Shown piece by piece: positions 1 to 64,000 of a stretch of DNA of 64,000 nucleotides. Positions within the stretch are counted from its first letter, which is position 1. Every line of letters begins with the position of its first letter. The notes beneath the pieces were generated by a model, which did not search any database, was not told the origin of the DNA, and saw only the letters and a program-made list of their open reading frames with translations. A program made the position numbers and the translations under genes. Origin of the DNA: a bacterium (lineage in GTDB: Bacteria > Elusimicrobiota > Elusimicrobia > Elusimicrobiales > UBA9959); assembly GCA_021789695.1 (NCBI GenBank), contig JAJYJH010000001.1:186001-250000 (forward strand), written 5' to 3'.

Positions 1-437
1 GCCTTGAGTATGTTCCGGTAATGCACGCTGACCGAGAAGACCTTGTTCTCCACCAGCACGCCAGTGCCAGGAGGGAACCTTTCCAGTATGTCGGCCGCGG
101 CGGCGGCCAGTCGGACGCGCGCCTTCTCCGCGCGAGCGTCCCGGCTGGCGAAACCCGGGCCGCGGACCTCTATGCCGTGATTGCCGCCGTAGTAGAGGCT
201 CTTAAGGCCCACCAGCGCTCGCACCTCCGGCATCGCGCGGCCGCTGAGGATGAACACCGAGACCCCGGGCGCGGCGGCTAGGCGTTTCAGCGCCGCGCGG
301 AATTCCGGCCTGAGGCGGGCCGCCCCGGGCGTTTCCGCCAACGCGGCCAGCGTACCGTCGAAGTCCAGCGTCAACAGCAGGCGCGGGGCTGAGAGCTTTT
401 TAGCCAACGAGGCGCTGTCCTTCCAGAAGGGCTTCAT
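1..437 (-). CDS. otsB: Trehalose-6-phosphate phosphatase, partial (C-terminus beyond window edge)
   Basis: This frame begins at ATG 437 and stays open to base 1, so about 145 N-terminal residues are visible. The HAD nucleophile motif LDFDGTLA lies near residue 25. The trehalose-phosphatase signature YYGGNHGIEVRGPG follows near residue 85, and a VENKVFSVSVHYRN segment comes near the cut. The enzyme removes phosphate from trehalose 6-phosphate to give trehalose. Its start overlaps the stop of otsA (ATGA), so the two steps are translationally coupled. The call is confident; the C-terminal cap and last HAD motifs are not in view. Confidence 0.93.
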   Translation of the reverse strand, partial: MKPFWKDSASLAKKLSAPRLLLTLDFDGTLAALAETPGAARLRPEFRAALKRLAAAPGVSVFILSGRAMPEVRALVGLKSLYYGGNHGIEVRGPGFASRDARAEKARVRLAAAAADILERFPPGTGVLVENKVFSVSVHYRNILK

Positions 438-2686
438 CAGACCCCCGAGAACCCGTCCATGCGCAGCTTCATGACCTCCCCGGTAAGGTCGGCTGCCCAC
501 TTGTAGATGTTGTTCTCGTGTATCTGCCGGCGCATCCTGTCCATCCGCTCCCCTACCTCGGCTTTCGGCATGGTCAGCGCGTAGTAGATCGCGTCGGCCA
601 TCTGCTCGATGTCGTAGGGGTTCACTATCAGCGCGTCCTTGAGGTCGCGCGAGGCGCCGGCAAAACGGCTGAGTATCAGCACGCCGCCCAGGTCGTCGCG
701 GGCCGCCGCGAACTCCTTGGCCACCAGGTTCATCCCGTCGTGCAGCGACGTGACCAGGCACGCGTCGGCGATCTTATAATACTTCGTGATCTCCCTGTGC
801 TCGTGGTGCTTCTCCAAGAAGACGATCGCCTTCCAGTCCTTGGCCTTGAAGCGCCAGTTGATGCGGTCAACCTCGGCGTGCAGCTCGGCCAGGAAGCGGT
901 GGTACTGCGGGATATGCGTGCGGCTGGGCGCCCCCAGTTGGATGAACGTGAACTTCCGGACGTATTCCGGGTACTTCTCAAGGAAGCGCTCCACCGCCTT
1001 CACGCGTTCGAGCATCCCTTTTGTGTAGTCTATGCGGTCCACGCCCAGCCCTATCTTTCCGGCCTTGAGCCCGATCTCCTTCAGGATCTCCGCCGGGTCC
1101 GGCTTGGCCGCCAGCGCCCTAACTTCGCGGTCAGGCTGGGTAAAGTCAACGCTTATCGGGAAGGGCTTTACCGCCGTGACGTGGCCCTCCTTCTGCACGG
1201 TGAAATGTTCCCAGTCTATGCGCGACTCTATAGTGCGGTCCACCGTATCCAGGAAGTTGTTGCAGTAGAACTGGGTCTGGAAGCCGATCAGGTCGGCGCC
1301 CAGAAGCCCTAGCACCAGTTCCTTCTGCCAAGGGCAGATCCCGAAGGCCTCCGGGTTCGGCCACGGGATATGCCAGAAGACCGCCACGCGCGCGTCGGGA
1401 CGCGCCTGCTTTATCATGACTGGCAGCAGCGTGAAGTGGTAGTCCTGTATCAGTATGCAGGGTTCCTTAACCACCGCTATCTCCTCCAGCACGGTGCCGG
1501 CGAACTTCCTGTTGACAGCGAGGTACTGCTCCCAGTCCTCCTTCCGGAAGACCGGGCGGATGTGGGCGATATGGCACAGCGGCCAGATGCCCTCGTTGGA
1601 GAAGCCGTAGTAGTAGCCGTCCTCCTCCTCCTTGGAGAGCGGCACGCGCCGCAGGGTATAAGCCGGCTCCTCCGGCGGCACCTTTATCCGGTTGTTAGCG
1701 TCCGTCACCTCGAAATCGGCCTCGCCGCTGCCGTGGGCTATCCAGGTCCCGGCGGCTGCCTTCATAATCGGGTCCAAAGCGGTCACCAGTCCCCCGGCCG
1801 GGATGATGGCTTTGATGTCCTTGCCTTCGCGGATGTGCATATAGGGCTCCCGGTTGGAGACAACGAAGAGCGGCCGGCCGTCCATCACGATTTTTATATG
1901 CTCTTTCAGCCTCTCCGGGGTCCAGAGCGATTCTCCTTCCTGCCGCAGGCGGGCCTCCTTCTGCGCCGCCTTGCGGGCGGCCTGCAGGTTCTTGACCAGT
2001 GTCGTCGCTTCGTTGGCGATGGGCGCGAACAGGTCTCCCTTGAGCGGCGGGATGTGAGTGCCAGGCTCCCCGATGCGGAGCTTTTTCATCCATTCGGCCA
2101 TCTTCGCGATCGGGTCCACGAACGTCCATCGCACCACCAGCAGCGTGACCAGCGAAATCAGCACCATTTGCGCCAGCAGGCGCATCATGTTGCGTTTCCA
2201 CATCAGGAGCAGAGTGTAATCTATATAGGAGATGTTCGTGAACAGCTCCACGCGCGCCTTCTGGTCCTTCCCGTAGGCGAAGTCCAGCGAATACACGTAA
2301 ATCTTGGTGTCACCTATGAAGAAAGTTGTAGCCTTGCCGCCCGAGGAGGAAAGCGCCTCGTTTATCTCCGCGGCGCGGGCGAGGATGTCCGGGGTTATGG
2401 CCGAGGTACCGGACAGCAGCGTATCGCCGGGGCCGTAGACGGCGATTCCCTCCAGCCTCTTCTGGTCGTGGAGCTTGTCCGCCAGCTTCTGCAGGCCCGC
2501 GGTATTGCCGCCCTCCAGGTAGTGCATCGCGCTTTCCCTGAAGGTTTCGGCCAGCAGCGCGGACTGCCGGTTAACCTCGTTGTAAAGGCTCGTCTTCTCC
2601 TGCCCTACGTTTATCCAAGTGGAGATGAGCGCGACCACTATCATGACTACGCTCAGCGAGATTATCAGCTTGAGGGTTATGCGCAT
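437..2686 (-). CDS. otsA: Membrane-anchored trehalose-6-phosphate synthase with N-terminal sensor/HAMP-like module
   Basis: The protein is 749 aa, against roughly 450-500 for a plain GT20 enzyme. Residues 1-250 look like a receptor: a transmembrane helix (about 5-22), a putative periplasmic sensor (about 23-155), a second helix (about 160-185) and a HAMP-like linker. Residues from about 265 are the GT20 catalytic domain. Visible landmarks are [46 protein letters not shown] and [10 protein letters not shown]. The enzyme makes trehalose 6-phosphate from a nucleotide-glucose and glucose 6-phosphate. I chose the ATG at 2686 because GGAGG sits just upstream; an earlier in-frame start would translate through a strong hairpin. 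otsB follows with an ATGA overlap. That the anchor regulates synthesis is inference. Confidence 0.92.
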
Positions 2687-2744
2687 CGTTCCTCCGTAAC
2701 CCGTGGCGCCGCGCGGCGGCGCTGTCGGTCCCCTAAATAAAAAT

Positions 2745-2809
2745 CCGCCATCCGGTATATACCGGAATGGCGGCCCGACCATTCCCCTTCCTCCGGGATC
2801 TCTCCCGGA
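2745..2809 (-). promoter_or_regulatory. Tandem hairpins in the otsA leader (possible attenuator)
   Basis: Reading the minus strand, a 7-bp stem TCCGGGA/TCCCGGA with a 4-nt loop (2792-2809) comes first. A second long inverted repeat (2745-2773) has arms CCGCCAT-CCGG/CCGG-ATGGCGG and a short TATA centre. The second stem is followed directly by ATTTTTATTT, the layout of an intrinsic terminator. It lies about 60 nt upstream of the otsA ATG and between it and the divergent antiporter promoter. It could attenuate otsAB or be a protein-binding palindrome; the sequence alone does not decide. Confidence 0.45.
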
Positions 2810-2859
2810 CCCTGTGTTTCCAGTCTATCATTTTTTTATAGAGGACAAAAGGATTTTTG

Positions 2860-2865
2860 TATAAT
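2860..2865 (+). promoter_or_regulatory. -10 box TATAAT upstream of the antiporter gene
   Basis: A consensus TATAAT ends 14 nt before the ATG at 2880. Transcription would begin around 2872, giving a leader of only about 8 nt. No Shine-Dalgarno sequence precedes the ATG. The -35 region is not recognisable. Confidence 0.5.
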
Positions 2866-2879
2866 TTCGGCGGCAGCCT

Positions 2880-4124
2880 ATGAACGCCGAAATCGTCCTC
2901 CTCGTCGTCAGTTCCATCGTCCTCGTTTCATATCTCTTCGATATGTTCTCGCACCGCACCAGGCTGCCGTCGGTGGTGCTGTTGATCCTCTCCGGGTTGC
3001 TGCTGCGCCTTATTTCTGACTGGACCGGCTTTGTCATCCCGTACCTGGGCTACGTACTGGCCCCGCTAGGCACGATAGGCCTTATCCTGATAGTGCTGGA
3101 AGCCGGGCTGGACCTGGAGCTGAACCTGGAGAAGACTCGCCTGATAAACAGGACCTTCCTCTCTTCCCTGGCCGGGCTGCTGCTGTGCCTTTTCGCCGTC
3201 GGGGGGCTCTACAAGTCCCTCTTCGGAGCTCCATTGCGCGTCTGCCTGATCAACGCGCTGCCGCTGGCGGTGATCAGCGGCGCGATAGCCATTTCCGGAG
3301 CCAGGCAGCTCTCCGCCGGGCGCCTGGAGTTCGTGGTCTACGAGAGCTCCTTTTCCGAGGTGCTGGGCATCCTCCTCTTTAACTTCCTGCTGGGTAAAGG
3401 GACTTTCGGCCCGGGCGCTTTCGTCTCCTTCGCCGTGGAGATCCTGCTCACCGTGGTGGTCTCGCTGTTCCTCTCGCTGGGGCTGACGGCGCTGGTAGAG
3501 CGCGTAAACCACCAGGTCAAGTATCTGCCGCTCTTCGCGCTGCTGCTGCTGCTATACGCGGCCGCTACGCTGCTGCGCTACTCCCCGCTGATTCTGGTGC
3601 TGGTCTTCGGCCTGTTCCTCAACAACATCACCCTGTTCATCCGGGGCAATATGCGGAAGTATTTCGACCTGGAGAGGATTGGAGTGGAGGTGCGGCAGTT
3701 CCGGAGCGTGATCTCGGAGACCACGTTCGTGATAAAGACGTTTTTCTTCGTGCTGCTGGGATACTCGGCCGACATCCCCAGGCTGCTGGACCGCGAGGCT
3801 CTGGCCATAGTGCTGCCCGTCATGCTGCTTTTCTACGCTTCCCGCGCGCTGCCGCTGCGCCTGCTGCTGCCCAAGCCACCCGCCTCCGCGCTGACCTATG
3901 TGGCGCCGCGCGGCCTCATGACGATACTGCTCTTCATGAGCATTCCGGCCGGCTTGCGGATAGACATCATCCCGGAGAGCGTGCTGCTGTGGACAGTGCT
4001 GCTGTCCTCGCTGGTGATGACGTGGGGCGTGATAAAGCACGCCGGACAGGAGGACCCGGAGCCGGTCATGGCCCGCCAGGAGGTCCCCGAACCCTACGAT
4101 GACGGCACCCCGGCGGAGGAATAG
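2880..4124 (+). CDS. Monovalent cation:proton antiporter
   Basis: This 414-aa protein is almost entirely hydrophobic helices (about 11-12) and matches CPA-type Na+/H+ exchangers. Landmarks are the TRLPSVVLLILSG start of the first core helices, LILVLEAGLDLEL-like residues near 70-80, and a broken-helix region AIAISGARQLSAGRLEFVVYES near 135-155. The family moves Na+ or K+ against protons across the inner membrane. No RCK/TrkA-N regulatory domain follows; the C-terminus is a short charged tail. It stands alone, divergent from otsA. With trehalose synthesis next door, a joint role in osmotic or pH stress is plausible but inferred. Ion specificity cannot be read. Confidence 0.85.
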   Translation: MNAEIVLLVVSSIVLVSYLFDMFSHRTRLPSVVLLILSGLLLRLISDWTGFVIPYLGYVLAPLGTIGLILIVLEAGLDLELNLEKTRLINRTFLSSLAGLLLCLFAVGGLYKSLFGAPLRVCLINALPLAVISGAIAISGARQLSAGRLEFVVYESSFSEVLGILLFNFLLGKGTFGPGAFVSFAVEILLTVVVSLFLSLGLTALVERVNHQVKYLPLFALLLLLYAAATLLRYSPLILVLVFGLFLNNITLFIRGNMRKYFDLERIGVEVRQFRSVISETTFVIKTFFFVLLGYSADIPRLLDREALAIVLPVMLLFYASRALPLRLLLPKPPASALTYVAPRGLMTILLFMSIPAGLRIDIIPESVLLWTVLLSSLVMTWGVIKHAGQEDPEPVMARQEVPEPYDDGTPAEE

Positions 4125-4128
4125 GCGC

Positions 4129-4150
4129 AAAAAAGCCCCGACGTCGGCTT
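4129..4150 (-). terminator. Intrinsic terminator of the pgi/S41 unit
   Basis: On the minus strand, a stem AAGCC/GGCTT with an inner self-complementary CCGACGTCGG-like loop is followed by TTTTTT. It lies 20 nt past the stop of the S41-like gene and just past the convergent antiporter stop. Confidence 0.7.
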
Positions 4151-4170
4151 GCGCTTTCTCCCGGTCCCGT

Positions 4171-5472
4171 TTAGTTATGCGCGGTCTTTTCCTTTTTAGG
4201 GAACAGGCGGCTCAGGACGAATTCGGTCTCCATCCCCCTATAGCGGCTGAGCAGCGCCGGCGTCAGTTCCAACTCCGGAGCGACCGGCGCGGTATCCCCC
4301 GGGCAGTACCCGGTGGAGACCGTATACCGCAGGCCGCTGGCCGGAAGCCGGCGCGTTTCGGGGGCGTAATAGAAAGCCGACCCTCCGCCGGTCCTTTCCC
4401 CCAACAGCTCCACGTTCTGCTTCCCTTTCAGGCGCGCGGCCAGCAGGGCGGCCGGGCCGGCGGTGCCCGGCCCGATGACTACCGTCAGCTTCCTGGAGAA
4501 CCGGGCCCCGGCTTCGCCCGGCTTGCCGTACGTCCCCCCGTAGATCAGCGCCAATAGACGATCCGCCATACGCGGGTCCCCCCCTCCGCTGTCGCGCAGG
4601 TCCAGGACAAGGTTCCTGACCCCGGAGGCGCGTATCGAAGAAAAAAAATCGCTCAGCTCCTTGCTCTCAGCGCGGGAATACTCCAGTCCGTACAAGCGCA
4701 GCCAAGCGGCGCTTTCACGGGAATAGAAGCGGAGTTGCTGTGCATGGGTCCGCGGCACGAAGCGCCTGAACTCCATAGCCGTTATCAGCGGCAGGGTCCT
4801 CTGCACGGTCCTTCCCCCGGCGGTTCTGGCCTTGAGCTCTAGTTGCGAGCCGCCGGAGAGTAGCCCGGAGAAGTTCCACCAGAAGGACTGGTCCCGGCAG
4901 AAGGCATAGGCCCGGTACGCCTTCGTCTGCCCCGGGATGAGGGCCAGCGCGGGGCGCAGGAATTCGCCGAAAGGCTTGCCGTCCGCGGACAAGAGCTCCG
5001 CCCCGTTCAGGGTCCTGTCGTCGGCCTCCGCTATGAAGAATTTCCCGGACCGGGAGGCGAGCAGGAACGGCGGGAATTTCTTCTCGGGGTCCCTGTTGTA
5101 GCGTGGGTAGCGCCAGTAAAGGCGCGTGTCCGGGTCGCCCAGGGAGGCTGCCGCCTTGAAGAGAATGCGCGCCAGGTCCAGCGTGTTCAGGCGCCCGAAG
5201 TTGTCCAGCAACGGGGCCGCGCCGGCCAGCGCCCGGGCCTTCAGCCCGGAGTAATCTGGGACCGCCCCGGGCGTGGCCGGCCGTTCTTTGGCCGCCTCGT
5301 CGAAGAAAACGGAGATATCCTCTTTGGCCTCCGCCTTCGTAACGCGCTCTTTTCTGAAGATGACCGAACCCAGGAATGCGCGCCCGCCGAAGAAGACTAT
5401 TGCAAGAAAAACCGCCACCGCCAGCAGGTCCCTGGCGGCGGCGAGGCGGCGTTTAGTCCTCTCGGCGATCAC
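4171..5472 (-). CDS. S41 (tail-specific) protease-like protein, probably without catalytic serine
   Basis: A 433-aa membrane-anchored protein. A single N-terminal helix (about 15-36) is followed by an exported region. The S41 core is visible in the C-terminal half: LVLDLRDSGGGD (288-299), the LTVVIGPGTAGPAALLA strand-turn (329-345) and a LLGERTGGGS motif (357-365). In active S41 enzymes the turn reads TxSxxE-like with the nucleophile serine; here that place is glycine 339 by my alignment. It may be a binding or scaffold homologue. It follows pgi within a few bases, so they share a transcript. Confidence 0.72.
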   Translation of the reverse strand: MIAERTKRRLAAARDLLAVAVFLAIVFFGGRAFLGSVIFRKERVTKAEAKEDISVFFDEAAKERPATPGAVPDYSGLKARALAGAAPLLDNFGRLNTLDLARILFKAAASLGDPDTRLYWRYPRYNRDPEKKFPPFLLASRSGKFFIAEADDRTLNGAELLSADGKPFGEFLRPALALIPGQTKAYRAYAFCRDQSFWWNFSGLLSGGSQLELKARTAGGRTVQRTLPLITAMEFRRFVPRTHAQQLRFYSRESAAWLRLYGLEYSRAESKELSDFFSSIRASGVRNLVLDLRDSGGGDPRMADRLLALIYGGTYGKPGEAGARFSRKLTVVIGPGTAGPAALLAARLKGKQNVELLGERTGGGSAFYYAPETRRLPASGLRYTVSTGYCPGDTAPVAPELELTPALLSRYRGMETEFVLSRLFPKKEKTAHN

Positions 5473-5475
5473 GGG

Positions 5476-7104
5476 TCACCTGCGCGAACGGTAGCGGCGT
5501 ATCAGGGCGTTGGTGGAGGTGTCGTGTGCAAGGACCGGCTCCTCCGCGGCCTCGAGCTCAGGGGCTATGCGGCCGGCGAGCACCTTGCCGAGCTCGACTC
5601 CCCACTGGTCGAAGGACCCTATCCGCCAGACGGCGCCCTGCGTGAAGACGGCGTGTTCGTAGAGCGCCACCAGCCGGCCGAGCCCGGCCGGCGTCAGCTC
5701 GTCGAGGAGCATCGTGGTGGACGGGCGGTTTCCCTCGAAGGTCTTGTGCGGTATCAGCCAGTCCTTCACGCCCTCGTCCTTCAGCTCTTCGGCGGTTTTG
5801 CCGAAGGCGAGCGCCTCGGCCTGCGCGAAGACGTTGGCCAATAGCAGGTCGTGGTGGCGGCCCAGCTTGTGGCGGGGCTTCGCGAAGGCTATGAAGTCGC
5901 ACGGTATCAGCTTGGTGCCCTGGTGAATCAACTGGTAGAACGAGTGCTGGCCGTTGGTGCCGGGCTCCCCCCAGTAGACCTGGCCGGTCTGGTAGTCCGT
6001 CTTGTGCCCGTCCAGGGTGACGCTCTTGCCGTTGCTCTCCATGGTGAGCTGCTGCAGGTAGGCCGGGAAGCGCTTCAGGTACTGTTCGTACGGGAGTACC
6101 GCTATGCTCTGCGCGCCGAAGAAGTCCGTATACCACAGGCCGAGCAGGCCCATCAGCGCGGGGAGGTTCTCCTCGAACGGGGCGTTGCGGTAATGCACGT
6201 CCATCTCGTGCGCTCCGGAGAGCATCTCTCTAAAATGCTTCGGGCCTATGGCTATCATCGTCGAGAGGCCTATGGCCGAGAACATGGAGTAGCGGCCGCC
6301 CACCCAGTCCCAGAAGCCGAACATATTCTCGGTGTCTATGCCGAACCCGGAGACCTTGGAGGCGTTAGTCGAGACGGCCACGAAGTGCTTCGCTATGGCG
6401 GCCTCGTCCTTCAGGGCCTTCAGCGCCCAGTCGCGGGCGGTGGTTGCGTTCGTCATCGTCTCCAGCGTAGTGAAGGTCTTCGAGGCCACGATGAAGAGCG
6501 TCTCTTCGGGGCGCAGGTCGCGCACGGCCTCGGCGAAGTCGGTGCCGTCCACGTTGGAGACGAAGCGGAAGGTCAGCTTGCGGTCGCTGTAGTCCTTCAA
6601 GGCCTCGTAGGCCATCACGGGGCCCAGGTCCGAGCCGCCTATGCCTATGTTGACGATGTTCCTTATGGGCTTGCCGGTGTGGCCTTTCCATTCGCCGGCG
6701 CGCACCTTGTCCGCGAACTGTTCCATCTTTTCCAGCACGGCGTGCACGTGCGGCACTACGTTCTCGCCGTCAACGACTACGGTGGCGTTTTTGGGCGCGC
6801 GCAGGGCGGTGTGCAGCACGGCGCGGCCCTCGGTGAGGTTGATCTTCTCGCCGGTGAACATATCCTCTATCTTCTCGCGCAGGCCGCTGGCCTCGGCGAG
6901 GTCGCAGAGCAGGTTCACCGTGGTGGCGGTGACGCGGTGCTTGGAATAGTCGAAGTAGACCCCGGCGGCCTCCACCGTGAACTTCTCCGCGCGCTTCGGG
7001 TCCTGCGAGAAGAGGTCGCGCAGGTGCATATCCTTTACCCTGGCGTAATGCCCCTCCAACGCCTTCCACTCCTTCATCTCTTTCAACGAAATCTGGTCTG
7101 CCAT
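5476..7104 (-). CDS. pgi: Glucose-6-phosphate isomerase
   Basis: This 542-aa enzyme interconverts glucose 6-phosphate and fructose 6-phosphate in the cytoplasm. Family signatures are clear: [10 protein letters not shown] with the phosphate-binding loop, an [12 protein letters not shown] stretch, [18 protein letters not shown] and the C-terminal [12 protein letters not shown]. Length is normal for the long bacterial/eukaryotic-type isomerase. The ATG at 7104 has AGAGGTGA upstream. It connects sugar phosphate pools to the nearby trehalose genes, which consume glucose 6-phosphate. The S41-like gene follows in the same unit. Confidence 0.97.
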
Positions 7105-7168
7105 GTTGTAATCACCTCTTTAAGAAAGATTTTACATTTATTGGAGGTTTTAAATGCAGTTTTCAATT

Positions 7169-7201
7169 GCTACAACCGGCGGCAAAGCCGCCGGTTGTAG
7201 C
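7169..7201. repeat. Perfect 15-bp inverted repeat upstream of pgi
   Basis: The arms GCTACAACCGGCGGC and GCCGCCGGTTGTAGC flank an AAA loop with no mismatch. No T-run follows on either strand, so it is not a classic terminator. The partial arm sequence TGCTACAA recurs at about 7220. It could be an operator, a transcript-stabilising stem or the relic of a small mobile element. The rest of 7105-7337 holds no gene that I recognise. Confidence 0.6.
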
Positions 7202-7337
7202 CTCCTCTCTCTCTCAGGTTTGCTACAATGGTCCACGTTGGCAAACATCTTTGGAGTGCGCCCCATCGGGTAGACAGTTAGAGGGCTAAATTGTGTGGGG
7301 TTTCTCTCTGCAATCGGGAATCACGACACAGCACAGA

Positions 7338-8393
7338 CTATTTCAATTCAAGGTTAACCGGCATTTCGGGCGTCTCGTCATTAACCTTAAAATCCAAATC
7401 CTTAATTTTCAAAATTCCGGCGCCGGAAAAACTAACGCCAAAGTCTATTTCTGAAGTGTCGGGACGCACATATAGAACGGTGGTATGCTCAGCGAATTTA
7501 GTTGTCCCGCTAACCCCAGTTTTCCACTGGAACTCATCATAGTGTGCCAGGCGCTTGCCATAAGAGTTTTTTACGGAAACCCATAGTCCAGCATATGGCG
7601 CGATGTTTTCCGAGGATAGAAAAGCAGTAAAAGAAATGTCCTTGCCCTTATAATGCGCAGGATCAATCCGTTGCTTAATTTCAAATTTATCTCTCTGACC
7701 AGCACGTGAACCATCAATAGTAAATATATTTTCATCAGCATTATTTGCGGCAAAGAAATTATATTTGCCATTCTTTATCACATCCCAACCAGGGATAGAG
7801 TTATCATCAGCCTTAGCCATAGTCAATTTCAGATTAACCGGCTCATCGGGAAGTCGTGAATAAACCATCTTTAAAGGGGAATCATTGGGAATAGTCCTAA
7901 AATCAATGTTGCCAATGTATGCTTTCCCCTTACCGGACAGGAACACCCCGAACACTATCTCCCCGGCATCCATTGGCACATCTACGGCGATTTTATGATG
8001 CCCCCATGAAGTTGTTCCCCTGACAGCAACACCATCCATATTATTTAATGCCAGTTCCGCGCCGTCTCTTCCGTCAACACGCATCCACAGTTCTACCCCA
8101 CCACTCACGTCTTCTGATTTGATATCTGCAGAAAACTCGACCCTTTCCCCTGTGTACCTAAGTGCACGTATTGTCTGTAAAATTGATACCTGCTTTCTCT
8201 CATTTTCTTTCCCTGACTCTATCAACAAAGCATTTTTATCATTAGGTGCGGCGCCCTTCAGAACTTTGACCGAAAAGTCAGTTACGCCCTTGTCACTACC
8301 AATCCCCCAACCGGTGGGGGCCTGCTCAATGGCATTTGCAAACTCGACTACCGACAAAATAGCCGCGAGAAAAATTAGTATTCTTTTGCTCAT
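7338..8393 (-). CDS. Secreted protein with two tandem jelly-roll-like domains
   Basis: A 351-aa protein with a clean signal peptide (cleavage likely after ANA, about residue 22). It contains two copies of one domain, about 25-195 and 197-351. Shared landmarks are ALRYTGERVEFSADI versus AHYKGKDISFTAFL, a GTT-x-W/F block, IVFGVFLSGKG versus IDFGVSFSGAG, and the ending PVNLKL versus PVNLEL. I recall this domain beside AraC- or sigma-type regulators and as a lone secreted module, where it resembles a carbohydrate-binding fold; the ligand is unknown. AAAGAGGAGA precedes the ATG. Its codons are clearly more AT-rich than those of the flanking genes, which suggests transfer. Confidence 0.6.
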   Translation of the reverse strand: MSKRILIFLAAILSVVEFANAIEQAPTGWGIGSDKGVTDFSVKVLKGAAPNDKNALLIESGKENERKQVSILQTIRALRYTGERVEFSADIKSEDVSGGVELWMRVDGRDGAELALNNMDGVAVRGTTSWGHHKIAVDVPMDAGEIVFGVFLSGKGKAYIGNIDFRTIPNDSPLKMVYSRLPDEPVNLKLTMAKADDNSIPGWDVIKNGKYNFFAANNADENIFTIDGSRAGQRDKFEIKQRIDPAHYKGKDISFTAFLSSENIAPYAGLWVSVKNSYGKRLAHYDEFQWKTGVSGTTKFAEHTTVLYVRPDTSEIDFGVSFSGAGILKIKDLDFKVNDETPEMPVNLELK

Positions 8394-8465
8394 AACGATA
8401 TCTCCTCTTTAACCACTGACAGTAAGCAGACTACACGGATGTGTCATTTTCTCACAAATAACGAT

Positions 8466-8615
8466 TTACTCTCCGCCTTCTGGTCCGTCTGGATTACAGA
8501 CCAAGGCACAGCTGGTATCATCGCATGTGTTTCCACATGTCGCCCCACATGTACCATTACAAGAATTCCGAAGAAGCGAATTATGCCGCAAATCCGGAAA
8601 CAAGTACGGCGACAT
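8466..8615 (-). CDS. Small cysteine-repeat ORF (49 aa), possible peptide precursor
   Basis: The frame runs from ATG 8615 to TAA 8466 and is bounded upstream by a stop. The N-terminal 18 residues have no cysteine. The rest has six cysteines at 19, 23, 27, 31, 36 and 40, spaced x3-x3-x3-x4-x3, as in NGTCGATCGNTC, and an acidic tail. Codons end in A/T more than in the conserved genes. It overlaps the end of the cas3 relic in another frame. There is no good ribosome site, so expression is doubtful. A leader-plus-Cys-core layout is what RiPP precursors look like, but no maturase is nearby. Confidence 0.3.
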   Translation of the reverse strand: MSPYLFPDLRHNSLLRNSCNGTCGATCGNTCDDTSCALVCNPDGPEGGE

Positions 8616-8712
8616 TATTTAAGTGCTCGTCCAGCGGCTGCCATTCGCTCCTGTGGGCGGCGGCGCCGTCCGGGCCGGTTTTTGTGTGGGCACAGTATTT
8701 AGCGTCTTTCAT
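8581..8712 (-). pseudogene. Cas3 HD-nuclease N-terminal relic (43 codons)
   Basis: From ATG 8712 the frame gives 43 residues. It begins MKDAKYCAHT, and further on SEWQPLDEHLNNVAVL is followed by SGFAA and a stop. An AH(S/T) near the start, then WQPLxEHLxxVA, then xxFAA is the usual beginning of the CRISPR-associated Cas3 HD domain, including its first metal-ligand region. The frame then stops; the HDxGK motif and helicase are absent. It lies 10 nt after the BRO gene. I read it as a stump left by deletion or insertion in a type I CRISPR-Cas locus. No array or other cas gene is in the window. Confidence 0.6.
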
Positions 8713-8722
8713 CTGTTTTGCC

Positions 8723-9550
8723 CTATTTTCCCCGTTCCAGTTTTTTGGTTTTTTCCGGCTCGGTCAGGTAATTTTCGCCGGATACTACGCGCCTGCCGGT
8801 TTTTCTTTCCAGGTCCCTGCGGGCTTTGCCGGCCACGCCGCCGCCTTTGGCGGCCGCGCGGCGGTTCTCGTCAAACCCTTGCGCATTATCGGCTTTTGTT
8901 ATAGCCGTGGTGGAGGCTTCGCCGAGCATGGTGAAGATCAGTTCCAGGTCCGTCATGTGATCGCGCAGATTTTCACGGTCCAGCCCTTTTATCTTTTTGT
9001 GGGCCGACGGTGTCACGCCGAAGGCCGCCTTTGCGATCTCGGCGGTCAGGATCTCATATTCCCGGGGGTTTTCTACCGAGCGATTTTTCCATTCATCCGT
9101 GAGCTCCTCGCGGATGGCGATGCCGCGCATCCGTTTTTCTATCCACTCGTCCGAGTAGCCTTTCGCCTTGAAAAGGGCCCGGGTCCTTTTCGTCCCCAGT
9201 TCCGGGTTTTCTATTTCTTTTACGCGTTCATAGCCCACTCTGGCCAGCCAGCGTTTAAAGGGTTCGGCCTTGGGGGAAGGGATGGACTGTATTATACGGA
9301 ATATCCCCTCTGTATTCGCGCAATTTGCTTTTTGAGGGCCTCCTTCCGTCTGGATTACAAGGGGGGTGGCAATTTGCCCCCACCCTTTGGATAGCTCTTT
9401 ATCCCTGCGGCGCATATCCTTGATATAGCCGGCGGGGTCAAGGGAATCAGTCAGCGCGGATATTACATCGACAATGGCGAACCACCACTCGTTTTTGTGG
9501 AGCGTTCTTCTTATCCCCTTGCCCTTGAAAACAACCATCTCGTCATCCAT
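8723..9550 (-). CDS. BRO-N (phage antirepressor-type) domain protein
   Basis: A 275-aa protein. Residues about 5-105 carry the BRO-N/antirepressor pattern: VFKGKGIRRTLHKNEWWFAI, then DVISALTD, a short-helix region and EGIFRIIQSIPSPKAEPFKRWLA. The C-terminal part (KKIKGLDRENLRDHMTDLEL, DNAQGFDENRRAAAKGG) resembles that of DinD-like and chromosomal BRO proteins. The family binds DNA and often regulates phage or plasmid genes. Upstream on the minus strand, TTGCAA and TAAGAT spaced 18 bp form a plausible promoter, and AGGGGA precedes the ATG. It sits alone in the AT-richer island, so mobile origin is likely. Confidence 0.8.
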   Translation of the reverse strand: MDDEMVVFKGKGIRRTLHKNEWWFAIVDVISALTDSLDPAGYIKDMRRRDKELSKGWGQIATPLVIQTEGGPQKANCANTEGIFRIIQSIPSPKAEPFKRWLARVGYERVKEIENPELGTKRTRALFKAKGYSDEWIEKRMRGIAIREELTDEWKNRSVENPREYEILTAEIAKAAFGVTPSAHKKIKGLDRENLRDHMTDLELIFTMLGEASTTAITKADNAQGFDENRRAAAKGGGVAGKARRDLERKTGRRVVSGENYLTEPEKTKKLERGK

Positions 9551-9860
9551 AACATCCCCTAGTTATCTTAACTTTGTGGCATGCGCATTTGCAATTTTCG
9601 CGGTGCGCAATGGTTTTCCTGGTTTATGACGAAGGCAATGTGGTGTCAGGGGAAAATCCTTATAACGCTGCCATAACGCGCCTTTTCGCTCATGATTTCT
9701 GAAAATAGAATAGCACATCAACCCGACAAGGGCGTGTCGAGTTGGGTAATCCTGACTGCCATGTGTTTTCCCCCCTAATTCTACCGCTTCTTGAACTTAC
9801 CATTCCCCGGCCCCGTGCCGCGAGAATACCTTGTTCCATCTTCCCGCCTGGCGTAAAAAA
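9551..9860. other. Non-coding stretch between the BRO gene and the etf operon
   Basis: About 310 bp with no convincing frame on either strand. It holds the probable BRO promoter near 9570-9600 and the T-run after etfA at 9855-9860. The rest is AT-richer filler consistent with an island boundary. No att-like direct repeats or tRNA were seen. Confidence 0.5.
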
Positions 9861-9884
9861 TTACTTGTTCAAGACCCGCTTGAA
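9855..9884 (-). terminator. Weak intrinsic terminator at the end of etfA
   Basis: Within the last etfA codons the minus strand folds as TTCAAG-CGGGT-CTTGAA, followed after 7 nt by TTTTTT. The stem is short and AT-rich, so strength is uncertain. Confidence 0.4.
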
Positions 9885-11060
9885 TTCCCTGGTGAGCGCG
9901 GGGACGAGGTCGTTGACGTCTCCCACTATGCCGTACGTCGCCACCTTGAAGATGGGCGCGTCCGGGTCTTTGTTGATCGCTACTATCGTCTTCGACGACT
10001 GCATGCCTATCAGGTGCTGGATCTGCCCCGAGATGCCGCACGCTATATAGAGCTTCGGGCATACCGTCTTGCCCGTCTGCCCCACCTGGTGCGAGTACGG
10101 TATCCAGTCGGCGTCCACGGCGCTGCGGCTCGCGCCCACGGCCCCGCCCAGCACCTTGGCCAGCTCTTCCAGCCTGGCGAAGTTCTCCTTTGAGCCCATG
10201 CCGCGCCCGCCGGCCACTATGACGTCCGCCTCCGAAATGTTCACGGTGCTCGAGAGCTCGGCCACCATGTCCACGAGCTTCGTGCGCGAGGCGAAAGCCT
10301 CCTCCGGGTAGGACTTCTTTATCACCTCGGCGGAGCGGCCCTTGGTCACCGGGGCCTCCTTCATCACCTTGTGGCGCACCGTGGCCATCTGCGGCCGGTG
10401 GTTCGGCGTGACGATGGTGGCCATGATGTTGCCGCCGAAGGCCGGGCGCGTCTGCAGCAGCAGGCGTTCCTTCGCGTCTATGTCCAGGCCGGTGCAGTCG
10501 GCGGTGAGGCCGGCCCCGGCCTTTATGGCCACGCGCGAGACCAGGCTGCGGCCTATGGTGGTGGCGCCGCAGAGCAACACCTCGGGCTTGTGCTCCTGCA
10601 CCAGCCGCGTGAGCAACTCGGTATAAGGGTCGTCCTGGTAGGAGGCCAGCGCCGGGTGGTCCACCACGTAAACCTTGTCCGCGCCGCGCTCGCCGAGTTC
10701 GGCCGCCATGTCCTCCACGCCCGAGCCCAAGAGCACCGCGCAAAGGCTCACGCCCAGCTTGTCGGCGAGCTTGCGGCCCTCGCCCAGCAGTTCGTAGGAG
10801 ATGCTCTGCACCGCGCCCTTCTTCTGCTCGCAGAACACCCACACGTCCTTGTAGGCGGAGAGGTCTCTCTTCGGGCCGGCCGCCTTCTCCAGCTCTATGG
10901 CGGAGAACTTGCAGGCCGCCACGCAGGAGCCGCACAGCGTGCACTTGGCCATGTCTATGACGGCCTTGCGCTCGTGCATGTGGATGGCGCCGAACGGGCA
11001 GGTCTTCACGCAGAGCGTGCAGCCGGTGCACTGGTCGAGGAGTATCTTTATGGAGGCCAT
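9861..11060 (-). CDS. etfA: Electron transfer flavoprotein alpha subunit with N-terminal 2[4Fe-4S] ferredoxin domain
   Basis: A 399-aa protein. Residues 1-60 hold two ferredoxin motifs ([12 protein letters not shown] and [13 protein letters not shown]); the rest is EtfA. The FAD-binding C-terminal region includes [35 protein letters not shown] and [16 protein letters not shown]. EtfA with this extra domain is known from bifurcating enzymes such as caffeyl-CoA reductase (CarE) and lactate dehydrogenase/Etf of acetogens. With EtfB it passes electrons between NADH, ferredoxin and the acyl-CoA dehydrogenase FAD. etfB ends one base before this start. The family call is firm; bifurcation is inferred from the domain and neighbours. 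Confidence 0.95.
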
Positions 11061-11061
11061 A

Positions 11062-11844
11062 TCAGATCACCGCCTCCTTTAGCAGGTCGGCCAGTTCCCC
11101 GGCCACTTCCTCCGCCGTGCCGGAGAGCAGCTCTCCCCCCTTGCGCGGCTCGGGCGTGAACACCTTCACCACGCGTGTCGGCGAGCCGTCCAGACCCAGC
11201 AGGGCCGGCTCGGCGTCTATGTCGGCGGCGGTCCATTTGGCTATCTTGGCCGACTTGGCGCGCATCATGCCCTTGAGCGACGGCATACGGGGCGTGTTGA
11301 TCTCCTTTACCACGGTGAAGAGGCAGGGCAGCGGGGTCTCCACCACGTCGTAGCCCTCCTCCGTCATGCGCTCCACCTTGGCGCGTTTTTCGTCTATCTC
11401 TTCTATCTTCCTGACGTAGGTGACCTGCGGGATGTCGAGGTGCGCGGAGATGCCTGGGCCCACCTGCGCGGTGTCGCCGTCGGAGGCCTGCTTGCCGCAG
11501 AGGATCACGTTGAACTCGCCGAACTTTTCTATGGCGCAGGCGAGGGTGTAGGAGGTGGCCCAGGTGTCGGCGCCGGCGAACTTGCGGTCGCTGACGAGCA
11601 CTCCTTCGTCGCAGCCGAGGCCGATGGCCTGCCTCAGCGCGTTCTCGGCCTGGGGCGGACCCATGGTGAGGACGGTCACTTTTCCGCCCAGGCGCTCCTT
11701 GAGACGGACGGCTTCCTCTATGGCGTAGGCGTCGAAGGGGTTGATGACGCTTTCGACGCCGTCGCGGATGAGGGTGTTGGTGACCGGGTCTATGCGGACG
11801 TCGGTGGTGTTGGGTACCTGTTTAATGCAGACGATTATATTCAT
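11062..11844 (-). CDS. etfB: Electron transfer flavoprotein beta subunit
   Basis: A 260-aa EtfB. MNIIVCIKQVPNTTDVRIDP at the N-terminus, TMGPPQAENALRQA, AGADTWATSYTLA and ASDGDTAQVGP are typical of EtfB proteins that bind a second FAD and NADH in bifurcating complexes. It pairs with EtfA to carry electrons from or to the acyl-CoA dehydrogenase encoded just upstream. The structured intergenic element at 11914-12027 separates the two. The ribosome site before ATG 11844 is weak (GGTAAAAAGAAAA). Confidence 0.95.
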   Translation of the reverse strand: MNIIVCIKQVPNTTDVRIDPVTNTLIRDGVESVINPFDAYAIEEAVRLKERLGGKVTVLTMGPPQAENALRQAIGLGCDEGVLVSDRKFAGADTWATSYTLACAIEKFGEFNVILCGKQASDGDTAQVGPGISAHLDIPQVTYVRKIEEIDEKRAKVERMTEEGYDVVETPLPCLFTVVKEINTPRMPSLKGMMRAKSAKIAKWTAADIDAEPALLGLDGSPTRVVKVFTPEPRKGGELLSGTAEEVAGELADLLKEAVI

Positions 11845-11913
11845 TTTTCTTTTTACCCTAAATCAGTTTAAGGGGCAGTCGCTTGTATTGCGGGACGGCG
11901 AGGCTATGGGGTT

Positions 11914-12027
11914 GGCGGGCCGTCACGGAGGCCGAGGCTTGCGTAAGCGACGAGGCCGAGTGACGAGCGGGGCGAACGGTGTTCGCGACCGCGTGCCCGA
12001 CGACCTTATGGCCTCGCCAGGCCCGCC
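11914..12027. repeat. Structured intergenic element between acyl-CoA dehydrogenase and etfB
   Basis: Outer arms GGCGGGCC (11914-11921) and GGCCCGCC (12020-12027) close a region holding at least two more stems. One is GTCAC/GTGAC (11922-11926/11960-11964) with an inner GCTT-GCGT-AAGC hairpin. The other is GCGAAC-GGT-GTTCGC (11972-11986). The sequence GAGGCCGAG appears twice. This is a multi-stem element of REP-like character or a small structured RNA. It lies inside a likely operon, so it could affect mRNA processing between acd and etfBA. Confidence 0.5.
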
Positions 12028-12040
12028 ACGATACTAGAGT

Positions 12041-13195
12041 CTATTTCTTCAGCGTCTCCTTGATCATGTTGGCGGCGACGACGTTGCGCTGGATCTGGTT
12101 GGTGCCCTCGTAGATCTGCGTAATCTTGGCGTCGCGCATGTACTTCTCCACCGGGTAGTCGCGCATATAGCCGTAGCCTCCCATGATCTGCACCGCGTCC
12201 ACCGCCACCTTCATGGCCACGTCGCTGGCGAACAGCTTGGCCATGGCCGATTCCTTGGAAATGCCCTTGGCGCCGGAGTCCACCAGGCGGGCCACCGAGT
12301 AGGTGAGCGCGCGGGCGGCCTCTATCTGCGTGCCCATGTCGGCGAGCATATGCTGTATGGCCTGGAAGCTGGAGATGGGAGCGCCGAACTGCACGCGGGT
12401 GCGCGCGTAGTCCAGCGCGTGGTCGAGAGCCCCCTGCGCTATGCCTACTGCCTGCGCCGCCACTCCGGGGCGGGAGGTGTCCAGAGTCTTGAGCGCCACT
12501 ATGAAGCCCATGCCCTCGCGGGCGAGCAGGTTGGCGGCGGGCACCTCGCAGTCTGTGAAAATCACCTCGCGCGTGGCCGAGGCGCGGATGCCCATCTTCT
12601 TCTCTTTCTTGCCGAACTCCATGCCCTTGGCGCCCTTCTCCACTATGAAAGCGCTGGCGCCGCGGGCGCCGCGGGCCTTGTCGGTGATAGCGACCACGGT
12701 GTAGATGTCGGCCTCGCCGGCGTTGGTGATCCACTGCTTGGTGCCGTTCAAAACGTACTTGTCCCCTTCCTTGCGGGCCGTGGTCTTTATGGAGCCCGCG
12801 TCGGAGCCGGCCTCGGCCTCGGTGAGGCAGAAGGCCGCAAGGCGCTTGCCCCTGGCGACGTCCGGCAGGAACCTCTTCTTCTGCTCGTCTGAGCCGTGCA
12901 GCAGGATGGGCAGCGTGCCGAGCGCGGTGCCGGCGTAGCCCAGCGCTATGCCGCCGCAGGCGCGCGAGAGTTCCTCGGTGACCAGGCACATGTCCATGAT
13001 GCCGCCTCCGAGTCCCCCGTAGGCCTCGGGCAGGTAGATGCCGAACAGGTCGCTCTCGGCCAGCACCTTCATGATGGGCCAGGCGAACTCCTCGGTCTCG
13101 TCGTAGTGGGCGGCCACCGGTTTTATCTTCTCAACCGCTATCCTGCGGGCCAGGTCGCGTATCATCGTCTGCTGCTCGGTGAGTAAATAATCCAT
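12041..13195 (-). CDS. Acyl-CoA dehydrogenase
   Basis: A 384-aa FAD enzyme of normal family length. Landmarks are LPEAYGGLGGGIMD, AFCLTEAEAGSDAGSI at the FAD/substrate site, KQWITNAG, DTSRPGVAAQAVGIAQ, and the catalytic-base region ITQIYEGTNQIQRNV near the C-terminus. It oxidises acyl-CoA to enoyl-CoA, or runs the reverse when coupled to a bifurcating Etf. ATG 13195 is preceded by CAGGAG; an upstream in-frame ATG has no ribosome site. etfB and etfA follow. A butyryl-CoA-type role is the best guess, but chain length cannot be read. Confidence 0.93.
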   Translation of the reverse strand: MDYLLTEQQTMIRDLARRIAVEKIKPVAAHYDETEEFAWPIMKVLAESDLFGIYLPEAYGGLGGGIMDMCLVTEELSRACGGIALGYAGTALGTLPILLHGSDEQKKRFLPDVARGKRLAAFCLTEAEAGSDAGSIKTTARKEGDKYVLNGTKQWITNAGEADIYTVVAITDKARGARGASAFIVEKGAKGMEFGKKEKKMGIRASATREVIFTDCEVPAANLLAREGMGFIVALKTLDTSRPGVAAQAVGIAQGALDHALDYARTRVQFGAPISSFQAIQHMLADMGTQIEAARALTYSVARLVDSGAKGISKESAMAKLFASDVAMKVAVDAVQIMGGYGYMRDYPVEKYMRDAKITQIYEGTNQIQRNVVAANMIKETLKK

Positions 13196-13375
13196 GTTCA
13201 GGCTCCTGAGTCGGCTGAAAATTACGAAAAAGGCGGCGTCGCCCCGCCGAAGCATAAATGGTATCAAAAACTAAAAAGACCGCGCAATTTTATATTATAT
13301 ATATGTAAAAATTCGGTAACACGTATCCGGTAGAATAACTATTGGAAGCGATACCTCATAACTCCGGAGAAAGCT

Positions 13376-14152
13376 ATGGACATAATGACCCTCGGTGGAT
13401 TCCTGCTCGGCGGCGCGGTGGTCGCCTGGGGCATTTTCTCTTCCGGCATCGGGGACAAACTGCTCAGTCCGCACGGTATAGTTATAGTTCTGGGCGGCAC
13501 GCTGGCGGCCACGGTCATCAACACCTCCTACAAGCGCTTCATGTCCGGCCTGCGGGCCTTCCTGGAGATCTTTTCCTCCGCCAAGATCCCCTCCGTGGAG
13601 GAGGCGGTGCGCGTGCTGACGGGCATGGCCGAGACCGCGCAGCGGCAGGGCGGCATAATGGCCATCTCGAACCCTGACCCGGCCTTCGCGGGCGGCTTCC
13701 TGAAGCGCGCTGTCGGCGTGGCTATGATAAGCGCGGAGTCCAGGGAGACCCGCAATATCCTTGAGGAGGAGATCCGCCTGCGCCGTCTCGACGTGCAGGA
13801 GGACTCAAACTTCTTCCGTACTGCTGGCGTGCTCTCGCCGATGTTCGGCCTGATCGGGACGCTATTCGGCATCATCCAGACGCTGAGCAATATCTCCGAC
13901 CCCACCACCATCGGCAAGTCCATGGCCGTGGCCATCAGCTCGGCCTTTTTCGGCATCGCGCTGTCCAACCTCCTGTTCGTCCCGGTGGCCAATAAGATCC
14001 GCCTGCGCGCCATGGAGGAGACGCTGGTGCTGCAGCTGATACTGGAGGGCGTGATAGACATCATGGGCGGCAAGACCCCCCACCTGATAGATATGCATCT
14101 GCGCGGCTACCTGCTGCGCGAGGCCGGCAGGTCCGGGCCGGCGAAGGCGTAA
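13376..14152 (+). CDS. motA: MotA-type stator subunit
   Basis: A 258-aa inner-membrane protein of the MotA/PomA family. It has two N-terminal helices (GGFLLGGAVVAWGIF; HGIVIVLGGTLAATVINT), a large cytoplasmic loop (about 55-155) and two C-terminal helices with the conserved GVLSPMFGLIGTLFGIIQ and ISSAFFGIALSNLLFVP. With MotB it forms a proton or sodium channel that turns ion flow into motion. GGAGAAAG precedes the ATG. It heads a plus-strand run with motB, a kinase and three response regulators. No flagellar filament, hook or export genes are present in the window. Confidence 0.93.
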   Translation: MDIMTLGGFLLGGAVVAWGIFSSGIGDKLLSPHGIVIVLGGTLAATVINTSYKRFMSGLRAFLEIFSSAKIPSVEEAVRVLTGMAETAQRQGGIMAISNPDPAFAGGFLKRAVGVAMISAESRETRNILEEEIRLRRLDVQEDSNFFRTAGVLSPMFGLIGTLFGIIQTLSNISDPTTIGKSMAVAISSAFFGIALSNLLFVPVANKIRLRAMEETLVLQLILEGVIDIMGGKTPHLIDMHLRGYLLREAGRSGPAKA

Positions 14153-14164
14153 GGGGTAAGGACA

Positions 14165-14791
14165 ATGCGTTTCTACGAACGCGAGGACGAACTGGAGAAC
14201 GAGCTCAACCGCGGCGCGTTGTGGGCCGTCACCTACGGCGACATGATGAGCTACCTGATGATCTTCTTCCTGATCCTGTTCGCGTTCTACAGCTCGAAGA
14301 AGATAGAGAACCAGTTTTCGATGAAGGGCATAGAGGAGACCTTCGGCAAGGACACGCAGATAGCCAGCACCCTGTTCGCCAAGAACGGCATACAGCAGAT
14401 AGCCAAGGTCGAAATCTCGGCGAACAAGATAACGATAAACTTCGCCAACCCGATACTTTTCGCTCCCGGCAGCGACGTGCTGAAGCCCTCCTCTTACCCG
14501 CACCTGCGCAGGCTTGCCGGAGTTTTTAAGGACCTGCCGAACCCTATCCAGGTGGAGGGCTATACCGACAACGTGCCGCTGGGGCGCGGCGCCAAGTTCA
14601 AGTCCAACTGGGAGCTCTCCTCGGCGCGCGCCTTTTCGGTGCTGCGCTTCTTCATAAAGGAAGGGGTGGCCCCGGAGAAGCTGTCCGCCGTGGGCTACGG
14701 GGCGTATAAGCCGATCGCTTCCAACGACACCCCAGAGGGGCGCGCCAAGAACAGGCGCATAGAGATAAACATCATCAGGCACGAGATCTGA
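14165..14791 (+). CDS. motB: MotB-type stator subunit with OmpA-like domain
   Basis: A 208-aa protein. A short cytoplasmic head is followed by one helix with the pattern WAVTYGDMMSYLMIFFLILFA. Asp26 occupies the position of the ion-carrying aspartate of MotB (Asp32 in E. coli). The plug/linker runs about 45-95, and the OmpA-type peptidoglycan-binding domain about 100-205 with EGYTDNVPLG, NWELSSARAFSVL and NRRIEINI. It anchors the stator to the cell wall. It lies 12 nt after motA. The intact Asp argues for a working ion channel. Confidence 0.93.
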   Translation: MRFYEREDELENELNRGALWAVTYGDMMSYLMIFFLILFAFYSSKKIENQFSMKGIEETFGKDTQIASTLFAKNGIQQIAKVEISANKITINFANPILFAPGSDVLKPSSYPHLRRLAGVFKDLPNPIQVEGYTDNVPLGRGAKFKSNWELSSARAFSVLRFFIKEGVAPEKLSAVGYGAYKPIASNDTPEGRAKNRRIEINIIRHEI

Positions 14792-14825
14792 GGATGAAAG
14801 TGGAAGACAGGCCGGGACCTCTCAA

Positions 14826-16946
14826 ATGAAACTGACTACCCGCTTCCTGCTGATACTGCTGGGGCTGGCCGTCGTCCCGCTGCTGCTGGCCGTCGGCTGG
14901 AACGTCTATCAGTACAATTCCTCGGTCAACAGCTATTTCGCGCTGCACCGGGCGCTCTCCAGCCTCTCCGCCTCCAACGTGGAGGAATGGCTGCAGGACG
15001 TCAACCGCAACCTGGCCTTTCTGTACGAGTTCGAGAACCCGCTGCGAGGCAGAAAGGCGAACGTTTCGGAGATGATCCACCAGGCCGTGCGCATCAACTC
15101 CGAAATTATGTCGCTGGCGCTGATAGACAGCGACGGCAAAGAGGAGTTCTACCTGCAGAGCGAGAAGGTCAAGGACAAGAGTTCCCTGGCCGGCCTGCAG
15201 AAGGAGCTTGTCGCGAAGGCCGCGGATTCCGGGGTAGTCACCTCGGGCGAGCCGGTCTGCGTGCAGGGCCAGGTCTATTTCCCCCTTGCCTATCCGCTGG
15301 TGGACGGGCGCGTCGTGGTCTTCCATTTCTCCATGGACAGGCTGCTGGGAAAGATAAACTCGCAGAAGAGCGGCAGGACGGGCCGGGTCTTCATAACCGA
15401 TAAGAACGCGGTGCCGCTGCCCTGTCAGGATATGAAGGGGCTGGACTACAAGCCCTCGGACCTGCTGGACATCTTCCATCACGGCGGCCGTACCGGCACC
15501 TTCTCCGGACTCAGGATCTCCGGAGAGAATTACTCCGGGGCCTACGCCGCCGTGGAGAAACTGGACTGGGCCGCGGTCTCGGTGCAGTCGGAGAACGAGC
15601 TCTACGGCAAGCAACGCAAGTCCATCCTGGTCTTCGCCGTGATGTCCGTGATAATCTTCGTCATAGCGCTTTTCGTGGTTTTCCTGGTCTCCAACCGCAT
15701 CATCAAGCCGGTCAACAATATGGTCGGCGGCGTGAAGGGGTTCCTGAAGACGCAGCACCTGGAGAGTCCTATCCCCAAGGAAGGCTGGCCAGAAATCAAA
15801 TCTCTCGTCGGTATCCTGAATCGCCTGATGCTGGAGCTTCAGGCCTACCGCGCGTTCCAGCTGAACCAGATCGTGGAGGAGAAAGGCAAGGCGCAGGCGC
15901 TGATAGATACGATTTCGGACGGGGTGCTGCTGATAGACGACCGCGGCTCTCTGATCTACTGCAACGGTACCGCGCTGAAACTGCTTGGCATCCCGAAAAT
16001 CTCGCCAGAGATAGCCGTCCCCCGTTCGGTCAAGAACGAGGCGTTCTATAACGCCCTGACCGACCTGCTCGCCCAGAAGGAGAAGTACCTGAAGACCGAG
16101 GTGGAGGCCCCGCTCTCCAACGAGACCAGCACAGTCACCAAGAGCTTCCGCGTCATCTCCAACCAGTTCATGCTGGCCACGCTCAAGCGCCCTGGCCGCG
16201 TCATCATCATCCGCGACATCACGAGCGAGAAGGAGATCGAGAAGGCCAAGGAAGACTTCTTCCACATGATCACGCACGACATGCGCGCGCCGCTCTCCAC
16301 CCTGCAGGGTTACACCGAGCTGCTGGCCAAGAAGGTCGGCGGCAACCCGGCCATCGACAAGTACCTGCAGAGCATGCTGTATTCCTCGCGGCGCCTGCGC
16401 GGCATGATAGATGACATCCTGAACACGACCAAGCTCGAACGCGGCACGATGACGCTGCAGCTCGATGCCGTGGACGCCCTCGCGCTCATCACCCGCATCA
16501 AGGAGAACCACGAGCCGGTGGCCGGTCCGAAGAACATAAAGCTGCTGGTCGTCCCGCCGGCCGCCCCCATAAAGTTAATGGGCGACCCGATCCTGCTGGA
16601 GCGCGTCATCACCAACCTGATGGGGAACTCGCTTAAGTTCACTCCCGGCGGGGGTTCCATAACGCTCTCCACGTGGGAGGACCCGGGCAAGGTGTTCTTC
16701 TCCGTGCAGGACACCGGGCCCGGCATCCCGGAGAACAAACGCAAGGAGATCTTCGAAAAGTACTCTCAGATGGAGGAGCACAAGAGCCAGGGCTTCGGGC
16801 TGGGCCTGGCGATGTGCAAGATGACGGTGGAACTGCACAAAGGCGACATATGGGTGGAGTCCGAAGTGGGCAAGGGCAGCAAGTTCATCTTCACGGTCTC
16901 AAAGACTATGGCCGCCCCGCCACCGCCGGTCCCCTCTCCGTCTTGA
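14826..16946 (+). CDS. Membrane sensor histidine kinase (extracellular sensor, PAS, HisKA, HATPase)
   Basis: A 706-aa protein. A transmembrane helix (about 5-25) is followed by a large periplasmic region (about 26-265) of Cache-like size and a second helix (about 272-293). Then come a HAMP-like linker and a PAS-like part (ALIDTISDGVLLIDDRGSLIYCN). The HisKA box FFHMITHDMRAPLSTL holds His484. The ATPase domain shows the N-box (LERVITNLMGNSLKFTP), DTGPGIPE and GFGLGLAM. It follows motB by 34 nt, so stator and kinase are probably co-transcribed. It is expected to phosphorylate one or both receivers encoded next. The ligand is unknown. Confidence 0.92.
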   Translation: MKLTTRFLLILLGLAVVPLLLAVGWNVYQYNSSVNSYFALHRALSSLSASNVEEWLQDVNRNLAFLYEFENPLRGRKANVSEMIHQAVRINSEIMSLALIDSDGKEEFYLQSEKVKDKSSLAGLQKELVAKAADSGVVTSGEPVCVQGQVYFPLAYPLVDGRVVVFHFSMDRLLGKINSQKSGRTGRVFITDKNAVPLPCQDMKGLDYKPSDLLDIFHHGGRTGTFSGLRISGENYSGAYAAVEKLDWAAVSVQSENELYGKQRKSILVFAVMSVIIFVIALFVVFLVSNRIIKPVNNMVGGVKGFLKTQHLESPIPKEGWPEIKSLVGILNRLMLELQAYRAFQLNQIVEEKGKAQALIDTISDGVLLIDDRGSLIYCNGTALKLLGIPKISPEIAVPRSVKNEAFYNALTDLLAQKEKYLKTEVEAPLSNETSTVTKSFRVISNQFMLATLKRPGRVIIIRDITSEKEIEKAKEDFFHMITHDMRAPLSTLQGYTELLAKKVGGNPAIDKYLQSMLYSSRRLRGMIDDILNTTKLERGTMTLQLDAVDALALITRIKENHEPVAGPKNIKLLVVPPAAPIKLMGDPILLERVITNLMGNSLKFTPGGGSITLSTWEDPGKVFFSVQDTGPGIPENKRKEIFEKYSQMEEHKSQGFGLGLAMCKMTVELHKGDIWVESEVGKGSKFIFTVSKTMAAPPPPVPSPS

Positions 16947-16965
16947 AAAACGCCGCGATTTGAAC

Positions 16966-16971
16966 TATACT
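16966..16971 (+). promoter_or_regulatory. -10-like TATACT before the first receiver gene
   Basis: TATACT ends 17 nt before ATG 16989 in the only real gap (42 bp) of the plus-strand signalling operon. It suggests an extra internal promoter for the receiver genes. No -35 box is obvious. GGAG at 16977-16980 is the likely ribosome site. Confidence 0.35.
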
Positions 16972-16988
16972 AGCAACGGAGCTGCGCT

Positions 16989-17363
16989 ATGAACCTGATG
17001 CTGATAGTGGACGATAACGTCGAGTTCCGCAACATGGTCTCCGACTATTTCACGGACCTGGGATTCACCGTGGAAATAGCGGACAACGGCCGCGAGGGCC
17101 TGGCGAAGGCCCGCGCGATCCGCCCGGACATCATCCTGCTGGACGTGATGATGCCCGATATAGGCGGCATAGAGGTCATACGCCAGCTTCAGGCCGAGGA
17201 CGAGACCCGCTCTATTCCGGTCCTGGTCATAACCGGCACTTTTTTCGACAAGAACATGAGCGAACTTTTCAGGCAGGAGCCGAACTGCCGCGAGTTCATG
17301 AGCAAAACCGTCGAGCTCTCCTACCTGCAGAAGAAGGTGGAGTCCCTGTTCAAGAAAAAATGA
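16989..17363 (+). CDS. CheY-like single-domain response regulator
   Basis: A 124-aa stand-alone receiver. The acidic pair is Asp8-Asp9 (IVDDN), the phospho-acceptor is Asp52 in LLDVMMPD, the switch Thr lies in VITGT, and the conserved lysine is Lys106 (MSKT). All key residues are present, so it should be phosphorylatable. With no output domain it must act by binding a partner, as CheY does at the flagellar switch. Given the MotAB and FliG-like neighbours, a motor-control role is an attractive inference. Confidence 0.9.
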   Translation: MNLMLIVDDNVEFRNMVSDYFTDLGFTVEIADNGREGLAKARAIRPDIILLDVMMPDIGGIEVIRQLQAEDETRSIPVLVITGTFFDKNMSELFRQEPNCREFMSKTVELSYLQKKVESLFKKK

Positions 17364-17737
17364 GCTCCCGCCCACGCGTACTGGTGGTCGATGACGAACC
17401 GGACTATCTGCGCATCGCCGCGCGTATAGCAGCCGGGGCCGGCTGTTCCGTGGCGACCGCCGCTACGGCGCTGGAGGGCCTGGCAATGGCGGAGAAAACC
17501 CCTCCGGCGCTGATACTGCTGGACGTCGGGCTTCCGGACCTCAGCGGCTTCGAAGCGGCCCGCCGGCTGCGCCGCGTTCCCTCGCTGGCGCGCGTTCCTA
17601 TAATTTTTTTCACCGTGCGCTCGGAACTGGACATGGTCTCGGAAGGGTTAAGGCTGGGAGCCGCGGGGTACGTGCTCAAACCGTTCGACCCCGACGAACT
17701 CCTGCGCCGCATAAAGGCCGCCGTTCTCCCCTCATGA
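17360..17737 (+). CDS. Second CheY-like single-domain response regulator
   Basis: A 125-aa receiver whose ATG overlaps the previous stop (ATGA). Landmarks are VVDDE (Asp11-Asp12), LLDVGLPD (Asp55), FFTV for the switch position and LKPFD (Lys107). The active site is complete. It differs in sequence from its neighbour, so the pair are not a recent duplicate. Two output-less receivers behind one kinase suggest a branched signal or a phosphate sink. Confidence 0.9.
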   Translation: MSSRPRVLVVDDEPDYLRIAARIAAGAGCSVATAATALEGLAMAEKTPPALILLDVGLPDLSGFEAARRLRRVPSLARVPIIFFTVRSELDMVSEGLRLGAAGYVLKPFDPDELLRRIKAAVLPS

Positions 17738-18414
17738 GGCCTTCCGCCGTCTGCCTGACTCGCGACCCCGCAATGCGGGCATTTTTCAAGTCTTCGCTGC
17801 GGGGCTTTTCGCTGCGCTTTTGTCCCTCGGCCGCGGTCTTTCTCCGCTCCCGGCCCTCCGGGAAGCTCATCCTCATCGATTCTTCCCTGCCGGACATGTC
17901 CGGCGAGGACCTCGCGGCCGTGCTGCGCGGGGATGCGCGCACCGCCGGGCTGCTGCTGGTCGTAGCCGGCCCGGGGAATTATTCTCCCGCGGCCGCGGCG
18001 CGCTTACTGGACAGCGGCGCCGACGAGTATTTCCGTTTCCCACCCGACCCTGCCGTTTTTCGCGCCCGCCTGCTGAACCTCCTTTCGCGCGGCGCCGGGC
18101 GCGCCGCCGCTCCCGGGCAGCCAGCCGAACTTGCCTTCGGCCCGCTTCGCGTCTCTCCGGAAGCCCGCACGGTGACGGTGGCCGGCAGGCGGGCGGCGCT
18201 TACGGCGCTGGAATTCGATCTGCTGCTCTATTTTCTGAGCAACGGCGGCAGGGTGGTGTCCAGGTCTGTCCTGCTGGAGCGGGTCTGGAAACAGGGGCTG
18301 GATTCCGGCCCGCGCTCCGTGGACAAGCGCATAGAGGCGCTGCGCCGCAAGCTCGGCGCTTTCGGCGCCCGTATACGCACCGTCTTCGGGCTGGGCTATA
18401 TACTGAAGATGTGA
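17734..18414 (+). CDS. OmpR-type regulator with degenerate receiver
   Basis: A 226-aa protein overlapping the previous gene by ATGA. The N-terminal receiver keeps the acceptor Asp49 (LIDSSLPDMSGEDL). It has only one acidic pocket residue (TRDP), and the site of the conserved lysine reads YFRFPPD, with no lysine. The C-terminal winged helix (about 125-226) is a normal OmpR/PhoB DNA-binding domain: TALEFDLLLYFLSNGGRVVSR, VDKRIEALRRKLG, IRTVFGLGYIL. It probably binds DNA with atypical or no phosphorylation control. It ends 9 nt from the convergent coiled-coil ATPase gene. Confidence 0.85.
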   Translation: MRPSAVCLTRDPAMRAFFKSSLRGFSLRFCPSAAVFLRSRPSGKLILIDSSLPDMSGEDLAAVLRGDARTAGLLLVVAGPGNYSPAAAARLLDSGADEYFRFPPDPAVFRARLLNLLSRGAGRAAAPGQPAELAFGPLRVSPEARTVTVAGRRAALTALEFDLLLYFLSNGGRVVSRSVLLERVWKQGLDSGPRSVDKRIEALRRKLGAFGARIRTVFGLGYILKM

Positions 18415-18423
18415 GGCTCTCCG

Positions 18424-20409
18424 CTAGCCGCCGAGCGGCAGCGTGACGGTAACTACCGCTCCGCGCTGCGGCTTGTTTGCTACGTCCAGCCTGCCGCCGT
18501 GCTTCTCCGCTATCCGCGCGCAGACGGCCAGGCCTATGCCGGCTTTTCCCTTGTCGGCGGTATTGAACGGGGCGTACAACTTTTCCAGCGCCTCCGTGGG
18601 GAAGCCTGGACCGGTGTCGTCGAAAGAGATCAACGCCCAGCGCCCGTCCTCCGAGCCCTTCAGCGTGACGCGCAGGCTGCCGCCTTGCTGCAGACGCTCG
18701 TAGGCGTTCTTAATCAAGTCGTGAAAAAGCATCTTTATGCGCTCCGGGGAGAGACGCGCGCGCAGGCGCGGGTTAAGAACCGCGGCTGAGATGGCCAGCT
18801 TGCGCAGCTTGAAGGCGCGCTCCCACTTGGCCGTTTCCCCCGAGACGAACGGGGCCAGCTCGGTTTCCTCCAGGTCCGGCGTTTCTGGGTCCAGGTACTC
18901 CTGCCAGCCCTTCAGCAGGTTGACCGAGGCCAGCAGGTTCCTGAGAGCCGGTTCCAGCGCCTTACGCTCGGCGGCGGGTAGGCGCAGGCTGAAGGTCTTC
19001 ACGTCCTTGGCCGAGCGCTCCAGCGAGGCCAGCATGCGTGTGTTAAAATCGGTCTGTTCGCGTTTGAGCATGCCGCTGAACTTTATGTTCTTGCGGCGCA
19101 TGTCCTCGTTCTCTATCTCCAGTTCCGAGAGCCTCTTCCTGTCGGCGTCCAGCGCGGCCTTGTCCGCCCCTATCCTGAGGTCCCGTTCCTGCACCGCCTT
19201 CAGGGCGCGGGCGGTATAGTCCGAGGCCTCGGCGAGCTTCTTCTTCAGGTCGTCTATCTCCGCCTCCAGGGATTTTATCTTCAGGGCGGCCCGGCGCGAG
19301 ATTTCCTTTTCCTGCGCCAACTGGCCTTTTGAGTCCCGCAGCAGGCCATTGACCTTCTCCAGGTCCGCTTCCCTTGCCTTGAGGGCCGCCTCCAGCGCCG
19401 CGGCCCGCTCCTGGGCGGCCGACAGCTCCGTCCGGAGCGCCGCCGCCCGTTTCTGCAGGTCGAAGACCTGCGCCACGGCTCCGGAGAAGTTCGCGCGCTG
19501 CTCCTCGGCCCGCGCAGAATTTTCGGCCACGGCCTGGCGCAGCCTTTCCGCCTCCATCGCCGACTCGTCTAGTCTGGCCCGCAGTCCCGCCGATTCGGCA
19601 GCGGCTGCGCGCAGCGCGATCTCCTTATCGGCCAGGGCAGCCCTCAGCGCGTTGGCCTTGCCTTCCAGCTCGGCCTTCTCCGCCGCGGAGATTTTCCGTT
19701 CCTTAGCGGCTTCCTCGAGCCTGGCGTCGAGGCCCGATAGCTTCTCCGCCCTTTCGGCCAGGCCGGCGCGCGCCGCGGCGAGCTCCTTTTCGGAGGCGGC
19801 CAGGGCTTCGCCGGCGGCCTTTTCCCTGTCGGCGGCCTCGGCCAGCCGCGCGGCGGCCTGTTCAGCCGCCCGCCTGGCCTTCGCCTCGTTCCGTAGCAGC
19901 TCTTCGTAGGCTGAAACCCGCTCGCCAGAGATCTCCGAATCCTCTTTAAGCGTCCGCGCTATTTCCGGCAGGGTCATGATCCCCGCCAGCTTGTCCCTGA
20001 AAATCTCTATCGCCGCGTCCCTGGCCGCTACGGCTTCCGAAAGATCTGCGCTCCTGGCCCGGAGCTCCTGCAACTCCGCTTCCGCCAGCGAACGTTCCCC
20101 GTCCCTCTTCATCAGGCGGGACCTCAGTTCCGCGGCCTCGCGGGCCAGACGCGCCGCTTCCGCCAGCGCTTTGGAATTTTCTTCCGCGGCCTTCCGGAGC
20201 CCGGCCGTTTCGGTCTTGAGCCTGCGCTCCCTGGCCGCGCTTTCCTCCAGCTGGCGCTCCAGGCGCGCCGCCTTCGAGGCCGCCTCCCCCAGCTGCCTCC
20301 GGGCTTCCGCGCGCTCCCTCTCGGAACGGGCGGAGGCGTCCTGCGCGTCGCCCACCGCGCGCCAGAGGTAGTCCAGTTCGGAGCCGAACATGTCCGAAGG
20401 TCCGCTCAT
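18424..20409 (-). CDS. Long coiled-coil protein with C-terminal histidine-kinase-type ATPase domain
   Basis: A soluble 661-aa protein. Residues about 15-480 are nearly unbroken Ala/Glu/Arg/Leu-rich coiled coil. Residues about 555-661 are a GHKL ATPase: N-box FHDLIKNAYERL (562-573), DDTGPGF (597-603), GKAGIGLAV (620-628) and a final VTVTLPL strand. Between them (about 485-550) I find no H-E/D-x-R-x-P phospho-acceptor box. It may therefore be a kinase-like ATPase that signals in trans. Its start overlaps the stop of the FliF/FliG-like gene (ATGA), tying it to that protein. Coiled-coil scaffolds are known in myxobacterial gliding complexes (AglZ); similarity of role is inference. Confidence 0.75.
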   Translation of the reverse strand: MSGPSDMFGSELDYLWRAVGDAQDASARSERERAEARRQLGEAASKAARLERQLEESAARERRLKTETAGLRKAAEENSKALAEAARLAREAAELRSRLMKRDGERSLAEAELQELRARSADLSEAVAARDAAIEIFRDKLAGIMTLPEIARTLKEDSEISGERVSAYEELLRNEAKARRAAEQAAARLAEAADREKAAGEALAASEKELAAARAGLAERAEKLSGLDARLEEAAKERKISAAEKAELEGKANALRAALADKEIALRAAAAESAGLRARLDESAMEAERLRQAVAENSARAEEQRANFSGAVAQVFDLQKRAAALRTELSAAQERAAALEAALKAREADLEKVNGLLRDSKGQLAQEKEISRRAALKIKSLEAEIDDLKKKLAEASDYTARALKAVQERDLRIGADKAALDADRKRLSELEIENEDMRRKNIKFSGMLKREQTDFNTRMLASLERSAKDVKTFSLRLPAAERKALEPALRNLLASVNLLKGWQEYLDPETPDLEETELAPFVSGETAKWERAFKLRKLAISAAVLNPRLRARLSPERIKMLFHDLIKNAYERLQQGGSLRVTLKGSEDGRWALISFDDTGPGFPTEALEKLYAPFNTADKGKAGIGLAVCARIAEKHGGRLDVANKPQRGAVVTVTLPLGG

Positions 20410-21848
20410 GCGCCCCCCTTCAGGACCAGCCTGCCCTTGGCGTTCAGGTCTATGGCGGCGGTTATTATCTTCGCCCTCGCGGTAATGACCTTCTCTTCCT
20501 CGGGGCGCGCCGCCAGCATGTCTTTCACCACCAGCCGCACGTCCTCCGGCAGCAAGCGCGTGACGTTGGCGGCGGCGGTCTCCCCAGCGCCGTGCAGGGC
20601 GGCCGCCCAGTCGGCATAGGGCAGCGAAATCACCAGCGGGCGCAGATTCTTCTCGTCCAGCCTGCAGATGTCGTCGAAAGTCACCATCTTGCGCTTTAGC
20701 TCCTCGGAACCCTCGGGGTTGGCGCGCGAGAGGGTGTCCAGGATCTCGCTGCGCGAACTCTCGTCCACCAGCGAAAGGAGGCGGCCGAGCTTGTCCGCGC
20801 CTTTAAGGCTCTTCTCCATTTTCATGCGCAGGTCGTTCTCTATCTCGTATACCCGCTCGGGCTCGGCCTGCTTCAGGCCCAGCAGCTGCGCGGAGACGGC
20901 CTGCCGCTTGGCCGGGGAGAGCGACAGCAGTATCTTCGAAGAAACGTGAGGTTTCCTGTCGGCGAGGTTGGCGATGATTATCGCAGCGTCCTCTTCCGGG
21001 ATGTCGGAAATCAGTTCAGCTCCCTCTTCGGGCGGCAGCTTCTCCATGAACTCGAAAGCGGAGCCCGCGGTCAGCATGGCACCGCCGCGGGCGGCACCGG
21101 CCTCCACGTCGATTATTTCGCCCAGTTCGCCGGCTTCGCCTTCGCCGGGCCCCTCGATCGGCGCTCCGGGCAGGGCCCCGCCCGGGCCGGCGGCCGAGGG
21201 AGCGTTGAGGCGCGCGTAGTCCACGAAGCCGCTGAGCAGTTTGGACGCCAGTACGTAGCCGAGCACGAACAGCGCCGCCAGCGCCACCGCCCCGAAGGCC
21301 GCCGCCGCGAGAGTCGGGCGTATCTCCGGCGCCTGCAGCGCGCTCTTCCACCAGGGCAGCATGTCCGCTTTTTCCGTTATGATCGTGTCGCCGCGCTGTT
21401 CGTTGAGGCGCAGCACGTTGGCTATCATCAGCTTTATAGCGTTTACCTGGGTGTCCGGCACGGAACGGTCGAAGACCAGAGAGACGGCGAGCTTCTTGAC
21501 CCGGAACTCGGCGGTGTGCTGGCTCTGGGCCTGCTGCTGCTTGAGGTACTCGCCGGTCTTCTGCAGGATATTGACCGAGGAATAGCCGGGCAATGAGAGC
21601 GCGTCCTCGGGGGGCGGCCCGGACTGGCTGCTGCTCTGGTCCACCAGTTCTCCCTCCGCCGTGACGAAGGCCCGCGCGCGACCGCGGCCTAGCAGCTCCT
21701 GCAGGAGGCGTGAGACATCCTCCTGGAGGCGGGCGGAAATCTCGGCGGCCTGGGCGCTGGGAGAGACCGGCTGAGGCGCCTCCTGGGCGCGAGATTGGAC
21801 CGCGCCGCAGAGCAGCAGGACAGTAAGAAGACGCGAAAAAACTCTCAT
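20406..21848 (-). CDS. FliF-FliG fusion-like protein: minimal membrane ring plus rotor domain
   Basis: A 480-aa protein. A signal peptide (1-21) precedes a periplasmic part (about 35-165) that matches the last ring-building domain of FliF: LLQELLGRGRARAFVTAEGEL, HTAEFRVKKLAVSLVFD, then LRLNEQRGDTI and PWW. A transmembrane helix spans about 180-202. The cytoplasmic part (265-475) matches FliG: FMEKLPPEEGAELISDIPEEDAA, repeated helical hairpins, KMVTFDDICRLDEKNLRPL and IDLNAKGRLVL. The earlier FliF domains are missing. Of the charged torque residues of E. coli FliG only some are kept (Lys264 is His here by my alignment). Its neighbours are a kinase and a coiled-coil ATPase; MotAB is 6 kb away. 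Confidence 0.78.
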   Translation of the reverse strand: MRVFSRLLTVLLLCGAVQSRAQEAPQPVSPSAQAAEISARLQEDVSRLLQELLGRGRARAFVTAEGELVDQSSSQSGPPPEDALSLPGYSSVNILQKTGEYLKQQQAQSQHTAEFRVKKLAVSLVFDRSVPDTQVNAIKLMIANVLRLNEQRGDTIITEKADMLPWWKSALQAPEIRPTLAAAAFGAVALAALFVLGYVLASKLLSGFVDYARLNAPSAAGPGGALPGAPIEGPGEGEAGELGEIIDVEAGAARGGAMLTAGSAFEFMEKLPPEEGAELISDIPEEDAAIIIANLADRKPHVSSKILLSLSPAKRQAVSAQLLGLKQAEPERVYEIENDLRMKMEKSLKGADKLGRLLSLVDESSRSEILDTLSRANPEGSEELKRKMVTFDDICRLDEKNLRPLVISLPYADWAAALHGAGETAAANVTRLLPEDVRLVVKDMLAARPEEEKVITARAKIITAAIDLNAKGRLVLKGGA

Positions 21849-21879
21849 AAATTTATAAGTAAATTCTATATGACCCAGG

Positions 21880-23226
21880 TTACAAAGTTATTACGCCGCC
21901 TCCCGGCGCCTCCGGCGCGCCGGGCAGCTCCAGCCAGAAGAGGGCCCCCCCTCCCGGAGCCGGGCCGCCGCCGGCTTTCCCGCGGTGCAGTTCCGCTATG
22001 GCCTTCACCAGGGCGAGCCCCAGCCCGGTCCCGCCGTGGCCCGGGGCCGCGCTTCCCTGCGTGAACGGCCTGAACAGGTTCGCGGCCTCCCCCGCCTTGA
22101 GCCCGGGGCCGGTGTCCTCCACCTCCGCCCTGAACGCTCCTTCCGCCAGCGACGCCCTGAGCGTAACCTTCCCGCCCGCAGGGGTGAACTTTATCGCGTT
22201 GGAGAGCAGGTTGGTAAGGGCGTGTGTCAGCAATTCCCTGTCGAGCAGCGCCTGGCCGCCGCCTGCAGTTTCCACCGAAAGCTGCACGCCCTTTTCCTCC
22301 GCCTTCGGGCGTATGAAGTCGGCGGCGTCCCGGGCCAGAGAGAGCGGGTCCTCCCTGGCCGGCCGCAATTCCATCTTCCCTCGCTCTATCCTGGCCAGGT
22401 CCAGCATCGCGGTGACGAAGTTCGCCAGGCGGCCAGCGTTCTCCTTTATGCGCCGGAAGACCTCCAGGTCCTCCGGACCGAACCGCCCAGGCTCCCGGAG
22501 GAGCATGGCGGCGTAGGTCTCTATGACCCCGAGCGGCGAGCGTAGCTCGTGCGTGACGGAGGCGGTGAAACTTTTCTTCATCGTCTCCAGCTCCAGCAGG
22601 CGGGCTGACATAGAATTGAGCGCGGCCGCCAGTTCGGCCACCTCGTCCGCCCCTCCGACGTCGGCCGTCACCCCGAAGCGTCCTTCCCCCACCGCCGCGG
22701 CCTCCGCGGCCAGTCGCTTGAGCCTGCGCGTCAGCCAGCGCGCCAGTAGCACGCCCAGCAGCGCCGCCGCCGCCATGGCTCCCAGGAAGGCCGCGGCCAG
22801 GTCGCTATAGACCCCGGCCAGGTCGCTTTTGCGCTCCTCTTCCAGAGCGGCCGATGAGAAGTCCAGCCGCGCCGTATAGCGCCCGCCCTTTATATCGCGG
22901 ATGATAAACTTTTCGCCGGGCCTCGGCGGGGGCTTTCCGCGGAGCTTGAGGGGCAGAAGGCCGCGCCCGATGTCCAGCTCGCAGGCGGCCAGTTCGGGAC
23001 GGGAGGAGCACAGGCCGGAGAGATAATCCACCGCCAGCAGCGGATCGCGTTCCAGTTCCGCCTCACCCAGCATGGACGCCACTGATTGCTGCATGCCGCG
23101 CAGCCGCGCCTGTTGTGCCGCCCGCAGGGTGCGGTCGTGGAACCCGAAGAAGATCCAGGAAAGCAGCAAGGCCGCCGTCAGGGCGGCGGCCATCAGGGCC
23201 GCGCTGAGTTTGTGAAAAAGCCTCAT
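21880..23226 (-). CDS. Membrane sensor histidine kinase with HAMP domain
   Basis: A 448-aa kinase. Helix 1 (about 8-29), a small periplasmic sensor (about 30-140), helix 2 (about 143-163), HAMP (about 165-215) and the HisKA box SFTASVTHELRSPLGVI with His226 come in order. The ATPase domain has LTHALTNLLSNAIKFTP, DTGPGL and GGTGLGLALV. It lies between the PorV-like gene (20 nt) and the FliF/FliG-like gene (31 nt) on one strand, so all are probably in one transcript. GGAGG precedes the ATG. No response regulator is in this operon; candidates are the receivers at 16989-18414. Confidence 0.92.
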   Translation of the reverse strand: MRLFHKLSAALMAAALTAALLLSWIFFGFHDRTLRAAQQARLRGMQQSVASMLGEAELERDPLLAVDYLSGLCSSRPELAACELDIGRGLLPLKLRGKPPPRPGEKFIIRDIKGGRYTARLDFSSAALEEERKSDLAGVYSDLAAAFLGAMAAAALLGVLLARWLTRRLKRLAAEAAAVGEGRFGVTADVGGADEVAELAAALNSMSARLLELETMKKSFTASVTHELRSPLGVIETYAAMLLREPGRFGPEDLEVFRRIKENAGRLANFVTAMLDLARIERGKMELRPAREDPLSLARDAADFIRPKAEEKGVQLSVETAGGGQALLDRELLTHALTNLLSNAIKFTPAGGKVTLRASLAEGAFRAEVEDTGPGLKAGEAANLFRPFTQGSAAPGHGGTGLGLALVKAIAELHRGKAGGGPAPGGGALFWLELPGAPEAPGGGVITL

Positions 23227-23246
23227 GTCCGCGCGCCTCCCCTCCT

Positions 23247-25205
23247 TTAGCGCGAGAGCCTGATTATCCTCTCCAGCGCCTTCTTGGCCTGGCTGTTCTG
23301 GGGGTCCAACGTCAGTATCTTGCGGAAGGAATCGGCGGCTTTGCCGTAATCCCCCTTGGCGTAGTAGTCGGCCCCGTCCTGGTAGAGTTTCTCGATTTCG
23401 CGGACATGCGCCGCCGGCGATCCGGCCGGCGCCTGCTGCTGCGCCTGCTGCACTACGGCGGCGGGTTCCCAGCCGGATTCTTTGCCTCGCTTCAGGTCGG
23501 CCTGCTCGATCATCTTCATCAGCTTGCCCTTGGAGACCGGGTCCGCCTCTATCGCCGCGGCCTTACGCCAGTAGGCCGCGGCCCCGGCGTAATCCCCGAG
23601 CATGTAGTCGCAGGAACCGCTCTTTTTGAGCGCCATCAGGTCGTTGGGGGTCAGGGACAGCAGGTCCTGCAGCTTGAGCAGCGCCTCGGTGTAGTTCTTC
23701 TTGGAGTAGTAGTCGTCCGACTGGGAGAGTTTGTACTCCGGCCAGCTGCGGCCGAAGTCGGCCGGGACCCTGTCGGGAACGATGTGGGTGATCTCGCCGA
23801 CCCTGTCCAGGAAGGCGGACAGGGCGGAATCCTGCGGGTCCAGACTCTGCGCGTAGGCCAGCTGTTTCATCGCCAGCGTGTCGGAGCCGTTCAGGAAGTT
23901 CTGCGCTCCGGCGGAGAGCAACTGCTCCTTGAGCGTTTTCTCCCTGCCCTTCACCGCCAGCGACGGGTAGAAGGCCGAGACGGCGGAGAGGCGGCGCGTA
24001 AGACCGACCACCGAGGAATCGGGCAGCAGGTCTGGCGCCTTGGCTGCGAGCAGCTTGCCGGCCGCGTAAAAATCCTCCTGCTCCACTTTTTCCTTCACGT
24101 CGGCCAGGCGCGGGTCGTCCAGGCTGGCGGTCGCGCTCGGGCTCTTGTAATCCTCGGCCTTGCGCAGCTGGTCGTACTGCGCCAGCAGTTCGTTCTCCGC
24201 TATCTCAGAGCGGGTCGGGCTGCCGAAATGATAGGTCAGCGCCAGCCTGTGGATGCCGGCGGTCTGCTTTATGGTGCCTATGGGCATGACGAAGGCGTAG
24301 TCGAATTGGATGCGCTGTATCTTGTACGAGAGCCCGAGCGTGGCTTGCCTGAAGTCGCGCGTCCCGGCTCCCAGCGAGCCGCGTACGCCGATATCGCCCC
24401 TGTCCAGGCTGGGGAAGACCTTCTCCGCGGCCAGCACCAGCTGCTTGTCCATACTCCCGTCTGGCGCCTTCTCCATCCTGGCGTCCGCGGCCAATATCAG
24501 CCAGAGGCTCTTGAAGGAAGCCCCGACTCGGTATTTGCGCGGCACCTGGTCCTTGTCGCCGCTGCCGAAGGCCACGTTGGGCTGCAGGGCGTCCAGTATA
24601 GCGGCCCCCAGCGTCCAGCGCCGGGTCATGCGGTAGAGCACGCCCAGGTCAGCGTCCGGCGCGCTCGTGGAGTTCTGGCCGGCCAGCACCGGGTCGGTCT
24701 GCCCGGTCTGCGAGAGGTTATCCATTACCGCGTTGTAGGCCTCGGGGGGCCTGTCGAAGCCGTGGGACAGGTACTTGAGCGAGCCGCCGACAGATAACTT
24801 CTCGTAGGGGGTGCCTTTGGCGAACCTGTACCCCCAGGAGAGCTGCATCGTGCGCTCGTAGTAAAGGCCGGAGAGCGAAAAATCCTGCCAGGACGCGCCG
24901 AGAGTCCCTTCGCGCCCGTCCGCCAGCGGCACGGCCAGCGCGGCCACGCTCAGGCCCAGGCTGGAGCCGTCGCTGAGGCCGGAATAGAGAATGGAATGGG
25001 AGGCCATCACTTTCGGCCGCTCGACGTTGGCGAGGCCGGCCGGATTGTAGTAGATGGAGGAGATGTCGTCGGCCACTCCGGTGAAGGCGTCGCCCATGCC
25101 GGGAGCCCTGGCGCCGAAGCCCATGTCCTCGAAAGCCGCGCGCGCCGGGGCCGCCGCGCAAGCGGCCACGAGCAGGGCTAAGCGGGCTTTCTTCTTCAGG
25201 GTCAT
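23247..25205 (-). CDS. PorV/UPF0164-like outer-membrane barrel with C-terminal TPR domain
   Basis: A 652-aa protein. A signal peptide (about 1-23) precedes the barrel start AFEDMGFGARAPGMGDAFTGVADDISSIYYNPAGLANV, typical of PorV/PorQ and UPF0164 outer-membrane proteins. Amphipathic strands continue to about 335. Residues about 345-650 are helical with TPR-like units (DDYYSKKNYTEALLKLQDLL, YYAKGDYGKAADSFRKILTL). PorV shuttles CTD proteins in type IX secretion. Here a CTD protein gene sits directly upstream and others are divergent, so a related export or anchoring role is plausible. The TPR fusion is not part of classical PorV. Confidence 0.78.
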   Translation of the reverse strand: MTLKKKARLALLVAACAAAPARAAFEDMGFGARAPGMGDAFTGVADDISSIYYNPAGLANVERPKVMASHSILYSGLSDGSSLGLSVAALAVPLADGREGTLGASWQDFSLSGLYYERTMQLSWGYRFAKGTPYEKLSVGGSLKYLSHGFDRPPEAYNAVMDNLSQTGQTDPVLAGQNSTSAPDADLGVLYRMTRRWTLGAAILDALQPNVAFGSGDKDQVPRKYRVGASFKSLWLILAADARMEKAPDGSMDKQLVLAAEKVFPSLDRGDIGVRGSLGAGTRDFRQATLGLSYKIQRIQFDYAFVMPIGTIKQTAGIHRLALTYHFGSPTRSEIAENELLAQYDQLRKAEDYKSPSATASLDDPRLADVKEKVEQEDFYAAGKLLAAKAPDLLPDSSVVGLTRRLSAVSAFYPSLAVKGREKTLKEQLLSAGAQNFLNGSDTLAMKQLAYAQSLDPQDSALSAFLDRVGEITHIVPDRVPADFGRSWPEYKLSQSDDYYSKKNYTEALLKLQDLLSLTPNDLMALKKSGSCDYMLGDYAGAAAYWRKAAAIEADPVSKGKLMKMIEQADLKRGKESGWEPAAVVQQAQQQAPAGSPAAHVREIEKLYQDGADYYAKGDYGKAADSFRKILTLDPQNSQAKKALERIIRLSR

Positions 25206-25212
25206 GTCCGTC

Positions 25213-25611
25213 TTACCTTATTACTACCAGGGTCCCCTTGTAGACCTTGGTGCCGACCGTTACCTGGTAGATATAAACTCCGCCGGCCGTTTTCTTGCCG
25301 GAATTGGGGTCCCATTTCATGTCGTAGTATAAGCCGGCGACGTTGTCGGCCCTGGTCGGGTCGCCGTCGTCGCGCTGCGCCAGGGTCATTAAGGCTACCT
25401 GGTGCCCCGAAAGGTCATAGACGGTCCCCTCCACGTCCAGGTCCTGCGGGTTGTAGCAGCGGAAGATGAAATAGTCGTTCATCCCGTCGCCATTGGGCGT
25501 CACCATGCGGTTCATCGGGCCGGAAAGCCCCAGCCCCGAAGCCAGGCATACGAGCGCCCCGGGCGCGGCCAGAACCGCGGTCAGGAGGAGAAAAGACCGC
25601 CAGACTTTCAT
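25213..25611 (-). CDS. Small exported protein consisting mainly of a type IX sorting/FlgD-Ig-like C-terminal domain
   Basis: About 132 aa: a signal peptide (about 1-26) and then one domain, MNRMVTPNGDGMNDYFIFRC through GGVYIYQVTVGTKVYKGTLVVIR. The TPNGDGxND start and GGVYIYQ...G ending are hallmarks of gliding-motility/CTD sorting domains, and the same domain ends the protein at 25730-27346. I start at ATG 25611; an in-frame TTG lies 7 codons upstream. There is no Shine-Dalgarno, but TAAAAT lies exactly 7 nt upstream. Eight bases separate it from the PorV-like gene, so it heads that operon. Confidence 0.72.
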   Translation of the reverse strand: MKVWRSFLLLTAVLAAPGALVCLASGLGLSGPMNRMVTPNGDGMNDYFIFRCYNPQDLDVEGTVYDLSGHQVALMTLAQRDDGDPTRADNVAGLYYDMKWDPNSGKKTAGGVYIYQVTVGTKVYKGTLVVIR

Positions 25612-25618
25612 ATTGAGA

Positions 25619-25624
25619 ATTTTA
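25619..25624 (-). promoter_or_regulatory. -10-like TAAAAT 7 nt before the CTD protein start
   Basis: On the minus strand TAAAAT is followed by 7 nt and then ATG 25611. With transcription starting 7-8 nt after a -10 box, the mRNA would begin at or next to the start codon (leaderless). It is divergent from the TATAAT at 25717. Confidence 0.45.
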
Positions 25625-25716
25625 CTTTTCAATTGTGACCGTTTTGTTGCGGATTTATGGATTTCACGTCAGTCCTTTCGACATTTCTCTGTAATATTTT
25701 GGTCGCACGCAGCGGG

Positions 25717-25722
25717 TATAAT
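25717..25722 (+). promoter_or_regulatory. -10 box TATAAT 7 nt before the FN3/CTD protein start
   Basis: A perfect TATAAT is followed by 7 nt and then GTG 25730, the only start that keeps the signal peptide. No ribosome site fits in the gap. The -35 region is not consensus. A leaderless transcript is the simplest reading. Confidence 0.5.
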
Positions 25723-25729
25723 AATATTC

Positions 25730-27346
25730 GTGAACCGCACGCGCCTCTTGGGCTCGTTCCTGCTGCTGTCCGCCTTGCTGGCGGCGGGGAACGCCCGTGC
25801 CTCCCGCCTCTCCTCAGCCGATTTCATCGACGTGAGCGGCGCCTACGGCTACGGCTCCGGCTACATGATTTCTCCCACTTTCGAGCAGGCTGCCAATCTG
25901 CAGGACCTGGCCGTTTCCACGCGGGAGTCGGCGAACTACCTCTGGCGCAGCGGCAACCTGGCCTTCTACCCGGTCCCGGCCCCGGTCTTCGACCTGGCGC
26001 CAGTCATAGTCTCCAGTTATTCCGTGCGTCTCACCTGGACCGCCCCCTCTTCCGACGCCACGCGCGCCGCCCAGGCCCCGCAGTACTACATCCTGCGCTA
26101 CAGCACCTCCGGGTACATCAGTAACGAAAGCGATTTCAGCGCGGCCTCCCCCTACGCGCAGGACTGGACCCCGCTGACCCCCGGCTCGGTGGAGACACAT
26201 ATAGTGGACGGGTTCAACGCGGGTACTACCTACTATTTCTCGATGGAGGTCCTCAACGGCGACTATCTTTACTCCGAGATCTCCAACCCCGCCGCGGCGC
26301 TGGCGCTGGTGCCGCTGCCGCCGCTGAACCTCCAGCTGACGCGCTACGGCAATTCGGCCACGCTGACCTGGCATCCCCCCGCCGGGTTCGAGAACCGGAT
26401 CTCATTCAACAATCCCGCCAGCCCCCTGTACCCTTACGAGGTGAAGGGTTATGAGGTGTTCCGCGCCACCTCCCCCGGCAACACCGAATGGACGCAGATC
26501 GGCGAGACCTCCACCGACACGCTCACCTGGACCAACATCATCCCGACCTCCGACCCGTACTACTACTACGTGCGCGCGGTGAACATGGCCGGAGAGTCCC
26601 TGCCGTCCTATGAGCGCTCGAGCCAGAACGGCGGCCTGTACTTCCAGGCGCCGGACGACCTCAGTATCTTCGAGGTGCCGGAGTCCGGGACGGGCCCCTT
26701 CTTCTCGTCCTCCCCAGACCCGATGGCCGTCTACACGCTGGAGATCTCTACGCACGCCGAGGACCTCAGCAGCAGGGTGGTGAAGTCTGTCGAGTTCTCC
26801 GCCTATAAAGGCGGCCTGGTGGCGGACCCTCTCTTCCAGCTCCCTGCCAAGGGAACGCTGAAGCTCTATTACGCCAAGTCCGGCGGCGCGATAGTCCCCT
26901 CCGCGCAGAACGACGCCAGGACGCTCAGCATGTACTATTTCAACGGCTCGCGCTGGTTGCAGATGTACGGCGACGTCGACGAGGCGGACCAGAGCGTGCA
27001 GCTGCAGACCAGACTGCTGGGGCGCTACCAGTTGCGCACCACCGAGCGCGCCGGCGGCTTCTCCGCCGACCGGTCCGGTCTGCTGAACAGGATGATAACT
27101 CCAAACGGGGACGGCAAAAATGATACGATGGTATTCATCTTCGACAACCCGCAGAACAGCGAAGTGAAAGGCAAGATCTACGACCTGCGGGGGGCTCTCG
27201 TGGCCACGATGCAGCCCGGGCCGGTCCAGAACTCGCTCGTGTGGGACGCCAAGTCGAACGGGCAGGTGGTGCCCGGCGGGGTCTATATCTATCAGTTGCA
27301 GTGCGGTTCTAACGTCTATAACGGGACGGTGGTGGTGGTCAGGTAG
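25730..27346 (+). CDS. Surface protein with fibronectin type III-like domains and type IX-like C-terminal domain
   Basis: A 538-aa protein. GTG 25730 begins a signal peptide NRTRLLGSFLLLSALLAAG. Two FN3-like domains follow: about 85-190 (SYSVRLTWTAPSSDATRA, YYILRYSTSG) and about 195-300 (NLQLTRYGNSATLTWHPPAG, YYYYVRAVNMAGES). A beta-rich region leads to a C-terminal CTD (about 455-538) with NRMITPNGDGKNDTMVF and GGVYIYQLQCGSNVYNGTVVV. This CTD is clearly related to the small protein encoded divergently. FN3 plus CTD is the layout of secreted adhesins or enzymes delivered by type IX-like systems. Confidence 0.75.
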   Translation: MNRTRLLGSFLLLSALLAAGNARASRLSSADFIDVSGAYGYGSGYMISPTFEQAANLQDLAVSTRESANYLWRSGNLAFYPVPAPVFDLAPVIVSSYSVRLTWTAPSSDATRAAQAPQYYILRYSTSGYISNESDFSAASPYAQDWTPLTPGSVETHIVDGFNAGTTYYFSMEVLNGDYLYSEISNPAAALALVPLPPLNLQLTRYGNSATLTWHPPAGFENRISFNNPASPLYPYEVKGYEVFRATSPGNTEWTQIGETSTDTLTWTNIIPTSDPYYYYVRAVNMAGESLPSYERSSQNGGLYFQAPDDLSIFEVPESGTGPFFSSSPDPMAVYTLEISTHAEDLSSRVVKSVEFSAYKGGLVADPLFQLPAKGTLKLYYAKSGGAIVPSAQNDARTLSMYYFNGSRWLQMYGDVDEADQSVQLQTRLLGRYQLRTTERAGGFSADRSGLLNRMITPNGDGKNDTMVFIFDNPQNSEVKGKIYDLRGALVATMQPGPVQNSLVWDAKSNGQVVPGGVYIYQLQCGSNVYNGTVVVVR

Positions 27347-27362
27347 TCACGGCGGAGGTTCT

Positions 27363-30300
27363 ATGGATTCTCGCTACAGCGCAAGGACTTTCTATGGCAG
27401 GTTCGCGGCGGCCGCGTGCGCCCTGCTGCTCTGCGCGGCCGCGCCGGCCCTGGCGCAGATGACTCCCACCATAGACTACCAGGGCTACCTGATAAGCAAG
27501 GTCACCAACCTGCCGGTCAGCGCCAACCAGAGCATCAAATTCGTCATTTACGACAGCCAGACCGGCATCTCCAATCCTCTTTTTAGCGAGACCCGCTGCA
27601 CCGTTCCCGTCTCAAAGGGCCGCTACGAGGTGGAGATAGGCTCCAGCATACCCGGCGGCATCCCGGCCTCCATCTTCATGAACCACCCCAACCTCTGGCT
27701 GGAAGTGCAGGTGGACGGCACCGGTACCTGTTCGGGAAGTTTCGAGGCCATGTCGCCCCGCATAAAGCTGCAGGCCTCCCCGTACGCCTTCAGCGCCGTC
27801 TATGCCGCCACTTCGTCGGTGGCCACCCCGCTCTTCCTGGCCGACACCATAGGTCCGCTGCCCCAGACCGCCAACGGCGCCATAACAATCTCCACCAACC
27901 TTTTCGTACAAGGGGGCATTTCGGTCGGCGCCATCTCACCGGGCCAGACCCTCTCGGTGGCCGGCGTAGTGGAGAGCTCCACCGGCGGCTTCAAGTTCCC
28001 GGACGGCTCCGTGCAGACCCGAGCCGCAGCTTTCACCATGTGGGACATCGCCGGCCCCAACATCTTCACTATCAACCCCGGGAACGTTGCCATCGGGGAC
28101 CTCTCGCCCGGCGCGCACAACACCGTCCCGCGCGCCAGGCTAGACATCTCCTCCGCCCCCGGCGACACGGGCGACCTGCTGATGGTCTCCACCGGCACTT
28201 CCCAGCTCTTCCTGGTGAACGGCCTCGGTCAGGTCCGCGGCGGCTCGTTTTACGGCGACGGTTCCACGCTGGACGGGGTGGTCCGCAAGGCCAGCGACAC
28301 CATGACGGGGCAGTTGACCATAGCCGGCTCTTCGCTGACGGTGACCTCGCCGGACGGAGTTTATTCCCCCGGACTCTTGCTGTCGCCGGGGGTCCGCATC
28401 TCTTCCGGGGCGCCGGTACAGTATGGCGGCGCCGTCCTCTTCAGCTCCAACGTCTACGCCGCCGGCAAGTTCTACGGCGACGGTAGCGGTTTGGTGAACC
28501 TAGTCTCTTCGGATACCTCCAAGGTTCTCAAATCCGGGGACACGATGACCGGGCAGCTGACCCTCTACGGCTCTACATTGACGGTGACCGGCGGTGCCTT
28601 CTCCGTGGGAGGCTCCACCCTTTCGGTCTACGACGGCAACACCGCGGTTGGCGGCACTTCGTACTTGGCCCGCCTTACCGTCAGCGGCGGCATCGTCGCC
28701 ACCTCCAGCATTACGGCGCAGAGTTCCATTTATGCCCAGAACTTTAACGCTCCTTACGGCAACGGGACCTTCTATAACGTCACCGCGGCCACGGCCACCT
28801 TCTGGGGGGCCGACGTGGGGACGGGCTTCTCCGTGGACACTGCCAGCGGCATCAGGGTCAACAGCGGCGTCGTCAGCGCGCCACTGTTCATCGGCGACGG
28901 GTCCGAGCTTGCGGGGGTAATGAAGAGCACCGATACCACCAAGGTCAGCAAGTACGGCGACACGATGACCGGGAACCTGTGGATCCTCGGCTCAAGCCTC
29001 ACCGTGACCGATTACGGCTTGGATAAATACGCCATGACCGTGGGCACGGCGACGCAGTACAACCTGGTGGTGACCACCACCGGCTTTGTCGGTGTGCAGA
29101 CTCCAAGTCCGTCCGCCCCCCTCGAAGTAGCCGGGCGTCTGCTTGTTTCCAATCCATCGACCATAAGCGGCGCGGCGCACCTTGACCTTAGTTCATACGG
29201 CGGCTACTCGTACCTGAGCTGGAGCGATCCGTCGCTGGTGAGCAGCGGCGGGTCTCCGCAGGGCGTCCTCGGCTTTCCGCCGGCGGTCAGGGACCTGATC
29301 TACAGGACGATGGGTACCGACCCTTATAACGGCGGCAGCGAGGTCTTCACGATAACCTCCGACAACAGCGCCAACTGGAAGTTCGGCATAGGCTCCAACC
29401 ACAACGCCTCTCCCAAGGTGCTGCCGTGGGAAAAGTTTCAGGTCTTCACCAACCTGCTGGTCAGCACCGCGGCCACGAACCCGGTGCTATTCGCGAGCAC
29501 CGGCACGGACATGGTCTCCATCGCCACCACCACGCAGCTGGCCGCGCTCACCGTGGGAGGCGGCATAAACGCCGTGTCCTCCATAACCGCCCAGGGCGGC
29601 TTCTTCGGCAGCGGGGCCGGCCTGACCAACCTTACGGCTTCCTCCCTGCCCGGAGATATTTATATTAGCACCATCGGCGCCAAGACCGGAAGCGCGTACA
29701 ACGCCGTGGTCTTCAGCAGCGCGGTCTATGCGCCCTCGGGCATGGCCGTCGGCGGGATCTTTACCCCTGCCGCGGACCTGCACGTGAGCAACGTGCTGCG
29801 GGTGGACAACATTTCAAAGGCCGGCGGGCCTGACGTGCAGTTGCAGCTCTCCCCGAATGTCGCCGGTTCCGCCTATATAGTCTGGAACGAGGGCGCTACG
29901 CCCACCAAGGGCGTTCTGGGGATGTATGCCGGCGAGAGAGACCTGGTATACCGCGCCGCGGCCACTAATCTTTTGAACGGCGTCCAGGTCTTCAGGATAA
30001 AAGGCGACGGCAGCTTCCTGATAGGCTCCGGCAACACCAGTTTTCCTATGGCGGCGCCTTTCCAGGTGGCCACCGACATGGCGGTTGCCGCGCAGTCGCA
30101 GACCCCGGCCCTGTTCGTCTCCACCGGCACCGGCTACGTCGGAATAAGCACCGGCGTCCCGCAGGCCCCGCTGGACGTAAACGGCCTGGCGGTGCTGCGC
30201 TCTTCGGCCGTGGTGAACGGCGCCGGCCTCACCGGCTCGCAGACAGCTTTCTCGGTGATCGGCTCCACGCTGGTAGTCCTCAACAACGGCACGGTCGGCA

Positions 30301-30584
30301 TAGGCACGGCTTCCCCGGCGGCGAGGCTGGATGTGAACGGCGTGGTCAAGGCGTCCGGCTTCTCGGCGTCCCGGGAGATCAAGACCAACGTCTGCAATGC
30401 CGCCGCGACCTGTGCCGCCTCCTGTTCAGCCGGCAACCTGGTGATGGGCGGGGGCTGTTCGTACGCGGTCGGAGTGGACTCCATGACCGCCACTTTCCCG
30501 GCCACCACCTCCTCCTGGGAGTGCGATTATAGCGGCGCGACCGGCAACATCACGGCCTACGCCATCTGCTCAACGGTGCAGTAA
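27363..30584 (+). CDS. Large exported repeat protein with tail-fibre-like motifs
   Basis: A 1073-aa protein with a signal peptide ending APALAQ (about residue 32). The N-terminal domain (about 33-150; TPTIDYQGYLISKVTNLPVS ... SPYAFSAVYAATSS) is one I recall from long exported proteins of the same kind. Three repeats read DTMTGQLTI-x-GSSLTVT, DTMTGQLTLYGSTLTVT and DTMTGNLWILGSSLTVT. Several GIGTASPAARLDVNG-like units follow, as seen in phage tail fibres and adhesins. The last about 85 residues are rich in paired cysteines. It follows the FN3 protein by 16 nt with a good GGAGG. A fibrous surface adhesin is likely; the ligand is unknown. Confidence 0.6.
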   Translation: MDSRYSARTFYGRFAAAACALLLCAAAPALAQMTPTIDYQGYLISKVTNLPVSANQSIKFVIYDSQTGISNPLFSETRCTVPVSKGRYEVEIGSSIPGGIPASIFMNHPNLWLEVQVDGTGTCSGSFEAMSPRIKLQASPYAFSAVYAATSSVATPLFLADTIGPLPQTANGAITISTNLFVQGGISVGAISPGQTLSVAGVVESSTGGFKFPDGSVQTRAAAFTMWDIAGPNIFTINPGNVAIGDLSPGAHNTVPRARLDISSAPGDTGDLLMVSTGTSQLFLVNGLGQVRGGSFYGDGSTLDGVVRKASDTMTGQLTIAGSSLTVTSPDGVYSPGLLLSPGVRISSGAPVQYGGAVLFSSNVYAAGKFYGDGSGLVNLVSSDTSKVLKSGDTMTGQLTLYGSTLTVTGGAFSVGGSTLSVYDGNTAVGGTSYLARLTVSGGIVATSSITAQSSIYAQNFNAPYGNGTFYNVTAATATFWGADVGTGFSVDTASGIRVNSGVVSAPLFIGDGSELAGVMKSTDTTKVSKYGDTMTGNLWILGSSLTVTDYGLDKYAMTVGTATQYNLVVTTTGFVGVQTPSPSAPLEVAGRLLVSNPSTISGAAHLDLSSYGGYSYLSWSDPSLVSSGGSPQGVLGFPPAVRDLIYRTMGTDPYNGGSEVFTITSDNSANWKFGIGSNHNASPKVLPWEKFQVFTNLLVSTAATNPVLFASTGTDMVSIATTTQLAALTVGGGINAVSSITAQGGFFGSGAGLTNLTASSLPGDIYISTIGAKTGSAYNAVVFSSAVYAPSGMAVGGIFTPAADLHVSNVLRVDNISKAGGPDVQLQLSPNVAGSAYIVWNEGATPTKGVLGMYAGERDLVYRAAATNLLNGVQVFRIKGDGSFLIGSGNTSFPMAAPFQVATDMAVAAQSQTPALFVSTGTGYVGISTGVPQAPLDVNGLAVLRSSAVVNGAGLTGSQTAFSVIGSTLVVLNNGTVGIGTASPAARLDVNGVVKASGFSASREIKTNVCNAAATCAASCSAGNLVMGGGCSYAVGVDSMTATFPATTSSWECDYSGATGNITAYAICSTVQ

Positions 30585-30590
30585 ATGTGA

Positions 30591-30596
30591 TACAAT
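30591..30596 (+). promoter_or_regulatory. -10-like TACAAT for the riboflavin operon
   Basis: TACAAT within GATACAATTTAT ends 8 nt before the first paired base of the FMN aptamer (30605), so transcription would begin just at the riboswitch. The -35 is not evident. Confidence 0.45.
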
Positions 30597-30603
30597 TTAT
30601 CCA

Positions 30604-30725
30604 GGTTCTTCAGGGCGGGGCGAAATTCCCGACCGGCGGTATAACCCGCAAGCCAAGGCGCAGGCGCCGCGGCAGACCCGGCGAAATTCCGGGGTCGACG
30701 GTATAGTCCGGATGAAAGAAGAACG
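30604..30725 (+). promoter_or_regulatory. FMN riboswitch (RFN element)
   Basis: The closing stem P1 is GTTCTTC (30605-30611) with GAAGAAC (30718-30724), a perfect 7 bp. Conserved aptamer segments are in order: AGGGCGGGGCGAAATTCCCGA, CCGGCGGTA, GCAAGCC, a variable stem, GGCGAAATTCC, GACGGTATAGTCCGGATGAAAGA. FMN binding normally switches off riboflavin genes. The ribBA-H-D-E operon follows. Confidence 0.96.
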
Positions 30726-30789
30726 GCGGGAACGGTCGGCCCCTTAGGCGTCGTTCAGGTGCCTCATGCAGGTATCCGCCATCGAAGCG

Positions 30790-30818
30790 TGCCCTGGAGA
30801 GACTCCGGGGCATTTTTT
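30790..30818 (+). terminator. Riboswitch-controlled terminator abutting the ribBA start codon
   Basis: TGCCCTGGAG and CTCCGGGGCA pair (10 bp with one G-T) around an AGA loop and are followed by six T. The T-run ends at 30818 and the ribBA ATG is 30819. This is the expression platform: when FMN is bound, the hairpin should end transcription just before the gene. Because the hairpin and T-run occupy the usual ribosome-binding region, no Shine-Dalgarno lies at normal spacing. Confidence 0.88.
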
Positions 30819-32063
30819 ATGGCAAAAAAGAACGCGTTCTCTCCTATAGAAGACATCCTGCGCGACATAAAGCGCGGCCGCCTGGTCATCATAACCGACG
30901 ACGAGGGTCGCGAGAACGAGGGCGACCTTCTGATGGCCGGGCGCTTCGCCACGCCAGAGAAGATAAACTTCATGGCCAAGTACGGGCGGGGCCTGATCTG
31001 CGCTCCTCTCACCGGGGGCAGGGCCGAGGCCCTGGACCTTTTTCAGATGGAGCGCGAGAACAAGGACCCCTACCGCACCAACTGGCTCATCTCCGTCGAC
31101 GCTTCGAAGGGCGTCACTACCGGTATTTCGGCTTCCGACCGGGCCCGCACTATAAGGGTCCTCTCCGCCCCGGCCTCCCTGCCGGGCGACCTGACCCGGC
31201 CCGGCCACGTTTTCCCGCTCAAGGCGCGCCCAGGCGGCGTGCTCGCCCGTGCCGGCCACACCGAGGCGGCGACGGACCTGGTCCGCCTGGCCGGGCTTTC
31301 CGGCGCCGGCGTCATCTGCGAGATCATGAATCCGGACGGCACGATGGCCCGCCTGCCGCAGCTGCAGCGCTTCTCCGCGCGCCACGGCCTGCGGATGGCC
31401 ACTATCGCAGCGCTGATAGCGTACCGCCGCCGCAAGGAGACGCTGGTGGAGAAGGTCTCCTCCTCCGTGCTCCCCACCGAGTTCGGCACCTTCGATATAA
31501 GCGTTTACCGCGAGCGCCTGACCGGCATGGAGCACGCGGCCCTCACTTACGGAAAGGTCGAGGATCCCGCGCTGGTGCGCGTCCATTCCGAGTGCCTCAC
31601 GGGCGACGTCTTCGGTTCCAGGCGCTGCGACTGCGGGCCCCAGCTGCACGAGGCGATGCGCATGATAGCCAAGGAGGGCTCCGGGGCCATAATCTACATG
31701 CGCCAGGAGGGGCGCGGCATTGGCCTGGCCAACAAGATCAAGGCCTACAGCCTGCAGGACAAGGGTTACGACACGGTCACGGCCAATGAGGCGCTCGGTT
31801 TTCCGGCCGACCTGCGCGACTACGGCATAGGCGCCCAGATACTCTGCGACCTCGGCCTGCACCGCCTGCGCCTCATAACCAACAATCCCCGCAAGATAGT
31901 CGGCCTCAAAGGCTACGGCCTGGAAATAACCGGGCGCGTTCCGCTGGTGATAAAACCCAACAGGCACAATCTCCGCTACCTGCGCACCAAGCGCGTCAAG
32001 ATGGGGCACCTGTTCGCGACGGGAGAGGATCTCAATACTTCTGCTATAGGGAGGATAAAATGA
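30819..32063 (+). CDS. ribBA: Bifunctional 3,4-dihydroxy-2-butanone-4-phosphate synthase / GTP cyclohydrolase II
   Basis: A 414-aa fusion. The RibB half (about 1-205) has [22 protein letters not shown] and [16 protein letters not shown]. The RibA half (about 206-400) has the zinc cysteines [20 protein letters not shown], then [16 protein letters not shown] and the DYGIGAQIL block. It supplies both precursors of riboflavin, one from ribulose 5-phosphate and one from GTP. Start ATG 30819 directly follows the terminator T-run. ribH overlaps its stop (ATGA). Confidence 0.97.
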
Positions 32064-32518
32064 AGGTGATCGAAGGCGGCTTCAACGCCGCTAAACTGAA
32101 GTTCGCAATAGTGGTCTCGAGGTTCAACGACTTCATCACGTCCCGTCTGCTGGACGGCGCCCTGGACGCCATCAAGCGCCACGGCGGTGACCTGAAGGAC
32201 GTGACGGTGGTAAAGACCCCCGGCGCCTACGAGATACCGGTGGTTTGCGAGAAGCTGGCCGGCGGGGGCTACGACGCCGTCATTTGCCTGGGCGCGGTGA
32301 TCAAGGGCGATACCCCCCACTTCGACTTCGTGGCGCAGGAGACGGCCAAGGGTATAGCCCAGGTCTCGCTGAAGCACAAGGTGCCAGTCGCGTTCGGCAT
32401 CATCACGGCCGACAACCTGGAGCAGGCCATCGAGCGCGCCGGAGTCAAACAGGGCAATAAGGGCGCGGACGCCGCTGTTTCTGCCATAGAGATGGCCAAT
32501 CTCTTCCGCGAGCTCTAA
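32060..32518 (+). CDS. ribH: 6,7-dimethyl-8-ribityllumazine synthase
   Basis: A 152-aa enzyme of typical size. Landmarks are [46 protein letters not shown] with the catalytic histidine, and a C-terminal [13 protein letters not shown]. It joins the RibBA butanone product to the pyrimidine made via RibD. It usually assembles into pentamers or icosahedral shells. It is coupled to ribBA by ATGA and followed by ribD after 7 nt. Confidence 0.97.
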
Positions 32519-32525
32519 GCGGTAC

Positions 32526-33626
32526 ATGGCGAAACCGGGCAGCGACTCCTTCTTTATGGCCCGCGCCGCGGAACTGGCGCGGAAAGGGCGCTTCGGCGCC
32601 CATCCGAACCCGATGGTGGGAGCGGTCATCGTAAAAAACGGGAAAGCGATAGGGGAAGGCGCGCACCTGCGCTACGGCGGGCCGCACGCCGAGGTGAACG
32701 CGCTGCGTTCCTGCCGCGTCAGCCCGGCCGGGGCGTCCCTGTACGTCACGCTGGAGCCCTGTTCCACCTGGGGCAAGACCCCCCCCTGCACCGACGCTCT
32801 AATCAGGGCCGGGATAAGGACAGTCTGTATAGGCGCGCCGGATCCGAACCCGGCCAACGGCGGCAAGTCGGCCGCGGTCCTGCGGCGTGCCGGGATAAAG
32901 GTCAGGACCGGCTTGTTGCGCAAGGAATGCGAGGCTCTTAACCCTGCTTTCAACAAGTTCATGCGCACCGGGCTGCCTTACGTGACGGTCAAGACGGCGC
33001 AGAGCCTCGACGGGCGCATAGCCGACGCCGCCGGGCGCTCGCGCTGGATCTCCTCTCCCGAGTCCCGGCTGGAAGCGCACAGGCTCCGGGCCGAGGCCGA
33101 CGCGGTGCTGGCCGGCATAGGCACAGTGCTGGCGGACGACCCGCTGCTGAACGTGCGCGGTATCCGGGGGGCGCGCCAGCCGCGGGTGGTGGTGCTGGAC
33201 TCCTCCTTCCGTGTGCCGGGGCGGGCCAGGCTATTCCGGAACGAGCGGGTCCTCGTGGCCGTTACGCGCAAAGCCTCGGTGACGGCCATCAAGAACTTCC
33301 CCGGCAAGGCCGACATCCTGGTCTTCCCGTCGGAAGACGGCCGGGTTTCGCTGCCCGCGCTGCTTAGGGAGCTGGGGAAGCTGGGAGTGGGACATGTGCT
33401 GGTGGAGGGCGGCGGGAAGGTGGCGGGCTCGTTCATCAGCCAGGGGCTGGCCGACCGCTTCCTCTGCTTCTTGGCGCCGCTGATCATAGGCGGCGCGGAG
33501 TCCAAGAACGCCATGGTCTGGCCGGACGAGCTCAACGTCGCGCGCGGCGAGCTTGGCATAAGGGCGCGGCTGGAGTCCGTCTCCAGGAGGGGCCCGGACC
33601 TGATGCTGGACCTGAGGTTCGACTGA
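32526..33626 (+). CDS. ribD: Bifunctional pyrimidine deaminase/reductase
   Basis: A 366-aa protein with two domains. The N-terminal zinc deaminase (about 1-145) has HPNPMVGAVIV, GPHAEVNAL and PCSTWGKTPPC. The C-terminal reductase (about 150-360) has YVTVKTAQSLDGRIAD, GIGTVLADDPLLNVR and VLVEGGGKVAGSFI. It carries out the second and third steps on the GTP-derived branch. It sits between ribH and ribE with almost no spacing. Confidence 0.97.
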   Translation: MAKPGSDSFFMARAAELARKGRFGAHPNPMVGAVIVKNGKAIGEGAHLRYGGPHAEVNALRSCRVSPAGASLYVTLEPCSTWGKTPPCTDALIRAGIRTVCIGAPDPNPANGGKSAAVLRRAGIKVRTGLLRKECEALNPAFNKFMRTGLPYVTVKTAQSLDGRIADAAGRSRWISSPESRLEAHRLRAEADAVLAGIGTVLADDPLLNVRGIRGARQPRVVVLDSSFRVPGRARLFRNERVLVAVTRKASVTAIKNFPGKADILVFPSEDGRVSLPALLRELGKLGVGHVLVEGGGKVAGSFISQGLADRFLCFLAPLIIGGAESKNAMVWPDELNVARGELGIRARLESVSRRGPDLMLDLRFD

Positions 33627-33627
33627 A

Positions 33628-34230
33628 ATGTTCACCGGTATAATAGAAGCGGTGGGAAAGGTGAAGGCGGTCTCCGCCGGCTCACTGCTGGTTCTAGTCC
33701 CGGACGAGTGGAAGCTTGCCGACGGGGAGAGCGTGGCCGTCAACGGGGCCTGTCTTACGGTGGCCGGTTCAAGCCCCGGTCTGGCCTCCTTCGCCGTAAG
33801 CCCGGAGAGTTTCTCCCGGACCTCGCTGGGCGCGCTGAAGGCCGGCTCCCAGGTGAACCTGGAGCGGGCCCTGGCCGTCGGCTCCCGCCTGGGCGGGCAT
33901 TTCGTGACGGGGCATATAGACGGCACGGCCAGGCTGTTGGGCGTGACAGACGAAGGCAATAGCCGCGTGATAGAGGTGGAAAAACCCGCGGACGCGGTGA
34001 TGGTCGAGAAGGGCTCGGTGGCTTTAAACGGGGTGAGTCTGACCTGCTACGATATTTCAGCGCGGTCCTTTAAGGCGGCCGTTATTCCGCATACTTGGGC
34101 GAATACTTTGTTCAAGATCTTGAGACCTGGGGCTTTGTTGAACATCGAGTACGATATCCTGGGTAAATACGCTTCACAGAAAAAGCCAGGCATTACAAAA
34201 GATTTTCTCAAAGAAAACGGCTTCCTCTAG
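33628..34230 (+). CDS. ribE: Riboflavin synthase alpha subunit
   Basis: A 200-aa protein with two lumazine-binding repeats: MFTGIIEAVGKV with SVAVNGACLTV, and GGHFVTGHIDGTARL with SVALNGVSLTC. It dismutates two lumazines to riboflavin. It is the last gene of the riboswitch operon. The following about 150 bp (34231-34384) are AT-rich and carry an inverted repeat but no clear terminator. Confidence 0.97.
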   Translation: MFTGIIEAVGKVKAVSAGSLLVLVPDEWKLADGESVAVNGACLTVAGSSPGLASFAVSPESFSRTSLGALKAGSQVNLERALAVGSRLGGHFVTGHIDGTARLLGVTDEGNSRVIEVEKPADAVMVEKGSVALNGVSLTCYDISARSFKAAVIPHTWANTLFKILRPGALLNIEYDILGKYASQKKPGITKDFLKENGFL

Positions 34231-34258
34231 CTGCACAGCTGAAGATTTTATTCCTGCT

Positions 34259-34279
34259 ATTGTATTAAAAAATACAAAT
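34259..34279. repeat. AT-only inverted repeat between ribE and nuoN
   Basis: ATTGTATT-AAAAA-ATACAAAT forms a near-perfect palindrome, and TTGTATTAATACAC repeats half of it directly after. The block sits in a strikingly AT-rich gap between two convergent operons. It may aid termination or be a protein site. A separate GC palindrome (34369-34384) borders the nuoN stop. Confidence 0.4.
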
Positions 34280-34384
34280 ATTGTATTAATACACGCAATA
34301 TATTCTTAAAAACTGCTGGTCAGCTACAACGGAAAAAGTAAAAATAACGGTAGGCTTTGCGTTCTTTTCCCGCCCCGGGGCGGG

Positions 34385-35806
34385 TCAGAACCAGTGGGAG
34401 GCTTCTGCGGCCAGGGAGAGGAGCGGGCCTGAGAAAACCCCGGCGAACAAGACCCCTATGGCCATCAGGAAGACGACGGCTTCCACGGCGCCTGGGGCTT
34501 GCTGCGCCGTCATGGCGCCTTCCGCCGGCTGCTTCATGTACATTACCACGGTCACCCGCAGGTAGTAGTAGACGGATACGGCGCTCATGACGACGGCTAT
34601 TACCACCAGGCTGGTGTAGCCGCCGCTTACGGCCGCCGCAAAAGCGTAGAACTTGGCGAAGAAGCCGGCCAGCGGCGGCACCCCGGCCAGCGAGAACATG
34701 AAGGCGGCCATGGAAGCCGCCAGCCACGGGCGCGTCTTCGCCAGCCCGGCCAGGTCCTCTATCTTCGGACCCTTTTCGTCCTTCTCCAGCACCAACGCCA
34801 CGGAGAAAGCCCCGATGGTCGCCATCGCGTAGACCGGAAGATAGTATAGCACGGCCTCGAAGCCCGGCCTGCCGCCGAAGAATGCCACGGCCAGGTAGCC
34901 GGCGTGCGCTATACTGGAGTAGGCCAGCAGCCGTTTAAGGCCGCTCTGTGCCAGAGCCGCCAGATTGGCGAAGACGGCGGTTATGACCGTCAGCCACCAG
35001 AAAACCTTCACCACGGGGCCGCCGCTGAAGAGGCTGAATATCCTCCAGAGCAGAATCACGCCGCCGGCCTTAACGGCGGCGGCCATGAAGGCCGAGACCT
35101 GCGTAGGCGCGCCCTCGTAGGCGTCCGGTACCCACATATGGAAAGGCACCAGCGCGGTTTTGAAGGCGAAGCCGGCTATGACCAGCATGAAGCCGGCCAG
35201 CGCCAGCTGCGGGGCCGCGGCCGGCGCGGACCTCAGCGCCTCGAATGCCAGCGACGGATAGAGGGCGTTCAATATCGCGATGCCTAGTATCGTAACTCCG
35301 GAGCCGAAGGCCCCAAGCATAAAGTACTTGTAGGCGGCCTCCAGTCCCGGCTTGGTGCGGCGTATGCCGGCCAGCGCGTAGACGGGCAGGCTGAGCAGCT
35401 CGAGCGCGATGAAGGCCGTGAACAAGTCCCCCGCGGAGACCATGACCATAAGGCCTATGGACGCCATAACGGCCAGGAAATAGAATTCCCCCTCGTTTCC
35501 TTCCTGGGCTGGCGGGCGCGCCAGGGAAAGCACTATCGTCAGCCCCAGCACGGCAAGGGCGAAGGCCCACAGGTAGGAGGAGAGCGGCGAGATCTCCAGC
35601 GCCCCGTAGAAGAGCAAGAGCTTGGCTTGCGGGGCCGCGCGGAAGAAGGTCAGGGTCACGAGCACCGCGCCGAGGCCTATCAGGCCCTGCGTGCCGCGCA
35701 GGCCCTTAAAGAAGAGCGGCAGCAGAAGGATGGCGAAGGCCGCGAGAACCAGCAGTACCGGGGCGGAAAGGGCCGCGGCCGTGTAGGCTACCGGGTCGAA
35801 ATTCAT
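34385..35806 (-). CDS. nuoN: NADH-quinone oxidoreductase subunit N
   Basis: A 473-aa antiporter-like membrane subunit of complex I with about 14 helices. Landmarks are ALELLSLPVYALAGI with the helix-5 glutamate, KYFMLGAFGSG, FKTALVPFHMWVPDAYEGAPT with the key lysine and proline break, and AYSSIAHAGYLAV. It is one of three proton-pumping modules. It overlaps nuoM by ATGA and is the last nuo gene. Confidence 0.96.
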   Translation of the reverse strand: MNFDPVAYTAAALSAPVLLVLAAFAILLLPLFFKGLRGTQGLIGLGAVLVTLTFFRAAPQAKLLLFYGALEISPLSSYLWAFALAVLGLTIVLSLARPPAQEGNEGEFYFLAVMASIGLMVMVSAGDLFTAFIALELLSLPVYALAGIRRTKPGLEAAYKYFMLGAFGSGVTILGIAILNALYPSLAFEALRSAPAAAPQLALAGFMLVIAGFAFKTALVPFHMWVPDAYEGAPTQVSAFMAAAVKAGGVILLWRIFSLFSGGPVVKVFWWLTVITAVFANLAALAQSGLKRLLAYSSIAHAGYLAVAFFGGRPGFEAVLYYLPVYAMATIGAFSVALVLEKDEKGPKIEDLAGLAKTRPWLAASMAAFMFSLAGVPPLAGFFAKFYAFAAAVSGGYTSLVVIAVVMSAVSVYYYLRVTVVMYMKQPAEGAMTAQQAPGAVEAVVFLMAIGVLFAGVFSGPLLSLAAEASHWF

Positions 35807-37347
35807 TTGCTCTCCTTTGTGCCGTAGCCGAGGTTAAGCACCGCGGCCGGAGGGGCGGTGTGCTGACGGGACAGAGCGATATAGTTGTCCACCGCGGGCC
35901 TTATGCGGCGCAGGAAAGGGTTGGGGAGCACGCCTATCAGCACTATGAAGGCGAGCAGCGGCAGCAGATAGAGCCACTCGCGCAGGCTCAGGTCCGGCAG
36001 CGCCTTGTTCTCCTCGTGGCGCAGCGGGCCGAAGACCACCTGCTGGTACATGCCAAGCATATATACCGCGGAAAGTATCACCCCGCCCACGGCTATGCCG
36101 GCCAGCCAAGGGTGCACGCGGAAGGAGCCGAACAGAACAAGCGCTTCGCCTATAAAGCCGTTTAGCCCCGGCAGGCCGATGGAAGAAAGCGTGACTATCA
36201 TGAAGACCGCCGCGAAAGCCGGCATCACCTTGGCCAGACCGCCGTAGTCCTCTATCTGGCGCGTATGGCGGCGCTCGTAGAGCACGCCGACCAACAGGAA
36301 CAGCGCGCCGGTGGAGAGGCCGTGGTTGACCATCTGAAGCACACCGCCGGCCACCGCCGCCGGCTCGAAAGCCATCACGCCCAGCATCACGATGCCGAGA
36401 TGCGCCACCGACGAGTAGGCTACCATTTTTTTCATGTCCTTCTGGCTCCACGCCACGAGGGACCCGTAGATGACGCCGACTACCCCGAGGCCGGCCAGCC
36501 ACGGCGCGAAGACGGCCGCAGCCTGCGGGAACAGCGGCACGGCGAGGCGCAGGTAGCCGTACACCCCCATTTTGAGCAGCACTCCGGCCAGAATCACGGA
36601 GCCGGCCGTCGGGGCCTCGACGTGGGCGTCCGGCAGCCAGGTGTGGAACGGGAAGAGCGGGACCTTCACGGCGAAGGCCAGCGCGAAGGCCGCGAACAGC
36701 CAGAACTGCAGCCTCTCGGCCAGCGGGGCTCCCAGCAGCGCCGGCATCGAGAAGGTCCAGGCCCCGGAGGCCGCGTGGTGGGCCGAGGCCAGCCACAGTA
36801 TGGCCGCCAACATCAGTACGGAGCCGGCCATCGTGTAGATGAAGAACTTGAGCGCCGCGTAAACGCGGCGCGGCCCGCCCCAGACGCCTATCAGGAAGTA
36901 CATCGGGATCAGCATGGCCTCCCAGAACAGGTAGAAGACGAACAGGTCCGAGGCGGCGAAGACACCGATCATCGCGGCCTCCAGGAAGAGGAGGCTTGCG
37001 TAGTAGGGGCGCTGCGCTTCCTTTATATAGCTGAAGGAGGCCAGCACCGAGATAGGCATCAGGAAAGTGGTGAGCAGGACCATCAGCAGGCTGATGCCGT
37101 CTATGCCGAGCGAGTAGTTGATTCCATAGGAGGGCAGCCAGGCCTTGTCCAGCGCGAACTGCATGGCGGCCGAGGCGGGGTCGAAGCCGGTCCAGAGCTT
37201 CAGGGAGACGCCGAAGGTGGCTAGTGTGCCCAGCAGCGCGAACTTCTTGAGCAGCCCGGCGTTATCCCTCGGAACGGCGAAGATGGCCAGGCCGAGGAAG
37301 GCGGGCAGCAGTATGACGAAAGAGAGCGGGTTAGTGAGCAGTTCCAT
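35803..37347 (-). CDS. nuoM: NADH-quinone oxidoreductase subunit M
   Basis: A 514-aa antiporter-like pump subunit. Landmarks are FYLFWEAMLIPMYFLIG, KFFIYTMAGSVLML, KVPLFPFHTWLPDAHVEAPTAGSV and AYSSVAHLGIVMLG. Key charged residues in helices 5, 7 and 12 appear present. It lies 2 nt after nuoL and overlaps nuoN. Confidence 0.96.
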   Translation of the reverse strand: MELLTNPLSFVILLPAFLGLAIFAVPRDNAGLLKKFALLGTLATFGVSLKLWTGFDPASAAMQFALDKAWLPSYGINYSLGIDGISLLMVLLTTFLMPISVLASFSYIKEAQRPYYASLLFLEAAMIGVFAASDLFVFYLFWEAMLIPMYFLIGVWGGPRRVYAALKFFIYTMAGSVLMLAAILWLASAHHAASGAWTFSMPALLGAPLAERLQFWLFAAFALAFAVKVPLFPFHTWLPDAHVEAPTAGSVILAGVLLKMGVYGYLRLAVPLFPQAAAVFAPWLAGLGVVGVIYGSLVAWSQKDMKKMVAYSSVAHLGIVMLGVMAFEPAAVAGGVLQMVNHGLSTGALFLLVGVLYERRHTRQIEDYGGLAKVMPAFAAVFMIVTLSSIGLPGLNGFIGEALVLFGSFRVHPWLAGIAVGGVILSAVYMLGMYQQVVFGPLRHEENKALPDLSLREWLYLLPLLAFIVLIGVLPNPFLRRIRPAVDNYIALSRQHTAPPAAVLNLGYGTKESK

Positions 37348-37349
37348 TT

Positions 37350-39245
37350 TTACATCACCCAGTAGAGCATCAGGGCCAGCCCTATCGCGAAGACCAGCGC
37401 GTATAAGTCCAGCCGGCCGTTCTCAACCCTGGCCAGCAGTTTCCCGGCGGCGTATGAGGCGCGGGCCGAGCCGTTGACGCCTACGCCGTCTATCAGGCCG
37501 GAGTCGACGAGGCCGAAGAGGACCTTGTCGGAGACGTAGCGCAGCGGTTTTATTATCAGGAAGCCGTAGATCTCGTCCACGTAGAACTTGTGGTAGACTA
37601 GCGAGTGCAGGCGGGGCATCGCGCGCCTGAGCGCGGCGGCGGTCTTCGGCATGGTCAGCAGGAAGGCGGCGGCTATGCCGCCCAGGCCGGCCGTAACGGA
37701 GATCGCCATAAGCCTGCCGGCGCCCTCGGCTGTCCCTTCTCCCGGGGCGTAAGCGGGGCCGAGGAAGACGAAGAGCTTCTTATGGAGCAGATAGCCCCCG
37801 AAAACCGCCAGCAGCGCCAGCACGGCCATCGGCAGCGTCATCACTAGAGGCGATTCGTGCGCGTGACCGTGGCCGCGCTTGCCGCTTAAGAAGGCCAGTA
37901 CCATCAGGCGCGTGGTATAGAAAGCCGTCAGCGCCGCGGTGACCACGCCCATAGCCCAGACGAAGGTGCCTCCGTGGACGAAGACCTGCTCGAGTATCAG
38001 GTCCTTGGAGTAGAAGCCGGAGAGGCCCGGTACGCCGGAGATGGCCAGCCAGCCGGCAGCCATCAGCAGAAAAGTGAAGGGCATCTCTTTCCTGAGGCCT
38101 CCCATCTTGAAGAGGTCCTGCTCGCCGCCCATGCCGTGTATCACGGAGCCGGCAGCGAGGAACAGCAGCGCCTTGAAGAAGGCGTGCGTGGCCAGGTGAA
38201 ATACGCCGGCCGAGAAGGCGCCGGCGCCGGCCGCCATGAACATATAGCCGAGCTGGCTGACCGTGGAGTAGGCCAGGACCTTCTTGATGTCCCTCTGCGC
38301 CACGCCAATCACGGCGGCGAAGAACGAGGTGAAGCAGCCTGTCACCAGTATGACTTCGAGAGCCTTGGGGGCCAGGTCGTAGAGGAAGCTCATACGGGCC
38401 AGCATGTAGACGCCGGCGGTCACCATGGTGGCCGCGTGAATCAGCGCGGAGACCGGCGTAGGGCCGGCCATCGCGTCGGGCAGCCAGACGTAGAGCGGGA
38501 ACTGCGCCGACTTGCCGGTGGCCCCGAAGAAGAGCAGCAGGCCTATCAGCGTCGGGGCCGTCATGCCGAGCACGGTGACGGAGGAGAGCAGCGGGGCGTT
38601 CTGGCGCAGCGTGTCGAAGTCCATCGAGAAGACGCCGTGCGCGGCGAGCAGGGCCGACAGCAGCATAAGGCCTATAAGGAAGCCGGCGTCGCCGACGCGG
38701 TTCGTGATGAAGGCCTTGCGCCCGGCGGTGGCCTTCTCCGGGTCCTCGTACCAGAAGCCGATCAGCAGGTACGAGCAGAGGCCCACGCCCTCCCATCCTA
38801 CGAACATCACGAGCGGGCTGTCGGCCAGCACCAGCGTCAGCATGAAGAAGACGAACAGGTTCAGGTAGGCGAAGTAGCGGTTGTAGCCCTTGTCGCCGCG
38901 CATATAGCCTATGGAATACACGTGGATCAGGAAGCTGACACCGGTGACTATCAGCGCCATCACGGCCGACAGCGGGTCGAAGCGCAGGGCGGCCGTTACG
39001 CTGAACGTGCCTGCCGAGATCCAGGAATACATGACGTCGCGCAGCAGGCGCGCCTCTGGGGGCAGCGCAAGCAGGCGGGAAAAGGAGACGGCCGCCAGGA
39101 TGAAGGCCGCCAGGATGGCCAGCGAGCCGGCTATCCCCCCGCCTTTCTCGCCCAGGAACCTCTTGCCGAGAAAACCGTTCAGCAGGAAGCCGGCCAGCGG
39201 GGCCAGGAGGATCCATCTCAGGAGCGGGTAGAGGGTCTCTTGCAT
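37350..39245 (-). CDS. nuoL: NADH-quinone oxidoreductase subunit L
   Basis: A 631-aa distal pump subunit of normal length. It includes the C-terminal lateral-helix region (about 520-631). Landmarks are FVGWEGVGLCSYLLIGFWYED, RVGDAGFLIGL, SAQFPLYVWLPDAMAGPTPVSALIHAATMV and AYSTVSQLGYMF. It follows nuoK by 1 nt. Confidence 0.96.
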   Translation of the reverse strand: MQETLYPLLRWILLAPLAGFLLNGFLGKRFLGEKGGGIAGSLAILAAFILAAVSFSRLLALPPEARLLRDVMYSWISAGTFSVTAALRFDPLSAVMALIVTGVSFLIHVYSIGYMRGDKGYNRYFAYLNLFVFFMLTLVLADSPLVMFVGWEGVGLCSYLLIGFWYEDPEKATAGRKAFITNRVGDAGFLIGLMLLSALLAAHGVFSMDFDTLRQNAPLLSSVTVLGMTAPTLIGLLLFFGATGKSAQFPLYVWLPDAMAGPTPVSALIHAATMVTAGVYMLARMSFLYDLAPKALEVILVTGCFTSFFAAVIGVAQRDIKKVLAYSTVSQLGYMFMAAGAGAFSAGVFHLATHAFFKALLFLAAGSVIHGMGGEQDLFKMGGLRKEMPFTFLLMAAGWLAISGVPGLSGFYSKDLILEQVFVHGGTFVWAMGVVTAALTAFYTTRLMVLAFLSGKRGHGHAHESPLVMTLPMAVLALLAVFGGYLLHKKLFVFLGPAYAPGEGTAEGAGRLMAISVTAGLGGIAAAFLLTMPKTAAALRRAMPRLHSLVYHKFYVDEIYGFLIIKPLRYVSDKVLFGLVDSGLIDGVGVNGSARASYAAGKLLARVENGRLDLYALVFAIGLALMLYWVM

Positions 39246-39246
39246 G

Positions 39247-39537
39247 TCAGCCTTTCAGCTCCTTTATGTTCTCCGGCTCCAGCGTCTTGAAGGCGCAGGA
39301 AAGAGTGATTATCAGCGCGAGACCTATACCAGCCTCGGCGGCCGCCACGGCGAACAGCATCACCGTGTAGGCCTGGGAGGCCGGCTGGGGGCCGAGGGCC
39401 ACCAGCGCCACGTTGGCCGCGTTGAGCATCAGTTCCAGGAACATCAGCATACGCACCAGGTTGCCGCTGGTCAGGAAACCCGCGGCGGCAAGCGTAAAGA
39501 GCACAAAGCTTATCGAAGCCAGGGAATAGGCGCTCAT
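39247..39537 (-). CDS. nuoK: NADH-quinone oxidoreductase subunit K
   Basis: A 96-aa three-helix subunit. Two buried glutamates are conserved in MLMFLELMLNAANVALVA and AAAEAGIGLALI. It overlaps nuoJ by ATGA. Confidence 0.95.
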   Translation of the reverse strand: MSAYSLASISFVLFTLAAAGFLTSGNLVRMLMFLELMLNAANVALVALGPQPASQAYTVMLFAVAAAEAGIGLALIITLSCAFKTLEPENIKELKG

Positions 39538-40028
39538 GCCCGCCTCCTGTGCAGGGCCAGCGCGGTGGCGGCCACGATGGCGGTTATTATCACCAGCGAC
39601 AGCAGCTCGAACTGGAAAGCGAAGCGGCCGAACAGTTCACGCGCCAGCGGCAGCGTGCCGGTCTCGGAAAAATCTACCGGGCGCAAAAACCCTTTCAGCG
39701 CTCCGGAGACGTTGAGCAGCTCGGTCAGGATGACCGCCGCCGCGGCCAGGCCCAGCACCTTCAGGAAGACGGAGCGGGAGGCGCGGTCACGCAGCGCGCA
39801 AGGCATCACGGTGAGCGCCACCACGAACAGTATCATGATAGCGCCGGCGTAGAGGATAATCTGCAGCACGGCCAGCATCTGCGCGCTGAGCGCCAGATAG
39901 AGGGCCGCCGTGGCGAGAAGCGCGGCCAGCATCAGCAGCGCCGACTTGACCAGGTTGCGCTGAAAGATCATCAGCAGCGTGGCCATGGCGGCCACGGCTC
40001 CGAAGAACCAGACGGCGGCCTGTATCAT
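39534..40028 (-). CDS. nuoJ: NADH-quinone oxidoreductase subunit J
   Basis: A 164-aa five-helix subunit. The helix-3 block YAGAIMILFVVALTV with the glycine-rich hinge is typical; that region forms the pi-bulge of complex I. It overlaps nuoI by ATGA and nuoK by ATGA. Confidence 0.94.
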   Translation of the reverse strand: MIQAAVWFFGAVAAMATLLMIFQRNLVKSALLMLAALLATAALYLALSAQMLAVLQIILYAGAIMILFVVALTVMPCALRDRASRSVFLKVLGLAAAAVILTELLNVSGALKGFLRPVDFSETGTLPLARELFGRFAFQFELLSLVIITAIVAATALALHRRRA

Positions 40029-40585
40029 TTTTCCCCTCCGGCTTTAAGATATTCGTTGGCCAGCCTGTTGGCTGCGCCCTTCAGGGAAGGTTCCCCCGGA
40101 AGGTTGCGCAGCAGGGCGCTCTTTACGAGCAGCAGTTCCGAACGGGCCTCTACCCCGCCGGGCAGCTCCCTGGTGTCCATGGCGATCGCGTCTTCTGGGC
40201 AGGCCTCCACGCACATCCCGCACACGACGCAGCGAGAGAGATCTATGTCGAAGACGGCCGGGTATTTCTCTGCCGGATTCTCCGGATATTCCGCCGCCTC
40301 GATGTGTATGCAGTACGCCGGGCAAGCCGTCTGGCACATGAAGCAGGCCACGCACTTCGGGGAGCCGTCGGCGCGGATCTTCAGGCGGTGGCGGGTGCGC
40401 AGGTTGGCGTTGCCGGGCAGCGGGGAGGGCTGCTCAGGGAACTGTATGGTAGGCATTCCCTTCCTGTTGAAGAAATTGGCGAAGAAATGGCGCATTGTCA
40501 CGGCCAGGCCTCGCGCCACCTCCAGGAGGTAGATCCTCTCCAGCGGGCCAAGCGGCTTGTTGTCTACTTTCTTAACGCTTATCAT
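40025..40585 (-). CDS. nuoI: NADH-quinone oxidoreductase subunit I (2[4Fe-4S])
   Basis: A 186-aa ferredoxin-type subunit. An amphipathic N-terminal region is followed by two cluster motifs, CVACFMCQTACPAYCI and CVVCGMCVEACPEDAI. It carries clusters N6a/N6b toward the quinone site. It lies 16 nt after nuoH. Confidence 0.96.
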   Translation of the reverse strand: MISVKKVDNKPLGPLERIYLLEVARGLAVTMRHFFANFFNRKGMPTIQFPEQPSPLPGNANLRTRHRLKIRADGSPKCVACFMCQTACPAYCIHIEAAEYPENPAEKYPAVFDIDLSRCVVCGMCVEACPEDAIAMDTRELPGGVEARSELLLVKSALLRNLPGEPSLKGAANRLANEYLKAGGEK

Positions 40586-40601
40586 AAAAGTCCGGTCCGG
40601 A

Positions 40602-41717
40602 TCACTTGAGTGCGGTCAGCACCGCGCCCGTTACAAGTATGTTCAGCAGCGCCAGAGGCAGCAGCACTTTCCAGCAGAGCGCCATCAGCTGGTCGAAACG
40701 GAAGCGCGGCAGCGTCCAGCGCACTACCAGCAAAAACCATGAGAAGAATACGGTCTTCGCCGCGAAGGCCCCCGTCTGCAGCGCGGCCACCAGGTAGTGG
40801 TTCAGCGGCAGGGTGCTCCCCCACGGGAAGATGAAACCGGTGTCGTAGAGCCATGGCACCTGCCAGCCTCCGAAGAAAAGCGTTGTGGCCAGCATCGAGA
40901 CCAGGATAATTTCTATGAACTCCGCGAACATGAACGCCCCGAAGCGCATCGAACTGTACTCCATGAAATAGCCGATAATCTCCGACTCGCCTTCGACCAG
41001 ATCGAACGGCGTGCGCTTGTTCTCGGCTATAGCTGCCGTCAGAAACAGCACGAAGGCCACTGGCTGGTAGAAGACGCCCCAGCCGGGCAGGAAGCCGAAC
41101 AGCAGCCTGCCCTGCGCGCGGACCATGTCCTGCAGGCCGGCGGTGCCGAAGATCATCATCAGCCCGACGAGCGTCAGGCCCAGCACCACCTCGTAGGAGA
41201 CCATCTGCGCCACGCCGCGCATCGCGCCCAGCAGCGCAAAATTATTCTTGGAGGCCCAGCCGCCGAGGAAGACGCCGTAGATGGCCAGCCCGGAGAAGGC
41301 CAGCACGAAGAAGAGGGAAAGCGGCATCTGCGCTATCTGCAGGTCCAGCTGGTAGCCAAAGACCATCACGTAGTCGCCGAACGGGATGAAGGCGAACAGG
41401 GCCAGTACCGGCACCAGGGCGAAGAAGGGCGCCAGCGTGAAGAGCAGCTTCTCCGCTTTGGCCGGAACGAAATCCTCTTTGACCAGCATCTTGATGCCGT
41501 CGGCCACGGGATGGAAAAGCCCGTCGAAAGCAAAGCCGAAGACCGAGGCGCGGTTTGGCCCGATGCGGTCCTGCATCAGCGCGCTGACCTTGCGCTCGGC
41601 CAGCGTCAGCAGGGCGGTGAAGCCCATGATGACGTTGAGCAGCACCAGCACCTTTACCGCGGCGGCGCCGGCGAAAAGCAGGATGTCCGAGTGTGCCTGG
41701 TAGAACTGTGCGATCAC
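40602..41717 (-). CDS. nuoH: NADH-quinone oxidoreductase subunit H
   Basis: A 371-aa membrane subunit forming the quinone chamber. Landmarks are LLTLAERKVSALMQDRIGPNR, ADGIKMLVKEDFVP, ENKRTPFDLVEGESEIIGYFMEYSS and the final RWTLPRFRFDQLM. It overlaps nuoG by ATGA. Confidence 0.96.
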   Translation of the reverse strand: MIAQFYQAHSDILLFAGAAAVKVLVLLNVIMGFTALLTLAERKVSALMQDRIGPNRASVFGFAFDGLFHPVADGIKMLVKEDFVPAKAEKLLFTLAPFFALVPVLALFAFIPFGDYVMVFGYQLDLQIAQMPLSLFFVLAFSGLAIYGVFLGGWASKNNFALLGAMRGVAQMVSYEVVLGLTLVGLMMIFGTAGLQDMVRAQGRLLFGFLPGWGVFYQPVAFVLFLTAAIAENKRTPFDLVEGESEIIGYFMEYSSMRFGAFMFAEFIEIILVSMLATTLFFGGWQVPWLYDTGFIFPWGSTLPLNHYLVAALQTGAFAAKTVFFSWFLLVVRWTLPRFRFDQLMALCWKVLLPLALLNILVTGAVLTALK

Positions 41718-43183
41718 TTTTTAATTCCCCTGATGGCGTCGTCGCCTGAGTTAAGCCCCAGCGAGAGGCCGCTGTAGGAGGCCAGGCTGGTGAGCATGGC
41801 CCAGAGCGGCCTTACCCCCTCCGGCGGCTCCACCGACGGGCGGGTGCGGCGGCTGAAGCCCTGATAGTTGACGAAGGTCCCCTGCGTTTCGAAATAGGAG
41901 GCGTAGGGCAGCGTGGTCTGCGCACCCTCCGGCACTTCGCCGCGGTTGACGGCGAAGACCACGAGGGCGGCGCCACCGGCTTTCAACTCATCCTTGAGGG
42001 CCGCCGCGGCCCTGGCCTCGGCTACGATCAGCTTGATCCTGCCCGAGGCGGCGCGCTTGGCGAAGTCGGAAAAAGAAAGCCCGCCCGCCGCCGCCTTCAC
42101 CTGCCTGGCCCCGGCCGTGTTAGGGGCCGGGTCCTTGTTTATAAGGATGCCGTCCTTTATGCCCTGCTCGGCGGAAAAATCAAAGGAGTAGTTCTCGGTC
42201 TTGAGCGCCCGCGCCAGCAGCGCGAGGGCCGAGTTATCCTCCACCGAAAGCCACGGTGAACCCAGGACCGCCGCTGCATCCCTAGCCTCGTCCAGGCGGG
42301 CGGCCGCCTCGCGCAGGGCCGGCTCCAGCTCTATCAGGCCGTTCTTGACTATGCCCTTGACGAGCCTGTCGCCGGCGGAGACCGACTTGTAGGTCATGCG
42401 TCCGCGATCGCAAAGCCAGGTGTTGGTTTCGGCGTTGGGGCGCGGCGATAAACGGTAGATCGTGTTCTTGTTGTGATGGGCCTCGACGAGGCAGCCGGTC
42501 GCGCAGCCGAGGCATACTGTCGGAGTCTTCTTGAGGAACCAGACCCGCTGCTTGAACCTGAAGTCGCGGGAGGTCCAAGCCCCGACGGGGCAGATGTCGG
42601 CGAGGTTAAGCGTATAGCCGTTGTCCAGGGCCTTCCCTTCCTTCAGGTCTATGTAAGAACGGTCGCCGCGCCCCATGACCTCGAGCTCGGAGGTCTTCGT
42701 GACCTCGGAACAGAAACGCACGCAGCGGGTGCAGAGGATGCAGCGCTCGTTGTCGAGCACCAGGTGCGGCCCCAGCGCGCGGCGTTTCTGGCGCCTGACC
42801 TTGTCCTCATTGGGGAAGCGGCTCTTCGCGCGGCTGTACTCCATGTAATAGTCCTGCAGGCCGCATTCGCCCGCCTGGTCGCAAATCGGGCAGTCCAGCG
42901 GATGGTTTATCAGCAGGTATTCCAAAACGTCGCGGCGGGCGGTTTTTACCTTGTCGGTGTCGGTCCGGACCACCATCCCGTCGGCGGCCTCGGTAGAACA
43001 GGCGGTCAGCAGCTTCGGTGACTTCTCCACCTCCACCAGGCACATGCGGCAGTTGCCGGAGATGGGGAGTTTGGGGTGGTAGCAGTAGCGCGGTACGTAG
43101 ACGCCCAGCTGCTGGGCGGCCTCCAGCACCGTGGTCCCCTTTGCGACTTCTGCGGTCTTTCCGTCTATCGTGATCTTAGGCAT
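41714..43183 (-). CDS. nuoG: NADH-quinone oxidoreductase subunit G, short form
   Basis: A 489-aa subunit, against about 680-900 usual in proteobacteria. The N-terminal 2Fe-2S domain shows RYCYHPKLPISGNCRMC and a later Cys. The His-Cys3 4Fe-4S site is HPLDCPICDQAGECGLQD. Two more clusters follow at CILCTRCVRFC, with ICPVGA. An extra cluster motif CLGCATGC...C (N7-like) starts the molybdopterin-like part. That last part is cut short, ending about residue 489. All electron-path clusters appear intact. It overlaps nuoF by ATGA. Confidence 0.93.
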   Translation of the reverse strand: MPKITIDGKTAEVAKGTTVLEAAQQLGVYVPRYCYHPKLPISGNCRMCLVEVEKSPKLLTACSTEAADGMVVRTDTDKVKTARRDVLEYLLINHPLDCPICDQAGECGLQDYYMEYSRAKSRFPNEDKVRRQKRRALGPHLVLDNERCILCTRCVRFCSEVTKTSELEVMGRGDRSYIDLKEGKALDNGYTLNLADICPVGAWTSRDFRFKQRVWFLKKTPTVCLGCATGCLVEAHHNKNTIYRLSPRPNAETNTWLCDRGRMTYKSVSAGDRLVKGIVKNGLIELEPALREAAARLDEARDAAAVLGSPWLSVEDNSALALLARALKTENYSFDFSAEQGIKDGILINKDPAPNTAGARQVKAAAGGLSFSDFAKRAASGRIKLIVAEARAAAALKDELKAGGAALVVFAVNRGEVPEGAQTTLPYASYFETQGTFVNYQGFSRRTRPSVEPPEGVRPLWAMLTSLASYSGLSLGLNSGDDAIRGIKK

Positions 43184-44448
43184 CAGTGTTTAACGGGGGC
43201 TTCCGGCGGGCAGCATTTTCCCGCGGCGTGCGCCTCGAACTCCGAACGGAATTTCTTCACAAAGCTCATCACCGGCATGGCCATAGCGTCGGCCAGCGGG
43301 CAGATAGTGCGGCCCGTCATTCCCTCGGCCACGGAATAAAGGGTATCTATGTCCTTCGGCGAGCCCTTGCCGCTCTCCAGACGGTCCATGATTTTTTCTA
43401 TCCAGCCGCAGCCCTCGCGGCACGGGGTGCACTGACCGCAAGACTCGTGGTGGTAGAAGCGCGCCAGCACCTGCAGCAGCTTCACCATGCACTGTGACTC
43501 GTCTATGACTATAACGCCGCCGGAACCCAGCATGGAACCCGCCGCGGCCAGGGATTCGTAGTCGAGCTTCACGGCCCAGGCCTCCTCCGCGGTGAGTACC
43601 GGAGTGGAGGAGCCGCCGGGGATGACGGCTTTGAGCTTCTTGCCTGGTTTCAGGCCGCCGCAGGTTTTCTCTAGAAGTTCGCGGAAGGCCGCGCCCAGCG
43701 GCAGCTCGTAGACCCCCGGCTTGTTAACCGGGCCGCTGACGCAGAAGAGTTTGGTGCCAGTGCTCTTGCCGGCTCCTATGGCGGCGTACCAGGCCCCGCC
43801 CTTGTCTATGATGGCTGGGACCGAGGCGAGCGTTTCGACGTTGTTTATGACCGTCGGCCCGCCGAAAAGTCCTTTCACCGCGGGGAAAGGCGGCTTCAGG
43901 CGGGGCTGTCCCTTGAAGCCTTCCAGGGACTCCAGTAGCGCGGTCTCCTCGCCGCAGATATAGGCGCCGGCGCCGCGGTGCAGGTACAGTTCGAAATCCG
44001 AGCCGGAGCCGAGCATGTTCCCGCCGATAAAGCCTTTGGCACGCGCCTCAGCGGCCGCCTTTTCCAGCGCCCTGGCCTCCGCCACGAACTCGCCGCGGAT
44101 ATAAATGTAGCCGGTCCCGGCACCTATGGCGCGCGCGGCTATGGCCATGCCCTCTATCAGGGCGTGCGGGTTCCTGAGGATCAGTTCGCGGTCCTTGAAG
44201 GTGCCAGGCTCACCTTCGTCGGCGTTGCAAACCAGGTAGCGCGGCCCCTCGGCGTCCTTGGGAACGAAGGACCACTTGAGCCCGGTTGGAAAGCCCGCGC
44301 CTCCGCGCCCTCGCAGGCCGGACTTCTTGACCTCTTCTATCAGGTCGGCCGGCTTCATTGCCAGCGCCTTTTTGAGCGCCTTGTAGCCGCCGGCGGCAAA
44401 ATAACTTTCCAGCCCGGTTACGTTGTCTTTCAGAAGGATGTTTTCCAT
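43183..44448 (-). CDS. nuoF: NADH-quinone oxidoreductase subunit F (NADH/FMN site)
   Basis: A 421-aa subunit from ATG 44448. An upstream in-frame extension overlaps nuoE and is not homologous to NuoF. Landmarks are [17 protein letters not shown] (FMN/NADH), [33 protein letters not shown] and [13 protein letters not shown] for the N3 cluster. It oxidises NADH and passes electrons to NuoE/NuoG. It lies 14 nt after nuoE. Confidence 0.96.
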
Positions 44449-44462
44449 GCTGTTCCGGTGCC

Positions 44463-44963
44463 TCAGCGGCCTCCCGGCACCACACGTCCGTGCCTGAGGT
44501 CGTCGAGAAGCGCGTCCAGTTTGGCCGTGTCGAGCTTTTCGAAATAGCCGTCGTTGACCTGCATCACCGGCGCCGAGCCGCAAGCTCCCAGGCATTCCAC
44601 GGTGGACAGAGTGAAGAGGCCGTCTTTGGTGGTTTCCCCTTCGTCTATGCCGAGCGCGCGCTTCAGGTGGGCCAGCAGGTCCGGCGCGCCCGCCATGTGG
44701 CAGGAAATATTGCGGCAGAGCTGCAGATGGTACTTGCCGACCGGCTCGCGGTCGAACATCGTGTAAAACGTGACTACCGCCTTCACGCGCGAGTAGGGCA
44801 GCCCGAGCAGCCTGGCCAGCTCGTCCATGCCTTCCTCGGGGACGTAGCCGGCCTCCCGCTGCAGCTCGTGCAGCAGCGGAATCAGCGCCGCGTCGGGGCG
44901 CGGGTACCTGGCGCGGAGTTTGTCCGCCTTGGCCCTGAATTCCTCGGTGATCTTAAAAGACAT
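44463..44963 (-). CDS. nuoE: NADH-quinone oxidoreductase subunit E ([2Fe-2S])
   Basis: A 166-aa thioredoxin-fold subunit. Four cluster cysteines lie in [11 protein letters not shown] and [15 protein letters not shown] helical N-terminal part precedes them. It partners NuoF in the NADH module. It lies 5 nt after nuoD. Confidence 0.95.
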
Positions 44964-44968
44964 TGCCG

Positions 44969-46189
44969 TCAGCGCTCCAGTTCCCCGCCAATCATGTTGA
45001 TCTGCCCGAAGGTGGGAATGATGTCCGCGATGTAAGCGCCCTGGATAAGCTTGGAGAGGCCGGCCGTCAGCGTGAAGGACGGCGGGCGCACGCGGACGCG
45101 CCAGGGACGGCCGGTGCCGTCGCTGACGATGTAGAAGCCGAGCTCGCCATTGCCGCCCTCCACGGCCTGATAGATCTCCCCCTTCGGAGGCTTCACGCCC
45201 TCGAAGGTCAGTTTAAAGTGGGATATCAGGGCCTCGATGTTGCCGTAAACTTCCTCCTTGGGAGGCAGTGTGACGCCTAGATCCGGATAATTCACCGGGC
45301 CGCCCGGCAACTGCGCCAGCGCCTGCTCTATGATGCGCACGCTCTGGCGCAACTCTTCCATACGGACCAGGTAACGGTCGTAGTTGTCGCCGTTGGACCC
45401 CACCGGAATGTCGAAATCGAAGCGGTCGTAGACCAGGTAGGGCGTGGCCTTGCGTACGTCGAGCGGGACGCCGGAGGCGCGCAGCACGGGGCCGGTGAAG
45501 GAAAGCGCTATGGCCTCCTCCTTTGAGACTGCGCCCGTTCCGTGCATACGGTCGTAGAAGATGCGGTTGCGGGTCAGCAGTTTGTCGGCGTCGGCCATGT
45601 TCTTGCCGAGCACCTTGAAGGCTTCAGCGGCCTTCTGCCCGAAGTCGGCGGGCAGGTCGCGCGTTAGCCCGCCGACGCGCGTGTAGGCCGGAGTGATGCG
45701 GCCGCCGGCTACGGAGTCGGCCAGGCGGAACAAGGTCTCGCGGGCGTTGATAAGGTAAAAGTAGACCGTGAACGCCCCCAGCTCCATAGCGCTGGCGCCA
45801 AGGCAGGTCAGGTGGTCTGTAATGCGGGATAGTTCGCTCATGATCACGCGGATGTATTGGCAGCGTGGTGTGGTCTCGATTCCGAGCAGTTTCTCCACCG
45901 CGAGGGCGTAGCCGACGTTGTTGATCAGCGGCGAGATGTAGTTGAGTCGGTCGGTATAAGGGACGCACTGGTTGTAAGTGACGTTCTCGCAGGTCTTTTC
46001 GAAGCCGCGGTGAAGATAACCTATCTCCACGTCGGAGCCGGTTACCCTCTCCCCCTCCACGGTGAGCTCTATGCGCACGATCCCGTGCATGGCCGGGTGC
46101 GACGGACCCATGTTCAGCACCATGCGACCGTTCTCGAGCTTCTCCAGCTCCCAGTTCTTCGCGAATTCTTGGCGTTTCCTGTCCGTCAT
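44969..46189 (-). CDS. nuoD: NADH-quinone oxidoreductase subunit D
   Basis: A 406-aa peripheral-arm subunit related to NiFe hydrogenase large chains. Landmarks are MGPSHPAMHGIVRI, EIGYLHRGFEKTCEN, YTDRLNYISPLINN and a C-terminal ADIIPTFGQINMIGGELER. Its conserved HPAMHG region helps bind quinone. It lies 4 nt after nuoC. Confidence 0.97.
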   Translation of the reverse strand: MTDRKRQEFAKNWELEKLENGRMVLNMGPSHPAMHGIVRIELTVEGERVTGSDVEIGYLHRGFEKTCENVTYNQCVPYTDRLNYISPLINNVGYALAVEKLLGIETTPRCQYIRVIMSELSRITDHLTCLGASAMELGAFTVYFYLINARETLFRLADSVAGGRITPAYTRVGGLTRDLPADFGQKAAEAFKVLGKNMADADKLLTRNRIFYDRMHGTGAVSKEEAIALSFTGPVLRASGVPLDVRKATPYLVYDRFDFDIPVGSNGDNYDRYLVRMEELRQSVRIIEQALAQLPGGPVNYPDLGVTLPPKEEVYGNIEALISHFKLTFEGVKPPKGEIYQAVEGGNGELGFYIVSDGTGRPWRVRVRPPSFTLTAGLSKLIQGAYIADIIPTFGQINMIGGELER

Positions 46190-46193
46190 CTCG

Positions 46194-46667
46194 TCAATCC
46201 CTGTGGGCTATCCTCGGCTGCCGCTTTTTAAGCGGATAGTCCTTGCGCAGCGGGTGGCCCTCGAAGCCGTCGTACATCAGCAGCCGCCTGAGGTCCGGGT
46301 GGCCCTCGAAGCGTATGCCGAACATGTCCCAAACCTCTCGCTCGAACCAGTTGGCCCCCGCCCAGACCGGGGTCAGCGAGGCCGCGGACGGGTCCTCCGC
46401 CGTCACCGGGCACTTGAGGCGCAGACGGTAGTTGTGTTTCGAGGAATAGAAATGGCAGACCAGCTCGAAGCGCGGCTGCCGGGGCAGGTAGTCCACCGCC
46501 GTGAGGTCCATCAGGAAATCGAAGCCGAGCTCGTCGCGCAGGAAAAGCGCGGCGGCTTTCAGTGCCTCCTTCCTTATTACTACGGTCTCGTCCCCGCGGA
46601 AAGAGGAGGTCTCAAGCGTGTCCTCCGGGAACCTGGCCTTGAAGGCGTCGAGCAGGTAACTGTTCAT
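46194..46667 (-). CDS. nuoC: NADH-quinone oxidoreductase subunit C
   Basis: A 157-aa subunit, separate from nuoD. Landmarks are DLTAVDYLPRQPRFELVCHFYS, WAGANWFEREVWDMFGIRFEGHPDLRRLL and RKDYPLKKRQPR. It overlaps nuoB by ATGA and is fully typical of the family. Confidence 0.96.
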   Translation of the reverse strand: MNSYLLDAFKARFPEDTLETSSFRGDETVVIRKEALKAAALFLRDELGFDFLMDLTAVDYLPRQPRFELVCHFYSSKHNYRLRLKCPVTAEDPSAASLTPVWAGANWFEREVWDMFGIRFEGHPDLRRLLMYDGFEGHPLRKDYPLKKRQPRIAHRD

Positions 46668-47149
46668 CTGTATTTCCTGTCCAGCACGGATTCCCTGGAT
46701 ACTTTTTCTTGCAGCTTAACCAGCGCGTCCAGCACGGCCTCGGGACGCGGCGGGCAGCCTGGAATGTAGATGTCTACGGGAATAATCTTATCGATCCCCT
46801 GCACGGTGGCGTAGTTGTCGTAAAAGCCGCCCGAAGTGGCGCAGACGCCGAACGAGACCACCCACTTTGGCTCGCACATCTGGTCGTAAACGCGTTTGAG
46901 GACCGGGGCTAGTTTCTCGTTGACCGTGCCGACTACGAACAGTACGTCGGCCTGGCGCGGTGAGAAGCGCGGATACTCGGCGCCGAAACGCGCGATGTCG
47001 TAGGTGGAGGCCCACGTGGACATGAACTCCATGCCGCAGCAGGCGGTCACGAACGGGTACTGGAAGAAAGAATATTTGCGGGCCCAATTGACGGCCTCGT
47101 CTAGGCGCGTCGTTAAATAGGAATGGCCGAAGAGGGTTTCTAGTCCCAT
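46664..47149 (-). CDS. nuoB: NADH-quinone oxidoreductase subunit B (N2 cluster)
   Basis: A 161-aa subunit. The N2 cluster cysteines are in FVTACCGMEFMST, SFGVCATSGGFYDNYA and YIPGCPPRPEAVLDAL. It hands electrons to quinone. Its start overlaps nuoA by 10 nt. Confidence 0.97.
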   Translation of the reverse strand: MGLETLFGHSYLTTRLDEAVNWARKYSFFQYPFVTACCGMEFMSTWASTYDIARFGAEYPRFSPRQADVLFVVGTVNEKLAPVLKRVYDQMCEPKWVVSFGVCATSGGFYDNYATVQGIDKIIPVDIYIPGCPPRPEAVLDALVKLQEKVSRESVLDRKYR

Positions 47150-47493
47150 TCAAGGGCTCCTTTTTTTACCGCGTAGGCCAGTCCGGCGAAGAGGACCGCC
47201 AGAAAAAGAACCATCTCGTAGAAAGCCCCGCGGCCGAGCTGTCCGAACGAGACCGCCCATGGATACATAAAAACTATCTCCACGTCGAACATCACGAACA
47301 GCACCGCGACGAGGTAGAAATTGACGCGTCCGATGCCGCGCGGCTCCATGGCCGGCGGCATACCGCATTCGAACGGTTCCTGCTTTATCGGGGTGCGCTT
47401 CTTCGGACCGAACAGGACGGAGAAAAGCACCATGCTCCCCGCCACAACGAAGCCAAAGCCGCCAGCCAGAATAACGCCGATATATTCGCGCAT
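47140..47493 (-). CDS. nuoA: NADH-quinone oxidoreductase subunit A
   Basis: A 117-aa three-helix subunit. KQEPFECGMPP with the quinone-loop cysteine and VLFVMFDVEIVFMYPWA are family signatures. It is the first gene of the 14-gene nuoA-N operon, all in canonical order with overlaps or short gaps. ATG 47493 has no Shine-Dalgarno, but TAAAAT stands exactly 7 nt upstream. Confidence 0.96.
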   Translation of the reverse strand: MREYIGVILAGGFGFVVAGSMVLFSVLFGPKKRTPIKQEPFECGMPPAMEPRGIGRVNFYLVAVLFVMFDVEIVFMYPWAVSFGQLGRGAFYEMVLFLAVLFAGLAYAVKKGALEWD

Positions 47494-47500
47494 CTTTTAA

Positions 47501-47506
47501 ATTTTA
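47501..47506 (-). promoter_or_regulatory. -10-like TAAAAT 7 nt before nuoA
   Basis: On the minus strand GGTAAAAT is followed by 7 nt and the nuoA ATG. This spacing puts the transcription start at the start codon. It is the third such case in the window (also 25619 and 25717). Confidence 0.45.
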
Positions 47507-47567
47507 CCAAACTTAGCCCAATTTCGGGAACAAACTGGCGAAAATATTTTTTTCACGCGTTAGATGC

Positions 47568-47597
47568 GCGGGAAGCGTAAAAAGTTTCACTTCCCGC
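47568..47597 (-). terminator. Stem-loop at the end of the TrmJ-like gene
   Basis: GCGGGAAG and CTTCCCGC (8 bp) enclose a 14-nt loop that includes the stop codon region. No T-run follows, so it may be a processing or Rho-type stop rather than an intrinsic terminator. Confidence 0.3.
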
Positions 47598-48324
47598 TCC
47601 CGCCGTCCGCTGATCCGCCGCGCAGCAGGAGCTTAAGCGCTCGCATCGCGCCCTTGTTCAGGCGCGCGTCGAGCAGACCCTGCCTTATCGCGCGCAACTG
47701 CGCCTCGCCCGCCCAGTGGCTTCCGGCCCCCGCGGCCAGCTTACCGACTATCTCTTCAGCCACGCGCGAGATCTCCGCTGCCGGAGCCGGCGGGGCGGCC
47801 CGCCTGGAGGCGCGAGGTAGGGCGCGGGCGGCCCCGGAGAACTCGTAGCATGCCACGGCCACGGCCTGTCCCAGGTTCATGGACGGCTGCTTGGCCGCGG
47901 TCGGAATCGTGACTACGGCCGAGCAGTAGGAGAGGTCGCCGCGTGTCAGCCCGGTCTTCTCCGTCCCGAAAAGGAGTCCCACCGTACCGGCGCCCCTGGA
48001 GGCAGCGTACACGGCGGCCTCCGCCAGCGGTATCACGTCGCGCTCGGGCTTGAGGCGGTGGAGCGAAGAGGTGCCCAGCAGCAGGTCGCAGCCTTCGGAC
48101 GCTTCGGGGATCCCTGCGCACAGGCGCGCCGAGTCCACCACGTCCATCGCCCCTATCGCCGAGACGGACGCCTCCTGTTTCCATAGGCGGGCGGCTTCTT
48201 CCCAGTCGGAGGCGAAAGCCTCGGACAGGACCAGCTCCTTAAGGCCGAAGTTGGCCATCGCGCGGGCGGCCGCGCCTATATTGTCGGGATTCCTTGGCCT
48301 TACGAGGATTATGCGGAAACGCAT
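47587..48324 (-). CDS. TrmH/SpoU-family RNA 2'-O-methyltransferase, TrmJ-like
   Basis: A 245-aa enzyme of the knotted SPOUT fold. Landmarks are IILVRPRNPDNIGAAARAMANFG (RNA/dimer motif 1), VGLLFGTEKTGLTRGDLSYC (motif 2) and IPTAAKQPSMNLGQAVAVACYE (motif 3), which form the SAM-binding knot. TrmJ methylates ribose at tRNA position 32; this substrate is the best guess from the sequence pattern. I use ATG 48324; a TTG four codons upstream overlaps the HAD gene. It is the last gene of the acp-rnc run. Confidence 0.85.
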   Translation of the reverse strand: MRFRIILVRPRNPDNIGAAARAMANFGLKELVLSEAFASDWEEAARLWKQEASVSAIGAMDVVDSARLCAGIPEASEGCDLLLGTSSLHRLKPERDVIPLAEAAVYAASRGAGTVGLLFGTEKTGLTRGDLSYCSAVVTIPTAAKQPSMNLGQAVAVACYEFSGAARALPRASRRAAPPAPAAEISRVAEEIVGKLAAGAGSHWAGEAQLRAIRQGLLDARLNKGAMRALKLLLRGGSADGGSGK

Positions 48325-48332
48325 CGCGCTTT

Positions 48333-49079
48333 TCAACGGCGCCGCGCGGCCCGGCCCCCGAGAAGGAAGTCCTTGATTCTGGGGATGCCCGGCGCCAGGC
48401 GCGGCGCGCCTGGACTATGTTGCGTTTCGACGAAGAACGAGACGGCGCCGGGGAAACGCGCGTGAAGGATGTTGACGTTGGCGGGCTCGTTCTCAAAGAC
48501 CGCTACGACCTCTCCCAGGCGGTCTATGTAGCCGCTGACCTCACGTTTGAAGAGCCCGTCGTTCTGGCTGAACTCTTTTTTGACGATGGTCATCGTGCCG
48601 GCCACCCCGACAGGGAAACCGTAGAGGCGCAGGACTTCGGTGGTGCCCACGAGCATGCGTCCCACATCGCGCCCGGTCAGGTAGATGACTGTGGCGCCGG
48701 CCCGGTGTACCCTCTCCACGTAGGCCTTGGCCCCCGGCAGCGGCATATCGTATTTCTGGTACTCGTCTGAGAAGAAGCGGGCGGCCCATTCCTTCTCTAT
48801 GAAGTCCTTCTCCCGCCTGGAGCGGACCCCGAGCCTCTTCAGGGTGACGGGCAGGCTGTAGTCCACCACCGAAAGTTCCTGGAACCGGGTGAAAGTGCCC
48901 GCCAGCGCGGGACAGGCCGAGTCGTATTTCTCGGCTATCTCCCGCAGTATGAACATCGTGCGCGTGCGGTTGTCGAACAGAGTGCCGTCCAGGTCAAAAA
49001 TGGCGATGGTGGAGCGGTGTTGGGAGGTGCGCAGCGAAACCAGGTCTATGACGGTCTCAAGTCCCGCCGCAGGAATCAT
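48333..49079 (-). CDS. HAD-family hydrolase
   Basis: A 248-aa protein with the HAD nucleophile motif AIFDLDGTLFDNRTRT (near 26-41), a helical cap, motif II VIYLTGRD, and a late ENEPANVN acidic site. The usual DxxGD ending is modified. It is a phosphatase-type enzyme; the substrate cannot be read. Its start overlaps the thioredoxin-like gene (ATGA) and its stop lies 8 nt before the TrmJ-like gene. Confidence 0.75.
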   Translation of the reverse strand: MIPAAGLETVIDLVSLRTSQHRSTIAIFDLDGTLFDNRTRTMFILREIAEKYDSACPALAGTFTRFQELSVVDYSLPVTLKRLGVRSRREKDFIEKEWAARFFSDEYQKYDMPLPGAKAYVERVHRAGATVIYLTGRDVGRMLVGTTEVLRLYGFPVGVAGTMTIVKKEFSQNDGLFKREVSGYIDRLGEVVAVFENEPANVNILHARFPGAVSFFVETQHSPGAPRLAPGIPRIKDFLLGGRAARRR

Positions 49080-49420
49080 TTCCCGGCCCCTTTCCGCTTT
49101 CCGCAGACCGCCGCGAAGGAGGTCAGCGAGTCAGCGCTGAGGCCCCTGCCCAGCTTTCCGTCGAGCCTGGCGGCCACCTTCCCATTCCGGAAGCAGAGCA
49201 CGGTCGGGACCACTTCGACGCCGAAAGCGTCCTCCAGCTCGGGCAGGTCGTCGGTGCAGACCTTGATGAAGGCCTTGTCCTTGCCCGCCAGGGCTTCGAA
49301 CGCCGTGAGGAAGGAGAGACAGAACGGGCACCAGGAAGAATAGAAGAGCGCTATGCTGCCGGAAGTATTGACAATCTCGGCGTAAAAATCGTTTTTGGTC
49401 GCGATCTTTCTTGAGCCCAT
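49076..49420 (-). CDS. Thioredoxin-like protein
   Basis: A 114-aa single-domain protein from ATG 49420, preceded by GGGAGGAGGGGGAG. The active site is FYSSWCPFCLSF (Cys-Pro-Phe-Cys instead of CGPC), and the cis-proline region is VEVVPTVLCFRNGK. No signal peptide is seen, so it acts in the cytoplasm. The unusual CPFC is closer to glutaredoxin/NrdH-type or membrane-reductase motifs than to classical thioredoxin. Upstream frame extensions overlap rnc and are ignored. Confidence 0.8.
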   Translation of the reverse strand: MGSRKIATKNDFYAEIVNTSGSIALFYSSWCPFCLSFLTAFEALAGKDKAFIKVCTDDLPELEDAFGVEVVPTVLCFRNGKVAARLDGKLGRGLSADSLTSFAAVCGKRKGAGK

Positions 49421-49440
49421 CTCCCCCTCCTCCCGTCGCG

Positions 49441-50127
49441 TCAGATCTCGTCCTTGCGGACCTCGTGCGTGGCCAGGTAGTCCAGCGCGTTGCGGGCCGC
49501 AGCCTGCTGCGCCTCTTTCTTGTTCCTGCCGGAGCCGAGGCCCAGGGTCTTCCTGCCGAGGAAGACCCGCACCGTGAAGAGCTTTTCGTGCTCCGGCCCC
49601 GCCTCGCTGGTCAGCTCGTAGTCCGGTGGTCTCTTGTGACGTTTTTGTATCAGTTCCTGCAGGGAGCTCTTGTAATCCTCGTCCAGTTCCCTGGTTCCCT
49701 GGGACTCCAGCCACGGGACGACGAGCTTCTCCACGGGGGCAAGCCCGCCGTCCAGGTAGACGGCACCCAGCACAGCCTCCATCGCGTTGGCCAGGATACT
49801 GTGGCGCTTGGCCCCGCCGCTTAAATGTTCCCCGGCGCCGAGGTACAGATGGTTCCCGAGAGCCAGCGCCTCGGCCCAGCGGGCGAGGTTGGCGCGCGAG
49901 ACTACGGCCGCCTTCGTCTTAGACAGGAACCCCTCGTCTTCCGAGGGGTTCCTGAGGAAAAGGTAATAGGAGACCGTCATGCCAAGGACGCTGTCGCCCA
50001 GGAACTCCAGGCGTTCGTTATGGCACCGTCCACCAGTCTCGGTCGCGTGCGACTTGTGGGTGAGCGCCTCTTCCAGCAGCCCCTTGTCCCTGAACCTGTA
50101 GCCTATTACCGCTTCAAGGGAGGACAT
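49441..50127 (-). CDS. rnc: Ribonuclease III
   Basis: A 228-aa enzyme. The RNase III signature NERLEFLGDSVLG (near 38-50), the second acidic site ILANAMEAVLGAVYLDGG, and a C-terminal double-stranded RNA-binding domain (about 155-225; SLQELIQKR..., GSGRNKKEAQQAAARNAL) are present. It cuts double-stranded RNA in rRNA and mRNA processing. It follows acpP, a common bacterial arrangement. Confidence 0.96.
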   Translation of the reverse strand: MSSLEAVIGYRFRDKGLLEEALTHKSHATETGGRCHNERLEFLGDSVLGMTVSYYLFLRNPSEDEGFLSKTKAAVVSRANLARWAEALALGNHLYLGAGEHLSGGAKRHSILANAMEAVLGAVYLDGGLAPVEKLVVPWLESQGTRELDEDYKSSLQELIQKRHKRPPDYELTSEAGPEHEKLFTVRVFLGRKTLGLGSGRNKKEAQQAAARNALDYLATHEVRKDEI

Positions 50128-50135
50128 CGGGAAGA

Positions 50136-50390
50136 TCAGTCTTTCTTTCCGGCCTTGTCCTTTATGTAGTTTACCGCCTCGCCGACGGTCTTTATCTTCT
50201 CGGCGTCCTCGTCAGGGATCTCTATGTCGAACTCTTCCTCTAGCGCCATTACCAGCTCGACGGTGTCAAGGGAGTCCGCTCCGAGGTCCTGCACGAACTG
50301 GGCCTGCGGGGTCACCTCGGCCGCGTCCACGGCCAGCTGCTCGGTTATGATCTTCTTGACTCTCTCTTCAAGGTTCTCGGTCACTGCCAT
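50136..50390 (-). CDS. acpP: Acyl carrier protein
   Basis: An 84-aa acidic helical protein. The phosphopantetheine site is [20 protein letters not shown] with the modified serine. It carries acyl chains in fatty acid synthesis. It sits in the order plsX-fabG-acpP-rnc. Confidence 0.97.
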
Positions 50391-50419
50391 TTCGGTACCC
50401 TCCTGGTTATTTGCCGATC

Positions 50420-51166
50420 TTACATGTAGAGCCCGCCGTTGACGGCGAGCACCTGGCCGGTTATGTACTCCGAATCGCCGCCGGCCAGGAACAGCGCGGC
50501 CTTCGCCACCTCGCCGGGTTCGCCCATGCGGCCCAGCGGTATCATCTCTGATATTTTTGCCTTCGCCTCGTCCTTTAGACCCTCGGTCATCCTCGTGCGT
50601 ATGAAGCCGGGGGCCACCGCGTTGACAAGTACCTGCCGCGGCGCGAACTCCCGTGCCAGAGATTTCGTGAGACCTATCAGCCCGGCCTTGGAGGCGGAAT
50701 AGTTAGCCTGTCCGGCCTGGCCGCTCTGGCCCACTACCGAGGAGATATTGATTATACGGCCGAAGCGGGCCTTCAGCATCAGCTTCGCGGCGGCCTTTGA
50801 CATCAGGAACGCGCCCTTAAGGTTCACGCTCATGACCGCGTCAAAATCAGTTTCCTTCATGCGCAGCACCAAATTGTCCTTCGTAATGCCGGCGTTGTTG
50901 ACCAGTATGTCCAGCCCGCCGAAGGCCTTCTTGGCTTCTCCGACGGCCCCGTCGCAGGAAGCTTCTTTTGAGACGTCCAGTTCCAGCCCTATAGTCCTGG
51001 ACCCGGTCGCGGAGGCTATCTCCGCAGCGGCCGCCACGCTCTCCGCCGCGGACAGATCGGCAACGGCCACCGCGGCGCCCTCGGAGGCGAACAAAAACGC
51101 TATCTCCCGGCCTATACCTCTGGCAGCGCCGGTCACGAGCGCCGCGCGGCCTTCAAGGCGTTTCAT
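50420..51166 (-). CDS. fabG: 3-oxoacyl-[ACP] reductase
   Basis: A 248-aa short-chain dehydrogenase. The NADP-binding [16 protein letters not shown] at 90-93, the catalytic Ser in INISSVVGQ, and YSASKAG with Tyr and Lys are intact. It reduces beta-ketoacyl-ACP in fatty acid elongation. It overlaps plsX by ATGA. Confidence 0.95.
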
Positions 51167-52191
51167 CTCGCGGCCTCCTTGGCCTCGGCTATTCGGTCCT
51201 TGACTTGCTCCATGCGCTTCTTTATGTGCGTCACCATGCCGGAGGAGGCGAGGTCAGCGCTGACGCGGACCGCGTTGAAGACCGCGGCCGGGGTGACCCG
51301 CCCGTGGCAGACCAGCACCACGCCATTGACGCCCAGCAGCGGCGCGCCTCCGTAAACATCCACGCTCATCTTCGCCTTCATATCGCTGAAGAGCTTGCGC
51401 ATCAGCATCGCTCCGATTTTATACGTGAACTTGCGCACGATCTGGTCCTTGAGCATCCGGAAAATCACCTTGGCGGTGCCTTCGTAGAGTTTCAGGACCA
51501 CGTTGCCGTTGAAGCCGTCCGCCACCACCACGTCGGTGAGGCCCTCAGGGATGTCGCGGCCCTCGACCGGGCCGTAGAAGTTCACTCCCATGTTCTTTAT
51601 CAGCGGAAGCGTCTCCTGGACCAGCGCGTCCCCCTTCGTCTCCTCTTCCCCTATGGAGAGCAACCCTACCGAAGGGCGCTGCAGGCCCAGCAGAGATTCC
51701 ATATAGATGGAGCCCATCACGGCGAACTGCGCCAAGTGCCAGGGCTTGCAGTCCATGTTCGCTCCGGCGTCCAGCAGCAACGTGGTGCCCTTCAGCGTGG
51801 GCAGCGGAGCCGCTATGGCGGGGCGGATGACTCCGGGGATACGCTTGAGCGTCAGCAGCGAGGCCACCATGATCGCGCCCGAGTTCCCGGCGGAAACGAA
51901 AGCGTCCGCCTTACCTTCCGCCACCAAGGAGGCTCCCACCATCAGGGAACTGTCAGGCTTAGAGCGGCATTCCTCCACCGGCTCGCTGGCCATTTCCACC
52001 ACCTGCGGCGCGTGGACGATGGAGATCCTTTCCGGGTTCTCAGCGCCGTGGCGGCGCAACTCCTCCCGTATCTCCGGGTCCCTGCCCACGAGAATAATCT
52101 CGTGCTCCAGCTTTCTGGTCGCCAGCAGGGCGCCTTCGATATTGGGCTTCAGGCCGAAATCCCCGCCGTGGGCGTCAAGCGCGATCCGCAT
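51163..52191 (-). CDS. plsX: Phosphate acyltransferase PlsX
   Basis: A 342-aa enzyme making acyl-phosphate from acyl-ACP for phospholipid synthesis. Landmarks are MRIALDAHGGDFGLKPNIEGA, FVSAGNSGAIMV, LLDAGANMDCKPWHLAQFA and LLSIGEEETKGDAL. fabD and fabH, often nearby, are absent from this cluster. It follows rpmF. Confidence 0.96.
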   Translation of the reverse strand: MRIALDAHGGDFGLKPNIEGALLATRKLEHEIILVGRDPEIREELRRHGAENPERISIVHAPQVVEMASEPVEECRSKPDSSLMVGASLVAEGKADAFVSAGNSGAIMVASLLTLKRIPGVIRPAIAAPLPTLKGTTLLLDAGANMDCKPWHLAQFAVMGSIYMESLLGLQRPSVGLLSIGEEETKGDALVQETLPLIKNMGVNFYGPVEGRDIPEGLTDVVVADGFNGNVVLKLYEGTAKVIFRMLKDQIVRKFTYKIGAMLMRKLFSDMKAKMSVDVYGGAPLLGVNGVVLVCHGRVTPAAVFNAVRVSADLASSGMVTHIKKRMEQVKDRIAEAKEAAR

Positions 52192-52209
52192 CTCAGGTCC
52201 GGGGCGGCG

Positions 52210-52422
52210 TTATTTGTTTTCCTTGCCTTCCTCGCCCTTGGCCGCTTTCTGGGCGACCTCTATCTTTCCGTTGTAGTAGCCGCAGGAGGGGCAGACGCGG
52301 TGGGGCAGGCGCAGCGCGCCGCACTGGGGACAGGTGGCCAGCGACTTCACTTCCAGCTTCCAGCCCTGCGATCTGCGGGAATCCCTGCGGGACGGTGTGT
52401 GTTTGCGTTTGGGGTTTGGCAT
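52210..52422 (-). CDS. rpmF: 50S ribosomal protein L32
   Basis: A 70-aa protein with the L32 start MPNPKRKHTPSRRDSRRSQ and a zinc site CPQCGALRLPHRVCPSCGYYNG, the four-cysteine zinc form. It lies between the YceD-like gene and plsX, the usual order in many bacteria. Confidence 0.97.
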   Translation of the reverse strand: MPNPKRKHTPSRRDSRRSQGWKLEVKSLATCPQCGALRLPHRVCPSCGYYNGKIEVAQKAAKGEEGKENK

Positions 52423-52446
52423 CGTAGCTCCTAGTTCTGGTTTAAA

Positions 52447-52944
52447 TCACTTGCCGGGCTTCTCCGGCTTTTTCAGTTCAAGGCCCTTGAGCGCGGCGAA
52501 CTGGCCCGGTATGTCCAACTTGCAGCCGCAGCTCACGCGATTGCGGTTGGCGCCGCAGAGCGGGCAGCGTCCTTTGCAGCTCTCCGAGCACAAGACCTTG
52601 ATAGGCGCGAGCAGGGCAGAAGTCTCCCTGATAACTTCGCGCGCATCCACATATTCTAGCGAATCCGGATATACCTCGTCAAAAGAGTCCTCGAAAGAGC
52701 GCGTTAGAGAGTCCCCGCAGCGGGAGCACTCCAGGTCCAGTTCGGCTCTGACCTTCCCCTCCAGCAGGATAGAATCCCCGCCGACGGAAAAAGCCAGGTC
52801 CAACTCAAGTTTCTTCAGCGCGCCGGGGCGCTCGAAAACGTCGGAAAAAAGGGCCGGAGAGGGCGTCAGCCTCACGCTGAGGCCGCCCTGCTCCTTTATC
52901 TCGGAGTACTTGAAAACCAGAAGGTCCTGCTCCCGCATAGGCAT
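52447..52944 (-). CDS. YceD/DUF177 family protein
   Basis: A 165-aa protein. The middle CSRCGDSLTRSFEDSFDEVY and the C-terminal CPLCGANRNRVSCGC are the DUF177 cysteine pairs, with an extra CSESCKGRC. The family is encoded with rpmF and is linked to 23S rRNA or ribosome biogenesis. It lies 28 nt after the GT2 gene. Confidence 0.88.
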   Translation of the reverse strand: MPMREQDLLVFKYSEIKEQGGLSVRLTPSPALFSDVFERPGALKKLELDLAFSVGGDSILLEGKVRAELDLECSRCGDSLTRSFEDSFDEVYPDSLEYVDAREVIRETSALLAPIKVLCSESCKGRCPLCGANRNRVSCGCKLDIPGQFAALKGLELKKPEKPGK

Positions 52945-52972
52945 AATAAGATATCAACTATGCCGGCAATAG

Positions 52973-53920
52973 TCAACCTTCTCCCGCCTTGTCGGCCACC
53001 GAGTACGGAGGTTTTCGACTGGAGGAATGATAGGTGCGGATCAGCACCTCGGCCAGCAGTCCGAGCGCGGCGAACTGGACGGCCACCAGCGCGAAGAAGA
53101 TGGCCAGCAGGAAGAGCGGCTGATCCTTGACGAATATCCCGTTGAAGAACTTGTTGTACAGCGTGTAGACCGCCATCACGCCGGAGGCAGCCAGGAGCGC
53201 GAAGCTGAGCCCACCGAAGAAGTAGATCGGCTTGGTTATGAAATCGCCCATGAATTTGACCGTCATCAGGTCCAGCAGCACCTTGAACGTGCGTGCGAGG
53301 CCGTACTTCGATTGCCCGGCGCGCCGCGGCCTGTGGTTGACCGGCAGTTCTGTGACCGAGGCTCCCCCGTAGGCTAGGATGGCCGGCAGGAAGCGGTGCA
53401 TTTCGCCGTAGAGGTCCGCCGCCTTGAGGCGCGAGGCCTTGTAGACCTTCAGCGTGCAGCCGAAGTCGTGCAGCTTCAGTCCCGTCACCGCGGAGATGAC
53501 GGCGTTGGCGGCGCGGGATGGCAAGATGCGCGAGAAATAGGGGTCCTTCCGGTCGCGGCGCCAGCCGCTGACCACGTCCGTTCCGGCCGCCGCAGCGGCC
53601 AGCAGGCGCGGGATGTCCGCGGGGTCGTTCTGCCCGTCGGCGTCCAGCGTTACTATCCATTCGCCGCGCGCGGCGGCTATGCCGGCGGCCAGCGCCGCCG
53701 TCTGGCCGTAGTTCTTGGCCAGCCGCAGTGCGCGCTGGCCGGACAGGCCTGCGAATTCCCGCAGGAGGGCGAAGGAGCCGTCGGTGCTGCCGTCATCCAC
53801 CCAGATTGTCTCGTGCGTCCCGCCGAGCGAGGAAAGCGCGGCTGAAAGCTCCTGTTCGAAGTCCCGCAGATTCTCCGCTTCGTTGAACACCGGGATGACA
53901 GCCGAAAGCGTTACGCTCAT
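52973..53920 (-). CDS. Family 2 glycosyltransferase, dolichol/undecaprenyl-phosphate sugar transferase-like
   Basis: A 315-aa protein. The cytoplasmic GT-A domain (about 1-225) has AVIPVFNEAENL, VDDGSTDGSF, LDADGQNDPADI and PVNHRPRRAGQSKYG. Two helices follow (about 235-260 and 268-300). This layout is that of DPM1/ArnC-like enzymes loading a sugar onto a polyprenyl phosphate. The sugar is unknown. It overlaps the GT4 gene by ATGA. Confidence 0.9.
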   Translation of the reverse strand: MSVTLSAVIPVFNEAENLRDFEQELSAALSSLGGTHETIWVDDGSTDGSFALLREFAGLSGQRALRLAKNYGQTAALAAGIAAARGEWIVTLDADGQNDPADIPRLLAAAAAGTDVVSGWRRDRKDPYFSRILPSRAANAVISAVTGLKLHDFGCTLKVYKASRLKAADLYGEMHRFLPAILAYGGASVTELPVNHRPRRAGQSKYGLARTFKVLLDLMTVKFMGDFITKPIYFFGGLSFALLAASGVMAVYTLYNKFFNGIFVKDQPLFLLAIFFALVAVQFAALGLLAEVLIRTYHSSSRKPPYSVADKAGEG

Positions 53921-55062
53921 TTTTGGGTTCCTTCCTTGCCCAGCAGTTCAGAATAGAGCTTCTCCTGCTCCCGCACCATGAAGTCTATGTCGAACTCCGA
54001 CAAGTCAGTGGCGGAGGCTCCGGCCGCCAGCCCGGCGCGCAGTCCCGCGTCGGAGAGAAGCCGGGAGAGCGCCGCGCAGAAGGCGTCCAGGTCGCCTTGC
54101 GGCGCCAGGAAGCCGTTTTTGCCGTCGCGCAGTATGTCGGCCACTCCGTCCGTGGCGTAGCAGACAGAAGGCAGGCCGCTTCTCATCGCCTCCACCAGGC
54201 TGCGCGGCAGGCCCTCCCAGAGGGAGGTCAGGACGAAGACGTCCGATACGGCCAGCAGTTCCGCGGAGTCCTTCCTCCACCCGGGGAAGATGCAGACCTT
54301 TTCCAGGCCTCGAGCCCGCGCGGCAAAACGCAGTTCTTCTAGCGCCTCGCCCCCGCCGACAAAGACGAAGCGCGCCGCCGGGAACCGCGGCGCCAGCCTG
54401 GCGGCCGCCTCCAGAAAATGAGCGGGATTTTTCTGCGGCTTAGTGTTGCCCAGGCTGATCACAACCGCGTCTTCAGGCCCAAGTCCGAGCTCGGCGCGCT
54501 TGCGCGTCCTGTCGGCGCGCGCCGGATAGCCGGAGAGCTTCACGCCGCTGCGTATGAGCCTGTATTTCCCCGGTTCCCCTATGCCAGCGGCCCGGGCCGT
54601 GCGCAGATTGGCTTCCGAGACGAAGACCAGTGCGTCGCTGAAGCGGGCACAGAACTTTTCCAGGGTCACGTACAGCCAGCGGACGAGGAAACTCTGGCGC
54701 GGATGGAAGCCGAAGCCATGGAAGGTGTGAATTATAACCCGCGCGCCGGCGCTCCAGGCGGCCAGGCGGCCCAGTATGCCGGCCTTGGAGGAATGGGTAT
54801 GAACTATGTCAGGGTCTATCGCGAGCAGCATCGCCCGCAGTTCGAAGAAGGCCAGCAGGTCCTTCAGCGGGGCTATCTCCCTCGCCAGGTGCGCGGCGCG
54901 GCGCACGTCTCCGTCGTGGCCGCCGCCGTCCAGGTCGCCGCCCGGGCCGCAGATCAGGACGGTAACGTAGCGCGATCTGTCCAGCGTGCGCACGGTGTAC
55001 AGCGTGTTGCCCTGTGCGCCGCCAAAATCCAGGCGTGTGATTATGTGGGCTACCTTCACCAT
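53917..55062 (-). CDS. Family 4 glycosyltransferase
   Basis: A 381-aa GT-B fold enzyme. Landmarks are HIITRLDFGGAQGNTLYTVR, DIVHTHSSKAGILGRLAAW, VISLGNTKPQKNP and the donor-site block VFVLTSLWEGLPRSLVEAMRSGLPSVCYATDGV. It likely builds cell-surface polysaccharide. It forms a pair with the GT2 gene. The acceptor is unknown. Confidence 0.9.
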   Translation of the reverse strand: MVKVAHIITRLDFGGAQGNTLYTVRTLDRSRYVTVLICGPGGDLDGGGHDGDVRRAAHLAREIAPLKDLLAFFELRAMLLAIDPDIVHTHSSKAGILGRLAAWSAGARVIIHTFHGFGFHPRQSFLVRWLYVTLEKFCARFSDALVFVSEANLRTARAAGIGEPGKYRLIRSGVKLSGYPARADRTRKRAELGLGPEDAVVISLGNTKPQKNPAHFLEAAARLAPRFPAARFVFVGGGEALEELRFAARARGLEKVCIFPGWRKDSAELLAVSDVFVLTSLWEGLPRSLVEAMRSGLPSVCYATDGVADILRDGKNGFLAPQGDLDAFCAALSRLLSDAGLRAGLAAGASATDLSEFDIDFMVREQEKLYSELLGKEGTQK

Positions 55063-55073
55063 TCCAGGGGCCG

Positions 55074-57104
55074 TCAGCGGAGTTTCTTTACCTTATATAA
55101 AGGAAAATAGTGCTTAAGTATGTCCGTGTACCTGGAACCAAGCCTCTCTGCCATGCCCCTGGCGCCGAGCAGGCACATTCCCTCCCCGGTGCCTGTCCCT
55201 ATGCCGCGCAGCAGGAAGAACCTGGGGTATTTTCCTTTGTATATCGGGCGTATGCTGAACAGGGCCGAGCGCAGCGTTCCGGAGGCTAGCGCATCGGAAA
55301 TACCCTGCCAGCCCTCTATTACGGCGCTGCCGGCCGTGCCGTCGACGCGGATGGACTTTATCCTGCCGTCGCGCTCACGCCTCAGCGGCACGATGTCTCG
55401 TATATAGCCGATCTTCTTAATCCTGTTTATCCGGTCCTCTATCCATCTGGGCTTGAGCAGCAGCGTCCAATAGACGTCTGAGGAGGTGGTCTTGTCGTCA
55501 GCCAGGCAGAGCAGGCCGTCCGGCGGGCCCTTAAGCGTATAGGCGTAGAGATTGAACGGGGTCATTGGCGGCAGCGGTCTGCCGCCGTCGTTGACGTCGC
55601 TCTCCGTGAAGCCCCCGCAGGCCCGGTTAAAGTCCACTTGGGCCAGTGTGTTGCCGCTCATCAGCACCTCGCCGCGGGTTTCCCTGGCCGCTGCGGCGGA
55701 AACGTCGCTCTCCGCCTGCAGGCCGGGGAACGTCAGGCAGTGGGCGGAGTCACAAAGATCGTATTCCCGGCTCTCGTGGTTCGGCACGCGCGCCAGGAGC
55801 GTCAGCCTTGTCCGCACCGCTATCGCTATGGCCTTGAGCTGCTCCGGCACCCGCGCGTCGTCGGCCAGGCGGGCCGTTATTGGACTGACCAGATCCTCCA
55901 GCCGCGTTTCATCTATCAGCCAGAAGCCCTTGTCCCTGACCAGCGCCAGGAGTTCTCCCGTGACCTCCTTGTCGCCCCTGTCCACACCGTGGGCGTCGGG
56001 CAGTTCCGGATTCTTTATAAGTATCACGGCGCCTGGGACTTTGGGGACTATTCTGATGCTGTTGGTCGTGGTATGGGCGACCGAGTTCATCGCGTCATGC
56101 ACCTGGTAGACGCGGTTGGCCTCGTCGTAGGAAACGCTCCACTGCATTCCGGCCTTGCCGGTCGCGACGTTGCCCAGGCGTGTGTCCACCAGCGTGAAGT
56201 CCGAGGTGCAGATGAAACTGAATCCCTTGACAAGGGAAAGGGAGCCGTTCCTGTCGGCGTAGAGCCCGACTTTGACAGGTGGGCCGAACTGGGGCAGCGG
56301 CTTGTCGTGCACTGGCCAGGCCAGACGGGTCCAGTACAGCATGTCGTCGAGCTTGCCCTTGACGTATTTGCGCAGTTTCTGCACCTTCTTGCGGAAGAAG
56401 GGCTCGTCCGGGTCCATGTCGGAAAGCGTGTAGTAGGTCTGCCAGGCCGGGACCTGGTAGTCCGAATCCTCGTAAAGTTTGGCCAGGTCCATCTCGTCCT
56501 GGATATTGCGCGGGTCGTAGGTAAGGGCCTCTTTGAGGAACGTAAGCGCGTACGGCCTTTTCTTCAGGCGCACAAAATTGTCGCTGATCAGCTCGGCCGA
56601 GACCGCCAGCAGGTACGGGTCCCTGCTGTAGATGGAATGGAGGTCGTTTATGGCGTCCTCCGGGCCGCCCAACTGCTCCTCCGCCAGCGCCATGCCCATG
56701 CGGGCTTGTCCGTCGAGGTCGGAGTCCGCGGTCAGGGTCAGCGCTTTCTCGAAAGCGGTCCTGGCGTCCTGGTATTTCTCGAGGCTGAGCAGGTTCCAGC
56801 CCTTTTCGAAAAAAACGTAGAAGTCGGACGGATCTATCACCTCGCCCTTCGCAAGGTAGGCAAGGGCTTCGCCGTTCTTGCCTTCCTCGGCCAGCAGGGC
56901 CTCCAGATCGAGCAGGGCCTTGGATTCCAGGGCGGTGTCGGTGGAACGGTACACCACGTACTTGAGCGCGCCTTCCGCGTCGTCCGGCCTGCCGTCGAGC
57001 CACTGCGCGGAGGCGTCGGAGTAAATCTGGTAGGGGTTCTCGGCGCGTACGGGGAGCGCGGCGGCGAGCAGCGCCAGGACGAGAGTCGCGAGCCTTAGCA
57101 GCAT
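55074..57104 (-). CDS. Exported TPR protein with SpoIID/LytB domain
   Basis: About 676 aa from ATG 57104; a TTG six codons upstream is less likely. A signal peptide ends ALPVRA (about residue 20). TPR-like helices span about 25-245 (SDFYVFFEKGWNLLSLEKYQDARTAFEKAL). The C-terminal part (from about 380) is SpoIID-like: VPEQLKAIAIAVRTRLTLL, HCLTFPGLQAESDVSAAAARETRG, FNRACGGFT, FFLLRGIGTGTGEGMCLLGARGMAE. SpoIID cuts glycan strands lacking stem peptides, and LytB is an amidase enhancer. A cell-wall role outside sporulation is likely. CATAAT lies 17 nt upstream as a possible -10. Confidence 0.82.
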   Translation of the reverse strand: MLLRLATLVLALLAAALPVRAENPYQIYSDASAQWLDGRPDDAEGALKYVVYRSTDTALESKALLDLEALLAEEGKNGEALAYLAKGEVIDPSDFYVFFEKGWNLLSLEKYQDARTAFEKALTLTADSDLDGQARMGMALAEEQLGGPEDAINDLHSIYSRDPYLLAVSAELISDNFVRLKKRPYALTFLKEALTYDPRNIQDEMDLAKLYEDSDYQVPAWQTYYTLSDMDPDEPFFRKKVQKLRKYVKGKLDDMLYWTRLAWPVHDKPLPQFGPPVKVGLYADRNGSLSLVKGFSFICTSDFTLVDTRLGNVATGKAGMQWSVSYDEANRVYQVHDAMNSVAHTTTNSIRIVPKVPGAVILIKNPELPDAHGVDRGDKEVTGELLALVRDKGFWLIDETRLEDLVSPITARLADDARVPEQLKAIAIAVRTRLTLLARVPNHESREYDLCDSAHCLTFPGLQAESDVSAAAARETRGEVLMSGNTLAQVDFNRACGGFTESDVNDGGRPLPPMTPFNLYAYTLKGPPDGLLCLADDKTTSSDVYWTLLLKPRWIEDRINRIKKIGYIRDIVPLRRERDGRIKSIRVDGTAGSAVIEGWQGISDALASGTLRSALFSIRPIYKGKYPRFFLLRGIGTGTGEGMCLLGARGMAERLGSRYTDILKHYFPLYKVKKLR

Positions 57105-57196
57105 AAGACATAAATCTAGCAATTATGCGCCCCCAATGGAAGGGGCGCCCGGCGTGCGGGGTGAAAAAACATTTTTGATTTTTTTTTCGGTTTATG

Positions 57197-57202
57197 TATA
57201 AT
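57197..57202 (+). promoter_or_regulatory. Promoter of the tRNA genes
   Basis: TATAAT at 57197-57202 ends 8 nt before the first base of tRNA-Lys. TTGATT at 57175-57180 with a 16-bp spacer is a fair -35. The distance confirms that -10 boxes of this genome sit 7-8 nt before the start site. Confidence 0.65.
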
Positions 57203-57210
57203 ATTTCCAC

Positions 57211-57282
57211 GGGCCATTAGCTCAACGGTAGAGCAGGCGCCTCTTAAGCGCAAGGTTACAGGTTCGAATCCCGTATGGCCCA
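57211..57282 (+). tRNA. tRNA-Lys (CTT)
   Basis: The acceptor GGGCCAT/ATGGCCC is 7 perfect pairs, the D-arm is GCTC/GAGC, and the anticodon loop CTCTTAA gives CTT. The T-arm is ACAGG-TTCGAAT-CCCGT. Two non-pairs are seen, 27-43 (G-A) and an A-C in the T stem. CCA is not encoded. It should read AAG lysine codons. Confidence 0.88.
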
Positions 57283-57297
57283 AAAGATTTTGAAAGC

Positions 57298-57380
57298 GGA
57301 GTAATGAGTAGTCGGCGAGTAAAGGGCGAAGGCGCGTACCTCCCCGGAAACTCAGAACTCATTACTCCTTTATTTTTTAG
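57298..57380 (+). terminator. Large stem-loop with T-run after tRNA-Lys
   Basis: GGAGTAATGAGT (57298-57309) pairs perfectly with ACTCATTACTCC (57357-57368) and is followed by TTTATTTTTTAG. The 47-nt loop could fold further (CCTCCCCGG). It acts as an intrinsic terminator for tRNA-Lys, or may be a small RNA or the remnant of a repeat element. Confidence 0.55.
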
Positions 57381-57413
57381 CCCTTTGCGCAAGGCGCGCC
57401 GGCGCCAGGGGAT

Positions 57414-57497
57414 GCCGGGATGGCGGAATCGGCAGACGCGCATGGCTTAGGACCATGTGGGTTAACACCCGTCGGGGTTCAAGTCCCCGTCCCGGCA
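57414..57497 (+). tRNA. tRNA-Leu (TAG)
   Basis: The acceptor is GCCGGGA/TCCCGGC. The anticodon arm CATGG-CTTAGGA-CCATG gives anticodon TAG. The long variable arm and the T-arm CGGGG-TTCAAGT-CCCCG are as in class II tRNA. All stems pair. CCA is not encoded. tig begins 62 nt downstream. Confidence 0.95.
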
Positions 57498-57558
57498 TAC
57501 CCGAGCGCCCGCCCGGGCCCGGGAAAAGAACGACAGCACCGTCTGGATGAGGAGAATT

Positions 57559-58824
57559 ATGAATATTACGCTGGGTTTCGGGGATAATATAAAAAAAATC
57601 AAGCAGGAGGGTTGCGTCCATTTGTTCGGGGTCACCCTGGACGCTAAACCGCTGCAGGAGGCCTCCGAGGCCGCTCTGGTCCGGCTGCAGAGCGTGGTCA
57701 GCCTGCCGGGCTTCCGTGCCGGTAAGGTGCCGCTGTCCATGGTCAAGGAGCAGTTCCCCTCCATGGTCAAGGACGAGGTTCTCGACATCGCCGCCAAGTC
57801 GGCGCTGCCGGAAATCATCAAGGCCGCCAACATAACCCCGGTCGTCTCCCCTCTGCTCAGGAACGTCTCGTACGAGCCGGAAAGGAAACTTTACTTCGAG
57901 CTGCAGTTCGAGTCCGCTCCCGTCCTGGACCCGAAGGGCTACGAGAAGATCGCGGCTACGCGCAAGGTCCATAAGGTCTCCGACGCCGAGGTGGACAGGT
58001 ACATAGACCAGGTGCGGGAGTACAACGCCTACCTCAAACCAGTGGCCGACGGGGAGCCCGCCGGCAAGCAGCATTTTGTGATAGTGGACTATGAGACTTT
58101 CGAGAACGGCCAGCTGGTCAAGGACGGTTCCGTCAAGGGCGAGATCGTGGACCTTTCCAGCCCGCAGACCGTGGCCGGACTGGCCGACGCGGTCGTCGGT
58201 GCGAAGAAGGGCGAGTCCCGCGAGTTCGACGCGCCGTTCGGGGACAAGAAGCTGCACTTCAAGGTCACTGTGGATGAGATAAAGCAGAAGGTCGTGCCCG
58301 AGCTCGATGATAATTTCCTGAAAGAGGCCGGCGTCAAGACCACGGAGGAACTCAAGATCAATGTGCGCAAACTGCTGGAGCAGGGCGCTGAGGAAAAGAC
58401 CGAGAAGGACCTCCTGTCGCAGCTGGAGGACGCGCTGATAAAGAGCAATCCGCTTTCGCTCCCCCCCACGCTGGTCAGGGAGGAGGCGCAGGAACTGCTG
58501 GAACTCTTCAAGAAGCGCGCGCCGGAGGAGCAGCATCTGCCTGACGATTCCATGCTGGAGCGCCTTCGCCCGGTCGCGGAGCGCAATCTCTCCCTTACCT
58601 ATATACTGCACCACATAGCCAAGAAGGAAAATATCCAGGCCACCGACTCCGAACTGGACGCGGAGCTGGAGAAGGCCATGGCCCGCCTCAATACCGAGGA
58701 GGAGAAGGCCAGGGGGCGCGAACTTTTCGGAAAACGCAAGGAGTACATACGCGCGTCCATGGTGGAAAGCAAGACCATGGCGCTTGTGAAAGAAAAGGCG
58801 GTAATAACCGAGCAGCAGTCCTGA
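57559..58824 (+). CDS. tig: Trigger factor
   Basis: A 421-aa ribosome-bound chaperone. The N-terminal ribosome-binding domain has LPGFRAGKVPLSMVKEQF (signature GFRxGKxP). The PPIase-like domain is about 150-240 (HFVIVDYETFENGQL). The helical C-terminal domain is about 245-421. ATG 57559 has GAGGAGA upstream. clpP and lon follow; clpX, often between them, is absent. Confidence 0.95.
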   Translation: MNITLGFGDNIKKIKQEGCVHLFGVTLDAKPLQEASEAALVRLQSVVSLPGFRAGKVPLSMVKEQFPSMVKDEVLDIAAKSALPEIIKAANITPVVSPLLRNVSYEPERKLYFELQFESAPVLDPKGYEKIAATRKVHKVSDAEVDRYIDQVREYNAYLKPVADGEPAGKQHFVIVDYETFENGQLVKDGSVKGEIVDLSSPQTVAGLADAVVGAKKGESREFDAPFGDKKLHFKVTVDEIKQKVVPELDDNFLKEAGVKTTEELKINVRKLLEQGAEEKTEKDLLSQLEDALIKSNPLSLPPTLVREEAQELLELFKKRAPEEQHLPDDSMLERLRPVAERNLSLTYILHHIAKKENIQATDSELDAELEKAMARLNTEEEKARGRELFGKRKEYIRASMVESKTMALVKEKAVITEQQS

Positions 58825-58851
58825 GGCCGGCCGGTTAATTCTGGAGGAGAA

Positions 58852-59460
58852 ATGATAATTCCGACGATAATAGAGACCTGGAAAGGCGCGGGGGCGATGG
58901 TAGGATATGACATCTATTCCCGCCTGCTGCGTGACCGCATCATCTTCATAACCGACCCGGAGGGCGCGGTGTCCACTGCTTCCGCCAACACCGTCATCGC
59001 CCAGCTGCTGTACCTCGACGCCGAGGACCCGGAGAAGGAGATCAACCTCTACATCAACTCCCCAGGCGGCATGGTGACGGCGGGCCTGGCGGTCTACGAC
59101 ACGATGCAGTTCATCAAGGCCCCGATCTCCACGATTTGCATGGGCATGGCGATGAGTTTCGGCGCTGTGTTGCTGGCCGCGGGCTCCAAGGGTAAGCGCT
59201 ACGCGTTGCCCAACTCCCGCATCATGATTCACCAGCCGCTGATCTGGGGCGGCGGTATCTCCGGCCAGGCCACCGACATCGAGATCGAGAGCAGGGAAAT
59301 GCAGGAGAACAAGACCCGGCTCATCGACATCATGGCCAAGCATACCGGCAAGGCCGCAGAAAAAGTGCGCGCCGACATGGAGCGCAACTTTTACCTCTCC
59401 GCGGCCGAGGCCAAGGAATACGGCATTATCGACTCGGTGCTAGAGCACCGCAAGAAGTAG
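58852..59460 (+). CDS. clpP: ATP-dependent Clp protease proteolytic subunit with Ser-His-Asn triad
   Basis: A 202-aa ClpP. Landmarks are [28 protein letters not shown], the nucleophile Ser102 in [14 protein letters not shown] and His127 in IMIHQPL. The third residue aligns to Asn179 in [10 protein letters not shown], where most ClpP have Asp (DRDNF). GGAGGAGA precedes the ATG. It forms barrels with Clp ATPases for regulated proteolysis. An Asn triad member may lower or alter activity. It has no propeptide of note. Confidence 0.95.
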
Positions 59461-59532
59461 TTCCGGCCGTACCCGCGCTCCGCTCTTTCCGGGCGGTGCG
59501 CGGCTTTCAGCGGAAGTGTTCAGGATCATAAA

Positions 59533-61902
59533 ATGGACGAGAAGCAGAAAGCAGACCAGAATTTTCCGGCGGGACTTCCTGCGATAGCCATCAGGGACGT
59601 CGTGATGTTCCCCTACATGGCGCTTCCCCTTTCGGTAGACCGCCCCAAGTCGGTAGCGGCGATAGAGGCCGCGCTGGTCTCCGGCAGGCATATACTGGCG
59701 CTGGCCCAGCGCAAGCCGGCCGTCAACGATCCCTCCCCCGACGAGCTCTACTCTTACGGCGTCGTCAGCACTATTTCCCAGTCCCTGAAGATGCCTGACG
59801 GGACTATGCGCGTCTTCCTGGAGGGCCGCCGTCGCGCCCGCGTCAGGAAGCTGTCCGTGGACCCGGGGGGCACGCATCTCTTTGCGGAGGTCGAATATCC
59901 GGAAGAGCCGGCCCGGAAGACGCCGGAGGTCATAGCGCTGATGCGCCACGCGATGGAGATCTTCGAGGCTTACGTGAAGTTGGGCACACACATCACGCTC
60001 GATTCCGCCTCCATGCTGCAGCAGATGGAGGACCCGGCCCGCCTTGCGGACACGATAGCCGCCAACTCCATGTTTGCCCTGCAGGACAAGCAGGACGTGC
60101 TTGAGACCGAGGACTCCGGCGCCCGCCTGGAGAAGCTGGTCAAGTTACTGGCCAAGGAAGTCGAGATTCTGGACATCGAGCAGAAGATCCATGTTCGGGT
60201 CAAGACGCAGATAGAGAAATCGCAGAAGGAATATTATCTCAACGAGCAGATGAAGGCCATCCAGAAGGAACTTCATCAGAAGGATGACTTCTCGAAGGAG
60301 ATAGACGAGCTCAAGAAACGCATCAAGGCCTCGAAGATGCCCAAGGAGGCCGAGGCCGCCGCCGAAAAGGAGCTCGGCCGCCTTTCCAAGATGATGCCGT
60401 TCTCCCCCGAGACCACCGTCAGTCGCACCTACCTCGATTGGCTGACGTCGCTGCCGTGGGGCGTGGAGACCAAGGACGAGATAGACCTTTCCAAGGCCAA
60501 GAAGATCCTCGACGAGGACCATTTTGGCCTTAAGAAACCCAAGGACCGCGTGCTCGAGTACCTGGCCGTCTGCAAGCTCACCGAGAAGCTCAAGGGCCCT
60601 ATACTTTGCTTCGTCGGCCCCCCCGGAGTCGGCAAGACCTCGATCGCCCGCTCGATCGCCCGCTCGATGGGCCGCAACTTTGTGCGGATGTCACTGGGCG
60701 GCGTACGCGACGAGAGCGAGATCCGCGGCCACCGCCGGACCTACGTGGCCTCCATGCCCGGCCGCATCATCCAGAGCATGAAGAAGGCTAAGAGCCGCAA
60801 CCCGGTCTTCCTGATGGACGAGATCGACAAGATGGGCACAGACTGGCGCGGCGATCCGGCTGCGGCGCTGCTCGAAGTGCTCGATCCGGAGCAGAACACC
60901 GAATTCAACGACCATTTTCTCGACGTGCCATTCGACATCTCCAAGGTGATGTTCATCGCCACCGCCAACACGCTGTGGGGCATTCCGGTCAGCCTGCGCG
61001 ACCGCATGGAAATCATAGACTTCAGCGGCTACACGCACGACGAGAAGATAGAAATAGCCAAGAAGTTCCTGATCCCCCGCCAACTGAAGGACCACGGGTT
61101 GAAGGAAAGTTCCCTGAAAATAGACGACAAAGGTATCGACGCGGTCATCCGCGGCTATACCCGCGAGGCCGGCGTGCGCAACCTCAATCGCGAGTTTGCC
61201 TCGATGTGCCGCCGCGCGGCCCGCAGGATAGTGGAGACGAAGGCCGAGAACGTGAAGGTGACGCCGGAGAACGTCGGGGATTATCTCGGCATCCCGAAGT
61301 TCCTCGACACGAAGGCCTCCTACAACGCCGTCGGCATAGCGACCGGCCTCGCCTGGACTGAAAACGGCGGCGAGGTGCTGGCGGTGGAGGCCATTGCCGT
61401 GCCAGGCAAGGGCGGCCTGACGCTGACCGGCAAACTGGGCGACGTGATGAAGGAATCCGCGCAGGCGGCCTTCTCCTACGTGCGCTCCCGGGAGCTGGCG
61501 CCGCTTTCCTACGTGAACACCCATAATTTCCACGTTCACATCCCGGAAGGCGCGATACCGAAGGACGGTCCCTCCGCCGGGGTGACCATGGCGATCGCCC
61601 TGGCCAGCCTGTTCTCCGGCAGGCCGGTGCGCAAGAACCTCTCGATGACCGGCGAGATAACGCTCACCGGCCGCGTTCTGCCGATAGGAGGCCTCAAGGA
61701 GAAGGTCATCGCCTCTTTCCGTGACGACATAAACACCGTCCTCTTTCCCAGGGCCAACATAAAGGAACTTGAGGAGATCCCGGAGGAGATACGCTCCAGG
61801 ATGCGGCTCCACCCTGTGGAGCGCATGAACGAGGTGCTGGACCTGGCGCTGGAGCCCGCCCCGGTCCGGGGCCGCGCGAGGAAGGTCAAGAGCCGCGGCT
61901 GA
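59533..61902 (+). CDS. lon: ATP-dependent protease Lon
   Basis: A 789-aa protease of normal length. The N-terminal LON domain (about 10-205) starts [20 protein letters not shown]. The AAA+ module has [11 protein letters not shown] (Walker A) and [11 protein letters not shown] (Walker B). The protease domain has [12 protein letters not shown] with the catalytic serine and GGLKEKV with the catalytic lysine. It degrades misfolded and regulatory proteins in the cytoplasm. It follows clpP by 72 nt. Confidence 0.98.
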
Positions 61903-61948
61903 ACACCTTCCCCTCCCGGAAGGCGGCCGCGGCGAATTAAGGAGTTTT

Positions 61949-63757
61949 ATGAGAGTTCTTCCGGACCGGCGTGCCGCTCTAGCGGCCGCTCTACTGCTGG
62001 GGGCCTTCTCCCTCCTCCCAGCCCCGCTCCCGACGGCAGGCGCCTACGAGGCCTCCCTGAACACCCAAGACCTGGAGGGCGCGCTGGAGGACACCAAGTT
62101 AAACGAGGTCTTCTCCCAGTACCTAGCCACTATACAGATGTACGACCCGGAGCGGGCCACCAGGATGGGTCTGCACGACGCCGACGACAAACTCACCCAG
62201 CGCACCCCCGAGCGGGTGGCCAGCGAACTTAAGGCCTTCCAGGTCCTGCGCAAAAAGCTCGACGGCATAAAGAAATCCGACATGGCGCCTTCCCTGCAGG
62301 TGGATTACGACCTGCTGGACCATATGCTGGAGGTGGATATCTACGAGATGACCAACCTCAATGTCCTGGCCAGGCGCCCTCAATATTATCTGGAGCCGCT
62401 GTTCCTGGTCTACGAGATGATGAACAAGGAGTACGCCGACTACAACACCAGGGCGGCCGCCGCCATCTCCCGCCTGGACCAGCTGCCGGCGGTGCTGCTG
62501 CAGGCCGAACGTAATATCTCCAAGCCCCCGAAGATCTGGACTCAGCAGGCCATAAGACAGGCTGATGACGCGCTTAACAACATCTCCGATTTTGTCCCGC
62601 TGTTCCGCGGCTACACCAGCTATGACCCGACCCTGAAGACCAGGGTGGACGCCACCCTGGACAATGTGAAGACGGCGCTGGCGCGTTACTCCGAGTTCCT
62701 CCGCAAGGACGTTCTGCCGGGACCGGATTCGGATTTTCGCTGCGGCGAATATACCTACGGCTTTTATCTGGAGCGCCGGCACGGGCTGGACATGACTCCG
62801 GGCTCCGCTTACAGCTACTCCAAGAAGGCCTTCAAGCGCTCGCTCAAGGCGCTGGAGAAGGAGGCCGTCAATATAGACGCCCTTACCGCCAAGAAGAAGG
62901 GCTGGCAGGGCGTCATGGACCAGCTGCCGACCGAGCATCCCGACGAGCGCGACGTCCTGAAGACCTTCCAGGATGAGGTGGACAGGGCCTACCAGCATTT
63001 CGACCAGTACAAGGTGGTAGAGTTCCCGCGCCAGCGCCTGCTGATAAAGAAGATGCCCCGGTTCATGTCCTCCGCCCTCCCGTACGTGTATTACGCGCCT
63101 CCTTTTGCGCTGGACGATAACAGGGTCTCGGAACTTTACGTCCTGCTCCCCTCGGATTCGCTTTCCGACGCGGCCCGCGACAGGGTGCTGGCCTCCGGTT
63201 TCAACTACGCGCTGATCGAGCTGTTGACTGCATATTCGGTGATGCCTGGCCAGCATCTGCGCAGCTACGAGTCCTCCCTGAACCATTCACGCATACGACG
63301 CATTTCCCGCCAGCCGATAATCGACAACGGCTGGGCCTGCTACGCCGAGTACCTCGCTGAGGAGATGGGGTTCTATTCCTCGTATTGGTCGCGTTTTCTG
63401 CGGGCCTACGTGCAGTTGCTGCGCTCCGCCAGGGCCTACGCGGACACGGCGCTGCACACCAAGCGTTGGACGGCGGACCAGGCCTCAGCCTTCTTCCAGG
63501 ATAAGCTCGGGATGAGCAAGGCACAGGCCGACGGGGAGGTCCTTAAGATATCCCTGAATCCGACCGAGGGCTTCAGCTACATCTATGGTATGGACCGGAT
63601 ACTCGAACTGCGCCATTACTATGAGCGTACCGAGGCCCGCTATTTTGACCTGCGCAGGTTTCATACCGATTTCCTTAAGATGGGTGACATCCCTATCGAC
63701 AGCATCGAGAGCGAGATGCGCCGGATAACGAAAGAGGAGGACAGGATAGTCAGATGA
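61949..63757 (+). CDS. Exported DUF885 family protein
   Basis: A 602-aa protein. The signal peptide ends near GAYEAS (about residue 33). The rest matches DUF885, helical proteins with a metal-protease-like fold: [28 protein letters not shown], a central YYAPPF, and a late [13 protein letters not shown] followed by [14 protein letters not shown]. In many members the late motif is PGHH with a metal-binding glutamate, while here it is PGQH. Activity is therefore uncertain. AAGGAG precedes the ATG. The ABC ATPase gene overlaps its stop (ATGA). Confidence 0.8.
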
Positions 63758-64000
63758 CGGTTCCGGCGGTTTCCTTTTCCGGGGTAGGGAAGGTCTACAA
63801 GCGCCCGCGTCTTCTGGGAGCGCAGTTCACGACGGGGATCAGGGATCTTTCCTTCGAGTTGCAGCCGGGCGAGATCACGGGCCTGCTGGGCCTGAACGGC
63901 GCCGGCAAGACGACGATCATGAAGCTGATTACCGGCCTGCTTTTCCCTACTTCGGGGAAAGTCAGCGTTTTCGGCTACGCGCCCTCCCGCACCGAGGCCA
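63754..64000 (+). CDS. ABC transporter ATP-binding protein, partial
   Basis: The first 82 codons of an ABC ATPase continue past the window. Landmarks are [56 protein letters not shown] with Walker A (GLNGAGKTT) and the following FGYAP. The longer loop before the Walker region fits the exporter type (ABC-2 family, CcmA-like). It overlaps the DUF885 gene by ATGA. Confidence 0.93.

Follow-up and report, generated by a model that had tools for sequence, protein, structure and literature searches.

FliG is normally regarded as a flagellum-specific protein. The closest described systems to the one reported here are the flagellar rotor and stator (FliF, FliG, and MotA/MotB or PomA/PomB), the FliF-FliG protein of Chlamydiaceae, and the GldLM motor of type IX secretion and of gliding in Bacteroidota. 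The Chlamydiaceae protein is a natural fusion from a bacterium believed to lack a flagellum (PMC4768692). At ~330 amino acids, it is missing the SpoIIIAG-like (RBM3) domain along with part of the SctJ-like region, and it contains only the middle (M) domain of FliG; the chlamydial flagellar genes listed are FliF, FliL, and FlhA (PMC4768692). Artificial FliF-FliG fusions in Salmonella and Vibrio are tolerated, as judged by function or ring formation (PMC4768692, PMC11481574). Unlike the protein described below, these were engineered from complete proteins within a complete flagellum. GldLM is an ion-driven inner-membrane motor connected to outer-membrane proteins of the PorV type and to secreted surface adhesins, and it has no FliG/FliF rotor (PMC8986121). 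We found no account in the openly licensed literature of a rotor-stator module like the one described here, and Elusimicrobia do not appear in the main text of a survey of MotAB stators (PMC12505986).

We found that an uncultured member of the Elusimicrobiota (assembly GCA_021789695.1, contig JAJYJH010000001.1) encodes a FliF-FliG fusion of 480 amino acids. The gene (20406..21848, minus strand) is in the 64,000-nucleotide stretch of DNA that we analyzed, here called the window. An earlier note on this DNA placed the gene at the correct coordinates and proposed that it encodes a FliF ring domain joined to FliG behind a signal peptide. Profile searches, structure prediction, and alignment agree with each other on these domains and confirm that reading. 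The protein begins with an apparent signal peptide (residues 1-22, 21783..21848, minus strand; MRVFSRLLTVLLLCGAVQSRAQ), recognized by eye, and its orthologs have one of the same kind. This is followed by a periplasmic ring domain similar to FliF RBM3 (residues 30-160, 21369..21761, minus strand), a transmembrane helix corresponding to FliF TM2 (about residues 178-210, 21219..21317, minus strand), the FliG M domain (residues 266-347, 20808..21053, minus strand), and the stator-contacting C-terminal (C) domain of FliG (residues 372-476, 20421..20735, minus strand).

In Pfam searches, FliG_C (PF01706) matched residues 372-476 above its cut-off (E=1e-14), and FliG_M (PF14841; residues 295-347, E=5e-5) and YscJ_FliF_C (residues 97-156, E=7e-4) each matched just under the gathering score. 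The FliG family TIGR00207 also matched (E=1e-13). Among 17 orthologs, FliG_C was found in 17, FliG_M in 16, and YscJ_FliF_C in 15 (best E=9e-9). When PDB sequences were searched with a profile of the orthologs, the matches were to FliG (1lkv, E=2e-33) and FliF (9yh6, E=0.003; 6scn, E=0.004). They fell in the order FliF then FliG along the fusion and included the FliG M domain.

The predicted structure and the alignments were consistent with these matches. The AlphaFold2 (AF2) model, from monomer runs (mean pLDDT of 73), had an alpha-beta-beta-alpha-beta RBM at residues 30-160, a long transmembrane helix within residues 176-215, the only one, as the earlier note had proposed, and FliG helices after it. 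The best Foldseek matches of the model were to FliG (4e-9) and to the FliF MS/S-ring (2e-4), and the C domain matched FliG structures 1qc7 and 8ucs, the latter bound to MotAB. RBM3 and TM2 of E. coli FliF could be aligned with the fusion, with an RGD motif, a PG loop motif, and PFW/PWW common to both. The loop of the window RBM3 has an LPG motif at the place of the FliF collar.

Because RBM3 has the same fold as SpoIIIAG and there were weak matches to MgtE_N, the protein might instead combine a SpoIIIAG-like ring domain with an MgtE_N-like helical repeat. We consider this extremely improbable. FliG_C (E=1e-14) and TIGR00207 (E=1e-13) outscored MgtE_N (1e-4), Foldseek favored FliF (2e-4) over SpoIIIAG (0.18), and the sequence motifs match those of FliF. 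The MgtE and SpoIIIAG identities were dropped on these scores.

The fusion is reduced at both of its parent proteins. RBM1, RBM2, and the N-terminal anchor of FliF are absent, with no match to PF01514 and no room for them in the sequence, and a signal peptide stands in place of the anchor. This fits the previous suggestion that only the last periplasmic domain of FliF is kept. The FliG N domain is also absent (a weak Pfam match, E=0.21, overlapped the M domain). Since the two proteins are fused, the FliG N domain and the FliF tail, which normally join FliF to FliG, would be dispensable. In contrast to the chlamydial fusion, the window fusion retains RBM3 as its only FliF ring domain, has both the M and C domains of FliG, and has a cognate MotAB pair. 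The open reading frame appears to be more than a chance one, because the order of the genes around it is kept in relatives and because, in ortholog pairs from the same genus, differences at the third codon position are 2-4 fold more frequent than at the first two.

The cognate stator genes are 6-8 kb from the rotor gene. One encodes a PomA/MotA-like MotA of 258 amino acids (13376..14152, plus strand), and the other a MotB of 208 amino acids (14165..14791, plus strand) with a plug and an OmpA-like domain. The window MotA scored 147 bits with NCBIfam MotA-type models and 25 bits with TolQ, although the former is below the equivalog cut-offs, and a PDB search with it matched MotA/PomA. By these sequence comparisons the window stator is closer to MotA/PomA than to TolQ/ExbB. 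Asp32 of MotB, the proton aspartate, and the channel residues Pro173 and Pro222 of MotA are kept in the window proteins and in nearly all copies. RBM3, TM2, the FliG M and C domains, and the channel Pro and Asp residues are thus common to this system and the flagellar motor.

The residues at the rotor-stator interface are less well conserved. As the earlier note had recognized, the torque residues of FliG are kept only in part: K264 is replaced by H419, R281 by D436, and D289 by M444, and only D288 (D443) is retained. There is an arginine (R438) two residues past D436. The charge pair formed by FliG R281 and MotA E98 is altered, so flagellar-style torque coupling cannot be assumed.

These altered contacts, and the several signaling genes that flank the rotor gene, might indicate that the FliF-FliG ring does not rotate but is a static dock or gate that recruits and unplugs MotAB for ion entry or load sensing and signals to kinases. 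The stator genes are followed by a gene for a dCache-PAS-HisKA-HATPase sensor kinase in the same operon (14826..16946), two single-domain response regulators (16989..17363 and 17360..17737), and an OmpR-type response regulator with a DNA-binding domain (17734..18414), all on the plus strand and conserved in position or neighborhood. On the minus strand are a coiled-coil protein with a HATPase_c domain (18424..20409), also with a conserved neighborhood, whose start overlaps the rotor gene stop (ATGA), and a HAMP-HisKA-HATPase membrane histidine kinase (21880..23226) directly upstream of the rotor gene. However, FliG_C, MotA, and the peptidoglycan-binding domain of MotB are all kept and have diversified together in matched clades, as predicted for force transmission, and a static gate has no obvious need for an MS-ring domain. 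We think a static role is quite unlikely.

We found no other flagellar components in the genome. Searches for FlhA (PF00771), FliM/FliN (PF01052), flagellin (PF00669), and the N-terminal part of FliF (YscJ_FliF, PF01514) gave no match there, and the flagellated controls were detected. With no export apparatus, C-ring, or filament genes detectable, the window fusion is not a flagellar protein. Gaps in a metagenome-assembled genome could conceal some flagellar genes in one genome, but hardly across some 90. The genome does encode three FliF-FliG fusions and four MotA_ExbB proteins. Three of the four are MotA, one beside each fusion, an arrangement with a chance of about 2e-6 under random placement.

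Of 248 genomes sampled across the phylum, 92 had FliG_C and 3 had FlhA; in the class, FliM/FliN (PF01052) was found in 2 of 117 genomes. The fusion and MotB occurred together in 69 of these 117 genomes, neither occurred in 43, and 5 were discordant (P=7e-26), so that 69 of the 74 genomes with either had both. At the 59 rotor loci inspected, MotA/B was within 10 kb in 44 and absent from the examined flanks in 15, and a PorV-like barrel was present in 51. The window form is not a one-off: Elusimicrobiota have at least five clades of paralogous rotors, and it falls within one of them. Clades W, A, C, and D were strongly supported in the tree and B partly. The branching of the MotA tree largely follows that of the rotors. 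A plasmid search with a C41-type protein gave ten best matches that covered the FliG region only, none spanning most of the protein.

Flagellar genes are present in three lineages of the phylum (G032, G215, and G246), and the fusion might be a decaying remnant of a lost flagellum. We regard this as hardly credible, and the degenerate-flagellum identity was dropped. There are several intact paralogs per genome, five clades, conserved operons, and a strong codon-position-3 bias. In addition, one genome (G215) contains fusion module A as well as a separate FliG, and the flagellar FliGs of Elusimicrobiota fall with those of other flagella and not with the main fusion clades, although support for this grouping was weak (83/35).

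The genes on the other side of the rotor gene point to the outer membrane. They encode a PorV/PorP-like barrel with C-terminal TPRs (652 amino acids; 23247..25205, minus strand), a small protein with a CHU_C (T9SS type-B-like) domain (139 amino acids; 25213..25632, minus strand), and an fn3 + CHU_C surface-type protein (25493..27346, plus strand). The start at 25493 was assigned mechanically; the true start is probably at ~25637, as close orthologs have ~570 amino acids. The window barrel matched PorV_fam below the cut-off (E=2e-16) and the C41 barrel matched above it. Matches to CHU_C numbered seven genome-wide, including the two at this locus. The W gene order was entire in genomes of the same family and rearranged in a second family.

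Given these neighbors, the fusion and MotAB might replace GldLM and power a type-IX-like secretion system that exports CHU_C proteins via an SprA-like translocon. The genome encodes an SprA-like protein of 1.8 kaa (a partial match to TIGR04189, E=2e-22, below the cut-off; no Pfam match in the same ORF), and GldM (TIGR03517) was unmatched in 60 genomes, in a search that had no positive control and so does not establish absence. We find this explanation doubtful. SprA-like proteins were found in 112 of 117 class genomes, many of them without a rotor, so the rotor does not belong to the core of that secretion pathway, and every SprA match was under the family cut-off.

Our results are most consistent with a non-flagellar rotary motor that acts on the outer membrane, an explanation that we consider likely as a whole. 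From sequence, the product of the window gene is very probably the rotor subunit of an ion-driven rotor-stator machine that is not a flagellum. Many copies of the fusion would assemble through RBM3 into an inner-membrane ring whose FliG C domains lie in the cytoplasm, although RBM3 would here be the only ring domain and the AF2 models are of monomers. As in the flagellum, peptidoglycan-anchored MotA5MotB2 units would likely turn the ring by ion flow. Unlike the flagellum, the ring protein and FliG are one chain, the R281/E98 contact is changed, and no FliM/FliN, export gate, or filament is detectable. The kinases and CheY-like regulators encoded on both sides would replace control by CheY-FliM.

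The identity of the motor is well supported; we infer its output. In the absence of a rod and hook, the ring may act through its periplasmic face on the PorV-like TPR barrel and the CHU_C proteins, which could cause motion at the surface. A gliding-type output is a tentative suggestion from the sequence. As with GldLM, an ion-driven inner-membrane motor would be linked to PorV-type and surface proteins; here the link is gene neighborhood, and the stator is of the MotA/PomA type with a peptidoglycan-binding MotB. Since PorV-like proteins may be common in the phylum, the association of rotor and barrel may be partly coincidental.

Apparently, a flagellum-style rotary motor has been put to another use in a mostly flagellum-free group, and the new use is probably at the cell surface. 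We see an even chance that Elusimicrobiota have envelope-spanning rotary machines that form a new class, with RBM3-only FliF-FliG rotors and private MotAB stators in at least five parallel types, coupled to PorV/CHU_C proteins for surface motility or the movement of surface proteins. Because most of the rotors are outside the flagellar FliG group, the module may even be a survivor of a rotor-stator stage that preceded the flagellum; the FliG and rotor trees are unrooted and do not set the order of pre-flagellar and derived forms. The locus is a concrete case of a reduced rotor in a largely unflagellated lineage. The rotor is kept together with a dedicated stator, has expanded into several families, and is associated with components of the outer membrane. 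Matches to FliG, MotA, and MotB alone are thus no proof of flagellar motility.

We found that the ORF at 20406-21848 (minus strand) encodes a 480-aa protein in which a FliF part precedes a FliG part. Pfam matched the protein to FliG_C (E=1e-14), FliG_M (5e-5) and YscJ_FliF_C (7e-4), and matched 17, 16 and 15 of its 17 orthologs, respectively, to the same models (best YscJ_FliF_C match, 9e-9). Among PDB sequences, the ortholog profile matched Thermotoga FliG (1lkv) at E=2e-33 and FliF twice, at 0.003 and 0.004. In the AlphaFold model (mean pLDDT 73), an RBM fold is followed by a long TM helix, and a disordered linker (residues 215-261) connects this helix to the FliG-type helices; every Foldseek match at E<=0.001 was a FliG or FliF entry. 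Aligned directly, E. coli FliF shares with the protein the RBM3 pattern, the RGD motif, a PG loop motif and PFW/PWW ahead of TM2. These results all fit the proposal of the earlier note that a FliF ring domain is fused to FliG. RBM1 and RBM2 are absent from the protein, as that note had also claimed, and so is the FliG N domain. The closest described protein, a Chlamydiaceae FliF-FliG fusion, differs in having no RBM3 and only the M domain of FliG (PMC4768692).

The genome (2.45 Mb, 95.7% complete) appears to encode this rotor outside a flagellar context. FlhA, FliM/FliN, the N-terminal YscJ_FliF domain and flagellin were not found in it by searches that were positive in flagellated controls. 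FlhA was present in 3 of 248 Elusimicrobiota genomes and FliG_C in 92 of the identical set; FliM/FliN and YscJ_FliF both occurred in the same two of 117 class genomes. Absence of flagellar genes in Elusimicrobia was noted earlier (PMC7031533), and in a survey 11% of non-motile species had rotor proteins but no filaments, the role of these proteins being left open there (PMC12199754). One same-family genome, G215 (L086, L143, L144), has FlhA and a separate 320-aa FliG adjoining a FliF-like ORF, and additionally a fusion module of clade A with its own MotAB; the two kinds thus occur together in a single genome.

The genome encodes three FliG_C proteins: the window protein, a 657-aa protein with extra TPRs (contig C41) and a 504-aa protein (C28). 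The N-terminal halves of all three align with FliF RBM3. Pfam YscJ_FliF_C matched only 2/15 C41-type and 5/11 C28-type family members, and the clear Foldseek matches of the C41-type model were FliG plus one composite FliF model. Three of the four MotA_ExbB proteins are MotA, and each of their genes has a rotor gene less than 8 kb away (chance approximately 2e-6 under random placement). In the window, MotA and MotB occupy 13376-14791.

We found that the module is conserved. A search with a seven-member ortholog alignment gave 26 loci in named genomes, labelled as Elusimicrobia, Elusimicrobiota or Elusimicrobiales metagenome-assembled genomes or, in a few cases, only as "bacterium". The window locus (MotA, MotB, sensor kinase, response regulators, coiled-coil HATPase, FliF-FliG, histidine kinase, PorV-TPR barrel and CHU_C protein) recurs in same-family genomes; a second family has these genes too, in partly rearranged order. 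MotA/B lay within 10 kb in 44 of 59 inspected rotor loci, and a PorV-like barrel in 51. Searches for the fusion and for MotB_plug agreed in 112/117 class genomes (69 both, 43 neither; P=7e-26). Our comparisons were wholly computational, within the phylum and among metagenome-assembled genomes; openly licensed papers gave us no description of a FliF-FliG/MotAB module from Elusimicrobiota.

FliG-domain trees strongly supported rotor clades W (containing the window protein), A, C and D, with B less certain. Flagellar FliGs, two of which come from flagellated members of the phylum, formed one weakly supported group adjoining D. In the MotA tree, W, A and D were cleanly apart, B was apart save for one extra sequence, and C had displaced rows. 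The MotA tree largely mirrors the rotor clades, the pattern expected of co-inherited rotor-stator pairs. Type D, a fifth, divergent rotor (L129, L156, L161), has its own MotA/MotB, and its FliG domain groups beside flagellar FliG. At one module C locus, two close FliF-FliG copies (L148:5714 and L148:9050) flank a MotA gene and are a recent duplication. Module B (L005:11240-12570, L127, L131, L132, L150, L155, L157, L160) has two MotB genes in succession, one of which has Asn for the proton-carrying Asp at some loci.

Channel residues were largely kept: MotB Asp32 in nearly all copies (Asn or Gly in a few), and MotA Pro173 and Pro222 in every aligned copy. In E. coli, MotA R90 contacts FliG D288/D289 and MotA E98 contacts FliG R281 (PMC12505986). 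The earlier note's claim that torque residues are only partly kept holds: in the window pair FliG D288 is retained, R281 is Asp and MotA E98 is Ser. The MotA R90 position is Arg by ungapped inspection and Gln by automatic alignment. R438 of the window protein could substitute for R281. Rotors of module A have Gly in place of FliG R281, yet MotA often retains Glu; co-variation of the contact residues is suggestive only. Judging from the sequences, then, the ion channel seems to be functional, whereas the rotor-stator interface is modified.

Near the rotor gene, a barrel with TPRs (23247-25205) matches PorV_fam (below cut-off) and PorP_SprF-type models, and flanking proteins carry CHU_C type IX signals. 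A 1073-aa protein (27363-30584) has no confident Pfam match; some relatives (L071, L072) conserve it next to the module. SprA-like matches in 112/117 class genomes suggest a divergent T9SS-like route throughout Elusimicrobiota. Many of these genomes are without rotors, so the rotor is no obligate part of that route. The rotor-free genomes listed are mostly of family f2 (1.3-1.8 Mb), which we would tentatively infer to be host-associated. The genome's own SprA-like protein (approximately 1800 aa; C63, L145:5012-10432) adjoins an LptF/LptG gene; class-wide matches were below cut-off.

The architecture, the MotAB pairing, the conservation and the absence of flagellar parts in our searches are the observations from which a mechanism can be proposed. 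The RBM3 domains would drive ring assembly; large rings can be built by an RBM3-like domain, as in SpoIIIAG. The FliG C domains would face the cytoplasm and be contacted by MotA, and ions would power rotation or stepping. Based on the gene neighbourhood and on analogy with GldLM, the type IX inner-membrane motor (PMC8986121), we suggest that the output may act at the outer membrane, plausibly as gliding-type motion.
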